DNA of 64,000 nucleotides from Porodaedalea pini (Eukaryota; Basidiomycota; Agaricomycetes; Hymenochaetales; Hymenochaetaceae), in assembly GCA_002794775.1 (NCBI GenBank), contig NBAY01000117.1:1-64000 (forward strand), given 5' to 3'. The translations under genes and the position numbers were made by a program. The notes beneath the pieces were generated by a model. That model was not told where the DNA came from. It saw nothing but the letters and a program-made list of their open reading frames with translations, and made no database searches. Every line of letters starts with the position of its first letter. Position 1 is the stretch's first letter. Shown piece after piece: positions 1 through 64,000 of this stretch.

Positions 1-1356
1 GAAACATCGAGCTCGTGCACCGCGTCGTGCTTGCACCCCTCACACGCTACCGAGCAGACGACGCGCATGTACCCACTGATCTTATGGTAGAATACTATGC
101 CCAACGTGCGAGCGTGCCCGGGACTCTATTGATCACCGAGGTTGCCTTTATCGCCGCGAAGGCAGGAGGGTTTAATAATATACCAGGCATATGGAGTGAC
201 GAGCAGATCGAAGGATGGATGAAGGCATGTATGCAAGTCCTAACAAAGCTTATGTACAGTAGCTAATTCGGAAGAGATGCGTTAGATTGTCGATGCTGTC
301 CATTCGCAGGGCTCCTACATCTACATGCAGCTCTGGGCTCTTGGCCGTGCGGCACAACCCGCCGTCATATCACAGCCGGACTCCCCGAAGAATCCAGGTG
401 GACCCTATCCGTACGTTTCAGCGTCAGACATTCCTCTGAGTACCCACGACGATGGTATCAAGCCCCGTGCTCTCACTCACGAGGAGGTCCTTGAGTATGT
501 CGAGCTGTACGGGAAGGCCGCGTATAACGCGGTGCATCGTGCAGGCTTCGATGGTGTCGAAATTCACGGCGCGCATGGGTACCTGATCGATCAGTTTACC
601 CAGGACGTATCGAATAAGCGTTCGGACCAATGGGGCGGGAGTATAGAGAACCGGCTTCGCTTTGCTCTTGAGGTGACAAAGAAAGTCGTGAACGCAGTTG
701 GCGAGGAAAGGACTGGTATCCGATTGACCCCGTTCAATACTTTCCAAGGTGAGTATGTCGCTCAGGTATACTTCGCCGCGAGAGGTTTTGTCACTCAAGG
801 CTATATCATAAAGACATGAGGATGGAACACCCTCAGCCTACCTTTGCACGGCTCGTTGCATGTATCCGTGAGGCCTATCCGCGCTTTGCCTACCTGCACG
901 TCGTCGAGCCTCGCATTGCAGGTGCTTGGGACCGCACACCGCTCGAGGGCGAGTCGAACGATTTCCTGCGTGTCATCTGGAAAGGTCCCAGCAGCGCTCA
1001 GAACGGGTCAGTGTATCTTAGTGCCGGTGGTTACACGCCAGAGGGCGCACTGGAGGGAGCGGAGAAGAATGACGAACTTATTGTCTTTGGAAGGTACTTT
1101 ATCTCGAATGTGCGTATTCTACCTGTGCGACTTGCTTTCGATCCTGATGTCTGGATCTCTACGGTTGCGTTAAAAATATTTCTAGCCTGACTTGCCTGCG
1201 CGGATCAAGAACAACATCCCGTTCACGCCGTACAACCGCGATACGTTTTATACAGTTGGGCGTCCGGAGGGGTACATTGACTACGCGTTTGCGGACGCGG
1301 AGACGGAAATGAAGTATAAGGAGAAGAAGAGCGAACGGAAGCGGGCGAGTTTGTAG
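1..1356 (+). CDS. Old yellow enzyme (ene-reductase) copy A, 5' end cut by window edge
   Basis: FMN-dependent NAD(P)H ene-reductase of the OYE family, which reduces activated C=C bonds. Four exons fit in one frame: <1-224, 286-748, 814-1109, 1186-1356. The first intron would use a GC donor (GC..AG, 225-285); the other two are GT..AG. Family landmarks are visible: APLTR near the N-terminus, QLW in exon 2, the active-site string EIHGAHGYL (His/His plus proton-donor Tyr), the GGSIENR strand, and [11 protein letters not shown] at the FMN phosphate end. The start codon lies off-window; in the identical copy at 47577-48975 it encodes MPNSGAKLF. The gene converges on a truncated coiled-coil gene at 1713. 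Frame and motifs are certain; the substrate is unknown. Confidence 0.9.
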
Positions 1357-1967
1357 ATGTACCACGTTAGTTTTAGTTATAATGTGTATATGATGTAGCA
1401 TTCGGAACGTCTCAGAGCAGTGTGCGCAGCGCAATAGCGATTAGCAATTCTTCACCTTGAATATGTCGTGTGGTGCTCACACTGCATGCTATCCAACGAC
1501 TCATTACACAACATGGAAGTTCTGATATGAATGCTAACATCTACTGTGTGCGACAGATCACCGGCAATTATTCAATTTTAGCCCGGCCTCCAGTAGGCAG
1601 CTCTACATTCGCCAAGTTACCGTTGTTTCTTACGATTTAAAGGACTGAAGGTGAAGGAGACATTGTATAATTGTGTAGTAGTGGTAAATGGTAGGCGGAA
1701 ACATCTGGGTTATCACGCATCCAACACGTCCAGTCCTCGCTTCAACACGTCTACTCCAGATACTTTGCGCACGATCTCGGCAAACACTTTTTCCATCTCT
1801 TCCTTCTTCTCCTCCAGATCAGATCCCCCCGATGACTTGGCCTCGTTGTGCAACTTTGCATATCTTTCTCTATCGGTCCGAGAGGTGTCGTTGAGTACCT
1901 TGTCTCTTTCTTCATCTAACTTCCCTAGATCTTCTCTTCTCTTTGCTACCTGTTTCTGGATTGCCGG
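1..1967 (+). repeat. Inverted repeat arm A (identical to 46966-48932)
   Basis: Position x pairs with 48933-x on the other strand without any net indel, and every reading frame matches. I saw no mismatch until 1968 (c here, t expected). It contains the OYE gene and the 3' part of the coiled-coil gene. It runs off the left edge, so its true length is at least 1,967 bp. Confidence 0.93.
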
Positions 1968-2016
1968 CTTCTTGCTTTTCTCAAGCTTGTTTATATACCT
2001 ATTTTTAAGCGATTTA
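1713..2016 (-). pseudogene. Truncated copy of the coiled-coil protein gene
   Basis: The last about 95 codons are identical to the gene at 46780-47220, running from the KKPAIQKQ string to the terminal VLDA. The N-terminal part is missing. At about 2016 the sequence jumps from codon-bearing DNA to DNA that in the other copy lies at 46627, upstream of that gene's start, so about 290 bp including the start codon have been deleted. Just before the breakpoint the two copies also differ by several substitutions. An open frame continues to 2069 through unrelated upstream DNA, but nothing suggests a functional new start. Confidence 0.8.
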
Positions 2017-2232
2017 AGAATCACATCGTGGGGGGTGTGATGGAGGACAGTTGGAAAGAAACAGGGCAAAGATCCAGCTGGAGTTAAATTTGTGCCTCAA
2101 AATCTCCCTATGCAGGAATACGGGCGCCTCTGTACTCGAACTCGCATATAGGATACAGTCGGTCGCGGAGTGTAAAAAGGGACTTTCCCATAGCGAGTGC
2201 ATATCTAAGCAGACGATGTGGCTTTGTCACAC
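1968..2232. repeat. Diverged continuation of the inverted repeat
   Basis: Still clearly homologous to the other strand of 46403-46627 plus 46915-46965, but with many substitutions, small indels and the 290-bp deletion. This contrasts sharply with the perfect identity up to 1967. Confidence 0.75.
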
Positions 2233-2501
2233 TGTGGCCATAGAATTCTAATAACATATAAGAAGTGGGTCGGACTGTAGGAGGGTGGGATACTCTGGGT
2301 TGACTGTTCTACTCATAACGTATTTCTACCACACGATTCCGCCCCAATGAAGAAAGCAACGACTCGGACCTCCGAGTGCAATCATTTATCCAATGCAATA
2401 TCTCAACATTTGAACAAATCTTAGGTGTAATTCTAACTTCATCTGAATATCAGAGCCAAGCAACGCATGACCTACTACGTGCTCACAAAAATTCATATTG
2501 A
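2233..2501. other. Intergenic, nothing recognised
   Basis: AT-rich spacer between the repeat and the 3' end of OYE2. I see no gene, RNA or repeat here. Confidence 0.5.
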
Positions 2502-3887
2502 TCAGCCGCGCACACTCTTCTTCGCTTTGTAATTAGCCTCCGCCTCCGCGTTCGCAAATGCGTAATCAATGTAACCCTTCGGACCACGTGTGTAAAATGT
2601 CTTCCGGTCATATAGTGTGAGAGGTATATTGTTCTTGATCCGCGCAGGCAAGTCGGGCTAGGATTTTTATTATACCGAAACCATGAGTCATCAGTTACGT
2701 AGAGCCCCGGACATTCAGAATGGTAGGCAGAAAACGTACATTTGAGATAAAGTACCTTCCAAAGACAATGAGTTCGTCTTTGTTCTCCGCTTCCTCCAGC
2801 GCGCTTTCCGGCGTGTACCCACCAGCGCTAAGATACACTGATCCGTTCTTCGCGCTGCTGGGCCCCTTCCAGATGGCACGAAGGAAATCGTTTGACTCGC
2901 CCTCAAGCACCGTGCGGTCTGCAGACCCGGCAATGCGCGGTTCAACGACGTGAAGGTAGGCAAAGCGCGGGTAGGCTTCACGAACGCGAGCGACGAACTG
3001 TGCGAAGGTGGGGTATGGGTGGTCCATTCGCATGTCTTTATAATATAGTTTTATGTGAGAAACTTGAGCGGCGAAGTATACCTGAGCGACATACTCACCT
3101 TGGAAAGTATTGAACGGGCTTAGTCGAATGCCAGTCCTTTCCTCGCCCACGACGCTCACAACCTTTTTAGTCACTTCAAGAGCGAAACGAATGCGATTCT
3201 CTATGCTCCCGCCCCACTTGTCCGTGCGCTTGTTCGACACATCCTGAGTAAACTGATCGATCAAGTACCCATGCGCGCAGTGAATCTCGACGCCATCGAA
3301 TCCAGCAAGATGCACTGCGTTATATGCCGCCTGACCGTGCAGTTCGATGTATTCAAGGATCTCTTCACGCGTGAGCGCACGAGGGTTGATACCGTCATCG
3401 TAGGTACTAAGAGGAATGTCTGACGCTGAGACGTAGGGATGCGGTCCGCCTGGATTTTTCGGTGAGTCGGGTTGTGAGATGACGGCGGATGTAGCCGCGC
3501 GGCCATTCGCATAAAGCTGCATGTAGATGTAAGAGCCTTGTGAATGGACGGCATCAGCAACCTGAGGCACATTTTTCAGAATCGAGAATATACGAGCTTC
3601 ATTAGGTGCAGTGCTCGTACCTTCTTCCAACCCTCGATCTGTGCGTCATTCCATATACCCGGTACGTTGTCGAAACCTCCCGCCTTCGCAGCGATGAAGG
3701 TCCCCTCGGCAATGAGCAAAGTACCATGAGTGCTCGCACGCTGGGCGTACATGTCCACCATCAAGTCCGTTGGGACGTGCGCATCGTCTGCATGGAAGCG
3801 CGTAAGGGGAGCTAGCATCACTCGGTGAGAGAGCTTGAGGTTTCCGACACAAATGGGCTGGAAGAGTTTCGCTCCGGAGTCAGGCAT
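2502..3887 (-). CDS. Old yellow enzyme copy 2, intact, with Trp-to-Tyr active-site change
   Basis: Intact OYE of 393 residues. Exons on the minus strand are 3887-3621, 3561-3099, 3035-2740 and 2657-2502, all with GT..AG introns in the same places as copies A and 4. The start (MPDSGAKLF) matches all paralogues. The N-terminal APLTR and the active-site string EIHCAHGYL (His183, His186, Tyr188) are present. The usually conserved QLW reads QLY here (residues 104-106) and the next Leu is Asn. By alignment this Trp is Trp116 of yeast OYE1, which shapes the substrate pocket. The 63-bp intron 2 happens to be open in frame. It is divergent from methyltransferase pseudogene MT1, sharing 326 bp. No lesion is visible. 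Confidence 0.9.
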
Positions 3888-4213
3888 CTGCGTGGAAGAC
3901 TGGTATGAGGCAACATTACATGCAAAGGCTACACGGTGTGCTTTACCGTTCTCTGTCAACTGAGCTAAGGGCGATAGAATGACGGGATAGCAAATAATTC
4001 GCATTAATATGTTTCAACAGAGACACGCTGCACAATGGCTTGGTAATGGACATGAAAAATCCACGAGATCAAGGTGTGTCAGCGCCCAGTCCAGATAAGA
4101 GGATAAAGAGCGTTCGCTGACTCACCGCAGTAACCAGCAGGTATTGACCCTATAGCGTGCTGAGCGGCTAGCAGTGTTATTGATCGCTTACAGCAATTCG
4201 GCGGTCCATAGCA
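3888..4213. promoter_or_regulatory. Bidirectional promoter of OYE2 and MT1
   Basis: 326 bp between two divergent start codons. It is recognisably homologous to the upstream region of OYE4 (48976 to about 49275), sharing an ATTCGCAT-like block and GTTCGCTGACTCAC, and it contains a TGACTCA bZIP-type site. The head-to-head arrangement recurs at 53922-54245. Confidence 0.65.
4118..4124. promoter_or_regulatory. TGACTCA (AP-1/Gcn4/Yap-type) motif
   Basis: Perfect 7-bp bZIP consensus 231 bp upstream of the OYE2 start and 90 bp upstream of MT1. It is conserved in sequence and spacing upstream of OYE4 (49199-49205). Binding is inferred, not shown. Confidence 0.5.
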
Positions 4214-4800
4214 ATGACGACGTTCGCAGAGTCCACGTTCAACGCCAAGGTCTATCGTGATGCAGCAAACGCGCCCACGGACATATCCGCGCCAGCCAGA
4301 TGTTTTTGTCTTCCGTAATCACAAACATGGATCGAGCAGGCAGCGCTGTCGATGCACTTGCAGTCGACCTATGTAGGATGCGGCACTTAGTAAATTTAAT
4401 ATGTGCTAAACCTGGATATCTTGAGGTCAAGCGACAGAGGAGTCAGATCCTTTCAAGCACGTTATCCGCGACGACCCAAAGCTAGATCGTGCGCGCCAGT
4501 ACGTCAATGGCGAGCTTTGAGGGCCAGACGAGGGCATCTCGAAGATGCAGTACGAGGTCACAGGGTCTTCAGTCGGGAGTCACCACCTTTTTTTTTGGAA
4601 GATGAGAGAGCATGGAGTTGGAGGTCTGAGGCACGCTACAAATTGTACAATGATTACCCGAGTTAGGGCATCCGTCCGTAGTCATCCGCATCCGCGGATA
4701 CAGATTCCCACGAATGGTGAAAACGATTTTCACCTGTGTCGTCGATTTTTATTTTTATCCTATTCTATTCGACACAGCTCAGGCGGCCCACTAGTACCGA
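4214..4800 (+). pseudogene. Methyltransferase pseudogene MT1
   Basis: Decayed copy of the class I SAM-dependent methyltransferase found at 45036-46271. The start MTTFAESTFN aligns with MATFAKSSFN of MT2, and later stretches (ARQYVNGEL, DEGISKMQYE) align with exon 2. Homology continues through intron 2 into the start of exon 3 (GCTCAGGC, about 4790). Frameshifts, loss of the LGCGTG SAM-binding loop and an in-frame TGA (4518-4520) disable it. Exons 3-5 are gone. Between 4800 and 5047 I recognise nothing. Confidence 0.8.
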
Positions 4801-5047
4801 TATTAGAACTCATGCAATGTGGCAAAGACATAACAAGACAATCCTTCCCAGAAGCGCCAACAAAGCCGTCCATTTGAAATGTCGCGGGCATGAAGCTCAA
4901 CTCCGCATATTAACGACATTGATTTTATACACACAATTTTGTACGTCGTCGGACCGTTCTATCGCGTAAGGTCTAGAAAAGAAGAAAAAAGACACAGTAC
5001 TTTTCCTGAAAGGAACGATCATCCTCAAGTGCACCCTTCCGAGCTGC

Positions 5048-6335
5048 CTACTTATGCTTGTAAACCGCCTCGGCCTCAGCGTCGGCAAAGGTGTAGTCGT
5101 TGTAACCGACCGGGTTTCCTACGTCGTAGAAGGTCTTACGGTTATGCGGCCTCACTTCAAGGTTTTTCTTGATACGTGCCGGAAGGTCGGGCTGTACATC
5201 CAAACCAGCATTTCAACATCTCAAAGCAGAGTACTGAAGAATAAAGAAACACGCACGTTGGAAATGTAGTACCGTCCGAAAGCCACGACGTCTCCCGTCC
5301 GCTCTGCGGCCTCGATCGCATTCTGTGCAGTGTACCCGCCAGCGGCGACAAATACAGACCCATTCTTCTCGCTCTGCGGGCCTTTCCAGATGACGCGTAG
5401 GAAGTCATTCGACTCGCCCGAGAGCGGCGTGCGGTCGGAGATACCGGCGACGCGCGGCTCGACGACGTGGAGGTAGGAAAGACGCGGGTACGCCTCGCGG
5501 ACGCGGCTGACGAGGTATGCGAAGGTAGGCTGTACATGCTTCATGCGCATGCCTTGGAAGGTGCTGAACGGACTTAGACGAAGGGCGGTGCGCTCTTCGC
5601 CCACCACACTCGTGACTTTCTTGATGACCTCGAGTGCGAATCGCGTGCGATTCTCGATGCTCCCGCCCCACTGATCCGTGCGCTTGTTCGAGACGTCCTG
5701 CGTGAACTGGTCGATGAGATAGCCATGAGCGCCATGGATCTCGACACCGTCGAAGCCTGCACGATGCACCGCGTTGTGTGCCGCCTGGCCGAAGAGTTCG
5801 ATATACTCCAGGATCTCTTCATGAGAAAGCGGCCGAGGAGCAGGACCATCCTGGGACTCGGGCATCTTAACGTCAGATGCGGAGACGTAGTCGTAAGGTC
5901 CGCCGGGGTTTGCAGGAGAGTCAGGTTTGGCAAGGACGTCCGGAGACGCAGCGCGCCCTAGTTGCCAGAGCTGCAAGTATATGTAAGATCCACGCGCATG
6001 CACGGCATTCACAACCTGCAGAAGTTTTTTTTAGATATACGTTATCATAAGCATTCAGAGTGAGCATACTTCTTCCAGCCTTCGACTTATGCGTCACACC
6101 AGATACCTGGGACTTTGTCGTACCCGCCTGCCTTGGCAGCGATGAAGGTTCCCTCGGTGATGAGCAAGGAACCGGGAGAACTTGCACGTTGCGTATAATA
6201 GTCCACCATGATATCCGTAGGGACGTGCGCATCATCAGCACGGAAGCGAGTGATTGGTGCAAGCACGACACGATGTGCGAGCTCGAGGTTACCTACACGG
6301 ATAGGTTGGAAGAGCTTGGCACCTGAGTTTGACAT
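5048..6335 (-). pseudogene. Old yellow enzyme copy 3, recently inactivated
   Basis: Nearly complete OYE with exons 6335 to about 6069, 6015-5257 and 5191-5048. Exons 2 and 3 are fused as in copy 6, so this subfamily lacks intron 2. All catalytic landmarks are present in exon 2 ([12 protein letters not shown]). Two lesions break exon 1: a CAA-to-TAA stop at 6087-6089 and loss of one G at the exon-1 splice donor, giving a frameshift. Everything downstream remains open, so inactivation looks recent. Its upstream DNA (6336-6590) is homologous to the promoter of copy 6. It could be translated only as an 82-residue fragment. Confidence 0.88.
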
Positions 6336-6590
6336 CTATGCAAGAGCAGAAGGGGATAGCCAGATATATGCGGTCCGTTAGTTGAGCTCGTTTATGGTTA
6401 TCTGTTCTGGTTCCTTCCCCCAGAGTCGACGTTTTTATGCATAGCAACGAGGATGGCTTGCTAATAAGTCTGGAAACTTCTCAATTTTATCAACCGGCAT
6501 TATTCATCCGCCTCCAGTAAAGCAGGTACGGATATAGTTTTTTGAGAGAAGTTTGACACAAGACCGATCTCAGGAAACCCCTCCCAGCCG
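6336..6590. promoter_or_regulatory. OYE3 promoter and remnant of a divergent partner's promoter
   Basis: Reverse complement aligns with the OYE6 upstream region (53990-54245), including a GCATAAAAAC TATA-like box, a CTTATTAGCAAGCCA block, and further out GGATATA and AAGTTTGACA blocks that in the OYE6 locus belong to the methyltransferase side. This implies that a methyltransferase once started just to the right. Confidence 0.65.
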
Positions 6591-7549
6591 GAAACATCGG
6601 TATCGCTGGAATCAGCCACAATCCCCGAGTAGTTCCAGCCATTCCCGACGCTATAAATGTTATTCCATATTCGGTGTGCTCCATTGTACTCCAGTTACAT
6701 TTCAACCCTTTTCAAGTTTTCTTAGAGCTTTACAAGCAATTCTTGAAGCAGTTCAAAGCAATGTACAAGTGGTTCCGAAAAGTGTTCGTCACCCCCTTTT
6801 CGGAATCGATCGGTGCACCTGAATTCGGAGTGTAAAGTCGGAGACGTAGAGGTCGAGAGCGGTGCGGGTGGCGGGAGAGCGGATCCGTGGTGCTCGAGGA
6901 ACTCGCTGCCGCAGAAGGTGAACATGCTCTCTTCTCCACGATGGGCGGGGGGGGGGGGGGGGCACCGAAAGCGGACAAGTTATGAGCATACCCATGCCTG
7001 TGCCGAGGCTGCTCATGTCGGGGTCCGGAGGCGCGCAGAGGCTCACCTGTATGAGTCTATATGCGCGCCTCGAAGAAGGCGCAAAAGGAGGCCGAAGGTG
7101 GACCGCTATGGCTCTGCGTGGTGTTCGATGAGGACGAGGACATTGATGGAGTCGTGGCCGGTGGTGAGCATGTTGGGACTAAAGAGTTCTTCACTTAGAT
7201 TTGGGAGATGAACAGGTTGTTCGATAGCAGCATGATGGTGGTGCTTTGGCAGCAAGCCAAGTTATCAATTGCAAGATGAGGGTATCGTATTCGTGCTCGA
7301 TTGCGTCCACGACGGCGCAAAAGGCCGAGTGTCGATCCAGCAGAAAGTTCGGCGACCCGGTCCAATATTTCTTTCCGGGTTGCCGAGGTAGCGTGAGTCA
7401 CCTCTTTATAATATCTGCTATCTACTACCTGCAGACTACCAACCGCAACGGAACTACGAAACACTAAAACAAAAACAAGAAAGACGGACGAAGAGCACAA
7501 GATAATGGAAGAACTAGATATGGTGTGGTTTGGTTCGAACGTGTGGGTT
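6591..7549. other. Unassigned GC-rich stretch with a 15-base G run
   Basis: About 960 bp between the OYE3 promoter and the palindromic MITE. It has overlapping open frames on both strands (for example 6722-6925 minus, 6813-7211 plus), none with recognisable domains. A run of 15 G occurs at 6948-6962. It may be a decayed gene fragment or the 3' flank of the LINE; I cannot tell. Confidence 0.3.
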
Positions 7550-7551
7550 TA

Positions 7552-8402
7552 CAGCCATTTTCATAAGTCCTGTGACACGTGCATGTCACGTGAAATGAGC
7601 CGTGTCAGAGCCAAAGTGTCGAAAAATTAGAATGAATGCCTATTTTCTCTGTGAATTCTGCACAGTACCTGCTCATTAAGTACTCAAAAAAAAAGGCACA
7701 GTTCTCAGGAGAAGAAATATGTAAAATAGGGAGCAATAAATTGACTGTGTAGGTGGGTGGAGATCAAACAAGTGCAGCTGGTCTGTTCTCTCACACATTT
7801 CCACTGAGATTCAAAAAATATGGCTCCCCTACATCTACCTATAAAATTCTTTCCTGTGTCTGTAAATTAAGTATATGACTATACCAACATCTCCTGCAAG
7901 TTTGAAGCCAATCCATTCAGTATTCATGGTCCAGCAGCAAGATTTGTGTTCTACTCTGCAAGATCTGTTGTGAGAAAAGGAGGGTGGAAAGAGCTTGAAG
8001 TGGAACACAAATCTTGCTGCTGGACCATGAATACTGAATGGATTGGCTTCAAACTTGCAGGAGATGTTGGTATAGTCATATACTTAATTTACAGACACAG
8101 GAAAGAATTTTATAGGTAGATGTAGGGGAGCCATATTTTTTGAATCTCAGTGGAAATGTGTGAGAGAACAGACCAGCTGCACTTGTTTGATCTCCACCCA
8201 CCTACACAGTCAATTTATTGCTCCCTATTTTACATATTTCTTCTCCTGAGAACTGTGCCTTTTTTTTTGAGTACTTAATGAGCAGGTACTGTGCAGAATT
8301 CACAGAGAAAATAGGCATTCATTCTAATTTTTCGACACTTTGGCTCTGACATGGCTCATTTCATGTGACATGCATGTGTCACAGAACTTATGAAAATGGC
8401 TG
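7552..8402. mobile_element. Palindromic fold-back MITE of the composite-element family
   Basis: Two arms of about 403 bp (7552-7954 and 8000-8402) are almost perfect reverse complements around a 45-bp spacer. Pairing holds at a constant coordinate sum of 15954, so no indels separate the arms. TA dinucleotides flank it (7550-7551, 8403-8404), the Tc1/mariner target. The tips (CAGCCATTTTCATAAGT) resemble those of the 10489-32689 element (CTGCCCTTTTCAGAAGT), and both share a TCATTAAG(T/C)ACTCAAAAAA block further in. It encodes nothing. Confidence 0.85.
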
Positions 8403-8404
8403 TA

Positions 8405-10486
8405 AGTATTGAAGTTATGAATGGTAGGAGGAAGGTAGCTCAGAAAAAATAGGCATAGTGTCCGGAGGATGACGAAATGAAAAGTATGTGAACTTGATTA
8501 ATAAAAGAAAATTATTGGGGCAGAACCAGTCAAGAAAGGACAAAGGTAGTGAACGTTGGTGAAAGAGGCTGTTTTGTATATGGGAGAAAAAGGCACAACA
8601 ATTAAGAACATGGTGAACATCATGTTTGATACAGAGAGGGTCCAGGCAATGTGGTTCGAGGTTTTGTATATGCGAATTGAGTACGTTAAGCATTAAGCTT
8701 GCAGCATGAGATTGAACTGAGCAATATATCCTTTTCTCAGGAGATAGCTTCAAGAATAGTCTGATCGTGCATGTGGGGTTTAGGATGAATGAGGAGGGTT
8801 TGAGTATAGAACAGTGTCCTCATAAATTGATCAGATTGGCTTTCCAGTCTCAGAGAAGATCAAGCTGTACTCGTGCAGATAGATTCAGGAGAGATCCAGG
8901 GATTGGTTCACAGTGTGGCTTGATAGTGGCATCTTTGGCCAGCTTGTCAGCTTTTAAATTGCCCAAGACTCCACAGTGTGAGGGAAGCCATTGGACAGTG
9001 ATGTGGGATGTGTCATGATGGAGGGCAAGAAATATGCCACATAGACAGTGAAATAAGATGATGAAGTTGGTGTGGTGTGTGTTGTTGGAGAAGATGAGCT
9101 CGACACAATTAAGTGAATCCGTGATGATATTGATGTGGACTGGGGTGAAGCATCTCAAGAGGAGGGAGGATATCTGATGCATGGCTGCGATGAGTGCTTC
9201 CTGCTCTTCAAACAGAATATTCAAATGAGAGTGCACTTCTGAAGAAAAGACAGTGAGTTTGCAATGATTGTGCATTATGACAAAACCATGGCTGCCATTG
9301 TAGGAACCGTCGTCATCAGGAATGATGGAGCCACCTGTGAAGATGAAATATTGATAAGGTGGAGGGTGCAGAAAGAAAGAATTGAATTGGCAAATAGTGA
9401 GTAGTCACTGTTTGATAGAAGGAATAGGAGCAAGAATGAGTCATGAGTGAATTTGAGTAAAAACAGGGTATGAAATAGATTTAGGAATGATTGTGTTAGG
9501 AAGTAGAGACAAAGTTAAATAACTTTTGTTGTTTTGTTGGATTTTAGAATGAGAAAAGTAGGAAAGAAGAAAACATTGAGAAAGAATGTGAATAAAAATA
9601 TTGAGAGGGGGGCATGATAAAAACAATTCAGCAATGGAAGAGTTGATGTTTGAATGGAAAATAGAGTGTAGGAATTTATTTTGTATGGGTTGTAATATAG
9701 ACAAAATAAATGGTGAGTCAGGGAATAATATGGCACCGTAAGTGGCAACCAAACAAATAAAACCAAAATAAAGAAGGCGAGCATATTGAAAGTACACACT
9801 GTTTGAACAGTTGAAAAGGAAATAATGTTGATGAAGGGTCAATAGTGCTTTGTTGGTGCGTGCTTCAAAATGTGGTTTAGGTAAAAGGTCAAAAGTAAAA
9901 ATGACCTCAAGCCATGGAAGTTGTCGAGAAGGAGGGATGATGCAACCATTTGGAAGTGATAAGGACACATTAGAAGAATGGGGTTGATAAAATAAAAAGG
10001 AGCAAAAATAGAAGACAGCTATGCTAGGATGCAGGATGATATGGAGAAGTTCAATGGCATCAGGGTCGATTGACAAACCGATGGTTTGAAATTGTGAAGA
10101 TAAAAAGAGAAACTGATTGTGCAGGCGTACCAAGTTTGTCTTGATACTGAGCGGCTGAGCTGTAAGAAGGTGATCATCCATATAAGCAAGTAAAGGGTGA
10201 TGAAGACCAAAACGTTGGTTGTAAGAAAAGATGATGTCCGCAGCTGAAAAAACTGAAATGAGATGAGATAAGGGGGACCCTTGAGGGACATTGTGATTGG
10301 GTTTGATAAAAGGGTTTGAAAAGAAATTGTTAAAATGAAAAGAAATAGGTCTGTCTCTGAGCTATCTGGTGAAGACATGAATAAAGTTGGGGTGAACATT
10401 GGAACAAATGAGTTTGTTCAAAAGGAGAGGGTGCAAAATATTATTGAAAAATCCTTGAATGTCAATGGTGAGGATAGAAGTGATGT
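8405..10486 (-). mobile_element. LINE non-LTR retrotransposon, 3' half (reverse transcriptase, RNase H)
   Basis: Decayed pol of a non-LTR retrotransposon, read right to left. Reverse-transcriptase motif A is TIDIQGFFNN at the right end, then motif B (VPQGSPLS) and motif C (AYMDDHLL, near 10173-10184, catalytic Asp pair kept). RNase H follows at 9275-8850, with TDSLNCVEL and WLPSHCGVLGN..AD.LAKDA, and a Cys/His-rich tail ends near 8415. Stops interrupt several segments. The reading frame joins exactly to 32692 and above once the 10489-32689 insertion and one TA are removed. Confidence 0.85.
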
Positions 10487-10488
10487 TA

Positions 10489-12707
10489 CTGCCCTTTTCA
10501 GAAGTATTGTCACACATCAAATTCATGTGGTTTTGACACGTCTTGTGGCATAACTGCCAAAATTCGAGTAAATGATGATTTACTGTGTCAATTCCTCACG
10601 ATACATGTTCATTAAGCACTCAAAAAAAAGTACTTGCTTATCCAAATCCGAATCTGTAAAAATATCCGAGGTTAGATGAATATTTTTGTCAAAATAAGTC
10701 AAACAATGTCGGCCAGCCCTGTTTCAACACCTCACCCTCACTATATGCAAAAATCATACCCCTTTCCTCTCATCCCATAATTTTTTTTTCTCCACCTGTA
10801 AATTAGGTTCACATGTATGGCAATCCTGTGCATGAGTTTGGTGTCATTCTGTGCACTATTCGTGGTGTAATGGGGATGTTTCTGTTCTTCGGACACCTGC
10901 TCTCACCTGGGTTTGGACAGTCCATTTCATACAGCTCTGCCAATTTGACAGGTAAAAATACAAAACTTCTTGCACTACATAGACAATCCTATCTACTATA
11001 GCCTGGGTTATTTGGGGGCCCCTCCACCTTGATTTGACACTGTAGTGGTAATTTATTTTCGACCTGCGCACTGTAGCACCATGTGCCACCTGCACATCTG
11101 AAGTATAGAAGTTGGAAACAACATGTTGCTTCATAAGTACTACTCCATCTCAAGAAGAGATGGCCACAGATATCTCACCAGCATACCAGGTGAGCGTATC
11201 CACCATGCAGGACCACTAGTAGATACACAAGTGTATGTTCATGCAAACAGACTCGAAGACGTCCTTTCAGATCCAGAACAGCAACAGCTGGCAGCCTCTT
11301 CTTGGTCAAGAGCAAGGCATAACCATTGTTGCCCACAGTCTAGACAGAAGAGCAGATGGCTTCACTGAAGAGAGGTTGGTGTGCTACAATGGTCAGCGGT
11401 ATATGCAGATTAGGGGTTGGCACATGAACACATTCACCATGAAAACACCCTTCTCTCCCACCACGATGATGCATGGCAAGGCCCTCTCAAACGATGCGCA
11501 ATCCATTCTCTTTAAGCTGCACCAATCTAATGAGTTCACCATGGACCATCTTTCTGCGTTGATGGACATCAATTGTCGAACAGTCTATCAGATCATAAAA
11601 GACTGGGAGGCTACTGGGGGTGTCAAGAGAGATAGAAAGAGGACTGGCCAGCCAAGGCTGTTGGACTATCTGGATGTACAGGTGAGGTGTAGTGTGCCAG
11701 TGCTGATGGACGTTGCTCATCAGGATTCCATTTGCCACCAGTATCTCCTCAGTTCAGTCGATCAACACAGGGACCTATTCCTTGATGAGCTGAGGCAGAA
11801 GCTCGGCGCATCTTCTGGTAAATACATTTCAGACTCTATGATATGGAGGATGTTGGAATGGGCTGGATTCACTATGAAAAGGGTATGGTCTTTCATTTTC
11901 AACTAGTTGAGCCCAAATCCAACCTGGTCGAAGATTTCAAAGAAGGCACACAAATGCAGCGAGACTGCGTGAATACAATATTATCTCAAAATTGGCAAGA
12001 AATACAAAGCTGAACAGCTCATGTTCATTGACAAAAGTGCTTGCGACCATTGCACTTTCTTGAGAAAAAAGGCATGGGCTTTACATGGGCATCAAGCCAG
12101 CCACAAACAGTTTTTCACCAGGGGAAAGAGGTACACATAGTCCCATCATACCTCAGGGTGTCATATGTCAAACTTCCTCCAGGTATTCAATCCTTCCAGC
12201 AATCTCTCTTGACAGAATGCTTGACTGCAAATTCAATACAGAATCCTTTACCACTTTCATCGCACGTCTCCTCAATCATACGGAACCTTTTCCAGGACCA
12301 AACTCAGTCATTGTCATGGACAACTGTGCTATCCACAAGTCGAATGAAATTCATGAGTTGATCGAATCCAGGTGCAGTGCTTTTTCCTCCCGTGCATCGC
12401 TCCAGCACTGATGCATTCTGTAATCATGTGTCTAGTGGCATGAAGCTTGAATTCCTTCCTGTGTACTCTCCAGATTTCAATCCAATTGAATTGGCCTTCT
12501 CGCTACTCAAAACTCGACTTCGATGACTTGCCCTGCTGGAAGAAGGAGGAGATGTTGTGGTGTATGCACGGCTTTATGGAGAGATTATGTCGATTAGCAC
12601 AAATGACTGTTGAGCCTTCTACCAACACTGCGGGTATGTCCGCTGGCCCTGGTGCGTAGCTACCCTCAATTCTCAAGTGAAATCCTCTGACGACGTGCTC
12701 AGGTGAA
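10489..12707 (+). repeat. Left terminal inverted arm (2,219 bp)
   Basis: Homologous, in inverse orientation, to 32689-31552 plus 24388-23308. Both arms measure 2,219 bp after removing the Gypsy insertion. Homology stops abruptly at CAGGTGAA on both sides. Differences are few and mostly transitions. Confidence 0.9.
11235..12635 (+). pseudogene. Tc1/mariner (DD34E) transposase, left arm
   Basis: Spliced frames give an HTH region (TMDHLSALMDINCRTVYQIIKDW), a GQPRLLD linker and a DDE_3 domain: MFIDKSAC (first Asp), VMDNCAIHK (second Asp) and SPDFNPIE (Glu), with 34 residues between the last two. Inferred introns are 11682-11741, 11883-11942, 12131-12182 and 12372-12435. The likely start is 11466 (MMHGKAL), in frame with an upstream ATG at 11235. 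Three in-frame TGA codons (after SETA, after KTRLR, and after TNDC near the C-terminus) break it; at least two look like CGA-to-TGA changes. An earlier region (10813-11160) has open frames without recognisable domains. Confidence 0.8.
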
Positions 12708-12863
12708 TTGGCTAGGACTGCTAGGGATACGTAGATTTATAAATAAGCTCTAAATTGTCATTTGTTCACTTTTCGATCACTGTTACAAGCAGACTACATA
12801 AGATGAAGGAAATGTTTGCATAAAGAACAAAAGCAAAGTCATGAAACCAAGGAGAGGAATAAT
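12708..12863. other. Spacer between left arm and gene X
   Basis: Short AT-rich non-coding stretch immediately inside the arm; no inner inverted terminus is visible here. Confidence 0.4.
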
Positions 12864-14782
12864 TTACCATTGAGCCTGCTGAGGCATGGCAGCTGCAAGC
12901 AGCAGGTCCACGGGTGCCACAGCAGTGTTGACTTCAAGATTTGTGAAATCAGTTGTCACCATAAAGAACAGTGCTTGTAGGTCCTTCCCACGGCTCAGAA
13001 ACTTCATTTTGGCCTCAAGCACCGCATGTCCCCAAAGATGTTTCAAAGTTTCATCTGGTGGGGAGCTCGGGTGCACATATGAATTCCCATCCTCATGAAG
13101 CTCCCAGTCATCTACCAAGATTGCATACAACAGTTGCTTTTGTGCAAGCATAGTGCAAGCAAACATAGCATTGTTAATTTTTCCTTCCAACTCCTTCAAA
13201 GTTCCCTCGATTTGCATCGCAGCATGCTGTACGTAGTGAAGCCAATCCTCCTCCCCAATGGCACAGACTTTTGTGATCAAACATTGAAGTTTGATGGGTT
13301 GTAGGGTATTGTCACGATTTGCATAGACATTTTTGAGCTCAAGAAAGCCGTCACGGATGGTCTCAGCAACTACTGCAAATCTGTCTTGTTCACTCTGAAG
13401 TTGTCTCACCCATGCATGCAGCATTGCCACATAGCCTGGCAGGGTGGCAAGCCAGACGTCGAGTTCATCTGTATCAAACTCCCGATATTCTCTCATCATT
13501 TTTTTGCCCATTAGTTTACTAATCCACAACCTGATGACATTAGCACCAAGGGCTATTTTTTTCTAGAATGTTGTCCACACCAATGTGTCAAGCTGGTGGT
13601 ATGCATTGAGTGAGTGATACCATTCATTTGCCCATGGTCTGCCTTCCTTTTCTATTTTGTCTTCAGATATCTCCACTCTGATAAGTCCTGCATATTCTTT
13701 GAGTAATTTGGTTACAGCCTCCTTTGCAAGCGCATTTGCATCATCTCTCACCTTTGCCTTTCTTGCAGCTTTCTTTTTAATCAGTGCTGATGACTCCAAC
13801 CCCTGCTCTACTGAAAGCTGTGTGTATTCCGAGGTCAGGGTGTTGCTAGCAGATGCAACTGACACATGAGAGCTCAGCAAGACAATGCTCTCTTTGGCTG
13901 GTACATTGAATATGGAAGCATGGAGAGGGCTATACCAGTATTGTAGGTAGTCATTGAGGAAAAAATACATTCCGTCATAGAAATGACAGTGCCCATAGTC
14001 GAGGAGGTGTCAGCGCAGTATAGCATTATGCACCTTCACCGACTGATGATAAAATTAATCCCAGTAAGTTTGCTTATCAATGGCCAAAATAGGGACCTGC
14101 TTACGTTCAATATAAGAGCTTGCTCCAGCACATGGATCTGATTTTTGCATTGCGGCAGCTCCTGCATTGTGCAATTCTTGCTTAATGTCCACTGAAAACT
14201 GAACGTAGTCTAGCTTTTGATCGACTTTCGCATGGTTCTCCACCTGCTGCCACTCCCATTCTGCCTGCTGCTGCTCCAATTGTGCCTGCTGCTGTGCCAC
14301 TTTTTCTGCAAGTTTATTGATCTGTGCAGATAACTCCTCTCGCCATGTTTTTATACCCTGCTTTTGCTTCCTCCCTGCTGTCAGCCACTGTCCAGCGCAG
14401 GTCTCTTTCTTGCATTGGATTTCTAAGGATTTGCCTTTTTCTTTTGATGAGGCGGCTTCAGCTGCCACTGTCTTTGCCATCATCTGGATAAAGATCCCTA
14501 CAGAAGCTGCAAACCAAAGATAAATTGAAAGGGATGAAAAAAGAAAGCGACTTGCTCTGACTTACTGTCTGATGTTAACGATTCAAAGAGATCATGGGAC
14601 GCTGATGACCCACTTGTGCTGCTACTTAGCTGGTCCTCTTCCTCCATATGGCTCTCCATGTTGCGATCAAGATCTAGTGTGGTGCAACAAGGGGATATGT
14701 CCAAGACAACGCGACTGTGGGGCGTGAGTGATGAGAGGGAACAACACGGGTGTGAGCTTACATATATCTCAGCCATTGTCAT
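12864..14782 (-). pseudogene. Cargo gene X, unrecognised protein, three nonsense codons
   Basis: Minus-strand gene starting MTMAEIY at 14782. An intron with donor GTAAGTC follows exon 1 near 14572. The second exon encodes a Gln-rich coiled coil (QQQAQLEQQQAEWEWQQ) near 14250, then a long, otherwise collinear frame to 12864. Three in-frame stops interrupt it: TAA after YWD (about 14053), TGA about 20 codons later, and TAG after WTTF (about 13563). All fit C-to-T changes (CAA, CGA, CAG). Joined conceptually it would be roughly 600 residues. I recognise no domain. It is divergent from gene Y with 171 bp between starts. Confidence 0.65.
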
Positions 14783-14953
14783 GTGGACTGATCTCTATCT
14801 GGCAGGCCCCTAACACCTTACTGTACAGCTGGGATGAAGAAGTGTGCTAGGACTTGCCTTTTACAGTTTCTGACCTTATATACCCAGAGCACTAGCCAAA
14901 TGCTGTAATCTAAGCATTGCATATTCACTTTTCCATGTGGATTTTTTTCTCTT
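14783..14953. promoter_or_regulatory. Putative shared promoter of cargo genes X and Y
   Basis: 171 bp between divergent starts at the centre of the ancestral element. It includes TTATATACC near 14876. Inferred only from position. Confidence 0.35.
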
Positions 14954-16416
14954 ATGCCTCCTCAATGTACCAAAATCCCCTCCAAAAAGGCCAAAGTGGC
15001 TGAGGAAGCCAAGGCTATCAAAAATGTGCCCAAGTGTCCCTGTGGCCAACCAAGAAAGATCGCAGAAGCAGCTGCAAGCCCCAAAGCAAAACTAGCCATT
15101 TGCAAGACCCCACAAACCCCTGTGCCTCGAACGCCTTTCAATTTGAATGCTAAACTGACCAGGAGGCTGCTGAAAAAGCATGCCAGAAAGGTGACTTGGA
15201 TGTCTTGAGAATCTATGCTTACTTGTACTGACATTCTGCTTTTACTCTCTTCCTTTGGAACTGTTGCAAACAGGATTACAACAGCGACAACGATGATGAT
15301 GACGACGATGTCAACATCAATCCAGCTGCTGTAGCAGAAATCTCAGTCCTTGATGTGGCACGAGCCAGGGGTTATAATGACCCTGCTGATGAAACTCTAC
15401 AGTTAGACAGTACTTATGAGGAAGTTCCCGACTTCCCATCCAATGGCAGCTTTTTTTCGCTGGGTAAGAGATATTTTTACATCATAAACATGGTCTTACA
15501 TGTATATCAGATGGCCCTGCCGACTGGAGTATTTCTTCCCTTGGAACAGCCAAGGTATGAGGGATGGTTACATCAACACCAGCCACAGACAGGGCAGACA
15601 GAGACATGATTGAAGTAAAGGTCTTGGTTTCGGACGGCATCGGCAGATGGGAGCTGATCTTGTGCTCCGACATGCTATTAAATGATTTGTTGGTTGAGGT
15701 TGCAAAGGTGACAGGGGGCTCCTGCATCATCACACATCTTGGAGTTGAGGGCCCATGGTGTATCAAAGAAGGCCTGAACAAATACCTTCCAGAGTATCTA
15801 GATAATCAGAGTGCATTGGATAAGGTCTTTGCAGAGGTCCACAAACACTGCAAGGAGCAAGTGGCCAAAAAGATGAAAACCAAAAGTGATCCAAAGATCA
15901 TCATCAGAGATCTCCCAGAGGTTTGTTCAATTGTGTTTCATTGCCAGCTATTTCAACTCAGATATTCTGGCTGGATAGGATTCTAACGTGCAGGGAAAAA
16001 GGGGAAAAAAGACTCTGGCAAAAGCTAAGCTGACAGTAGCGCCACTCGATAACGCAAAGAGCACATACGATAATGAGATTGAGGAAATCACATGCAAGAT
16101 TGTAGTGAGCTTCACATGTGATGAGTATGGTGGTAAACTGTGCGCAATGCTGAAAGGTATGTGGGAGCATGTCACATACACTATGGAGGATGTCACTGAG
16201 CATGCGAAACTTCTTGTGAGTCTTAAATTGTCATTTCATGCACAAGTCTATATATCTCACTCAAAATGTCTATTGTTATTTCTAAGCACTGAAACATGCC
16301 AGGAGTGACCTACACTGATCCACCTGAGGCTCTTAAACTTCTAGATAGAAAGCCGCACAAGTTGTACTCAGCTGCAAGAGCAGCTGAGAGGAATGCAGAA
16401 GTTTATACCCATGTGG

Positions 16417-17254
16417 TGTAGGGGTGCAGACTCTTCTAATCCGAAGGGCGATTCAGGCTACAGCTTGTGATCGACCCAAGGGGGACTGTGGTGACTCGGT
16501 ATACTGAGAGGGACAACCTAAGTAGAGCAAGGTTTGAGATATGAAGACTCGGCGATACGGATACCTGTGGGATTCCAGTTGGACCAAGACTCGGGCAGGT
16601 AGAATCAGCACTTGTGGCAGTGGCCGAGGGCGTTCAGTGATTGGGTGGTGGAGTTCTGAGAGTCGGTGACAGAGTCAATGTATACTGTTTTCAGAATGAG
16701 AGTCGAGCGAGTAGTGCATAGTAATGCATGTAGTAGATTGTGGTCTAGAGGTGGAGAGGGAACTGTCTGTCTCTGTACTTGTCTCATCTCCCCTATCTCT
16801 GTCTGTCCCTGTCTGTACAAACTACTGTGAATTTATACTAAACTGAAGCAGAGAAAGCGGTGCAAGACTCGGCCAAGTCTGTGTGAATGGATGTGAAAGT
16901 GAGTCAGCGATCGGTCTGTGCACATCACACAGCCGATCGTTGTGGAGTGATGTTGGAGTCCCCAACCTACTCTTTTCATCTCCCACCACTGCACACCCGT
17001 ATCCCACATCCTTGTCCTACTTGCCTAATTCCTTCCACCTGTCCCCACGAGAGTTGGTCATCCATGTGCTGATCGAGTTTGTGTGACATCCCTCCATCCA
17101 ATTGTGTCCATACCAAGAATTATAATGAAGAGTTGGCTGCTGATTATGAATGAATAAACGGTAAAGTTTGGTGGCCGGTAAAGGGATTCAAAGGAGTAGT
17201 GTAAGTGAGGGAAGAAAGACTCGGCCGGCACGTAGGCAATGGTTAATCGCTACA
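16417..17254 (-). repeat. LTR (3' in element sense) of gag-protease element
   Basis: 838 bp, TGTAGGGG..CGCTACA, almost identical to 21942-22780; the differences I saw are mostly transitions. Confidence 0.9.
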
Positions 17255-18305
17255 TCTCTCGGGGGGGCCAGAAAAAAAGTGTTTGCGGTGTACATGAGAA
17301 GTGGTTGAATTGGAAATTAAAGAATGTGTAATGGGCGAGGTTTGGTGCATTCGATCAATGCCGAAATTGCAACCTGGAGTTTTGTGATGTGCACTATCTG
17401 CTGCGCGATGGTGTCACGGAGGTTCTCCAGTTGGACTGATGGGGCTGGGTGGTGTATGCTGGTCTGGAGGTCCAGGTGCCATGGGATAATCGCGATCTGG
17501 ATGAGGTCGTGTGTCACTGCCGAACGTAGACACTGATTCACTGGCAGTTCCAGGCCTTGATTAATGATGTATTTGGTGCAGTTATTGATCAAGGTCAGTT
17601 GGGGTCAGTACTGGATGTCAATTGCCATGTCCTTGAGGATGATCACATGGGGAGGCGTAATGTCAGTACTTTCCATTGTGGGCAGGGTCAGATGTTGTCT
17701 CTTTTTTCTTTTTGTTGCTTTCAGTAATGGCGTGTCTTTTTAAAGACGGTCGTGTCACCTGAGTTGTTTGTGTGTCTGTTTCAGGAGGACCTCTCTGTAT
17801 TGGTCATGCTGTTAGTCGGCGGAGTTCGCATTCATTGTGTGTTTCGGGCGATTCTTTCACATGCTTTGATTGGGTCCTTTGGCGGGTGATTCATGATAGC
17901 GATAGTGTCATCTTGTCATGGTCGGCGGCCGGTCGATCAGCAAATTTTTGTCTTTTAGTCTGTTGTTTCGTATTTTGTGTGTCTGGTGCCAGTCCATGTC
18001 TCTGTTTGGCCAGTTGTGATTTTGTTTGGTGGTCTTGGCTCGGTGTAGTTGTTTTCTTTGGTGTTTGCATTTGGTTGAGCATCTGTGTGTTGTGTGCCTC
18101 GTGGTTTCTTTTCATTTGGAGTGGCCTCATTGTTGAATGCTGGTGTTTGGTGTGTGCCTGGCTTCGTTGTGAGTGATCGGTAGGTTCGTGCTGTATTTGG
18201 TGTGGTCTGGATCCACAGTATAGCCTGGGTGCACCTCCTGTTCATCTCGTTGATTTGGTACTGATTCATTGACTATCAAAAATCCTCGTCCTCAGCTGGT
18301 TGCTT

Positions 18306-18905
18306 TCATCGTGTTTGTTCTCGAGTTGGAACTGATACATCTTCTTCTGTTACCGGGTGGATTAGTTCTAGTACCTGGTCGTCGATGTCTATATCCACCA
18401 ACCGAGCCTTGCAGTGTGCGAGGAATGGTCGGCCGAGTAGGATGTCGAATGGTGCTGGGTGTACGACCTGTGCTTGTACGAGTACTGAGAATCCTCCGAG
18501 TCCTATCCTGAGTTGTGGTATTAGTCTGAGCAATTGTGTCCTAGATGCATCTGCTGTTTCGATAGTGATTCGTTCATTGTTCAGAGTCAGCGATCCTAGA
18601 TGCTTCCACACATTTCGTGATAGTCCGATAAACGAAGCTCCAGTGTTGAGTAGTCCTTCTACCTCGACCTTTCCGTCCAGCCATACATTGACAACTTGAA
18701 TTGGTACGGTTGCTGGCGTGACTAAACCCTTTTCCGTTGTCTCATCCGGCAATCCTGGCCTGGGTCCTACCGAGTACATGGCTGTGCCTTCATCTTTGAG
18801 GTTTATCGGACTTCGTTTGGCCATCATTATGTCCTTGCACTTTTGTCTGACTTCTGGCAAAGTTGCCAACAGTTCTCGACCTGATATTGACACCATGGAA
18901 TCCAA
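18306..18905 (-). pseudogene. Retropepsin-like aspartic protease with Asp-to-Asn catalytic change
   Basis: Protease domain of the LTR element. The flap and second motif are visible (ILLGRPFLAHCKA). The catalytic triad that should read DTGAS reads NTGAS (LLNTGASFIGL). GAC to AAC here is a CpG-to-CpA change. The domain lies downstream of the gag frames in the same strand, separated from them by a frame-shifting 101-bp duplication. It is probably inactive. Confidence 0.75.
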
Positions 18906-19020
18906 GAATCAGCAAAATACTGCATCGACCATTGCAGGGTCATTAGCCAGTGTGTTGTATTTGAACTGAGGCCTCTGTACGTCTATTGTAGGATTGGGAT
19001 GTCCAGGCTTTGGTTCCATC

Positions 19021-19222
19021 CTTTCCCGTGGTGGTGCTACATGGACTTCCGTAGGCTTGCTCGGTGGCTGAGAGTCGGGTACCAATTCTTCGCTTGTCTT
19101 GGGCTCTGCCAATTCTGTCTCCTTTCCCGTGGTGGTGCTACATGGACTTTCGTAGGCTTGCTCGGTGGCTGAGAGTCGGGTACCAATTCTTCGCTTGTCT
19201 TGGGCTCTGCCAATTCTGTCTC
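19021..19222. repeat. 101-bp tandem duplication
   Basis: Two copies of a 101-bp unit starting CTTTCCCGTGGTGG at 19021 and 19122, with very few differences. The unit is not a multiple of three, so it shifts the frame between gag and protease. Confidence 0.85.
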
Positions 19223-19424
19223 CTTTCCCTTGCCTGTTTCTGTTTCTGGTACACCCGAGCCCATAGCTGGTTCGTGTCCCTCTCGTTCTTTTGCTGGTTT
19301 TGTCGGGTGCTTAGGTGAGGGAGAGTTGGCTTTTCCTATATTTGCCAGTCTCGCTGATCGTCTCTGCTGTCCATGAGAATTGCCCGTATCATCAAACCGA
19401 ACCTTTCTTCCTTCCACTACATAT

Positions 19425-21730
19425 TCATCCTGAATTTCTTTGATGTGGGCTTCCTCCATACCTGGCTGGGTCGGGGTATACATACTTGGTCCTGATATGG
19501 TGGGATAGTACATATCGAACAGGTTCGCCGTTTGGTGTGGTGGTGGATCTCATAGTGCTGTCATATCTACTGGGAGAGTCATACCCAGAGGGACCTCGTT
19601 CGGGTGGTCTTGATAGTACAAGTTCATTCGATCCAGTAGAGAAGAGCCTTGTGGTCCTGGTGGTAGTCGTGTTCCTCCCGGCATCACAACAAATCCTTGT
19701 GCATCCAAGGCCAGCAATTGTTGGTTCAAAAACGTGTCTCTGATCGTACAGTCTCTGAACAGGTGTGCGGTACTGTGGCACATGGCACACGTTCGGGGCC
19801 CTGTATTCCTTACCTGCATATTTCTGGCTGGGCGTGGGCCTCTCGGTGGTGCCCTGTATTCTTCGCATGGCCGTCTGTAATCGTCAGGTCACTGGTACTC
19901 CCACAGCTCGTTATGGGCATATGGCCGATCTCGAGCATACTGATCATCATAGTCTCACCTTTGATAATCCTCCTTCCTTTCACCCCAGAGATCCTGTATC
20001 TCAGCTTGTAAATCTGATACCATGCGTGTGAGCAGGCTCAGTTCTGAGTCCTCTCATTTGATGGGGGTCAGTGCGTATGGTCCAGATGCTGCAGCAACGT
20101 GTTGCTGAGTAAAATATGGAGGTGCTGTGGGTATCCCAAATGTTCCATACTGCAGTACTGCGTATCCTTGCTGCGCCCCAGGACCAGTTACTAGGACTCC
20201 TCCTGCTATAAGTCGGTCGAGTTCGTTGTATAGTACCGGTATATCCCAAGGAACACCAGCTGGGTGTTGAAAGTCAACCAACCGAAGTTGTTGTTCAAGA
20301 TGCTGATTGGTGAGCTGGTTTAGACCTTCTTGATAGAACCGCTTTTGATCTAGATCCAAAATGACTCCTTCTTGAACTAGATATGATGTAATATGCATAA
20401 AGCTTCGATGGTATTCTCCCAGGGCAGCCGTGCTCATCAAAACCTTGTTGGAATTCTTGGCGACAAAATTGATTAGATCTCCATAAGTGTATCTTATTGT
20501 TGCCGCCGGATAGAAGCCTAGGGCGGCTGTTTTGAATGACACAAAATTGTTTTGTCATGCCTGTGGGAGAGTTGACCATAGTAACTCCTCGTGTACCGGT
20601 GTGTAGTAACATGCCCAATTGATTTTCTGTAGATCGGTGATTCCTGCATTTGATCTTAAGATGTTAACCTCTTCGAAGAATCGTGGGATCCCTTCTGGTT
20701 CTACATCGGCGTTCATTGCTGGTACTCATTTGTCATGTCTGTTTGGCATTGTTGCTCCTGGAACCGGAGGATTTGGTCTGGTGATCGGGAGATTTCTAGA
20801 CTCGGCGAGGTCTGGGAGAGGATTGGCTACGTTGGGTATGGGTTGCATTGGTGGTGCCATTGGTGGGGCTTGTGAAGGTCCTTGGCTCAATCCTTGTGTG
20901 GTAGAATTAGCCATGACTGCTCTGACTATTGGTGGCACCATGATATGGAAAGTCGGCAGAGCCGGTGTGGGTACACGTGAGGGTAGAGTTGGTGTCCTTC
21001 TTGGCTGTTCTGGAGTCGAAGGGCACGTTTCCAGGTATGGGTCTGCAATCCTTGATATCGCAATAGGTATCAATCCTTCTGGAGTTGGTGGTGGCGGTGG
21101 CAGGACTAGTTCTTCCTCCAATGTTTCAGACCGATTCTGTGGTGATTCCAGGGTTGATTGTTCTTCTTGATTAGGGGTAAGATTCTCAGGTTCAGAGTTT
21201 TGTTCTGTTGGTACTTCTATTGGTCCTCCTGTTTGAATTAGAGGTTCGTCAATCCATCTTCTGATAGCTTGTCTACCCCAATTAAGTGGTGACCCTGGTC
21301 TTGTGGGTAACAACGATCCGAGTGATTGGTTTCGATATGGCATTGCCGATTCTTGTGGTCCTGGCGATACCAGTCTCCTGACCACTTCTTCAGATCTGGA
21401 GTGACTTTGTTCCCTTGTTGGACTCCTGTATCCTTTGAGGCCTGGGTTCCTTTCCTCACTTTCAGGTGTTCCTCTGGGTCTTTGAACCTGCTGACTGAGT
21501 GGTGTACTGGCAATGCTGAAATGCAACCTGTTGCTGGTTACAAAGCTTCCTGGGATACGAAGTGATATTGGGGTTTCGATGAGATCAGGTAAGATCCTTC
21601 TGGGTTCAACTGGTTGTCCTCGTTCCTGTGTGGGTTTTGGTTCAGCTACTGAGGGTGGCTGTTGTTGTTTGGTATCCTGAGGTGTGTTTTCTGGGTTGGC
21701 AATTCCAGATCGGCGAAAGGGTGACGTCAA
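19425..21730 (-). pseudogene. Gag-like polyprotein of the LTR element
   Basis: Begins MTSPFRRSG at 21730 with a long Pro-rich region to 20726. A globular capsid-like segment (20542-20054) and a CCHC zinc knuckle (CAMCHSTAHLFRDC, near 19780) follow. The frames are offset from one another, so at least two frameshifts separate them. The zinc knuckle upstream of the protease fits a gag-protease order. Confidence 0.7.
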
Positions 21731-21941
21731 TGCTTCTCTGGGAGCGTGTAAGATTCGAGGGGTGGCTGTGGCCGGTGGGCATCCTCTTGGTCTTCCTCAG
21801 CCCTGTCCTCTGGGTGGTGGTGGTGGGTTGCTTGGTTCTTCCTGAACCTTTGCTTGTATGCACATAGAGTGCTGAGGTGCTTCAGACGTCGACCTGATAC
21901 TTAGGCGAGGCACCTTGTCCCCCTCGCAGTGGGCTCCAATG

Positions 21942-22780
21942 TGTAGGGGGTGCAGACTCTTCTAATCCGAAGGGCAATTCAGGCTACGGCTTGTGATCGA
22001 CCCAAGGGGGACTGTGGTGACTCGGTATACCAAGAGGGACAACCTAAGTAGAGCGAGGTTTGAGATATGAAGACTCGGCGATATGGATACCTGTGGGATT
22101 CCGGTTGGACCAAGACTCAGGCGGGTAGAATCGGCACTTGTGGCAGCAGCCGAGGGTGTTCAGTGATTGGGTGGTGGAGTTCTGAGAGTCGGTGACAGAG
22201 TCAATGTATACTGTTTTCAGAATGAGAGTCGAGCGAGTAGTGCGTAGTAATGCATGTAGTAGATTGTGGTCTAGAGGTGGAGAGGGAACTGTCTGTCTCT
22301 GTACTTGTCTCATCTCCCCTATCTCTGTCTGTCCCTGTCTGTACAAACTACTGTGAATTTATACTAAACTGAAGCAGAGAAAGCGGTGCAAGACTCGGCC
22401 AAGTCTGTGTGAATGGATGTGAAAGTGAGTCAGCGATCGGTCTGTGCACATCACACAGCCGATCGTTGTGGAGTGATGTTGGAGTCCCCAACCTACTCTT
22501 TTCATCTCCCACCACTGCACACCCATATCCCACATCCTTGTCCTACTTGCCTAATTCCTTCCACCTGTCCCCACGAGAGTTGGTCATCCATGTGCTGATC
22601 GAGTTTGTGCGACATCCCTCCATCCGATTGTGTCCATACCAAGAATTATAATGAAGAGTCGGCCACCGATTATGAATGAATAAATGGTAAAGTTTGGTGG
22701 CTGGTAAAGGGATTCAAAGGAGTAGTGTAAGTGAGGGGAGAAAGACTCGGCCGGCGCATAGGCGATGGTTAATCGCTACA
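21942..22780 (-). repeat. LTR (5' in element sense) of gag-protease element
   Basis: 839 bp partner of 16417-17254, with the same TGTAG..CTACA ends, followed by target duplication GTGG. Confidence 0.9.
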
Positions 22781-23203
22781 GTGGCTCCACCTGATCCTGT
22801 GTTGTGCGAACCTCCTGTGATTAACCACCCCTCAACCATGCAGCCACAAGCCATGATGCAGCACCCTCTCATGATGCAGAATCCTCTCATGATGCAGACT
22901 ATGTTTGGCAACAACGTGATCAGTCAAAGGCGGCCTCGAGAGTTCCCATCCATTAGCAAGTGGCTGGACTCTCTGCACAAGGATATGGAATGGGGCCAAG
23001 CTCCCTGCCCTAACTATTGGATTTTTAGACAGTCATTCGAAGAGTGAGGTCTAGTTCACCTGGATGATATCCAAGGGCTGTCCAAGGATGACATATGGAA
23101 AATAGCGGAGGAGGATAAATTAGTCATCAACTTCAGCCTTGTCAATCATCTTCATCGCTATGTAGACCAAGATTACAACCTCATCGTCAATTCTCACAGC
23201 TAA

Positions 23204-23307
23204 ATGATCACTCCTAATCATTACTATCAAAGCATGTCAATAGAGGACTACACTCAAAAATGACATAGATTTGTTGATAATTGAAAGCTATTTCCATCCA
23301 TGTGACT
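23204..23307. other. Spacer between gene Y and right arm
   Basis: Short AT-rich non-coding stretch after the gene Y stop; no inner terminal repeat is visible. Confidence 0.4.
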
Positions 23308-24388
23308 TTCACCTGAGCATGTCGTCAGAGGATTTCACTTGAGAGTTGAGGGTAGCTATGCACCAGGGCCAGTGGACATACCTGCAGTGTTGGTAGAAGG
23401 CTCAACAGTCATTTGTGCTAATCGACATAATCTCTCCATAAAGCCGTGCATACACCACAACATCTCCTCCTTCTTCCAGCAGGGCAAGTCATCGAAGTCG
23501 AGTTTTGAGTAGCGAGAAGGCCAATTCAATTGGATTGAAATCTGGAGAGTACACAGGAAGGAATTCAAGCTTCATGCCACTAGACACATGATTACAGAAT
23601 GCATCAGTGCTGGAGCGATGCACGGGAGGAAAAAGCACTGCACCTGGATTCGATCAACTCATGAATTTCATTCGACTTGTGGATAGCACAGTTGTCCATG
23701 ACAATGACTGAGTTTGGTCCTGGAAAAGGTTCCGTATGATTGAGGAGACGTGCGATGAAAGTGGTAAAGGATTCTGTATTGAATTTGCAGTCAAGCATTC
23801 TGTCAAGAGAGATTGCTGGAAGGATTGAATACCTGGAGGAAGTTTGACATATGACACCCTGAGGTATGATGGGACTATGTGTACCTCTTTCCCCTGGTGA
23901 AAAACTGTTTGTGGCTGGCTTGATGCCCATGTAAAGCCCATGCCTTTTTTCTCAAGAAAGTGCAATAGTCGCAAGCACTTTTGTCAACAAACATGAGCTG
24001 TTCAGCTTTGTATTTCTTGCCAATTTTGAGACAATATTGTATTCATGCAGTCTCACTGCGTTCATGTGCCTTCTTTGAAATCTTCGACCAGGTTGGATTT
24101 GGGCTCAACTAGTTGAGAACAAAAGACCATACCCTTTTCATAGTGAATCCAGCCCATTCCAATGTCCTCCATATCATAGAGTCCGAAATGTATTTACCAG
24201 AAGACGCGCCGAGCTTCTGCCTCAGCTCATCAAGGAATAGGTCCCTGTGTTGATCGACTGAACTGAGGAGATACTGGTGGCAAATGGAATCCTGATGAGC
24301 AACGTCCATCAGCACTGGCACACTACACCTCACCTGTACATCCAGATAGTCCAACAGCCTTGGCTGGCCAGTCCTCTTTCCATCTCTC

Positions 24389-24817
24389 TGTTAGGCAGGA
24401 GTCCGGGAGACGACTTGGACTGGGCAAGCCTCAGCTGACTGTCATCTGGGATGTGCTATACTCAAGTGGGGACTCAGGACATGCTGTACTCAGGCTAGGT
24501 CATCGCAGAGGTAAGAGGATTAATACAAGACTAAACTAATACAAAGGGGACGAGTCTCACCTAGGTCATCATGGAGGTAAGAGGAAAAGCAGAACAAGGA
24601 GTTCATGCAATTCCTGAGACCTTATATAGTGATGACCGTGAGACTGTATTACCTAATGTTACATGAGCAGATGGAATGGAACAAATGAAGGTCATGTGAA
24701 GGGAGTGTGGGAAATGATTGGAAAGATGGTTAAATATAATAAAAAGGGAGCAATTGGAGTAAAGGAAATGGTAAAAGGAAAGTAAAAGAAAAATGGAAAA
24801 GTTTGAGTTCTAACATT
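24389..24817 (-). repeat. Gypsy-1 LTR (3' in element sense)
   Basis: 429 bp. It differs from 31120-31546 at roughly a score of positions that I compared, essentially all transitions, most in CpG-derived contexts. Confidence 0.92.
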
Positions 24818-24826
24818 ACCCCCCCC

Positions 24827-27800
24827 TCAAGGTTGGGCGTCCCAACCAACCAAGATTGTGGTTGTTTGGCTCGGTGTCAGCAAAGAGTGGATGGAGTTGT
24901 TGGCAAGGAATGTCGAGCTTCCAAGGAGTGCCTGGATGTTTTCGATAGAACTCAGTGATTGCCTCCTTCACATTCTCACCGAAGTCCGTTTCCGGTTGCC
25001 AAGTTGGTTTGTTGTACCCGACCCACTTGACGAGGTACTGTAACTTTCCTCGGTGCAGACATGAGTCAATGACCTCTTTGACCTTGTATTCCTCCTCATT
25101 GTCAACAATGTCTGGTGGTGGCGGTGGCAGCCATTTCTGGCTTTTGAAGGATGGTTCGATGGTGGGTTTCAGCAAGGCTTCATTGAAAACAGGGTGGACC
25201 TTTTTCCATTGCTTTGGGAGCTTGAGCTTGTATGTGCTCACTCCTACCTTGTTGATGATGTCAAAGGGGCCATACCACTTGTCAGCTAGCTTCCTTGTCA
25301 GCGAATCTGTGCTGATGTTTCGCCTGTTGAGGAAGACCTTGTCTCCAGCCTTTTACTCTACCGAGGTTCCTGCCATCCAGTCATGGTAGTGTTTCATGTC
25401 CTCTGCTGCCTTGACCAGGTTGTCCTTTGCAATGCAATGAGTCTCCTTGATGTGCTTCGCAAATTCTTCTGCTGACATGTTAGCAGATGAAGTTCACATT
25501 GTGTCAAAGCTCAGAGGATGATGTCCTGTATTTGCATAGAAGGGGGACATTTTTGTCGCCGAGTGTTTGCAGTTGTTGTATGCGAACTCTGCGAGGGGAG
25601 CCAGTCCTTCCAATCCGATTGCCGATGGTTGATGAAGAGCCAAAGGTACTGTTCGAGCTCTTGGTTAACACGTTCTGTCTGACCGTCTGTCTGTGGGTGG
25701 TATGCCATTGACAGGTTGCCTTCAATGTGTAGGAGTTTGTATAGCTCCTTCATCATTGACGCATCGAACTGTGTGCCTCAGTCATGGATAATCTTCTTCA
25801 GTAGGCTGTGGAGGCGGAAGACATGGTCATGGTATAATTGAGCCATGCCTTCCGCTGACAGTTTTGTTGTTGTTGGGATCGTGTGCATCTGCTTCGAGAA
25901 TCTGTCCATGAAGACGCAGATTGTATTATGTCCCTTCGAGTCTGGGAGCTCTCCAATGAGGTTGACTGTGATGATTTCCCAAGGGCCTTTGGGGACTGCG
26001 TTCGGATGAAGCGGTCTTGACCTTGACACTCTCAAGGCCTTTGTTCACTGACATTGGTCACACCCTTGAACGTACATTCTGACATCTGAGAACATTGACG
26101 CCCACCAGAAATCCCGCCTGACCAGTTCTACCATCTTCGATGCTCCTGGATGTCCAGCCAGTACCAAGTCGTGACACTCCCACAATATGGCCTCCTTCAT
26201 CATCAATGGCATGTACACCTTGCCTTTCATCCGCCACAGTCCGTCGACTTCTGTCATACCCGTTGGCCTCTCCGACTCGTCCTGCGCCCTCTGTGCTTCA
26301 CCCACTCGGTCCAACACCTCATCACGCAATGTTCTCACCACTCCACAATTCAACCACTTCTCCTTGATGAACATGATGCCGTCGTTGTCATCCTTGCCCT
26401 CATCGTAGCCCACCTTGCACGACAGCAGGTCCACCTTGCCTGTGGTCTTCCTCGACTTATGCTCAAGGTGGAAGTCAAATTCCTCGAGTTCTGTTCACCA
26501 GCGAGCTTGACAATAACTCAGTTTCTGTGCCGATTTGAAGTAGGTAAGGTTGGCGTGGTCAGACCAGATTTCGATCTTATGATGAGTGCTGAGGAGATAC
26601 TGTCGCCACTCCTTGAGCACCGAAACGATCGCGAGCATCTCCTTGTTGTAGATCTCATAGTTTCATTCTGCAGGCAGTAGTGCTTCTGACCTGTAGGCAA
26701 TCACCCTCCACTTGCCTTCCTGCTTCTGCAACAACACACCTCCAAGTGCAAAGTTTGACGAGTCTGCCTCTATGTGGAAAGGGCCCTCGTCATTGGTGAT
26801 TGCCAGGACTGGAGGTGAGCTGAGATGACGCTTCAGCTCCTCGAATGCTTCCTGCTGTTTGGTCTCCCATACCCAGCCCTTTTTTCCCATCAGAGACATT
26901 AACGGTTGGACCACCTTGCTGTAGTCCTTGATAAACCGCCTTAGCCAGTTCCCCATACCGAGGAACTTTTGCAGTTCCTTCAGGTTGCAAGGAGCTGGCC
27001 AGCTAGAGATCGCTTCCATCTTTGCCGGGTCAGCCTTAAGTTCACCATTGCCAATGATGTGGCCAAGGTATTTAACGACCTTGGTGTCGAACTCGCATTT
27101 CTCCAGTTTCAGATACAAGCTGTTGTAGATCCTGCGTATGGGTTGTTTAGGATCAGCAGTTCATTTGGGGACGTGTTTCCATTGAGTTTTGCAGTAAATA
27201 TATGCTCAGTATGAGCATGGGAAAAATCTCGGTACACGTCGGTACATGTCGGTATGTGTACAATGTGTTGGTATGCGTCAATACTGTAAGGTGCTCTGGA
27301 CCCAATGTGAGTGTCAGTACGGAGCTGGAACGAGTGAGATATCAACTCCGGTATGAGACAATAGTGATAACGGAGATGAGAATGAGAACGAGACAAGAGA
27401 TGAGACTGAAGATGAGGTTGCCATGAAACTAACTGTTGCGGAGACTAACTGCACGCACAAAAGCTGCCCTATCTGAGGGGAACTCTGCAGTAGTATTTTC
27501 CCCCCTTGCTACCTATGACAGGGAAGTCCCTAAATACAAGGTGCAAGAGATCTATCTACAGGAAAGTTATTCCAAAGTGAGTATAATGTGCATACCAGGT
27601 GAAACATAGAGCATCGGAGAGAAAACACTCGGAACATAAGAGAAACATAGAAAATCAAGAGAAAACCTGTCCATGCAACAACTTCCCCATTTGCCTCAGT
27701 CCATCATCCGGTCATATCGCAGCTCCACCAGAACTGAGATCCTCCAATCAGTGAGCCATCATCCATCATCAGGCAGATCTCCGGTACGTGTCCCAACTGA

Positions 27801-28659
27801 CTCCAATGACATAAGCTTTCCGGTACATCCCAAATTACCAGGGGGATCTTTCTAGCAATCTGCTGATGTGATGTCAGGCAAATCATCCTGTGTCTGGTAC
27901 ATGTCAATAGCTGTCAGAATGTGCAACAGATGGCCTCTAGAGGGATCTGCAGTGGTTGGCCACTCGTCGGTACTCTACACTGTTTTCCTGAAGGATCTGA
28001 AGTATGTGTCTCGATGTCTCGATGTGCTCCTCGATGGGTTCTGAGAGGATCAGGATGTCGTCGAGGTAAACAATGATTAGGTTTGCATAGATCAGGTCCT
28101 TGAAGATGTGATTGACAAATGCCTGGAATGTTGCCGGTGCATTACAAAAACCAAAAAACATTACTGTTGGTTTGAAGAGACCCATGTTCATGCAGAACAC
28201 TGCTTTCCACTCGTCACCTTCACGGATCCGGATGTTGTAATACCCCCAGCGAAGATCAAGCTTGGTGATGAACTTTGCCTTCTTGACCTTGTCGACAAGT
28301 TTGTCAATGAGGGGAAGAGGATACTTATTCTTGATTGTACCCTCATTAAGCTTCCGGTAATCCTGAATCAGGTGTAGGGACTTGTTGGCCTTCTTTATGA
28401 AAAAGAAGGGTGACGCCATTGGTGAGATCAATTTTCATATACAACCCGACTTCAAGTTCTCCTCAAGGAATTCCTTCAGCAACTCTTGTTCTGTCGGTGT
28501 CAGCGGATAGATCTTGCAGTCACTGGGTTTGAAGTCAGGTTTTAGGTCAATGATGTGGTCCCAGGGGCGGTGTTCCAGTAGCTTCTCAAATCCCTTCTCC
28601 GAGAAGACGTTGGCGTAGTCATTGAGATATGCGGGCCAGGATGCCTTGTCCATTCGCAC
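24827..28659 (-). pseudogene. Gypsy-1 pol: reverse transcriptase, RNase H, integrase, chromodomain
   Basis: RT begins near 28659 and carries YLDDILIL with the Asp pair intact (28057-28062). A solo LTR interrupts RT at 27124-27979; the frame resumes with LEKCEFDTKVVKYLGHI. RNase H begins near EADSSNFALGG, integrase has a zinc-binding HPGASKM..C..CQ region (26434-26045) and a core near 26035-25504. The C-terminus has a chromodomain (EEYKVKEVIDS..LVKWVGY..WQPE, about 25140-24990), which places it among chromoviruses. Frameshifts and stops separate the segments. Confidence 0.88.
27124..27979. mobile_element. Solo LTR inside Gypsy-1 reverse transcriptase
   Basis: 856 bp with TGTAGATCC..CTCTACA ends and 4-bp target duplication CTGT (27120-27123, 27980-27983). 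Removing it restores collinearity with the same region of Gypsy-2 (36880-36896). It has no coding capacity and no internal element. Its TGTAG/CTACA ends resemble those of the gag-protease element, but the sequences are different. Confidence 0.82.
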
Positions 28660-28662
28660 TTC

Positions 28663-30352
28663 TCACACCCCCCTCATCTCTTCCACAGCCCCCTTCTCAA
28701 TCGCACACTCCTCTGGACAGCAGGTGAATTCAATCGAACCCGTCTTCCAGTCGACCTCTGGGTTGTGGTGTCGAAGCCAGTCATAGTCAAGGAAGATGTT
28801 TGACGATGCCAGGGATGTCACCGCAAGGACAATCCTTTCCTTATGGTGTCCAATCATTAAGTTGACATGGATGTATTTTTCAATCAAACCGGCCTCGTTG
28901 TGTGTGCCATCTGCATTGAGCACCACAAGGGATCTGATATATTGCTTGGTCTCCAACCTGTATCGTTTGACAAACCTCACATCGATGCATGACCCCGTAC
29001 ACCCCCCGAATCCACGAGGGCATGGGCATCCACCTCTCTCGCTTCACCCTCCATGCTATGTCCGATGTTCAGGAGGAGGTCCAGCTGGCGTCTGCCAGTT
29101 CCCTTCATGAACAGCTGCTCGTACTCGCTATTCTCGTTCCCACCAGTGGGGACTTCGTAATCAGAAAAACTATCGATGTTGTTTGCATCTACATATTGTA
29201 CAGATGGTTGGTTATATTTTATCAAGTCCAGATTCAAAGCCCCTTGTTCTTCTCGGTCAGTTGCCCCGATGGCTGCACCTGACCACTTGCAAAATCCTGT
29301 GAGTCGACGACCTCTTCGTCATTGTCTTCCTCCTCCACATAGTCCTCCACAGTCATTCTCTGAGTGTCTATGACTTCCTCAAAGGCTGATTTCTTCATCA
29401 CGCCCAGCTTGTTGGCAAGAAGGCGATGCTCACCTGGCACCATCATCTGCAGCATGCACTGCATGATTGTCTTTCCTTGCAGGCATGTGTCTTTAAAGTG
29501 ACCCAGCTTGCCACAGATCCAGCATGCCCATCATTATTGCGCCTCATTCATCGAGATGTCTATTGGCTGCCCAGTGCCTCCAAAGGTGACACCAGTTGCG
29601 TCGCGCTTATCAACATGGGGAGCCACCATTTGGCGGTGAGCCAGAGGTGCCTGTTGTTGTTGCGGGCATGGCAGAAGTGGAAATGCATGACCTCATTGTA
29701 TCGCTCAGATCTGCTGTTCACCCCGGTCAATCTCAATTGCCTTCTTCTTCCAGTTGTTGTTTTTTGTTGGGACCGGCATCGACCTCAACACCCCATGAAC
29801 TACCTCGATGTTCATCACACACTTCAGGCAGTCGCAGATGATGGTGTCATCCATTAGGCCTGCCATCATGATGATCGTGTCAAGCTTTTGGAAGAATTTG
29901 TCGGCAGTAAGATCTTTCTGGACCTTGGTTTGGAACTCTGCCAGCACCTTCTCCTTTCAGTTCGGATTGTTGAATGAGGCATCCAGTTGTTCCTGGAATC
30001 TGGTCCAGCTATCTGTGAAGCTCACGATGCCATTTGTTGTGAACTCCTTGACGTAGTTTTGTGCCCATGTCAATGTGTTGCCACCCCTGAGGTAGGAAAG
30101 GGTGAGGTAGATCTTGCTCAATGATGAGGGGTACTTTGTAGGATTTGCTGAGACAAAGAGAGTGACTTCTCATTGGAAGTCAAGGTAGTCATTGCCACCA
30201 GCAAATTTGCATGGTTGGGCAACATCAATTGAGGGGGTTTGAGTGGTGGGAGAGCGTGTTGCTTGTTGAGTGAAGGCACCCACAACAATCACTGTGATCT
30301 GTTCCATCTGCTGCTGGCTGAAACCTCCTGTTGACATTTCTGGTTCAGGCAT
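28663..30352 (-). pseudogene. Gypsy-1 gag and protease
   Basis: Gag begins MPEPEMSTGGF near 30352 and runs through a capsid-like helical region with stops after YLDFQ and near 29960. The protease region (29237-28663) carries HALVDSGG, a retropepsin DSG site. An acidic linker (VEEEDNDEEVVDSQD) lies between. Several stops and frameshifts are present. Confidence 0.75.
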
Positions 30353-30360
30353 CAGTGTCG

Positions 30361-31119
30361 AGGGTTCAGGGGGGGTTGGGGGTGACAGATCCCTATGGGT
30401 CTCATGGTATGGTCCTGGAGTTGGCAGTAGGTTGATGGTAGATGTTGACAGTGCAGGTGATGATGGGACAGCTGGGGGCCACCTAGCTCTCCTTCCTTCT
30501 TTGTTTGTCGAATACCAGCTGTGCTGGATGTCACTCCACCAGATGTCATATACAATGCCACTATTGTTGGTCGCGACATAGCCTGGTTGGTCTGGGTCCC
30601 AGCGTGCTGATGCAGGGAGAGCCCATTGTTGTTCGTCAGTGATATCTATCTTGATGACGGTGGGGGAACGGGGATCGGTTGTGCGTTTGATCCAGGATTA
30701 CGCCAATGTTGAGCAGGTTCGTCGGCGAAATTGATGACGAGGCGGTAGGAACCGAGCAAGATGACAAACAATAGTGTCGACGACACCTGTACTCTTCTGG
30801 TTACCCACGTCCACATCAGGTGTGTGCTCCACCAAAGGCTAATTTGTAGTGCCAGGGTGGGAGAAGGTTTCCCAATCGAGATGGCAACTCGTCCAAGGTC
30901 AAGTTGGTGTCCAAATGTGGTAAGTGTTTTGGGGAAAGTTGGTTGGAAAGTTTATGTAATACACAAACGTCTGAAAACGTCCAGGCAGGGTTGAGGGTTG
31001 TCGTTTTAGGGGGTTTACATGTCAAGTCCATCGAGGGGAGTGCTCCTCTAGACCGAGTGAAGGCGAATCGACAGCAACAACATACGCTGGGGATGAGCCT
31101 GGGTGGGGTTCTGCTTTTA
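30361..31119. other. Gypsy-1 untranslated leader
   Basis: Region between the gag start and the 5' LTR on the minus strand. The segment next to the LTR reads TAAAAGCAGAACCCC, probably the primer-binding region; it is conserved in Gypsy-2. No host gene is present. Confidence 0.5.
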
Positions 31120-31546
31120 TGTTAGACAGGAGTCCAGGAGACGACTCGAACTGGGCAGGCCTCAGCTGACTGTCGTCTGGGATGTGCTATACTTGAGTGG
31201 GGACTCAGGACACGCTGTACTCAGGCTAGGTCATCGCAGAGGTAAGAGGATTAATATAAGACTAAACTAATACAAAGGGGACGAGTCTCACCTAGGTTGT
31301 CACGGAGGTAAGAGGAAAAGCAGAACAAGGAGTTCATGTGATTCCTGAGACCTTATATAGTGATGACCGTGAGACTGTATTACCTAATGTTACATGAGCA
31401 GATGGAATGGAACAAATGAAGGTCATGTGAAGGGAGTGTGGGAAATGATTGGAAAGATGGTTAAATATAATAAAAAGGGAGCAATTGGAGTAAAGGAAAT
31501 GGTAAAAGGAAAGTAAAAGAAAAATGGAAAAGTTCGAGTTCTAACA
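31120..31546 (-). repeat. Gypsy-1 LTR (5' in element sense)
   Basis: 427 bp partner of 24389-24817, followed by the CTCTC target duplication. Confidence 0.92.
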
Positions 31547-32691
31547 CTCTCTCGATGCCCCCAGTAGCCTCCCAGTCTTTTATGATCTGATAGATTGTTC
31601 GACAATTGACGTCCGTCAACGCAGAAAGATGGTCCATGGTGAACTCATTGGATTGGTGCAGCTTGAAGAGAATGGATTGCGCATCGTTTGAGAGGGCCTT
31701 GCCATGCGTCATCGTGGTGGGAGAGAAGGGTGTTTTCATGGTGAATGTGTTCATGTGCCAACCCCTAATCTGCATATACCGCTGACCATTGTAGCACACC
31801 AACCTCTCTTCAGTGAAGCCATCTGCTCTTCTGTCTAGACTGTGGGCAACAATGGTTATGCCTTGCTCTTGACCAAGAAGAGGCTGCCAGCTGTTGCTGT
31901 TCTGGATCTGAAAGGACGTCTTCGAGTCTGTTTGCATGAACATACACTTGTGTATCTACTAGTGGTCCTGCATGGTGGATACACTCACCTGGTATGCTGG
32001 TGAGATATCTGTGGCCATCTCTTCTTGAGATGGAGTAGTACTTATGAAGCAACATGTTGTTTCCAACTTCTATACTTCAGATGTGCAGGTGGCACATGGT
32101 GCTACAGTGCGCAGGTCGAAAATAAATTACCACTACAGTGTCAAATCAAGGTGGAGGGGCCCCCAAATAACCCAGGCTATAGTAGATAGGATTGTCTATG
32201 TAGTGCAAGAAGTTTTGTATTTTTACCTGTCAAATTGGCAGAGCTGTATGAAATGGACTGTCCAAACCCAGGTGAGAGCAGGTGTCCGAAGAACAGAAAC
32301 ATCCCCATTACACCACGAATAGTGCACAGAATGACACCAAACTCATGCACAGGATTGCCATACATGTGAACCTAATTTACAGGTGGAGAAAAAAAAATTA
32401 TGGGATGAGAGGAAAGGGGTATGATTTTTGCATATAGTGAGGGTGAGGTGTTGAAACAGGGCTGGCCGACATTGTTTGACTTATTTTGACAAAAATATTC
32501 ATCTAACCTCGGATATTTTTACAGATTCGGATTTGGATAAGCAAGTACTTTTTTTTGAGTGCTTAATGAACATGTATCGTGAGGAATTGACACAGTAAAT
32601 CATCATTTACTCGAATTTTGGCAGTTATGCCACAAGACGCATCAAAACCACATGAATTTGATGTGTGACAATACTTCTGAAAAGGGCAGTA

Positions 32692-34147
32692 AAACGATAG
32701 CACTGATTAATCAAGTTAGCAGGATTTGGTTCCCCTAAATGAATAACTGGATTGGAATGAATGTAAGAAAGGAGGTTGTAACAGGCAGTGAGTGAAGAAT
32801 GATGTTTTTAAAATCTGTGCTGGGCATCAGGAAGAAGATTGTTTTGTTTGAAAAAAGGTTGTAGAAAATTATAAAGAACTTGTTCGAAGAGTTTGCCGAT
32901 GGTGTCAACTAGAGTAATGGGATGGAAAGCCCAGGGTACAGAAAAGTCTGTTTGCTTGGGTTTGGGGATAAAAGTAACCAATGACATTTTAAAAGGAAGA
33001 GGAAAATGACCCAGCAATAAACATTTGGAGAAAAGATCAGTGAAAAACTGGCCATGATGTTCGACCAGGAGTGAAAGATGCTTATATGAGATGTGGCTGT
33101 TGCCAGGGCTCATCTCCTTGTCTATGCCATGTAGAGTGTTGATGACATTATCGGTCGAGATGATTGGGCTATCCCACAGAGCTGGGAGGTGAACTGACTC
33201 TGGCCTGGACATCAAAGGCAGGAAGAAAGTCTGCCAAAAGAGTGAGGACTTGTTGTCTTCAGTTAGCAAAAAGGATCCATTGGGCATGTGAAGTGCTCTG
33301 ATAGGGGATCAATGGCAAGCAATGCCAATAAACTGATTTTGCCAAGCTGAGCACTGATTGGAATTTTGTAGGTGTGCACTATAATAAGCATTCTTTGCTC
33401 TGGATATTTCAATGTCCAGACAATGTTTGGAGTTGGGAGTTGGATCGCGACAATGTGCATGGTATAGAGTGGAACATGCTTCAGACCACCATGAATTGGG
33501 GCCAAAGTATGTACAAGGCTTTTGCTTGTTCAAGAACACCAAGGCAAATCCTGAAAAGGACTCCTGAAATGAAAATATAAGAGCATCCAGCACCTCTGCC
33601 AAATCAACGTTGTCCAAAGAGAAGGGGAAGATGTTAGAAGCACAAAATTCCACTACAAATGTGGGTAGATCGTGAGAGTGAATCAAATGAAGGGAAGGTT
33701 GGGTCAGGGAGGGAATGACATTAATATTAAAAGAAAAGTGAATGGGCATGTGGTCAGAAGAAATGTCTAGTGAGGGGTCAGAAATGATAATTGATTCAAG
33801 GAGTTGGGGAGAAAAATCATCTGAAGCAATGATAAGATCAATAATAGAATAGTGATTTGTTGCATGATAGAAATACATGGGTTGATTGGGAGGGTTGCAA
33901 ATGACGAGGCCACAATTGCTGATCCAGTCAGTGAGAGCATGAGAATTAGACAAATTAGCTGTCTGAGAGGGAAGCAACCAGAGTTGGGAGTGACAATTGA
34001 AGTTGCCCACAACAATATGAGAAGGAGAATCAAGAGCAGGCAGGGCATCTTTAAATTCATGGAGTGCAGGTGAACTGTAAATGTTCCAAAGAAAAAGGGG
34101 GGATAAGGAGTCTCACAAAATTGCAATGATAGATAAGTTGGGTGAAG
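32692..34147 (-). mobile_element. LINE, middle part (endonuclease C-terminus, reverse transcriptase N-terminus)
   Basis: The right side (34140-33309) is the C-terminal half of an exonuclease/endonuclease/phosphatase-type nuclease: VGNFNCHSQLW-like motif near 34010 and SSDHMPIHF near 33740 (catalytic Asp-His). The left side (33287-32808) enters the RT with FIPKPKQTDFS and HPITLVDTIGKLFEQVL. The frame continues past stops to the TA target at 32690. Confidence 0.85.
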
Positions 34148-34573
34148 TGTTAGGCAGGAGTCTGGGAGATGACTCGGACTAGGCAGGCCTTGGCTGACTG
34201 TTGTCTGGGATGTGCTATACTCGAGCGGGGACTTGGGACATGCTGTACTCAGGCTAGAGAATTAATACAATGTACTCTACTACAGGAGGGGGATGCAGTC
34301 TCACCTAGGTCATCGCAGAGGTAAGAGGAAAAGCAGAACAGGTGTTCAGATGCAATTCCTCTTCCTTATATACAGCAATCACCTCATGAGAACCAGTTGC
34401 CTAATTGTCTAAGATTACATAAAAGGAGTAGAATGGAATGAATGAAGGTCAGGTGTAAGGGAGTGTGGGAAATGATTGAAAAGGCAGTTAAATATAATGA
34501 AAAGGGAGCGATTAAAGTAAAGGAAATGGTAAAAAGGAAAATAAAAGAAAAGGTGAAAGTTCGAGTTCTGACA
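34148..34573 (-). repeat. Gypsy-2 LTR (3' in element sense)
   Basis: 426 bp. Relative to the other LTR it lacks about 17-18 bp near 34258 and differs by mostly transitions. Confidence 0.9.
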
Positions 34574-34589
34574 TTACCCCCCCCTCAAG

Positions 34590-37558
34590 GTTGGGCATCC
34601 CAACCAACCAAGATTGTGGTCGTCTGGCTCAGTGTCTACAAAGAGTGGACGGAGGTGTTGTCGAGGGATTTTGAGTTTACGAGGTGCACCAGGATGTTTT
34701 CAATAGAATTCTGTGATCACCTCCTTTGCATTCTCACTGAAGTCCATCTCAGGCTGCCAAGTCAGTTCATTGTAGCTGACCCACTTAATGAGGTACTGGA
34801 GCTTCCCTCAGTGTAGGCATGAGTCTAGAACCTCTTTGATCTTGTACTCTTCCTTGTTGTTGACAATGTTGGGTGGCAGCGACAGTGGTTGTTTCTGGCT
34901 CTCAAAGGATGGTTCAACAGCTGGTTTCAGCAGGGCCTCATTGAAGACAGGGTGGACCTTTTTCCATTGTTTTGGGAGCTTGAGCTTGTATGCACTTGCT
35001 CCTACCTTGTCGACAATGTCGAAGGGACCGTACCACTTGTCGGCAAGCTTCTTTGTTGGCGAATCTGTGCTGATGTTTTGCCTGTTGAGGAAGACCTTGT
35101 CTCCAGCCTTGTACTCAATCGAAGTCCCTGCCATCCGGTCATGGTAGCGCTTCATGTCCTCCACTGCCTTGACCAGATTGTCCTTTGCGATGTGATGAGT
35201 CTCCTTGATGTGCTTTGCAAATTCTTCCACTGACATGTTAGCAGATGAGGTTCATGTCATGTCGAAGCTCAAGGGATGATGTCTGGTATTCACGCAGAAG
35301 GGGGACATCTTTGTCACCAAGTGTTCGTGGTTGTTGTATGCAAACTCTGCAAGAGGGAGCCAGTCCTTTCAGTCTGATTGCCGATGGTTAACAAAGAGTC
35401 AAAGGTACTGTTCGAGCTCTTGGTTGACACATTCTGTTTGACTGTCCATTTGTGGGTGATATGCCATTGATGGGTTGCCTTTGATGTGCAGGAGTTTATA
35501 TAGCTCCTTCATCATTGACGCATTGAACTGCATGCCTCTGTCATGGATGATCTTCCTCAGTAGGCCATAGAAGTGGAAGACGTGGTCGTGGTACAACTGT
35601 GCCATGCCTTCCACTGACAGTTTCATTGTCATTGGGATTGCGTGCATCTGCTTTGAGAACCTGTCCATGAAGATGCAGATCACATTGTGTCCCTTTGAGT
35701 CTGGCAGCTCTCTGATGAGGTCGACTGTGACAATTTCCCAAGGGCCTTCGGGGACCACATTTGGATGGAGCGGCCTTGATCTCAATGCCCTAAGCACCTT
35801 TGTCTGTTGGCAGTGGTTGCAGCCTCAGACATATGATCTTACGTCTGAGAACATCAAGGCCTATCAAAAGTCATGACGCACGAGCTCCACCATCTTCGAT
35901 GCTCCTGGATGTCCAGCCAGGATGGAGTCATGGCACTCTCGCAATACAGCCTCCTTCATTGTCGATGGCACGTAAATCTTGCCTTTCATCTGCCACAACC
36001 TGTTGACCTTCGTCATACCCATCGGCCTCTCTGACTCATCTTGCACCCTCTGTGCTTCACCCACCTGATCCAACACCTCGTCATGCGATGTTCTCACCAC
36101 TCCCCAATTCAACCACTTCTCCTTGATGAACATGATACCATCATTGTCATCCCTGCCTTCATCATATCCAGCTTTGCGTGATAGAAGGTCCGCTTTGCCC
36201 ATTGTCTTCCCCGGCTTGTGTTCGAGGTGGAAGTTGAATTCCTCGAGTTCTGTCTGCCAGCAAGCTTGACGATAGCTCAGCTTTTGCGCTGACCTGAAGT
36301 GCGTTAGGTTAGCGTGGTCGGACCAGACCTCGAACTTGTGCTTGGCACTGAGAAGATATTGCCACCACTCCTTTAATGCTGAAACGATCATGAGCATCTC
36401 CTTGTTGTAGATCTCATAGTTCTGTTCCACGGGTAGAAGTGCCTCTGACTGGTATGCAATTACCCTCCACTTCCCTTCCTGCTTCTGCAACAGGACACCA
36501 CCAAGCACGTAGTTCGACAAGTCTGCCTTGATGCAGAAAGGGCCATTGTCATTGGTGATCACCAGGACTGGAGGTGAGCTGAGGTGGCGCTTCAGCTCCT
36601 CGAACACTTCCTGCTGTTCAGTCTCCCATACCCAGCCCTTCTTGCCCATTAATGATGTTAGTGGTTGGACCACTTTACTGTAGTCCTTGATGAACCACTG
36701 TAACCAGTTGCCCATGCCGAGGAACTTTTGAAGTTCCTTGAGGTTGCGTGGGGCAGGCCAGCTAGCGATCGCTTCCATCTTTGCCAGGTCAGCCTTAAGC
36801 TCACCATTACCGATGATGTGACCGAGATATTTAATGACCTTGATGTCAAACTCGCATTTCTCTGGTTTCAGGTACAGGCTGTTCTCTTGAAGGATCTGAA
36901 GTATGCGTCTTGACATCTTGATGCATTCCTTGATGGTTTCTGAGAGGATCAGGATGTTGTTGAGGTAGACAATGATCAGGTTCGCATAGATCAGGTCCTT
37001 GAAGATGTGGTTGACAAAAGCCTGAAACATTGCCGGTGCATTGCAAAGACCAAAGAACATGACCGTTGGTTCAAAGAGGCCCATGTTCATATGGAAAGCT
37101 GCCTTCCACTCATTGCCTTCATGGATCTGGATGTTATAGTACCCCCAGCAAAGGTCAAGCTTAGTGATGAACTTCGCTTTCTTGACCTTGTCAACAAGTT
37201 CATTGATGAGGGGGAGAGGATACTTGTTTTTGATCATACCCTCATTGAGTTTTTGGTAATCCTGGATCGGGTGTAGGGACTTGTTGGCCTTCTTGATGAA
37301 GAAGAAAGGTGATGCCATCAGCGAAATTGACTTTCTTATGTGGCCCAACTTCAGGTTCTCCTCAAGGAAATCCTTCAGTGACTCCTGTTCTGTTGGTGTC
37401 AGTGGATAGATCTTACAGTCACTGGGTTTGAAGTTGGGTTTCAGGTTGATAACATGGTCCCACGGTCGGTGTTCCAGCAGTTTCTCGAATCCCTTTTCTA
37501 AGAATACATCGGCATAGTCATTGAGATATGTGGGCCAGGACACCTTGTCCATTTGCAC
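34590..37558 (-). pseudogene. Gypsy-2 pol with destroyed RT active site
   Basis: A 564-codon frame (37558-35864) spans RT, RNase H and the integrase zinc-binding start. The RT catalytic box reads YLNN instead of YLDD (36956-36961); both changes are CpG transitions relative to Gypsy-1. Integrase core follows at 35797-35399 (VTVDLI, HDRGMQF), then a GPY/F-like module (WYGPFDIVDKVG) at 35236-34808 and a chromodomain at about 34810-34640 broken by two TGA codons where Gypsy-1 has Arg (CLH*GKL, FY*KHPG). Length and order match an intact chromovirus, but the enzyme must be dead. Confidence 0.88.
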
Positions 37559-39345
37559 CTCTCACATCATCCTCATCTCTTCTACCTCACTCTCCTTCAT
37601 CACACATTCACTCAGACAGCAGGTGAATTCAATTGAACCCATCTTCCAGTTGACCTCTGGGTTATGACGTCAAAGCCAGTCATACCCCAAGAAGATGTTC
37701 AAAGACACCAGCAATGTTACAGCAAGGACAATTCTTTCCTTGTGATGACCTATCATAAGCTTGACATCGACGTAGTTGTTGATCAAACCAGCCTCATTGT
37801 GTGTGCCATCAGCGTTGAGTACTGCAAGGGGCTGAATGTAACGTTTGGTCTCTAATCCATATCATTTGACAAACCTCATGTTGATGCACAATCCTGTACA
37901 CCCTGAGTCTATGAGGGCATGCATGTCCACCTCTCTCATCTCACCTGCTATGCTGTGTCCAACGTTCAGGAGGAGGTCCAGCTGGGGTCTGCCAGTCCCT
38001 CTCATGAACAGTTGCTCATGCTCTTCGTCTTCGTTCACATCGGTGGGGGCTTCATAATCGGAAAAGTCATCAATGTTGTTTGCATCTAGGTATTATACAG
38101 ATGGTTGACTATATTTTATTTAATCCAGATTCAAAGTCCCTTGTTCTTCTCAGTCAGTCACCCTGATGGCTATGCCTGACCACTCGCAAAATCCTGCGAG
38201 TCAATGACCTCTTCGTCATTGCCTTCCTCCTCTACGTAATCCTCCACAGTCAACCTTCAAGTGTCTATGACTTCCTCAAATGCCGACTCCTTCATCATGC
38301 CCAGTTCGTCAGTGAGGAGGCGATGTTCACCTGGTGCCATCATCTGCAGCATGCACTGCACTATTGTCTTCCCCTGTAGGCACTTGTCCTTAAAGTGACC
38401 CAGCTGGCCACAGATCCAGCATGCCTGTCATCATTGCACCTCGTTCATCGAGATGTCCATTGGCTGACCAGTGCCTCCAAAGGTGATGCCTGTCACATCA
38501 TGCTTGTTGATGTGCAGGGCCACTGCCAGACGGCAAGCCGAGGGTGCCTGCTGTTGCTGTGAGCATGGCAGAGGCGGGAATGTGCGACCTCGTTGGATGG
38601 CCTGGATCTGTTGTTCACCTCGGTCAATCTCAATGGCCTTCTTCTTCCAGTCATTGTATGTTGTCAGGCCTGGTGTCGACCTCAACACTCCACAAACCAC
38701 CTCAATGTTCATCATGCACTTTAGGCAGTCACAGATGATGACATCGTCCATCAGACCTGCCATCATGATGATTACGTTGAGCTTCTGGAAGAACTCATCG
38801 GCTGTGAGGTCCTTCTGAACCTTGGTCCAGAATTCTGCCAGTGCCTTCTCCTTTCGGTTTAGGTTGTCAAACGAGGCATCCAGTCATTCCTGGAACCTGG
38901 TCCAGCTATCCATGAAACTCACAATGCTGGTCATTGTGAATTCCTCAACATAGTTCTGCGCCTACATTGATATGTTGCCACCCTTGAGGTAGGAGAGGGT
39001 GAGGTAGATTTTGCTCAACGATGAGGGGTACTTTGTAGGGTTCACCGAGACGAAGAGAGTGACTTCATGTCTGAAGTTGAGGTAATCATTGCCACCAGCG
39101 AATTTGTGTGGTCAGGCAACATCAATTGAGGGAGTCTGAGTGGTGGGGGCATGTGTCACTTGATGAGTGAAGGCACCTGCAACAATTGCCGCGATCTGTT
39201 CCAGCTGCTGTTGGCTGAAGCCTCCCATCAACATTGTTGGTACTGGCATGCATGACAGGTGTTCAGGGGGAGTCAGTGGTGATGAGTCTCTACAGGGCAT
39301 ACAATAGCCTCCTGGTTCACTAGGGAGGACGACTGACAATGTCAA
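37559..39345 (-). pseudogene. Gypsy-2 gag and protease
   Basis: Gag starts near 39345 (region with GGFSQQQLEQIAAIV), with the capsid-like stretch at 39100-38431 aligning to Gypsy-1. The protease region at 38060-37560 is fragmented by stops, and no clean retropepsin triad remains in frame. Confidence 0.7.
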
Positions 39346-40025
39346 GACTGTTGGTGATGATGGTGCATGAGGAGGTCAAGGTGCCCACTGAGTTCATTGG
39401 CCTTGTTCATCTGTTGAATACCAAGCGTGCCTAGTGTCACTCCACCAGATGTTATGGGTGATGTGATTTCTATCGTCCACTACGTATGAATGTCGTTTGT
39501 CATTGTAGCATGAGGAGGAAGGGAGAGCCCATTGCTGTTCCTCTGTGAGATCTATGTTGACTACACCAGAGGAGGAACAGGGAGAGGCTGGTTATCTAGA
39601 TGAATGTTATGCTGATGAAGGACAGGTTTGTTGGCAAATTTGATGACAAGACAGAAGGAAGCTGCCGAGATAACAATCAACAATGATGTTGACAACTGTA
39701 CGTGATGTGTTACCCATGTCCAAGTCAGATAGCTCCTCCACCAAAGTGAGATGCGGAGAGCCAGGGTGAGAGATGGTTTCCTAATCAAGATGGCAACTCG
39801 CCCAAGGTCAAGTTGGCATCCAAATGTGGTAAGGGTCGGGAAAAGTCGGTTGGAAAGTTTATGTAATACACAAACATCCGAAAATGTCTGGGCAGGGTTG
39901 AGGGTTGTTGTTTAGGGGGTTTACACATCAAGTCCGTCAAGGGGAGTGCTCCTCTAGACCGAGTGAAGGCAAGTCAACAGCGACAACGTACACTGGGGAT
40001 GAGTCTGGGTGGGGTTCTGCTTTTA
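39346..40025. other. Gypsy-2 untranslated leader
   Basis: Collinear with the Gypsy-1 leader (for example the GGTCAAGTTGG and GGGTTTACA blocks). Frames here such as 39561-39788 are not supported. Confidence 0.5.
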
Positions 40026-40468
40026 TGTTAGGTGGGAGTCCAGGAGATGACTCAGACTGGGCAGGCCTTGGCTGACTGTTGTCTGGGATGTGCTATACTC
40101 AAGCGGGGACTTGGGACATGCTGTACTCAGGCTAGATTGTCATGGAGGTAAGAGGATTAATACAATGTACTCTACTAAAGGAGGGGGACGTGGTCTCACC
40201 TAGGTTGTCACAAAGGTAAGAGGAAAAGCAGAACAGGTGTTCAGATGCAATTCCTCTTCCTTATATACAGTGATCACCTTGTGAGAACCGGTTGCCCAAT
40301 TGTCTAAGATTATATAAAAGGAGTGGAATGGAACGAATGAAGGTCAGGTGTAAGGGAGTGTGGGAAATGATTGAAAAGGTAGTTAAATATAATGAAAAGG
40401 GAGTGATTAAAGTAAAGGAAATGGTAAAAATAAAAATAAAAGAAAAAGTGAAAGTTTGAGTTCTGACA
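40026..40468 (-). repeat. Gypsy-2 LTR (5' in element sense)
   Basis: 443 bp partner of 34148-34573, followed by target duplication TGAAG. Confidence 0.9.
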
Positions 40469-40473
40469 TGAAG

Positions 40474-43400
40474 GAGACAATGGGTGATGCATGGTTACTT
40501 GGTGGATGATGCGGGAATGAATGTATGTGCAGCAGCGTGGTTTGCCAACTACAGAAGGTAAAAAAGCAGTGTAGGGAGCATAATTTCGAGAGTTGAAAAC
40601 TTTAGCCCCTGTTGCTGAAGATTTAGAAGGAAGAATTCTTTCGATAACTGGGATTTCTTGAAAGCATATAATGTCCAGAGCTGAATAGGTAGAAGAGAAG
40701 GAATGTAAAAGGTAATCGAAAGTGGGAGATAAATTGTGAATATTAAGAGAAAAGACGGATATTGTGTCTGTCATGAAGATTAATATGGGGAACAATAGTT
40801 GCAGTGAGTGAGGCAGTCAGAAGACCGAGCGCTGTGATTGCCCTGGCAGTTAATGCAGTGAGAAAAATGGTCGCACTGTAGATTGTTGGATGCGGTGCAT
40901 GGTGCGCATTTGGCAACATGGACTGCAGTGTGGTGAGGTTCAGAACAGATCACACATTGCACAACAGATCAACATTTGGATGCTGGGTGACCTAGATGGT
41001 GACAGTTGTTGCATTGATTGATTGTGGGGCAGGCTTTCATTTCTTTGAGGTGGCGGATAACCCCAAAGACTGGGACCAAATGATTGTTGTGGAGGAAAAA
41101 GTGATCAAAAGCTAGGCAGTCAGAACCCTTGACAATGATGGAGACATTGCAAAAGTCTCATTTGTTAAGTTGCTCAATAGAAGACATGAACCGAGGTGGG
41201 AACATGAATTTGTAACCTTCAAATTGTGGAAGTGCTGATACTTCATCGAACAAATCTTTCTCCAAATAGATAAGTTTGGTATCCCTGTTGAAGACTGGGA
41301 CACCAGGAATAACCATCTTAAACTGTGGTAATGGTGTGAATGCTTTTGCGCCACTGATGTTGATGATGCAATTAAGTTGGGTGACGAGTGAGTGGTATTG
41401 AGCATCAAAATCTGTGTGGATATTAGTGAATGCCACAAGAAAGTTGCTATTGGATGTGTATTCCACATTCAAAACAACAAGGTGTTTAAACAGCGGGTTG
41501 CTCTTTAGGCCTGTGTGGACAGTGTTTTTCACTGAGAGAGTGAAAGGTCAGATGGTAAGGTCCCCTGGGAGTGAAAAGTAGATGCATCGTACATTACGAA
41601 CACAGGTATTTACAGATCTGTTAGATCTGTTGATCGAGACAGTGGAAATTTCCCCTTCAGGGTTCTGCTCTGTAGAGCAGATCACTTTAGTGGGAGTTGT
41701 CTTTGGCTTCTTCTGTGCTGCTTTAGCATAGGAGACAGTGGTAAAACTGTTGCGATCCGTTCTGATGGTGTTGTATGCCAAAACTGTTTGACTATTCAAG
41801 ACTAGCCTCACAACACATGGATCAGATAGCCATTATTCAAATATTTAATTCTAGTCGCTTAGAATTCACATGGCAGAATTACCCCAGATCTCAGAAAATT
41901 TAATTAATTCAAAACAATTCATTGCTAACCAGGGGTATTAACTACTACAAGGCACTAGAATGAAGGTACCAAATAGGCAATATAAATCTAGATACATGGC
42001 AAGGTCCCTGATCAAATTAAACCAAAAGAAAATATGAAGGTTCAGAAGATGAATAGCTGAGAGAAATAAATGACTCTGTTACCATGCATATTGTTGCATG
42101 GATATGTTAGCATTCCCACAGAAGTTTATGTAATATTATGGAAGGGAATAACAAGGAATAACAAATGCAAAATAATGGAAAGGCCTAGATCACATTCATA
42201 ATGAATCCAGAACTTAGAGAACTTAGGTTTAGATCACTCTCTAATGGAAATTTGGAAGGATCTAGAAACAAAGAAAGGCTGTGCATAGATTTGATTGGTT
42301 CAGTCTAGAACACAGTAGAATCCTGGCTTAAAGTAGGCCAGAAACATATGGAAAGATCTAGTTATGGGAGCTAGAATATGTTGGAATGTACCAGAACATT
42401 TTGGTGGTGGTCTGGAATGATATGTAAAGGTTGAGAAGGTTCTGGAACAAGTATGTCCAGACTTCTAGACCTATTTATAGAACACAGAAAATAGTATAAA
42501 GGAAGAGCCTCAGAGCTGCTAGCAGAAAAGAGGGAGATGGAAATTCCCCAATAAGACAGACAGCCAAGTGAATTGTCACTCAAGAGAGATACTCACTGGA
42601 GTATTCTAATAAGGTAATTCTCAGCTAACTGACAGCAAACTAACCCTCTATAGCTAGCTAGGAACCAGGTCCAACCTAATTAGCCAAACTCAAAATCTAA
42701 GTGTGAAAATCAGCAAGTGGTTGCTTGAGTTAAGGAAACTCAAGTGTTCAGTAAAGAGACTCAGTGAAAGTCTAAAGTAAAAAGCTGGAAATCCTTGGTG
42801 GATTACTCAAGATCTTCAAGAAAGGAAATTGGTAAAGTGAATTAGGACATCTTAAACTACTAACTTTTACAGTTACAATCTATCAGTACAAGAAATCAAA
42901 ATCCCTAGTAAAACGAACAACTGGGAAAAGTTTTGACTTAACAACTAGTCCATTCAACCCCAGTGGAACTGCAATCAACAAGATTCACTATTTGATCTTA
43001 CTTGCAGTACCAGCAAGACAACGGTCTCAATGGGGGGATAGTACACTTTGGTTTTGGAACCTTGGGGAGTGTTATGTGCAGAATGGGCATAACCATCAGG
43101 TGCAAAGATGGTGCCTTCTGAATCCATGCGGTAGCCTGATCCAGAAGTGCAGGTCTTGGCTATGGTGGCAGCATATTCCATCTTCCCATTTTTAGGGGTC
43201 TGGACACACTGTTCAACAATCAGAGCCAGGGGTGGGAACCTGGGGTCATGAACAAAACATGAACCAATCAGGTCTGGAAGGAATTTAACATTTTTGTTTG
43301 TGTTAGTAGAACCTGAAGACACATTAGCAGGAGATGGGGAAGTGGAAAGCTGTTTTTCAATTTTGTTAGTTTTTTCAGAAATAGAAGAAACAATCGCAGA

Positions 43401-44345
43401 GAGAGATTGAATGAAGCAGGACATGGAATGCATAGAGTCCATAATTTCCTGGTCACAGATGGTCTGAGTGGAAACATAGATATTTTTGAACACGTGTTTG
43501 AACAACAGCAAGTGAATACAATAGGATGAATGGAAGGCTTCAAGGCTGTTGTTAGCCTGATTCAACAGGGTAGTTTCATTGTCCAGCGTGTTTGATTTAT
43601 GTATCCAGGAGACAAGGTTGGAGCCAATGTTGGTGAGAGCTTTGCCTGCTAGGCTAGAGTCCTCGTACCATGGAGTGGCCGATGCCCAGGAAGGTTGTGT
43701 GACAAACATGGTGACCTGACAAATTGTTTCCTTAGTAAGATCTTGAAAGGCTCAGTTGACCCTCTCGGTGATTGCCGGATCTTCTGCCTCATTGATAAAG
43801 TCCATGTCGTTGTTGAGTTGCAGGGCTTGGCTGGTATGTTTTTCCTTGTCTTGAACATACATGTCGTTGTCCATGTCTTGTTCGGCGATACGGGTGGGAG
43901 GTTGGAGCGCAGTGTGCTCTTCTTCAGAATTAACACATTTGAGGCTGTTCTGAGACTCAATTTTGGGGGTCAGGGGGAGGTCTCCCTGTTTGCACAACTT
44001 GGCCACATGTTCATCGGCCTCGATATCGGGTGACCAGTTGACTCGATTCTTCTTAACTTGTTCGCAAATGGTGTCATTGTGGTTGAAGGTCTTGTCGCAA
44101 TCACATTCGACACATAACTTGGCAGAACTGCTAACACATTTGCCACTGTGATAGGGTAGGTCCTTTTTACACTCCTCACACTTGGTGGGGTCCTTGGGAT
44201 TGACAAGGGAACAAGAGGACTTTGTTTTGTGAAGTGATGCTTTCGCTCTAGCCAGCATTTTGCTGTCCATAGCAAAGGGAGAATAAGAGATAAGACTTGG
44301 CACAGAAATTTCCCACAGTAGATGATGATGGTAGGAAAGTGAGTC
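40474..44345 (-). mobile_element. LINE, 5' part (ORF1 with zinc knuckles, endonuclease N-terminus)
   Basis: ORF1 starts near 44270 (MDSKMLARAKASLHK) and contains a Cys-rich N-terminal segment (CEECKKDLPYHSGKC). Its C-terminal part (41812-40790) has zinc knuckles typical of LINE ORF1, such as CNNCHHLGHPASKC and CINCQGNHSARSSDC. The endonuclease start follows at 40795 (SLNIHNLSPTFDYL..DIICFQEIPV, with the catalytic Gln-Glu). Stops interrupt each part. The order gag-like ORF1, endonuclease, RT, RNase H fits a Tad1-like LINE, but I did not classify it formally. Confidence 0.82.
41815..42985. other. AT-rich non-coding block within LINE ORF1
   Basis: About 1.17 kb without open frames separates two coding parts of ORF1. 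On the minus strand it contains TATAAATAG (42472-42480), as in an LTR promoter, and its right end reads CAATCAACA. I could not find a convincing target duplication. A solo LTR or another insertion is likely; a long intron (GTAAG donor near 42990) is less likely. Confidence 0.4.
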
Positions 44346-44353
44346 ACCTCGAC

Positions 44354-45001
44354 TAGAGTTGGAGGGGAAACTCAGAGTTACCCACCGAGTGGTTAACCAC
44401 CATGGTTTCCCATGGGGTTAACCACTTCACCACAGGGCACTGTTGAAAATGGCCTGTGGTAAACCCAATTAGATATATTAGTCATTATTTCTTATGTCAT
44501 AGTGTAGGGTAATCTAATCAAAAAAAATTTCAGTCAAGGCACATACAGCTATGTCTGTAAACATTCTAGGTCCTCAAGAGCTTGAAACTAAGCTTCAAGA
44601 GCTATTCTACTATCTTTCTAGTCTCCCAGATAACCTTCCTTTCTCAAGTCAGTACTATGATTTTAAATCATTCGGTCTTCCTGCTGAGGATGTTGAAGAT
44701 TATGGCACAGACAGAGCTGTGAATCATGCACTGGAGGTGCCAAATTGGAATTAAACTTAAGGAGTGAGGTCTGGGTCTTGTGGCTTTCAGAGCACTTAGG
44801 CCGAGATGCACTACATGCACAATTTTCATTTTTGGTAACGACGCGGCGACAATTGTTTACAAATTACTATATTTGGATGCTTACACAACATCTCCCACAC
44901 TTTCCAACCGGTGGTTAACCACAACCACCCGGTCCCTCCACAAGTTAGCCACAGTGGTTAATGATTCCCACAGGCCTCCAGGAGTTTCCCCTCCAACTCT
45001 A
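44354..45001. mobile_element. hAT-type non-autonomous element
   Basis: 648 bp with inverted termini TAGAGTTGGAGGGGAAACTC and an 8-bp target duplication ACCTCGAC (44346-44353, 45002-45009), both hallmarks of hAT elements. It contains a 67-codon frame (44551-44754, MSVNILGPQELETK) of unknown meaning and internal GTGGTTAACCAC-like palindromes. Host DNA resumes 34 bp before the MT2 start. Confidence 0.88.
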
Positions 45002-45035
45002 ACCTCGACGTCCAGCGCATCCGCAGTTGGTGGAA

Positions 45036-46271
45036 ATGGCGACGTTCGCAAAGTCCTCGTTCAACACCAAAGTATACGCCGCATCACGCCCGACATATCC
45101 GCGCCAGCTGTTTGACTTCGTCTTCCGTTATCACGAACATGGATCCAGCGGCGTGCATGGACAACCCGGGGGCGACACTGGCAAGGCGCGATGGGACCTT
45201 GCAGTGGACCTAGGGTGTGGAACTGGTGCGTCAGCAGTAGATTGGACAGGTGTGCTCAACACGGATGCCTTGAGTCAGGTCAGGCGACAGTTGAGTTGCA
45301 TCCTTTTAAACGCATTATCGGCGTCGACCCGAGCGCTAAGATGCTCGATGGGGCGCGCCAATATATTGTCAACGAACTGGGAGGGTGAGACGAGGGTACA
45401 GCGAAGAAACAGTACGAGTTCGTCGAGTCTCCAGCCGAAAATCTTGGCTTTTTAGAAAATGAGAGCGTGGATCTGGTGGTATCAGGTATGTCAACCATAA
45501 TATTCCCTGATTTTTGTCGATTTTATTATTCTCTATATTAATGTAGCTCAGGCTGCACATTGGTTTAATTGGAAGAAACTCTGGCCTGAACTCGCTCGAA
45601 TTCTGCGGAAGAACGGAACAGTCGCTATCTGGGTCGGTTCATCCATTTCCTATGTTCTCATGGTATGCTAACATTTTCTGCAGGGCTACTCAGAGATGCG
45701 CATATCGCGTTATCCTTCTCTGACCCCTCTTATCAATGCTTACTCTGGAGGGTCCGAACCCAGCACGAGCCTAGGACCTCACTGGGAGCAGCCAGGCCGG
45801 AGCATCGTCGAAAACCTTCTACAAGACATTCCAAACGCATCGTCTGTCGTCCCCAGTGCGTTCTGTGCTGAAGAGAGGGTTTATTTCTCTGGTAAAGTGT
45901 TCAAGCCCGTGTTCCCTAATAAGATTTTATAAATCCGGAGAACCACCTAATCCGATCCCATTGCAGGCCCGCACCACCCCTCTATTCAAGACGCGCGTCC
46001 AGTGATTCTGCGCAAGAAGATGTCCTGGGAGAACTTCGAGGCATACCTCCGCTCATTCTCTTCGCTGCACACGTTCCAGGCGAAGTACCCCGACGACGCC
46101 AAAAAACGTGCGGACGGCGACCTTGCTCAGCGGTTTATGGCGGCGCTGAAAACAAAGATGCGCGAAGTGGATTCGGATGCTGGCGAGGGAGTAGAGAAAA
46201 CGAATAAGTTGAATGCTGAGGAGATAGAAATTGAGTGGCCCCTGGCGCTTGTCCTGGCTAAACGAGCATGA
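45036..46271 (+). pseudogene. SAM-dependent methyltransferase MT2 (CRG1/trans-aconitate methyltransferase-like), one in-frame stop
   Basis: Class I SAM-dependent methyltransferase of the fungal CRG1/trans-aconitate methyltransferase-like group. Five exons: 45036-45225, 45279-45485, 45547-45632, 45684-45891, 45967-46271; total 332 codons in frame. Visible features are the start MATFAKSSFNTKVYAASRPTY, SAM loop DLGCGTG (58-64) across intron 1, GVDPSAKML, VDLVVSAQAAHWF, and C-terminal EWPLALVLAKRA. A TGA at codon 100 (45386-45388) falls in a variable loop. No intron of reasonable size removes it in frame. It may be a very recent pseudogene, a read-through case or a sequencing error. Its natural divergent partner appears to be OYE3, now 38.7 kb away. 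Confidence 0.8.
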
Positions 46272-46779
46272 ACAATAAATAGTACATGCGTACGTTCCTT
46301 TCTCATTTTGCAAGACAAGTCTGATAAGTGGTATCAATGTTTAGATATCTGTTCTGTCTACAGCTCGGTAGCGACCGCTTTTGCAAACACGCACGCCACG
46401 CGTGCAGTATGACAAAGCCACATCGTCTACTTTGTTATGCACTCACCATGGGAAAGTCCCTTTTCACACTCCGCGACCGACCGTATCCTATATGCGAGTT
46501 CGAGTACAGAAGCACCCGTACTCCTACATATGCATAGGGAGATTTTGAGGCACAAACTCCAGCTGGATCTTTGCCCTGTTTCCTTCCAACTGTCTTCGAT
46601 CACACCACTCACGATGTGATTCCGCAATGCAGGATATGTAGATCAAACTTTGCTGTGGAAGGGCGATCAGCAATACTTATGAAGAGCCGCAAAGCTTTGG
46701 TGTACTAGTATAAGCTTGCTGAAACCGTCTGAGTCAAACCCGAGCCCCGCAACGCGAAGACCGCCGATAACATAGCAAA
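46272..46779. other. Intergenic with diverged repeat segment 46403-46627
   Basis: Upstream region of the coiled-coil gene. 46403-46627 matches the other strand of about 2017-2232 with many substitutions. 46628-46914 is the DNA missing from the left copy. No gene is seen. Confidence 0.5.
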
Positions 46780-47220
46780 ATGTCTTCGTCCCCCAATAAC
46801 CATAGTCATGGCCACACAAACGTGGCATCGGCTGCTGAGAACGACAAAAACGACAGCTCGCAGTCCACGAACAACGAGGCATTCGCAAATAAGGTGGTTG
46901 AACTGGTGAACACCGTTAAATCGCTTAAAACTAGGTATATAAACGTCCATGCGAGAATCAAGAAACCGGCAATCCAGAAACAGGTAGCAAAGAGAAGAGA
47001 AGATCTAGGGAAGTTAGATGAAGAAAGAGACAAGGTACTCAACGACACCTCTCGGACCGATAGAGAAAGATATGCAAAGTTGCACAACGAGGCCAAGTCA
47101 TCGGGGGGATCTGATCTGGAGGAGAAGAAGGAAGAGATGGAAAAAGTGTTTGCCGAGATCGTGCGCAAAGTATCTGGAGTAGACGTGTTGAAGCGAGGAC
47201 TGGACGTGTTGGATGCGTGA
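46780..47220 (+). CDS. Small coiled-coil protein, 146 residues
   Basis: Single-exon frame. The N-terminus is Ser/Asn/His-rich and low-complexity (MSSSPNNHSHGHTN). From about residue 40 it is highly charged and predicted by eye to be alpha-helical coiled coil, with long Lys/Glu heptads (KQVAKRREDLGKLDEERDKV, DLEEKKEEMEKVF) and a conserved-looking VRKVSGVDVL near the C-terminus. No signal peptide or membrane segment is visible. It is convergent with OYE4. A 5'-deleted copy lies at 1713-2016. Function is unknown. Confidence 0.65.
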   Translation: MSSSPNNHSHGHTNVASAAENDKNDSSQSTNNEAFANKVVELVNTVKSLKTRYINVHARIKKPAIQKQVAKRREDLGKLDEERDKVLNDTSRTDRERYAKLHNEAKSSGGSDLEEKKEEMEKVFAEIVRKVSGVDVLKRGLDVLDA

Positions 47221-48932
47221 TAACCCAGATGTTTCCGCCTACCATTTACCACTACTACACAATTATACAATGTCTCCTTCACCTTCAGTCCTTTAAATCG
47301 TAAGAAACAACGGTAACTTGGCGAATGTAGAGCTGCCTACTGGAGGCCGGGCTAAAATTGAATAATTGCCGGTGATCTGTCGCACACAGTAGATGTTAGC
47401 ATTCATATCAGAACTTCCATGTTGTGTAATGAGTCGTTGGATAGCATGCAGTGTGAGCACCACACGACATATTCAAGGTGAAGAATTGCTAATCGCTATT
47501 GCGCTGCGCACACTGCTCTGAGACGTTCCGAATGCTACATCATATACACATTATAACTAAAACTAACGTGGTACATCTACAAACTCGCCCGCTTCCGTTC
47601 GCTCTTCTTCTCCTTATACTTCATTTCCGTCTCCGCGTCCGCAAACGCGTAGTCAATGTACCCCTCCGGACGCCCAACTGTATAAAACGTATCGCGGTTG
47701 TACGGCGTGAACGGGATGTTGTTCTTGATCCGCGCAGGCAAGTCAGGCTAGAAATATTTTTAACGCAACCGTAGAGATCCAGACATCAGGATCGAAAGCA
47801 AGTCGCACAGGTAGAATACGCACATTCGAGATAAAGTACCTTCCAAAGACAATAAGTTCGTCATTCTTCTCCGCTCCCTCCAGTGCGCCCTCTGGCGTGT
47901 AACCACCGGCACTAAGATACACTGACCCGTTCTGAGCGCTGCTGGGACCTTTCCAGATGACACGCAGGAAATCGTTCGACTCGCCCTCGAGCGGTGTGCG
48001 GTCCCAAGCACCTGCAATGCGAGGCTCGACGACGTGCAGGTAGGCAAAGCGCGGATAGGCCTCACGGATACATGCAACGAGCCGTGCAAAGGTAGGCTGA
48101 GGGTGTTCCATCCTCATGTCTTTATGATATAGCCTTGAGTGACAAAACCTCTCGCGGCGAAGTATACCTGAGCGACATACTCACCTTGGAAAGTATTGAA
48201 CGGGGTCAATCGGATACCAGTCCTTTCCTCGCCAACTGCGTTCACGACTTTCTTTGTCACCTCAAGAGCAAAGCGAAGCCGGTTCTCTATACTCCCGCCC
48301 CATTGGTCCGAACGCTTATTCGATACGTCCTGGGTAAACTGATCGATCAGGTACCCATGCGCGCCGTGAATTTCGACACCATCGAAGCCTGCACGATGCA
48401 CCGCGTTATACGCGGCCTTCCCGTACAGCTCGACATACTCAAGGACCTCCTCGTGAGTGAGAGCACGGGGCTTGATACCATCGTCGTGGGTACTCAGAGG
48501 AATGTCTGACGCTGAAACGTACGGATAGGGTCCACCTGGATTCTTCGGGGAGTCCGGCTGTGATATGACGGCGGGTTGTGCCGCACGGCCAAGAGCCCAG
48601 AGCTGCATGTAGATGTAGGAGCCCTGCGAATGGACAGCATCGACAATCTAACGCATCTCTTCCGAATTAGCTACTGTACATAAGCTTTGTTAGGACTTGC
48701 ATACATGCCTTCATCCATCCTTCGATCTGCTCGTCACTCCATATGCCTGGTATATTATTAAACCCTCCTGCCTTCGCGGCGATAAAGGCAACCTCGGTGA
48801 TCAATAGAGTCCCGGGCACGCTCGCACGTTGGGCATAGTATTCTACCATAAGATCAGTGGGTACATGCGCGTCGTCTGCTCGGTAGCGTGTGAGGGGTGC
48901 AAGCACGACGCGGTGCACGAGCTCGATGTTTC
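46966..48932 (-). repeat. Inverted repeat arm B (identical to 1-1967)
   Basis: See arm A. Contains the 3' part of the coiled-coil gene and all but the first 43 bp of OYE4. Whether identity continues past 48932 cannot be judged because arm A leaves the window. Confidence 0.93.
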
Positions 48933-48975
48933 CTACGCGGATGGGTTGGAAAAGTTTCGCTCCGGAGTTAGGCAT
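47577..48975 (-). CDS. Old yellow enzyme copy 4, complete, with GC-AG first intron
   Basis: OYE of 398 residues. Exons on the minus strand: 48975-48709, 48647-48185, 48119-47824, 47747-47577, giving 399 codons with no stop. Residues: Thr29 (APLTR), Gln104-Leu-Trp106, His183/His186/Tyr188 in [16 protein letters not shown], and [11 protein letters not shown]. His/His in place of the His/Asn of yeast OYE1 is the arrangement of PETN reductase-like enzymes. Intron 1 starts GCATGT rather than GT; GC-AG introns are rare but usable. If it is not spliced, the protein would end after about 103 residues. The upstream region shares TGACTCA with OYE2. Confidence 0.88.
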
Positions 48976-49198
48976 CTGAGCAAAAGACGGACATGAAGCG
49001 CTACTAATGAGAAACGATACATGCCATGCTTACATTTCTCTCTAGCTGAAGTTAAGAGCGGTCAAATGATACGCTTGTGAATACTTCGCATTTATACGAG
49101 TCAACAAGGTCCGTCTTGGTAATTGAACTCAGGCTCGCAAGCTAAAAGCAAGTGTATCAGTCACTAGCCTGAGCCCAAGGGAGATGAACACTGTTCGC

Positions 49199-49205
49199 TG
49201 ACTCA
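49199..49205. promoter_or_regulatory. TGACTCA (AP-1/Gcn4/Yap-type) motif
   Basis: 224 bp upstream of the OYE4 start inside the conserved block GTTCGCTGACTCAC, paralleling 4118-4124 upstream of OYE2. Confidence 0.5.
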
Positions 49206-49428
49206 CTAGTAGCTGGCTTCGTCCGAGATAATATTAATACACACGTTATCGAGCGCATGGGGTGCTGAGCTGAGAGAAGTATATTTTTATCTCCCGCCGC
49301 CGATTCATAACATTTAATGTCGTCTGAATTAGGGATTTTATTCAGCTGAAAGAGGAAGTCGGCGTATTTAAGACTCAGCCAGTTCTCTCACTGCGGAGGA
49401 CCCACCTTTCCAGAAATCCTTAGTTTAA

Positions 49429-49551
49429 ATGGCTGTCCCAATGTCTGGAGCTCTTTCACGCTGTGCATTGGCTGGTCAGAGGATTTGGGCTGTCCGCGAC
49501 GAGGCATGCAAAGCACAAGGCATCGACAAAAATGACAAAAACGAGAAGTAA
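49429..49551 (+). CDS. Possible 40-residue small protein
   Basis: Frame MAVPMSGALSRCALAGQR.. ending in DKNDKNEK then TAA. A TATA-like GTATTTAAG lies about 65 bp upstream and the leader is pyrimidine-rich, which is what makes it worth listing. No domain, no CaaX end, no signal peptide. It may be a chance frame. Confidence 0.25.
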   Translation: MAVPMSGALSRCALAGQRIWAVRDEACKAQGIDKNDKNEK

Positions 49552-51039
49552 TTGCGTAATAATTAATTATGTAAACGATTTATCTGGCAGTCAGTTGATC
49601 TACTTTTCCTTTGCCTCTTGAGTCCCGCCAGCGATTTCTTGACTCAAACGGTGACTAGATTTATGAACATCGTATTTAATAGGCCTCAGTCTTCGTCAAT
49701 CCCCAAAAAAGACCTTTCTGGCACAGTCGCTGGATCTGCCTGCTCTCTGCGTCAATAAGACTTCTGCTCTTTCCCCCCTTATCTTTTAATCATAACAGGC
49801 ATATCCGTAGAGATAACAGCTCACAGGCGTACATTCTAGATCGTCGAAGCATCATGTCTGTGTTTTGTCTCTATCCTCATGTACTCTCTCTGCAGGGAGA
49901 CTGTAGGACAGGTACGTTATTATACTGTCATACTGCATGCACTTTATTAATTTGGTTTCTGCCTGTGTCACGGTCTATCCGCAGAAAACTGGTCGAGTCC
50001 ACGATAGACGGTTTGGCTGAAGGTACAATCGATTCGAGCGTCGAGCGTTAGAATATCAGAATCGTTGCGTCAAACATTCAAACCTTTGCTCTGCGTCGCA
50101 GTCCGGTTCGGATTCACTCACTCTACTACCCGTCTGCCTCGGTGGAGTAGCTCATTGGTGCTCTTCCGCTACCTTTGCATATAGACTCCATCGAACCTAT
50201 GGAATCCATCTAAAAGGGTTACATCTCAGTGCTTGCCAACGGACTGCACTTCGCACTTCACTACTTTGCATTCCCGCCACATATGTGAGCTAGCTCGGTG
50301 ATACGTCACCGGCAGAAGAGAGAATTTGGTGACTTGCTAATGGCAAAGTGGACTCATATGAAGAACTAATGAAACCTTTTCGTCTTAGCTGTTTTTTTAG
50401 GCACATTATGCAGATGCTACTAAGGTGAGTTGTCTAATCTCTGCTTTCTACTCTTCGAGTTTTGTTCCGTCTCGGCTTCATTCTCATGTCCCAATGATGA
50501 AAGCTTGCCTTCGAAATGCGATAGTGGCCGCGGGTGTTAGCGCCTGCATAACATGAGTATACCTGCATACGTTATCCCATGGTGGGACCACATTCGAATC
50601 AATGCTCTTCAACATCCGTAGAAGCACATAAGTCAGAAAATAAAAGTCGGATAGATAGGGAAGTGGATAGATTTCGCAAAGGATTCCACTAGACGCGCTA
50701 ACACCATTTTCTGGCACGAACCATAAGGAATCAGGGCCTGTTCAAACATCATGACAACCGGATCGTTAGCGGATGTCCATTAGTCTCCGTGATTAGGCTG
50801 GTGATCTCATTGCTAAGCGTGCACTCCAATAGGTATAGTGTACTGATTTGCTGGTAAGGGGATCAGGATCTCACTGTTCAGCATCTGGAGCTTCCCTTCA
50901 ATACGCTTTGCAACATACTTTCCCCGATTTGATAAATATCAACGGTGTGGTATATAGTCTTCAGCCCACCTCACGTTTTTGGCTGCAACTCGAGAATCCG
51001 ACACTCCCCACCACTTCTCATTTTTCACCCAACTAATCA
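49552..51039. other. Intergenic, no gene recognised
   Basis: About 1.5 kb. Open frames here (49854-50051 plus, 50484-50717 minus, 50848-51036 plus) show no domain and no convincing splice structure. TATATAG near 50950 could be the TATA region of the next gene. Confidence 0.45.
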
Positions 51040-51455
51040 ATGTCTAGACAACGCAAAGAAGGCCCCGAAGAGGTGACCGGGGATCAGCTGTTGCCAGTTC
51101 GGAGGCTCAAAGATTGTGAGTAAACATTGTGCATATAGACACGGCTTCATACGAGCGAGAAGTGCTGACTTCTAGTTATGATACAGGGTTCGATCGTAAC
51201 GAGACGTTTTACGAGACTACTTACATAGGAGTTGGTCCTCTAGAAGAAGGAGGCTTCTATGCGAAAAGTGAGTGAAGTTCCTTCCGTTATGCAGAGATAT
51301 CCTTTATTGACTATGCCCTTTTCAACTGCTTCACAGTCCGTGTTGCGGAACACGACAAGCGTGTGATAAAAAATACCGGTACTATGGAGGACCTACTAAC
51401 ACAAGTAATGAACGAGTGGAAGGAGAAGTGGCGTCCCAACCGAAGCCAAAATTGA
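51040..51455 (+). CDS. Small three-exon gene, 91-residue protein
   Basis: Exons 51040-51115, 51187-51267, 51337-51455, with GTGAG donors and ACAG acceptors, join to 92 codons in one frame: MSRQRKEGPEE..., GVGPLEEGGFYAK, ..., MEDLLTQVMNEWKEKWRP... Both introns (71 and 69 bp) have the size usual for this window and phases match. No signal peptide or membrane segment. The exons are too short to be seen as one long frame. No family recognised; the Trp/Lys-rich C-terminus looks helical. Confidence 0.6.
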
Positions 51456-52041
51456 AATCGAAATAATAACGAGGACATGCTCGAGTGTGAGAAGAAAGCC
51501 GCTTATAAAATCTAGAAGTACACTAGATAACTTTTATGGTGGAGCATCCTGTACCAAGTGCATATCTTGTCTTGTCAATATCACCCTGTCGCAATCTTAA
51601 TGTTGAATCACAGCGCTCTGTTGCTGGATATGGAGCAGACATATATAATATCTTCAACAAGTCACAGCTGAAATAGAGTGCACTGCTTATGAAAATATGA
51701 ACAAGCCGCACCACATCCCTTTAGAAACATAATATCCAATCGTATTTTATTTCTATTGCACCTCTCCATCTCATAATGCACTGACTGCCGATCATAATTC
51801 TTTAGCCTCTGAGCATCCCAAAAGCCAGGCTGTAGGCCATAAATATGACCGTTGTGTAGCACGCCATGTCCTCCTCAACGAAGCAGGTAAAGACTTCCAC
51901 TATTGACCACCTGAGTCAGCGCGAGCCACCTTTTTTCCCTTGTAAACTGCCGATTTCCGGGGGAAACTTATCCAGTTCTAAGGCAAAGTGGGTGTCCCGA
52001 GCTGGATCCCTCTTGTGCCACACTCAATATATTCTCCAGAG
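51456..52041. other. Intergenic upstream of OYE5, with TGAGTCA at 51912-51918
   Basis: No gene recognised. A TGAGTCA bZIP-type site lies about 125 bp before the OYE5 pseudogene start, the third OYE copy of this subfamily with such a site. Confidence 0.4.
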
Positions 52042-53401
52042 ATGCCTAACTCCGGAGCAAAACTCTTCCAGCCCATTCGCGTAGGAAAATTAGAGCTAGC
52101 GCACCGCGTCGACGCTCGCACCACTCTCGCGCTATCGCGCGGACGAAGCACACGTTCCGACCGATGTTATGGCGGAATACTATGCGCAGCGTGCAAGCGT
52201 TCCTGGCACGCTGCTGATCATTGAAGCCACGCTCATTGCTGCGAGGGCGGCGGGATACGAGCAAGTGCCCGGCGTGTGGAGTGACGTGCAGGTTGAGGGA
52301 TAGAAGATATGAGTACAGCCGGAAATAAGCCTGACTATTGGATGCTGAAGATAAAATAATGTCGCGGACGCGGTACACGCTCAGGGCTCTTACATATATT
52401 TGCAGCTCTGGACAATTGGACGGCCAGCCATACCAGACGTCATCTCTCAATCCGACTCTCAGAGGAACCCAGGCGGACCCTAACCCATACGCTTCCGCGT
52501 CAGACATCCCTCTCACTGGCAAAGCCAGCGGCATCAAGCCTCGAGCTCTTACCCACGATGAGATACTTGAATACACCGAGCTGTATGGTCAGGCTGCCCA
52601 CAACGCGGTGCATCGTGCAGGCGTCGGTGGCGTTGAAATACATGGGGCCCATGGATATTTGATCGACCAGTCCACGCAGGATGTATCAAATGAACGTACG
52701 GACCAGTGGGGAGGCAGCATTGAGAACAGGACACGATTTACGCTTGAAGTGATCAGAAAGGTTGCCAGCGTTGTGGATGAGGAGCGGAATGCTATCCGCC
52801 TCAGTCTTTTCAGCATTTTCCAAGGTGAGCTCTTCGCAAAGGCATTCTTCGCCGCATGCATTCCTCACACTCAAAATCCCGTTCTCAAGGTATGCCACGT
52901 TCGCCTCCCTTGTCGCGCGCATTCGCGAAGCCTACCCGCGCTTCTCCTATCTGCACGTCGTCGAGCCCCGAGTGGCGGGAAGCGCAGACCGTACACCGCT
53001 CGCGGGCAAGTCAAACGACTTCCTGCGTACTATTTGGAAGGGTCCGAGTAGTGCAAAAAATGGGTCAGTGTATCTTAGCACTGGAGGGTACTCGCCTGAG
53101 GATGCGTTGGAGGACATCGAGAGAAATGACGAGCTAGTTGTATTTGGGAGGCACTTTATCTCGAATGTGCGTGCGTTTCCTATTTTCAGAGTTTATCTAT
53201 GATTGAGTATTTCCCTTGAATTTATAGCCCGACCTGCTTGCACGAATCAAAATCAACATCCCGCTCACGCCGTACGACCGCGAGACATTTTATACACGTG
53301 GGAACCCGGTGGGATACGTCGACTATGCATTTGCAAATGCGGAGACGGAAGCAAAGTACAAAATGAAGAAGGGAGAGCGAATTCGTAGATCTACCAGATA
53401 A
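52042..53401 (+). pseudogene. Old yellow enzyme copy 5, heavily damaged
   Basis: Starts [23 protein letters not shown], then a one-base insertion shifts the frame within the APLTR motif. Trp at the end of exon 1 is a TAG and the adjacent splice donor is lost. Exon 2 gains a base after NPGGP. Later parts remain recognisable: [21 protein letters not shown], intron 2 donor GTGAGC, FGRHFISN, and the last exon ending at 53401. The start of exon 3 lacks about six codons. It belongs to the subfamily with intron 2. Confidence 0.9.
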
Positions 53402-53439
53402 GTATTAAGTTTCAGACAAGTATTGTGCATCGGGATTCG

Positions 53440-53921
53440 GAAGTAATTCAACAAATATAACACGTGATATGCACGTGTATGTACAACGAGTCGCCAGCGG
53501 CCCACACACTCGAGACGTCTTCCATAAAGCGAACTTGCACTGTTTCTTAATTGTACCTTCATCTGGTCTTCCTAGTTTCGCTGGAAAACATATCGGTGCG
53601 CCCCATCGAGCATATTCGTTCTTGCGTCGACGCTGATAATGCACTTGGATTGATGCGAATGAACCGTCGCCTGAGCTATCTCAACTTGAAGATGTCAATG
53701 CTTAGCACAGCTGTCAAATTATTGCCGACGACTCAACTCCACACCTAGGTCAACCGAAAGGTCCCACCTCGTTTGTCAGAGCCCCTTCCTGAATGTCCAT
53801 GCTCGCTACTCGATCCGTATACGCGATAACGGAAGACAAAATTAGACAGTTGATGGGAATATGTCGGGCACGATGCATCGTAGACTCTCGAGCTGAACAG
53901 GGACTTTTCGGACGTCGCCAT
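53440..53921 (-). pseudogene. Methyltransferase pseudogene MT3
   Basis: Begins MATSEKSLFSSRVYDASCPTY, aligned with MT2, but a stop follows after about 59 codons, before the SAM-binding loop. Exon 2 homology (QATVHSHQSK, NMLDGAHRYV, LGRPDEGTIKKQ) is frameshifted, and nothing after that is recognisable. It is head to head with OYE6. Confidence 0.82.
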
Positions 53922-54245
53922 CGTCACTGACCGCTGTTGGAACGTGCACATCTGAGTTCGTTAAGCTCGGCAACTCGGAAATAAATATTGAGCCGGATCC
54001 CCGAACTCCGAGTCTCGCGCAAGGCCTTTGCATCGGTCTTCTGTCAAACTTCACTCAAAATATTATATCCGCGCATGCTTCGCTGGAGATGGATGAGTAA
54101 CGCTGGTTGGTAAAGTTAGGGCTTATTAGCAAGCCACCGTCGATACCATGTATAAAAACATCGACTTTGGAGCACGGAACCAAGACAGACGATATCTACC
54201 ACACAAACCACACCTATCTGGCTATCCCCTTCCACTCTTGCATAG
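53922..54245. promoter_or_regulatory. Bidirectional promoter of MT3 and OYE6
   Basis: 324 bp between divergent starts. TATAAAAA at 54151-54158 lies about 90 bp upstream of the OYE6 start. TGAGTAA occurs near 54094. The whole segment aligns with 6336-6590 upstream of OYE3. Confidence 0.65.
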
Positions 54246-55541
54246 ATGCCGAACTCAAGTGCCAAGCTTTTCCAACCTATCCGTGTGGGTAACCTCGAGC
54301 TCGCACACCGTGCTGTGCTTGCGCCGCTCACTCGCTTCCGCGCCAGCGATGCACACGTCCCCACAGACATTATGCTGGACTATTATACGCAACGTGCCAG
54401 TTCTCTTGGCTCCTTGCTCATCACAGAGGGAACCTTCATCGCTGCCAAGGCAGGCGGGTACGACAACGTCCCAGGTATCTGGAGTGACGCACAAGTCGAA
54501 GGCTGGAAGAAGGTATGCTCAGTGATTTGAATACTTGTGATAACGTGTATCTAAGATTTCCGCAGGTCGTAAATGCCGTGCATGCGCGTGGATCTTACAT
54601 ATACTTGCAGCTCTGGCAGCTAGGGCGCGCCGCGTCTTCGGATGTCCTTGCCAAACCTGACTCTCCTGCAAACCCCGGCGGACCTTACGACTACGTCTCC
54701 GCATCTGACGTTAAGATGCCCGAGTCCCAGGATGGTCCTGCTCCTCGGCCGCTTTCTCATGAAGAGATCCTGGAGTATATCGAACTCTTCGGCCAGGCGG
54801 CACACAACGCGGTGCATCGTGCAGGCTTCGATGGTGTCGAGATCCATGGCGCTCATGGCTATCTCATCGACCAGTTCACGCAGGACGTCTCGAACAAGCG
54901 CACGGATCAGTGGGGCGGGAGCATCGAGAACCGCACACGCTTCGCACTTGAGGTCATCAAGAAAGTTACGAGTGTGGTGGGAGAGGAGCGCACCGCCCTC
55001 CGTCTGAGTCCATTCAGTACTTTCCAAGGCATGCACATGGAACATCCACAGCCTACCTTTGCATATCTCGTCAGCCGCATCCGCGAGGCATACCCACGCT
55101 TTTCCTACCTCCACGTCGTCGAGCCGCGCGTCGCTGGTATCACCGACCGCACGCCGCTCTCAGGCGAGTCGAATGACTTCTTGCGTGCCATATGGAAGGG
55201 TCCGCAGAGCGAGAAGAACGGATCTGTATTTGTCGCCGCTGGTGGATTCACTGCACAGAATGCGATTGAGGCCGCAGAGCGGACGGGAGACCTCGTGGCT
55301 TTCGGACGGTACTACATTTCCAACGTGCGTGTTTCTTTATTCTTCGATACTCTGCTTTGAGACGCTAAATGCTGATTTGGATGACCTTGCTGTACAGCCC
55401 GATCTTCCGGCACGCATTAAGAAAAATCTTGAAATGAGGCCGTATGACCGCAAGACTTTCTACGATGCAGGAAACTCGGTCGGCTACAACGACTACACCT
55501 TCGCCGACGCTGAGGCCGAGGCGGTTTATAAGCAGAAATAG
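54246..55541 (+). CDS. Old yellow enzyme copy 6, intact
   Basis: Intact OYE of 389 residues. Exons 54246-54512, 54566-55324, 55398-55541; 390 codons in frame, GT..AG introns. Intron 2 of the other subfamily is absent (STFQGMHMEHPQ is continuous). Landmarks: Thr29, Gln104-Leu-Trp106, His183/His186/Tyr188 in [32 protein letters not shown] and FGRYYISNPDL. No targeting signal, so probably cytosolic. Sister of the OYE3 pseudogene. The TATA box and a promoter shared with MT3 lie upstream. It is the least ambiguous functional OYE in the window. Confidence 0.95.
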
Positions 55542-56000
55542 ATGCTAATGATAGATCACTTGAAAGTCTAGATCTTTCCTTGATGCTAGACTTTAGAATA
55601 ATACGCTAGATGCAGAAACGCCATGCGTGAACTTATATCAATATTCGGAGATGAGTTTGATGTCTGCATCGTCTCCTACAAACAAAAACGGGCGGCTTTG
55701 TCCTTGCTTCTGGACAATGCCTACAATAATATATATGAACGAGTACTGCAGATGCCAATTGATGATTAGACGTTATACCGCCATAACATGTAACATACAT
55801 ACACGCGGCTTCTGAGCTTGAAAAACTGAATAGTGTTCACATCAGGTGAAAGGGTATAACATACCGTAGAGTAAATCGAGAAGTTAGACAAGCAGCAATA
55901 AAAGTTAATCTATAAATCAGATGCAGTACATCACAGACTACGAAGAGGTCTAGAGTAACACTTGAAATCTCGTTGAACACCAGGAACGAGGCATCAAGCC
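55542..56000. other. Intergenic, convergent 3' ends
   Basis: AT-rich spacer between the 3' ends of OYE6 and the FAD monooxygenase gene. Nothing recognised. Confidence 0.5.
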
Positions 56001-58555
56001 TCAATTCTGATTTTCCTTCTCATTTAGCCGCCTCCCAAGCCCTCCAGACTCATCATCCCACCATTTTCCCACCAGCTCAAGCGGATCAAAGAGCCACTCC
56101 GCGCGCTTCTCCTCTTCAGCCAGCAGCCCGCTCTCTCGGAGCGTCGTATCGCGCACTTGCTGGCGCTCGCCATCTGGAAGTGAGAACAGATCCCGACCCT
56201 CTCGCAGCGTGAGCTGCGTGCGCAGACAGAGCGGCCGGCGGAGCGACACGAAGGCGTTGAGGAGGCGCGGAACGAGGTGCGGCGCACGCAAGCTAAAGTA
56301 GTCTGGATGGACGAGCGATTTGCGGAAGACTGCGCCGAGGGTGAGGGCGTCGTCAATGGTGGAACTGAGCGCCTGGTGTGCGAAAGGCTAGTGAATAGAA
56401 AAACTCGGAGAGTGAGTGATTGGTCTGTTTTCATGGAGTTGCATACAGTACGCACTAGGAAAGGATGGGCGGCATCGCCTAGTACCGCCACTCGACCAGA
56501 ATTGCTGACCCACTGCTCTAACTGACTGTAGTCGAATACTGACTCATACGTCGCCGACTCTACGAGCGCAAGCAGTTTTGTCACGCTTTGCGCACATCAG
56601 CGACCCTGCAATAGAAGAAACCCGAAGCAAGACAGGAGTTACGTACGTGTTGCACCAGCCAGACAGCTCGCCTTTCATTTGGTGCGCGAGCATTACTCCG
56701 TCATCCTCATCGACGACATCCTCCCGAGGTCGACCTCCTTTGACGGTCAATACTACATGTAATAAGTCCCTGTTCTTTGAGAGGATGTCGATATCAGGAA
56801 TACTGAATACTGATCATTAGGAAGGTCCGAGGACACGTACTAAAGGGCATATGGTCAGAAATCGACCAGGACCGGGCCAGGTCACTAGGCGAGCAACGCT
56901 CCTTTGCTTTCCTCCAACAAGAACGCTCAGTTCCGGATCCTCGAGGAGCCTTGATATAGCAATGTTTGTTCTGTACGCTCAGACGAATCAATCAGAATTA
57001 AGTATCAACATCGCATAAATCAGTGCCCGAATGTTGCAACGAAGAAAGGGGAATACATACCTAAATATCCCGTCCTCCCGCAAGACTTGTGCGCCTTGTG
57101 CGTTCCCGCGGGCCGAAAGAACGACGTCCAGCACCTTCGACTGCGGGCCTTCCGTACCAAGAATAGCGTCCGCCTCCAGCCTTTCGCCAGATGTCAGCAC
57201 GACCGCAGGTCTTAATAATCTCAGCTCATCGTCTAGCGTCCTATCCAGCTTCCCCCCAGTCAGTGATGCATCGCCGGGTAGATCGTCAGTCGAGAAAAGA
57301 TCGCGTCCTCTCGTCCGCGACGGAAGGCTCGACAGGAGCTCGCTCAGTGAGGCGTCGGTGCTGGAAAGTGGCGTCGAAGCGATCGGCGAGAGAAGAGAGG
57401 ATAGTGTTGTAGGCGAGTCGTCGTCATGCTCGTCATCGCCGAATTGGATGAACGATTCGCGCGCTTTGCGTCGCTGCTGGCGGTGTCGGTCGAAGGCACC
57501 GGGACGTTTGCCGACACCCGTGCGTTTAGAGTTAAGGGTAGCCGATCCTGCGTTGCTTGGAGCCTTGTCTTTTGAATTGAGCTTATTGAGCGCCGTGCTA
57601 TTAAAAAACTCAGCGTCCTTATCCTGGGAGGCGCGAGCTTGAATGGCGGGTGGCACGGGTGCACCAGGCAGTACAGCCCTTACGATACCGCGTGGGCGAA
57701 CGTCGATACGAGGGTGGGAAAGACAAGCGTCTCGTAGAATGGTAAGGAGTGTATCCATCTATTGACACAGGAAATTAAAACCGGAAAAACTTGTTCTCTG
57801 CAGACTTACATCTATAGTTGTCATCGAAACATCCTCACCAGTGGAAATGATGTATTCCTGTGTTACTAGTTGTTCTCCGTCGAGGTCTGCAAATGTAGCG
57901 CATCGTCAGCGGTCTGACTACGAAAGGACATAAATTTGACAAAAACCGACTCACATCGTTGAAATGCGAAAGTATTTAGGCACACCCCTTCTTCCCGTAT
58001 CCTCTCCCCAATATTGGCTGGCTCCATCGCCGAACCCTTGCCCTTCCACCTATTTGATCTCCCATCCATCTCAAAAGGTGCATCGTGCCGCAAGCCTCCG
58101 CGGCCCGATCCCTCCCATTTTCCAAGCTCATCCAGGTATGAAATAGTTCGCGCATTCAGCATAGACCCTCGGATGGTATTCCCACTTCCCAGAGCACTAA
58201 AAGACCCGATTCCAATATTGACGAGCGTCACGCGTATCCCGTCCGACTTGGCCAGCGCCAACGACGTCGCAAATGCGCCTACATCTCCGCCTATCACGAT
58301 TACATGTAGATCGTGCTCTTCCTGCTCCGCTTCATCGAGCTCGGAATCCGCATTGTCGTCCTTCAGTGCGTCAACCACAGCGAACGTTCCCGCCTGCTCT
58401 GGATGCCGATATGAGTCAAGACTCGAAGGAAAGGGCGAGTACAGGTCGGGTGACGTGCTCGGTATCTGCTCCGACGAAGACGAGCCAGGTCCGCGAAGCG
58501 TATCGATGGTGGAGGCGTCGAGAACGTCAAGCTTCAAATTGAGCGCCGCTGGCAT
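56001..58555 (-). CDS. Divergent FAD-dependent monooxygenase-like protein
   Basis: Seven exons on the minus strand, 58555-57955, 57886-57810, 57758-57061, 56970-56841, 56774-56647, 56585-56456 and 56387-56001, join to 717 codons without a stop. Class A flavoprotein monooxygenase (salicylate-hydroxylase-like) features: a Rossmann start HVIVIGGDVGAFATSLALAK (84-103), a DG-region ADAILGTEGPQS near residue 425, PGPGRFLTICPL, and the second FAD motif GDAAHP (581-586). It departs from the family: two of three glycines in GxGxxG are replaced, the DG Asp is Glu, there is an 85-residue N-terminal extension, and an insert of about 150 Ser/Asp/Arg-rich residues (about 259-411) lies between halves. Exon 6's acceptor (AAAG/C) was chosen to keep frame. 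Confidence 0.75.
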
Positions 58556-59203
58556 TGCTTCATACGGCGATTGTTCTTTTGGCAAGATCTGCTATTCGAT
58601 GAAGTTTGCTCTCCGAGTATCGGACGGAAGGACAATATCGCGTAGATGGCTGCAGCAAGGACCTGTCGTAGGGCAGGCAATATTGCACGAGGTGCAAGCC
58701 GTTACCACGAAGCCTGCGGTGGTATGGTAATCGCGGCGTAGGGAAGGATGACGGGATCAGAAGTCCCCCGCACTCGGGCCTTTTTCCAGAAAGAGTTCAG
58801 ATCTAATAGATTTGGACCCGCTGAACTCCGAGAGAGTGATCAGCTGTTGGTGGCAACGAGCACAACTTATCCAGTGGACATCATTGTTGGTATCATACCA
58901 GCTGGTGTTAGTGGAAAGGCAGTCGACATGGAGGGCAGGAGGAGGAACAACAAGAGTTATCCTGAGTTTGATTTTGACTTTATTTATACTTTGCCGAGAA
59001 GAATTCGAAGGGCGATCGAAAATTCTAATGGAACGCGTCAATAGACGTTACAGTTACGCGACGCGTCTCGACGCGCCCTCTCGACTTGTACTAGTTGTAG
59101 CACTAAGTTTATCATCTTCTAGCATTCACTTTCTTCTTAAACGGCCTCTACTCTTTTTTCCCCCTCTTTAATCATCCCGATGCCAGCCTATTGCAGTAAA
59201 AGT
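58556..59203. other. Intergenic, no gene recognised
   Basis: Upstream of the monooxygenase gene. A 98-codon frame (58748-59044) is present but has no domain, splice context or promoter support. Confidence 0.4.
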
Positions 59204-59938
59204 TGTGCTGCGCGTACCGTGAACCGTCTCCCAAAGCTAAGAAGGAGCGCACGCCGCGCAATAAATTGACAGAGGAAGAGAAAGAGGAGGCAGAGCTGCT
59301 GCGTTTCGAGCGCAAGTTGAAGAAGGAGGCCAAAAAGAACTGGGAGGATTTCCAGTGGCCAAAAGGTACTCTGGTGCGTGACGTGTTTCTTTGTAGATTT
59401 TTGCTGTTCTTATCCCACTGCTCGCGATGCCACCATTTAAAACCAATAAAGGGAATGTATAAGAGTGACGGTGTGCCGACCTTTTTCTCCATCCTGAGGG
59501 TTGTTTGTCTAACATCAGCAAAACCGAACATGTTTGCTCTCCCCTCCAGCGAAAAGCGCGTACGGGCGTACGGACAAGGACGTCGCCAAGCTGCGCTACG
59601 AATCAATCCAAGGCTCCCTAAAGACGTTCTTCCGCCACGCAGAAAACAAGGCACTCTCCATTCGAGGTGCTCGCGAACACTGATAAAATCTAGCTCCTCG
59701 GGCAGGCAATTGGTCTGGTGCGCACATTCACGAAAACAGATAGTAATCCCGGCCGGCGTTTCGCGCGAACTGGCTGGATAATGATGCGGATGGTCCTACG
59801 ATGTTGAGCATCAGGGAGGAGAAAAGGAGGAGCTGGCAGAGTATGCGAAGAGCGTGCAGAGTAGAGGGCGAGTACGAGCGCGCGGGGCTTGAAGAGGACA
59901 TAGCAAGTCGATATGGGCGTTCGAATCTCTCTAGCTAA
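59204..59938 (+). pseudogene. Decayed gene for a Lys/Glu-rich basidiomycete-type protein
   Basis: Exon-like blocks read YREPSPKAKKERTPRNKL, a Lys/Glu-rich helix (KKEAKKNWEDFQWPK) ending at 59365, then after a 184-bp intron-like gap KSAYGRTDKDVAKLRYESIQ and TFFRHAENKALSIRG (59550-59683, TGA). A further block NWLDNDADGPTMLSIREEKR runs to a TAA at 59938, reachable only through a 2-base shift. No initiating ATG is in frame with the first block. I do not recognise the function. A real gene with unusual splicing is possible. Confidence 0.45.
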
Positions 59939-60519
59939 TCATTATTTCTTGAACCAATCGTTGTATCAGTTGCGTGCTTTCTTGGCTTTGTGTGCACATA
60001 ATTGACCTTTTGTCGGATGGCTTTTGTTGATTAACCAAGTCTGGATCCTTGCTCCTGCTTAATATTAATCCTACCTATTCTTGATGCTTGCAACACAAAA
60101 GTGTTGCCCCCACTGGCAGACGTACTTTGCAATTCATTCATTCTTCCGAGATCTGTATCCATTTGGTATTTTCTACAAGTTCTGATGCTCAGCAGACGTT
60201 GCCCCATCCCAGGAACCCGATCACAGGGTGGGCACTGGGCGCACGTGTCGCGCAGTCGGCAGAAACTCCAGGCAGAAGCCTCTCGTGGCCTATCGGAGAC
60301 CCGGACAGTCAAAAGAAGCTCGCCAGGAATGATGGCATGACAAAAGCGAACTTATCAATTATTGAATTAAGCATACCATGCTGTCGCAATATTAACAGCG
60401 CCCGCAACCCTCGATAACTTATTCCACACGCTCGTTTTCCCGTTTTCGTCTTTATCTTTCAACGTCTGCACTCACTACACCCACCTTGCTCGCTCGCGGA
60501 AATACAAGTCTATCCTGCG

Positions 60520-60765
60520 ATGCACCTACGAAACCTCGTCCTCACGCTCCTCTCGCTCGCCGCCCTTGCTACTGCAGCGCCCATAGCCGCGCCCGATGTA
60601 CGTCACCCACTAGTCTTATTTCGCCTCAACTCTTTCTAAGAAAACGCAATTTTCTCTGTCGCGTTCGCTTCAACTCACGCATCCCTTCAGGCTTCGAGTG
60701 AACTGAAGCGAGGCAATGGCAACGCGGACTGGAAGCGCGGTAACGGATCCAACGCGGACTGGTAG
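60520..60765 (+). CDS. Secreted Kex2-processed repeat peptide precursor (50 residues)
   Basis: Two exons (60520-60597, 60691-60765; 93-bp GT..AG intron, phase 0) encode a 50-residue protein. Residues 1 to about 20 are a classical signal peptide (MHLRNLVLTLLSLAALATAA). A short pro-region ends in Lys-Arg (32-33), followed by GNGNADW (34-40), Lys-Arg (41-42) and GNGSNADW (43-50) at the very C-terminus. Kex2-type cleavage after both Lys-Arg sites and carboxypeptidase trimming would release two near-identical Trp-ending peptides. The layout matches Kex2-processed repeat proteins (pheromone or RiPP-type precursors). No Cys or Tyr is in the repeats. The start is supported by the pyrimidine-rich leader and the signal peptide. 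Confidence 0.75.
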
Positions 60766-62785
60766 AACACCGGCCGCTGCATACTCCTTTTTTATTATGT
60801 CGCAATTGCACATTCACTTAATCCAATCGTCGCCGATCCTGCGAAACTTATCGAACAAAGAGGAAGGAAGCATGGAAGAAGAACTGAAGCGTAGGTGCCG
60901 AACTCAGGGCGAAGATGACGGTGGTGGTCGTGTGTTGGACATATCATTGGTTTCCGGGATCCTGGAACGGAAGGTCGTGCTGGTCGCGTTGTCGTCGGAC
61001 ACTTGCTAACGGTGCTGGGGTGTTTCGGAGGTGCTGGGTCAAGGTACATATGGGACACAGGTTGGCGACAATTGGTGTGTTGAATTAAATTCATACCTCT
61101 TCATACACCATCTCCCTGTCGGCCGTCGCCGAGCAGCGTCCGAATAGCGACTGTTCATGTCCGCGCATGCGTTTCAGGTCAGGCCAACGCCGCTGGTCCA
61201 GACAGTGCACGACTCACTCCGGAGCGATCGGTCTTCATCTGACAGGAGCATCACGGTCGTGCCACTGCCAGCTAGTGATGTCCCTGCGGCCGCGGTGAAA
61301 ATTGAGGAACGCATCGACATGCAAAATAAGTGCCGGTCTTGAGGGTGCCTAAGGCGCAAAACTTCACGGCTTGTGCACAGACAAGGCGACATCCGAGAGC
61401 CCCGTCCAACAGACATCGATCGGAGCTTGTGTCCGAGCCCTGCATTCCACGGATCTTGTGATATTTTGAAGTTTTGTCCTGCTCTTTGCCAATGTGACGC
61501 TGATGGATCTCGAGATGAGCTGTGCGCCATTTGAGCCTGTGGGGATAACAACATGTGGTAGAAAGGCTCGGTCATTGCGAATTGATCGGGAGGAATGGTG
61601 CGACACAGCACGTGAGAAGCGCGTTTCTCCACGCGACGCGGAGTTTGAACATTTAGAGACAGATCACACGTGATTTTACGGCTGATCTCGGGCATCATGC
61701 CGTCGTCTAAGCCTCGGAGTCACTGCCAGTGCATGCTTTAATTTGCAACGCATCAAGTTTACTCGGCAGGTCCTTCAGGACGTTATCAGTAACTCATGTA
61801 TACGCGTCTCAATTCTCAGGCAACTGCCTTGACAGACTTAGACGTTGTATCTCAGCGACGAAGCAACGATGTCGACTTGTCTACTAAGGATCCGACTCGG
61901 ACTTGTCACTTTGTTCAAGCGTTCACTACGCTTTTTAATTCTGCGCACTAGTGATCAATCAGCAGAATGAGAAACTATCTCAAGAGGTGCATTATTAAGA
62001 TACTGCAGAATTCACATCAGTCGTCTCGACATTGTCATGGTGGTAGATGGTGCTGCAAACGGCGAGAAGCCAAGCACAATACTTTTGGAAAATATTATCC
62101 ACAAATACCACACTAACGCACACACCTTATCCGGATTCTAAAGCTGGAGGAGACTCGGCCCTTCCAGCGCTCTCTTGATGTATAGTACTCGAAATCGCTT
62201 TCACGATGGTCGAGGTGCATCTGTTGGATCTCCACTTTTGTAGACGCCCAAATACCGAAGTCGAGCGCAATTGCTCGATTTCTCTCACTCCATTGAAGGC
62301 CTGAACGACGATAAATTCATATCTCAGGAGATTCCTAATTCCAAATCGTGTGTCTATTCACACGGCATCCAGAACGGACATGATCGCTTTGCGCTAGTCG
62401 GCGTGCTCTTCGTCACATCGTTCTGTTCTGAATCCTAAAGCCAATGAAATCAATGACGAGAACGTTACGACATACCTTAAGGAAGGAAGGATCCATTTAC
62501 GCTGTTTGCTGCACGCTTCTCGTCATGCTGCGTCCATCTCGGAATGAACTAGTGGCTTCTTCTGCAAAACCCATCTTTCTGTCCTGTGCATATCGCGAGT
62601 CAGTGGTCAAGTGAGTCCGGCTCGTTGGATATTCAACTGACCATTTAACCAAAATACCTCTGCATCTCCTAACACGTCGGGGATGTCTTCGGCCATCGAC
62701 CCATCCCGCAGCGCCTTGTCATTCAACCGCAAAAATAGGTAATTTCCATAGTACCATAGTGTTTCGCCTCAACGGAGTCGCCGCG

Positions 62786-62818
62786 ACGGTCTAGGGATTT
62801 CCCAGATTCCTAGACCGT
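62786..62818. repeat. Perfect 10-bp hairpin
   Basis: ACGGTCTAGG and CCTAGACCGT pair around a 13-base loop. No gene end adjoins it, so its role is unknown. Confidence 0.6.
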
Positions 62819-63488
62819 GGTGGGAGTAACGACCAGCATGGCATGCCAACCTTGACCAGTGTGCGTTTGTTCTTTTGGACAACGTTCATCGGGCTTGGAA
62901 GGAGTTCTGGGAATGATGGACTGCGTGTCCGAGTCTACCCGCTTGACGCTGTGTCCACAACGGCAGCGGACCTCGCGCCTGTGAATAACATCGTTCTCCG
63001 CGGCTGTACTGCTCAAGACGACCTGGACAACCAGGGCGACTCACTATGCATGACATGTGGGGAGGGGAAGCTCGAATTCGTTTGAACCTCGTTGGCGAAT
63101 TTCAGCGCCTAGCTATCGTGAAGTCCAGTTCAGGCAGGAAGCAGCAAGCGGGACGAGCAGAGAGGGTCGAGGAGGGAGCCATGATTGCTAGAGTACTCGT
63201 TCAAAATGCAGAGTCCTGCGCATTCCACGAGATACTAGTGGAGAGGTCACACACGGTCAGCACCAAGTCAGGCGGGCTGTGCACTAGCATTGGCCCCCTC
63301 ACACGGGCGCCCGGTGGATCAGGGAGTTAGCCCACCAGTTGAACCGGTCTCAGCCCTAACAAAGTTTGTCGGAACCCGGCCGCACGACCCTGTGTAAGGA
63401 TGGAGATTTCCACCCGTCCATGGGCGGCGATTTTAGCGCGCGGGAAACGCTTTCATATCAGTATGGAATGGGAATAGAGTGCGTCCTT

Positions 63489-63502
63489 CCCCCCCCCCCC
63501 CC
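63489..63502. repeat. C homopolymer (14)
   Basis: Run of 14 C; prone to length error in sequencing. Confidence 0.8.
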
Positions 63503-64000
63503 TTCTATCTAGGTAACTGCCCCATCATCTCACCAAGCTTGAGCTTATCATACGCGCCGTGGTTTATAGTTTGGCAGGGTAAAGTTTAAAGGGTCTCATT
63601 CATTTGAAGGGAGAAGATCATTTTTTCATCGCGAACATCCATCTGTATGAGGAGACAAGGTTGGAACGAAGGTCGTGTCGACGGTATCCATCATCGCAAG
63701 CTTCCTGGCCGGCCACCTGTTCATTCAGCGCCCTTCTAGATCTGTTAACATATGTACCTCCTGACGCTGCTTCACCAAATCTTCCCGTCGTATGGACGGG
63801 AGTCATGTACTATGTCTTTGTCTCCCAGCGGAGCAGACAACATTGATTTCGTCTGCTATCTCCCCATCTTACGGCATATATATTGTACCTCCTTCGAAGC
63901 TTGTTTCCTACCTTGCACATTGATATTTTTTGATGCTGATATTCACAGAACGCGTCGCAGCCGTATCACCTGTGCGGAGTCGCTCGCGCGTCGCTCGCAC

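Follow-up and report, generated by a model that had tools for sequence, protein, structure and literature searches.

The window analysed here, a stretch of 64,000 nucleotides from the basidiomycete Porodaedalea pini (contig NBAY01000117.1), contains a transposon-like block with long inverted arms that is inserted in a LINE (Table 1). Each end of the block carries CTGCCCTTTTCAG with zero mismatches (10489-10501 on the plus strand and 32677-32689 on the minus strand) and adjoins a TA dinucleotide. With up to one mismatch allowed, that sequence has two matches in the window, at those two ends only; none of 100 shuffled sequences gave two. The arms align in inverted orientation in two segments (10486-11631 against 31547-32692 at 99%, and 11626-12707 against 23308-24389 at 98%), the right arm being interrupted at about 24390-31546 by an insertion flanked internally by direct repeats. 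A direct comparison of the inner arm end with the outer end sequence revealed no likeness between the two. The nested insertion in gene X itself includes a 101-bp unit in two tandem copies that are 99% alike (19019-19220).

Table 1. Features of the element and its nested insertions (window coordinates)
Feature	Position	Strand	Remarks
TA, left end	10487..10488	.	
Whole element with nested insertions	10489..32689	.	~8.7 kb without insertions
Left arm (TIR)	10489..12706	+	transposase stop codon = arm end
Transposase gene, left arm	11424..12706	+	five exons by splice model, start uncertain
Gene Y	12864..14659	-	about three exons, by comparison with the C72 copy; coordinates approximate
Gene X	14954..23203	+	split by nested insertion; coordinates approximate, exon 4/5 joint uncertain
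Nested insertion in gene X	16417..22782	.	LTR-type; coordinates about
Right arm, inner piece	23309..24389	-	
Nested insertion, right arm	24390..31546	.	LTR-type; terminal direct repeats ≥300 bp
Right arm, outer piece	31547..32689	-	
TA, right end	32690..32691	.	

When the two LINE flanks are joined with a single TA, 36 of 41 reported genome matches run across the joint (69-81% identity). Of the remaining five, two are the flanks of the window itself, two those of the corresponding copy on contig C23, and one is a short piece that ends short of the joint. On the minus strand the joint falls inside 257 codons of uninterrupted reading frame, which contain the motif DIQGFFN, taken here to be RT motif A. 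Because the joined flanks match LINE copies through the joint, we conclude that the block at 10489-32689 entered one LINE copy at one TA as a unit. A second haplotype, represented by C23, carries this insertion too.

Aligned with a single arm on contig C106, the left-arm transposase gene contains stop codons at three in-frame positions as well as a gap of 15 bases. A transposase protein was spliced by eye from the C106 arm, with the symbol X put at its one stop; it scored 104.7 bits against DDE_3 (cut-off 28.6) and 163.1 bits against IS630 (cut-off 100). The D-E spacing, counted by hand on this spliced protein and dependent on the splice model, is 34 (DD34E). A protein search found 650 relatives. 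Of the 120 that were listed, those near the top with a name come from mushrooms, examples being a 50% match in Sanghuangporus vaninii and a 47% match in Tricholomella; a further relative, P0006, shows 90% identity over 39%. By its transposase type, its DD34E spacing and its insertion at TA, the element is assigned to the IS630/Tc1/mariner superfamily. Under the same splice model, all 20 near-complete arms (those with no more than 48 gap columns across the gene) contain one or more stop codons.

These results bear out much of an earlier, sequence-only reading of the locus, which had described both ends as lying inside TA, a DD34E transposase in each of two inverted arms (family membership being scored here on the C106 arm), arms without inner terminal repeats, and entry of the whole block into a single TA of the LINE.

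Gene Y is open in the copy on contig C72, has stops in that on C28 and a shifted frame in that on C100; gene X has stops in all three. Gene Y has one relative, P0001 (78% over 61%), and there is a hint, short of proof, that P0001 and the transposase relative P0006 come from the same element elsewhere. Three relatives of X were found in two Sanghuangporus species (39-44% identity, one over the full length). Pfam gave nothing above cut-off in Y, in two pieces of X (the first X exons being outside the scan), or in the related proteins P0122, P0123 and P0001, and NCBIfam, at E 0.01, had no hit for P0122 or P0001; no recombinase family was thus found by these scans in Y, the X pieces or the relatives. 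The end of X, which we had presumed to be a SAM-like domain, received no support from a sequence search of solved structures (best E 0.56). Both genes may be accessory genes of the element rather than cargo.

Copies across the genome

The window's own assembly (53 Mb, 201 contigs) was searched with the first 1.5 kb of the arm and with the core, giving 46 reported matches for the former (40 of 333 candidates scored) and 45 for the latter (40 of 59 candidates scored). Uninterrupted copies on C72, C28 and C100 are about 8.7 kb long, with arms of ~2.23 kb and a core of ~4.2 kb. The X-Y core lies directly behind the arm in 26 of the 40 scored arm matches and 7-8 kb further inward in four; within 12 kb, no core was found in the remaining ten. 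Five of those ten belong to elements whose opposite arm has a core, two are both arms of the C78 copy, and three are C4:21212, C192 and C23:1011, the last of which is near a contig end. TA adjoins all 29 listed termini, some of which represent one terminus at two loci.

Two copies have altered ends. The C42 copy lacks the outermost 124 bp of its left end (L012:1-1193; G000 C42:393000-394192), which borders on a different palindromic repeat; the C74 copy is shortened in a similar way and bears a terminal piece of 27 bp in inverted orientation.

The sequence-only reading had offered two alternatives for this arrangement: two copies that moved together with X and Y, or a distinct long-TIR family that always carries both genes. 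The former corresponds to a composite resembling Tn10, in which two separate Tc1-like elements surround X-Y and each arm is also mobile alone. Inverted arms that both contain the transposase gene are what such a composite would display, but the inner arm end has no end-like sequence, and in 12 of 13 arms the boundary coincides with the transposase stop codon, immediately after which the sequence turns to one of the same two core ends (the C78 arm ends earlier). An element with one arm only was not met for certain among the 40 scored arm matches (of 333 candidates). We rejected the composite because its arms would need two ends and have no inner one, and consider it very improbable. The search of the genome for arms and X-Y together returned repeated copies with the arms outside, X-Y inside and TA at the flanks, as a distinct family would predict. 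Since the arms are without inner ends and the 8.7-kb arrangement is found repeatedly, the evidence supports the conclusion that the block belongs to a long-TIR family carrying X and Y. With 40 of 333 candidates scored, the evidence falls short of the word 'always'.

Exchange between the two arms of a copy

We compared the arms of 13 two-arm elements and the single C106 arm, all haplotype and arm comparisons being made within one assembly. The two arms of one element are 98.47-100% identical in all 13 cases, and arms at different sites 90.14-95.76% identical (325 comparisons). Three sites are found on two contigs each, which we took as haplotypes: window/C23 and C100/C97, where both flanks are common to the two contigs, and C14/C54, where the left flank only is common (98-99%). 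Same-site arms are 96.84-98.30% identical between haplotypes (12 comparisons), and at every one of the three sites these allelic arms are less alike than the two arms within either haplotype. Without exchange the opposite would be expected, because the shared insertion predates the allelic difference.

The differences among arms are dominated by one type of change. Relative to the C106 arm, C>T or G>A changes make up 629 of the 704 exon differences in ten arms (the exon columns miss one base), and 857 of 1152 differences over these arms are of CpG type. At the CpG positions of the C106 arm, every loss found in one arm of a copy recurs in its partner in C100 (75 of 75, the product being identical at 74), in C42 (74 of 74) and in C14 (70 of 70). 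Agreement is loosest in the window copy, whose arms have 70 losses in common, 61 of them to the same product, and 13 that are unshared. Alleles, by comparison, disagree at 29/112, 29/112, 25/89, 24/76, 19/46 and 44/113 CpG sites. Stop codons covered by both arms occur in both, except at codon 329 in C12 and codon 149 in C54.

The small differences between the arms of one copy could also be produced with no exchange at all, if the copies were young, their arms identical at insertion, and the differences between sites derived from different parent copies. That account predicts the reverse of what is found at the three shared sites, where alleles differ more than the arms of one haplotype, and the preponderance of CpG-type differences points to decay after insertion. 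Given a faithful assembly, we reject it at the three allelic sites, and we regard it as the least probable of the explanations considered. We take the comparisons instead to show that the two arms of a copy, also in decayed copies, exchange sequence in place after insertion.

Where differences between the arms do occur, they may be clustered. In the C12 copy, none of 1729 columns differs before column 1785 and 14 of 455 differ after it, beside a break in the right arm (P = 2e-10); in the window copy, whose insertion point is near column 1140, columns 988-1566 account for 26 of 34 arm differences (P = 9e-10). The limits of both clusters were picked after inspection of the data. When the limit is instead fixed at 450 columns, 27 differences in 901 columns lie near the insertion of the window copy and seven in 1317 elsewhere (P = 4e-6), and the C97 copy displays no clustering (0 of 901 near its insertion and five of 1331 elsewhere). 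Exchange between the arms looks patchy.

The orientation of the core was compared at the same three sites. The C100 and C97 copies have both flanks in the same orientation and their cores in opposite ones, and on this evidence the core is clearly inverted between haplotypes at one of the three allelic sites. At C14 and C54 the left flank is common and the core pieces appear in reverse order; the comparison is complicated by a mirrored flank at C14 and by another repeat that cuts the right arm at C54, and the core is probably inverted at this second site. The window copy and C23 have cores of identical orientation.

The repeat that cuts the C54 right arm (L032:1515-3501; G000 C54:201514-203500) has ten or more further matches at 98-100%, and many positions carry its first 97 bp on their own. 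It contains a reading frame that, in our judgement, looks like Cdc48, and may be a gene-bearing mobile repeat.

Merging of reads from the two arms during assembly could create both a false likeness of arms and a false inversion of the core. All of the comparisons were made on the contigs of one assembly, and some of the mirrored flanks described below are 100% identical over 1500 bp, which speaks for such merging. Against it stand the private insertions found in arms (window, C97 and C12), the private clustered differences, and the fact that the haplotype contigs lie ~2% apart in arm, core and flank. We therefore view an assembly artefact as improbable, if somewhat less so than the composite.

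The ends of the element also occur on shorter sequences. A 26-base end pattern, with up to three mismatches, has 310 matches in the genome (the reversed control has none), and among the roughly 100 of these that are listed many form facing pairs 1.0-1.08 kb apart. We read ten such loci (L041-L050), and set L050 aside because its ends face outward. Five of them (L041, L042, L043, L048 and L049) are palindromes of 1.0-1.1 kb with TA ends as in the large element; they have only the terminal 26-29 bp in common with it, and their halves are 5-10% different. L044 and L045 are shorter elements. L046 and L047 (2.5-3.4 kb) retain 0.5-0.7 kb of arm sequence from the large element but enclose a different core, and their arms (~0.5 kb) are 99.6 and 99.8% identical within each copy and about 93% between the two. 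Homogenisation is seen, as judged from these copies, in arms of at least 0.5 kb with a spacer, and appears to be absent from spacer-free palindromes.

Mirrored flanks

At three of eight sites (C72, C28 and C14) the right flank is the inverted left flank up to the TA. The mirrored stretch extends over 481 bp at C72 (99.4% identity), 345 bp at C28 (97.7%) and about 6.7 kb at C14, where the stretches compared were 100% identical over the inner 1.5 kb and a further 1.5 kb, and 99.3% over the outermost 0.7 kb. The flanks are unlike at the other five two-ended sites (C100/C97, window/C23, C49, C12 and C78). C54, examined as a potential unmirrored allele, does not contain the DNA that lies beyond the C14 mirror on the right, and a second full copy of the C28 outer left flank was not found in C28 among 40 scored candidates.

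One explanation for the mirrored flanks is that pre-existing palindromes received the element at their centres. The C72 copy indeed sits in a palindromic repeat of ~799 bp that is found at dozens of places (its pieces are at G000 C72:73281-73760 and 82465-82944). Parts of both C72 outer flanks lie close together on C67, which may be an allele without the repeat and the element. However, each flank of the C72 copy includes 473 bp of the 799-bp palindrome, and ~148 bp are therefore doubled; C28 mirrors 345 bp cut from within a repeat that extends further on the left, together with 36 bp beside it; and the C14 mirror extends over about 6.7 kb. None of the nine short copies has flanks mirrored beyond 6 bp, although the contrast of 3/8 with 0/9 falls short of significance (P = 0.08). 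Landing at palindrome centres keeps a considerable chance, somewhat below even, and we believe it slightly more likely that a break at one end was repaired from the opposite arm, with copying continuing outwards.

A proposed mechanism and its relation to known elements

The explanation that we favour, at a probability of roughly 0.85, is that these copies represent one long-TIR IS630/Tc1/mariner transposon whose arms exchange sequence in place and whose core at times inverts. Each 2.2-kb arm carries a whole DD34E transposase gene, directed inward toward a 4.2-kb core with Y on the minus strand and X on the plus strand. The transposase would act on the common terminal 26-29 bp and move the whole element by cut-and-paste, and the same enzyme might also mobilise the short palindromic elements with matching termini. 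Conversion and inversion would be the work of host recombination between the arms, an agent that we propose because both are seen in copies with a broken transposase, and decay would consist of the loss of methylated CpG. Counted against this explanation are its dependence on one assembly, the stops that the splice model places in all 20 near-complete arms, the uninverted core at window/C23, the unclustered differences in C97, the unhomogenised 1-kb palindromes and the two stops confined to single arms. A broader and more speculative proposal, which we advance tentatively and think rather doubtful as a whole, is that a lineage turned its ends into a gene-bearing palindrome: conversion would keep the ends matched and could restore a damaged copy, outward repair would generate mirrored flanks, and X and Y would be accessory.

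Several known systems resemble parts of this picture. Galileo and foldback elements likewise have long inverted ends and undergo ectopic recombination; Galileo belongs to the P superfamily, unlike the element described here. The Galileo transposase is located outside its TIRs. Sex-chromosome palindromes also have gene-bearing inverted arms kept near identity through conversion, but are chromosomal and non-mobile, unlike the present element.

Within the Tc1/mariner group, elements usually measure 1.3-2.4 kb and have one ORF (PMC4188875, PMC7325037), a usual but non-defining trait from which our element departs with its ~8.7 kb, two transposase copies and genes X and Y. Tec elements of Euplotes (PMC7325037) are also DD34E members with long TIRs (about 700 bp) and multiple genes; their three ORFs include a site-specific recombinase, whereas here the TIRs are 2.2 kb and the transposase is present twice. 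The same source describes Minos-type elements, again of the Tc1 family and DD34E, with TIRs of several hundred bp, and gives Tc1 elements one ORF and an average of ~1300 bp, in contrast to 8.7 kb, two extra genes and a transposase in both arms. KolobokP transposons share a eukaryotic host and a composite-like build; according to PMC9587614 they belong to another superfamily, with direct repeats that have their own short TIRs, a transposase between them, and solo repeats that are common. TIR-TIR recombination in a Wolbachia IS inverts the transposon inside, as we propose for the core (PMC3004938), but that case is a bacterial IS, and here there are long gene-bearing arms and conversion. We found no Tc1-type element with a transposase inside kilobase arms in the portions of the open-licence literature that were covered.

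What is new is unusually direct evidence, drawn from comparison of copies, that points to arm-to-arm exchange in a long-armed Tc1-type transposon. Exchange between transposon ends is assumed more often than it is observed; here it can be followed in dead-looking copies by means of two haplotypes, a CpG decay marker and nested insertions, with core inversion alongside. This Tc1-type family also exceeds the customary length several-fold and has its transposase within the repeats, and with arms of this length the likeness of the ends would be unusable for dating an insertion.
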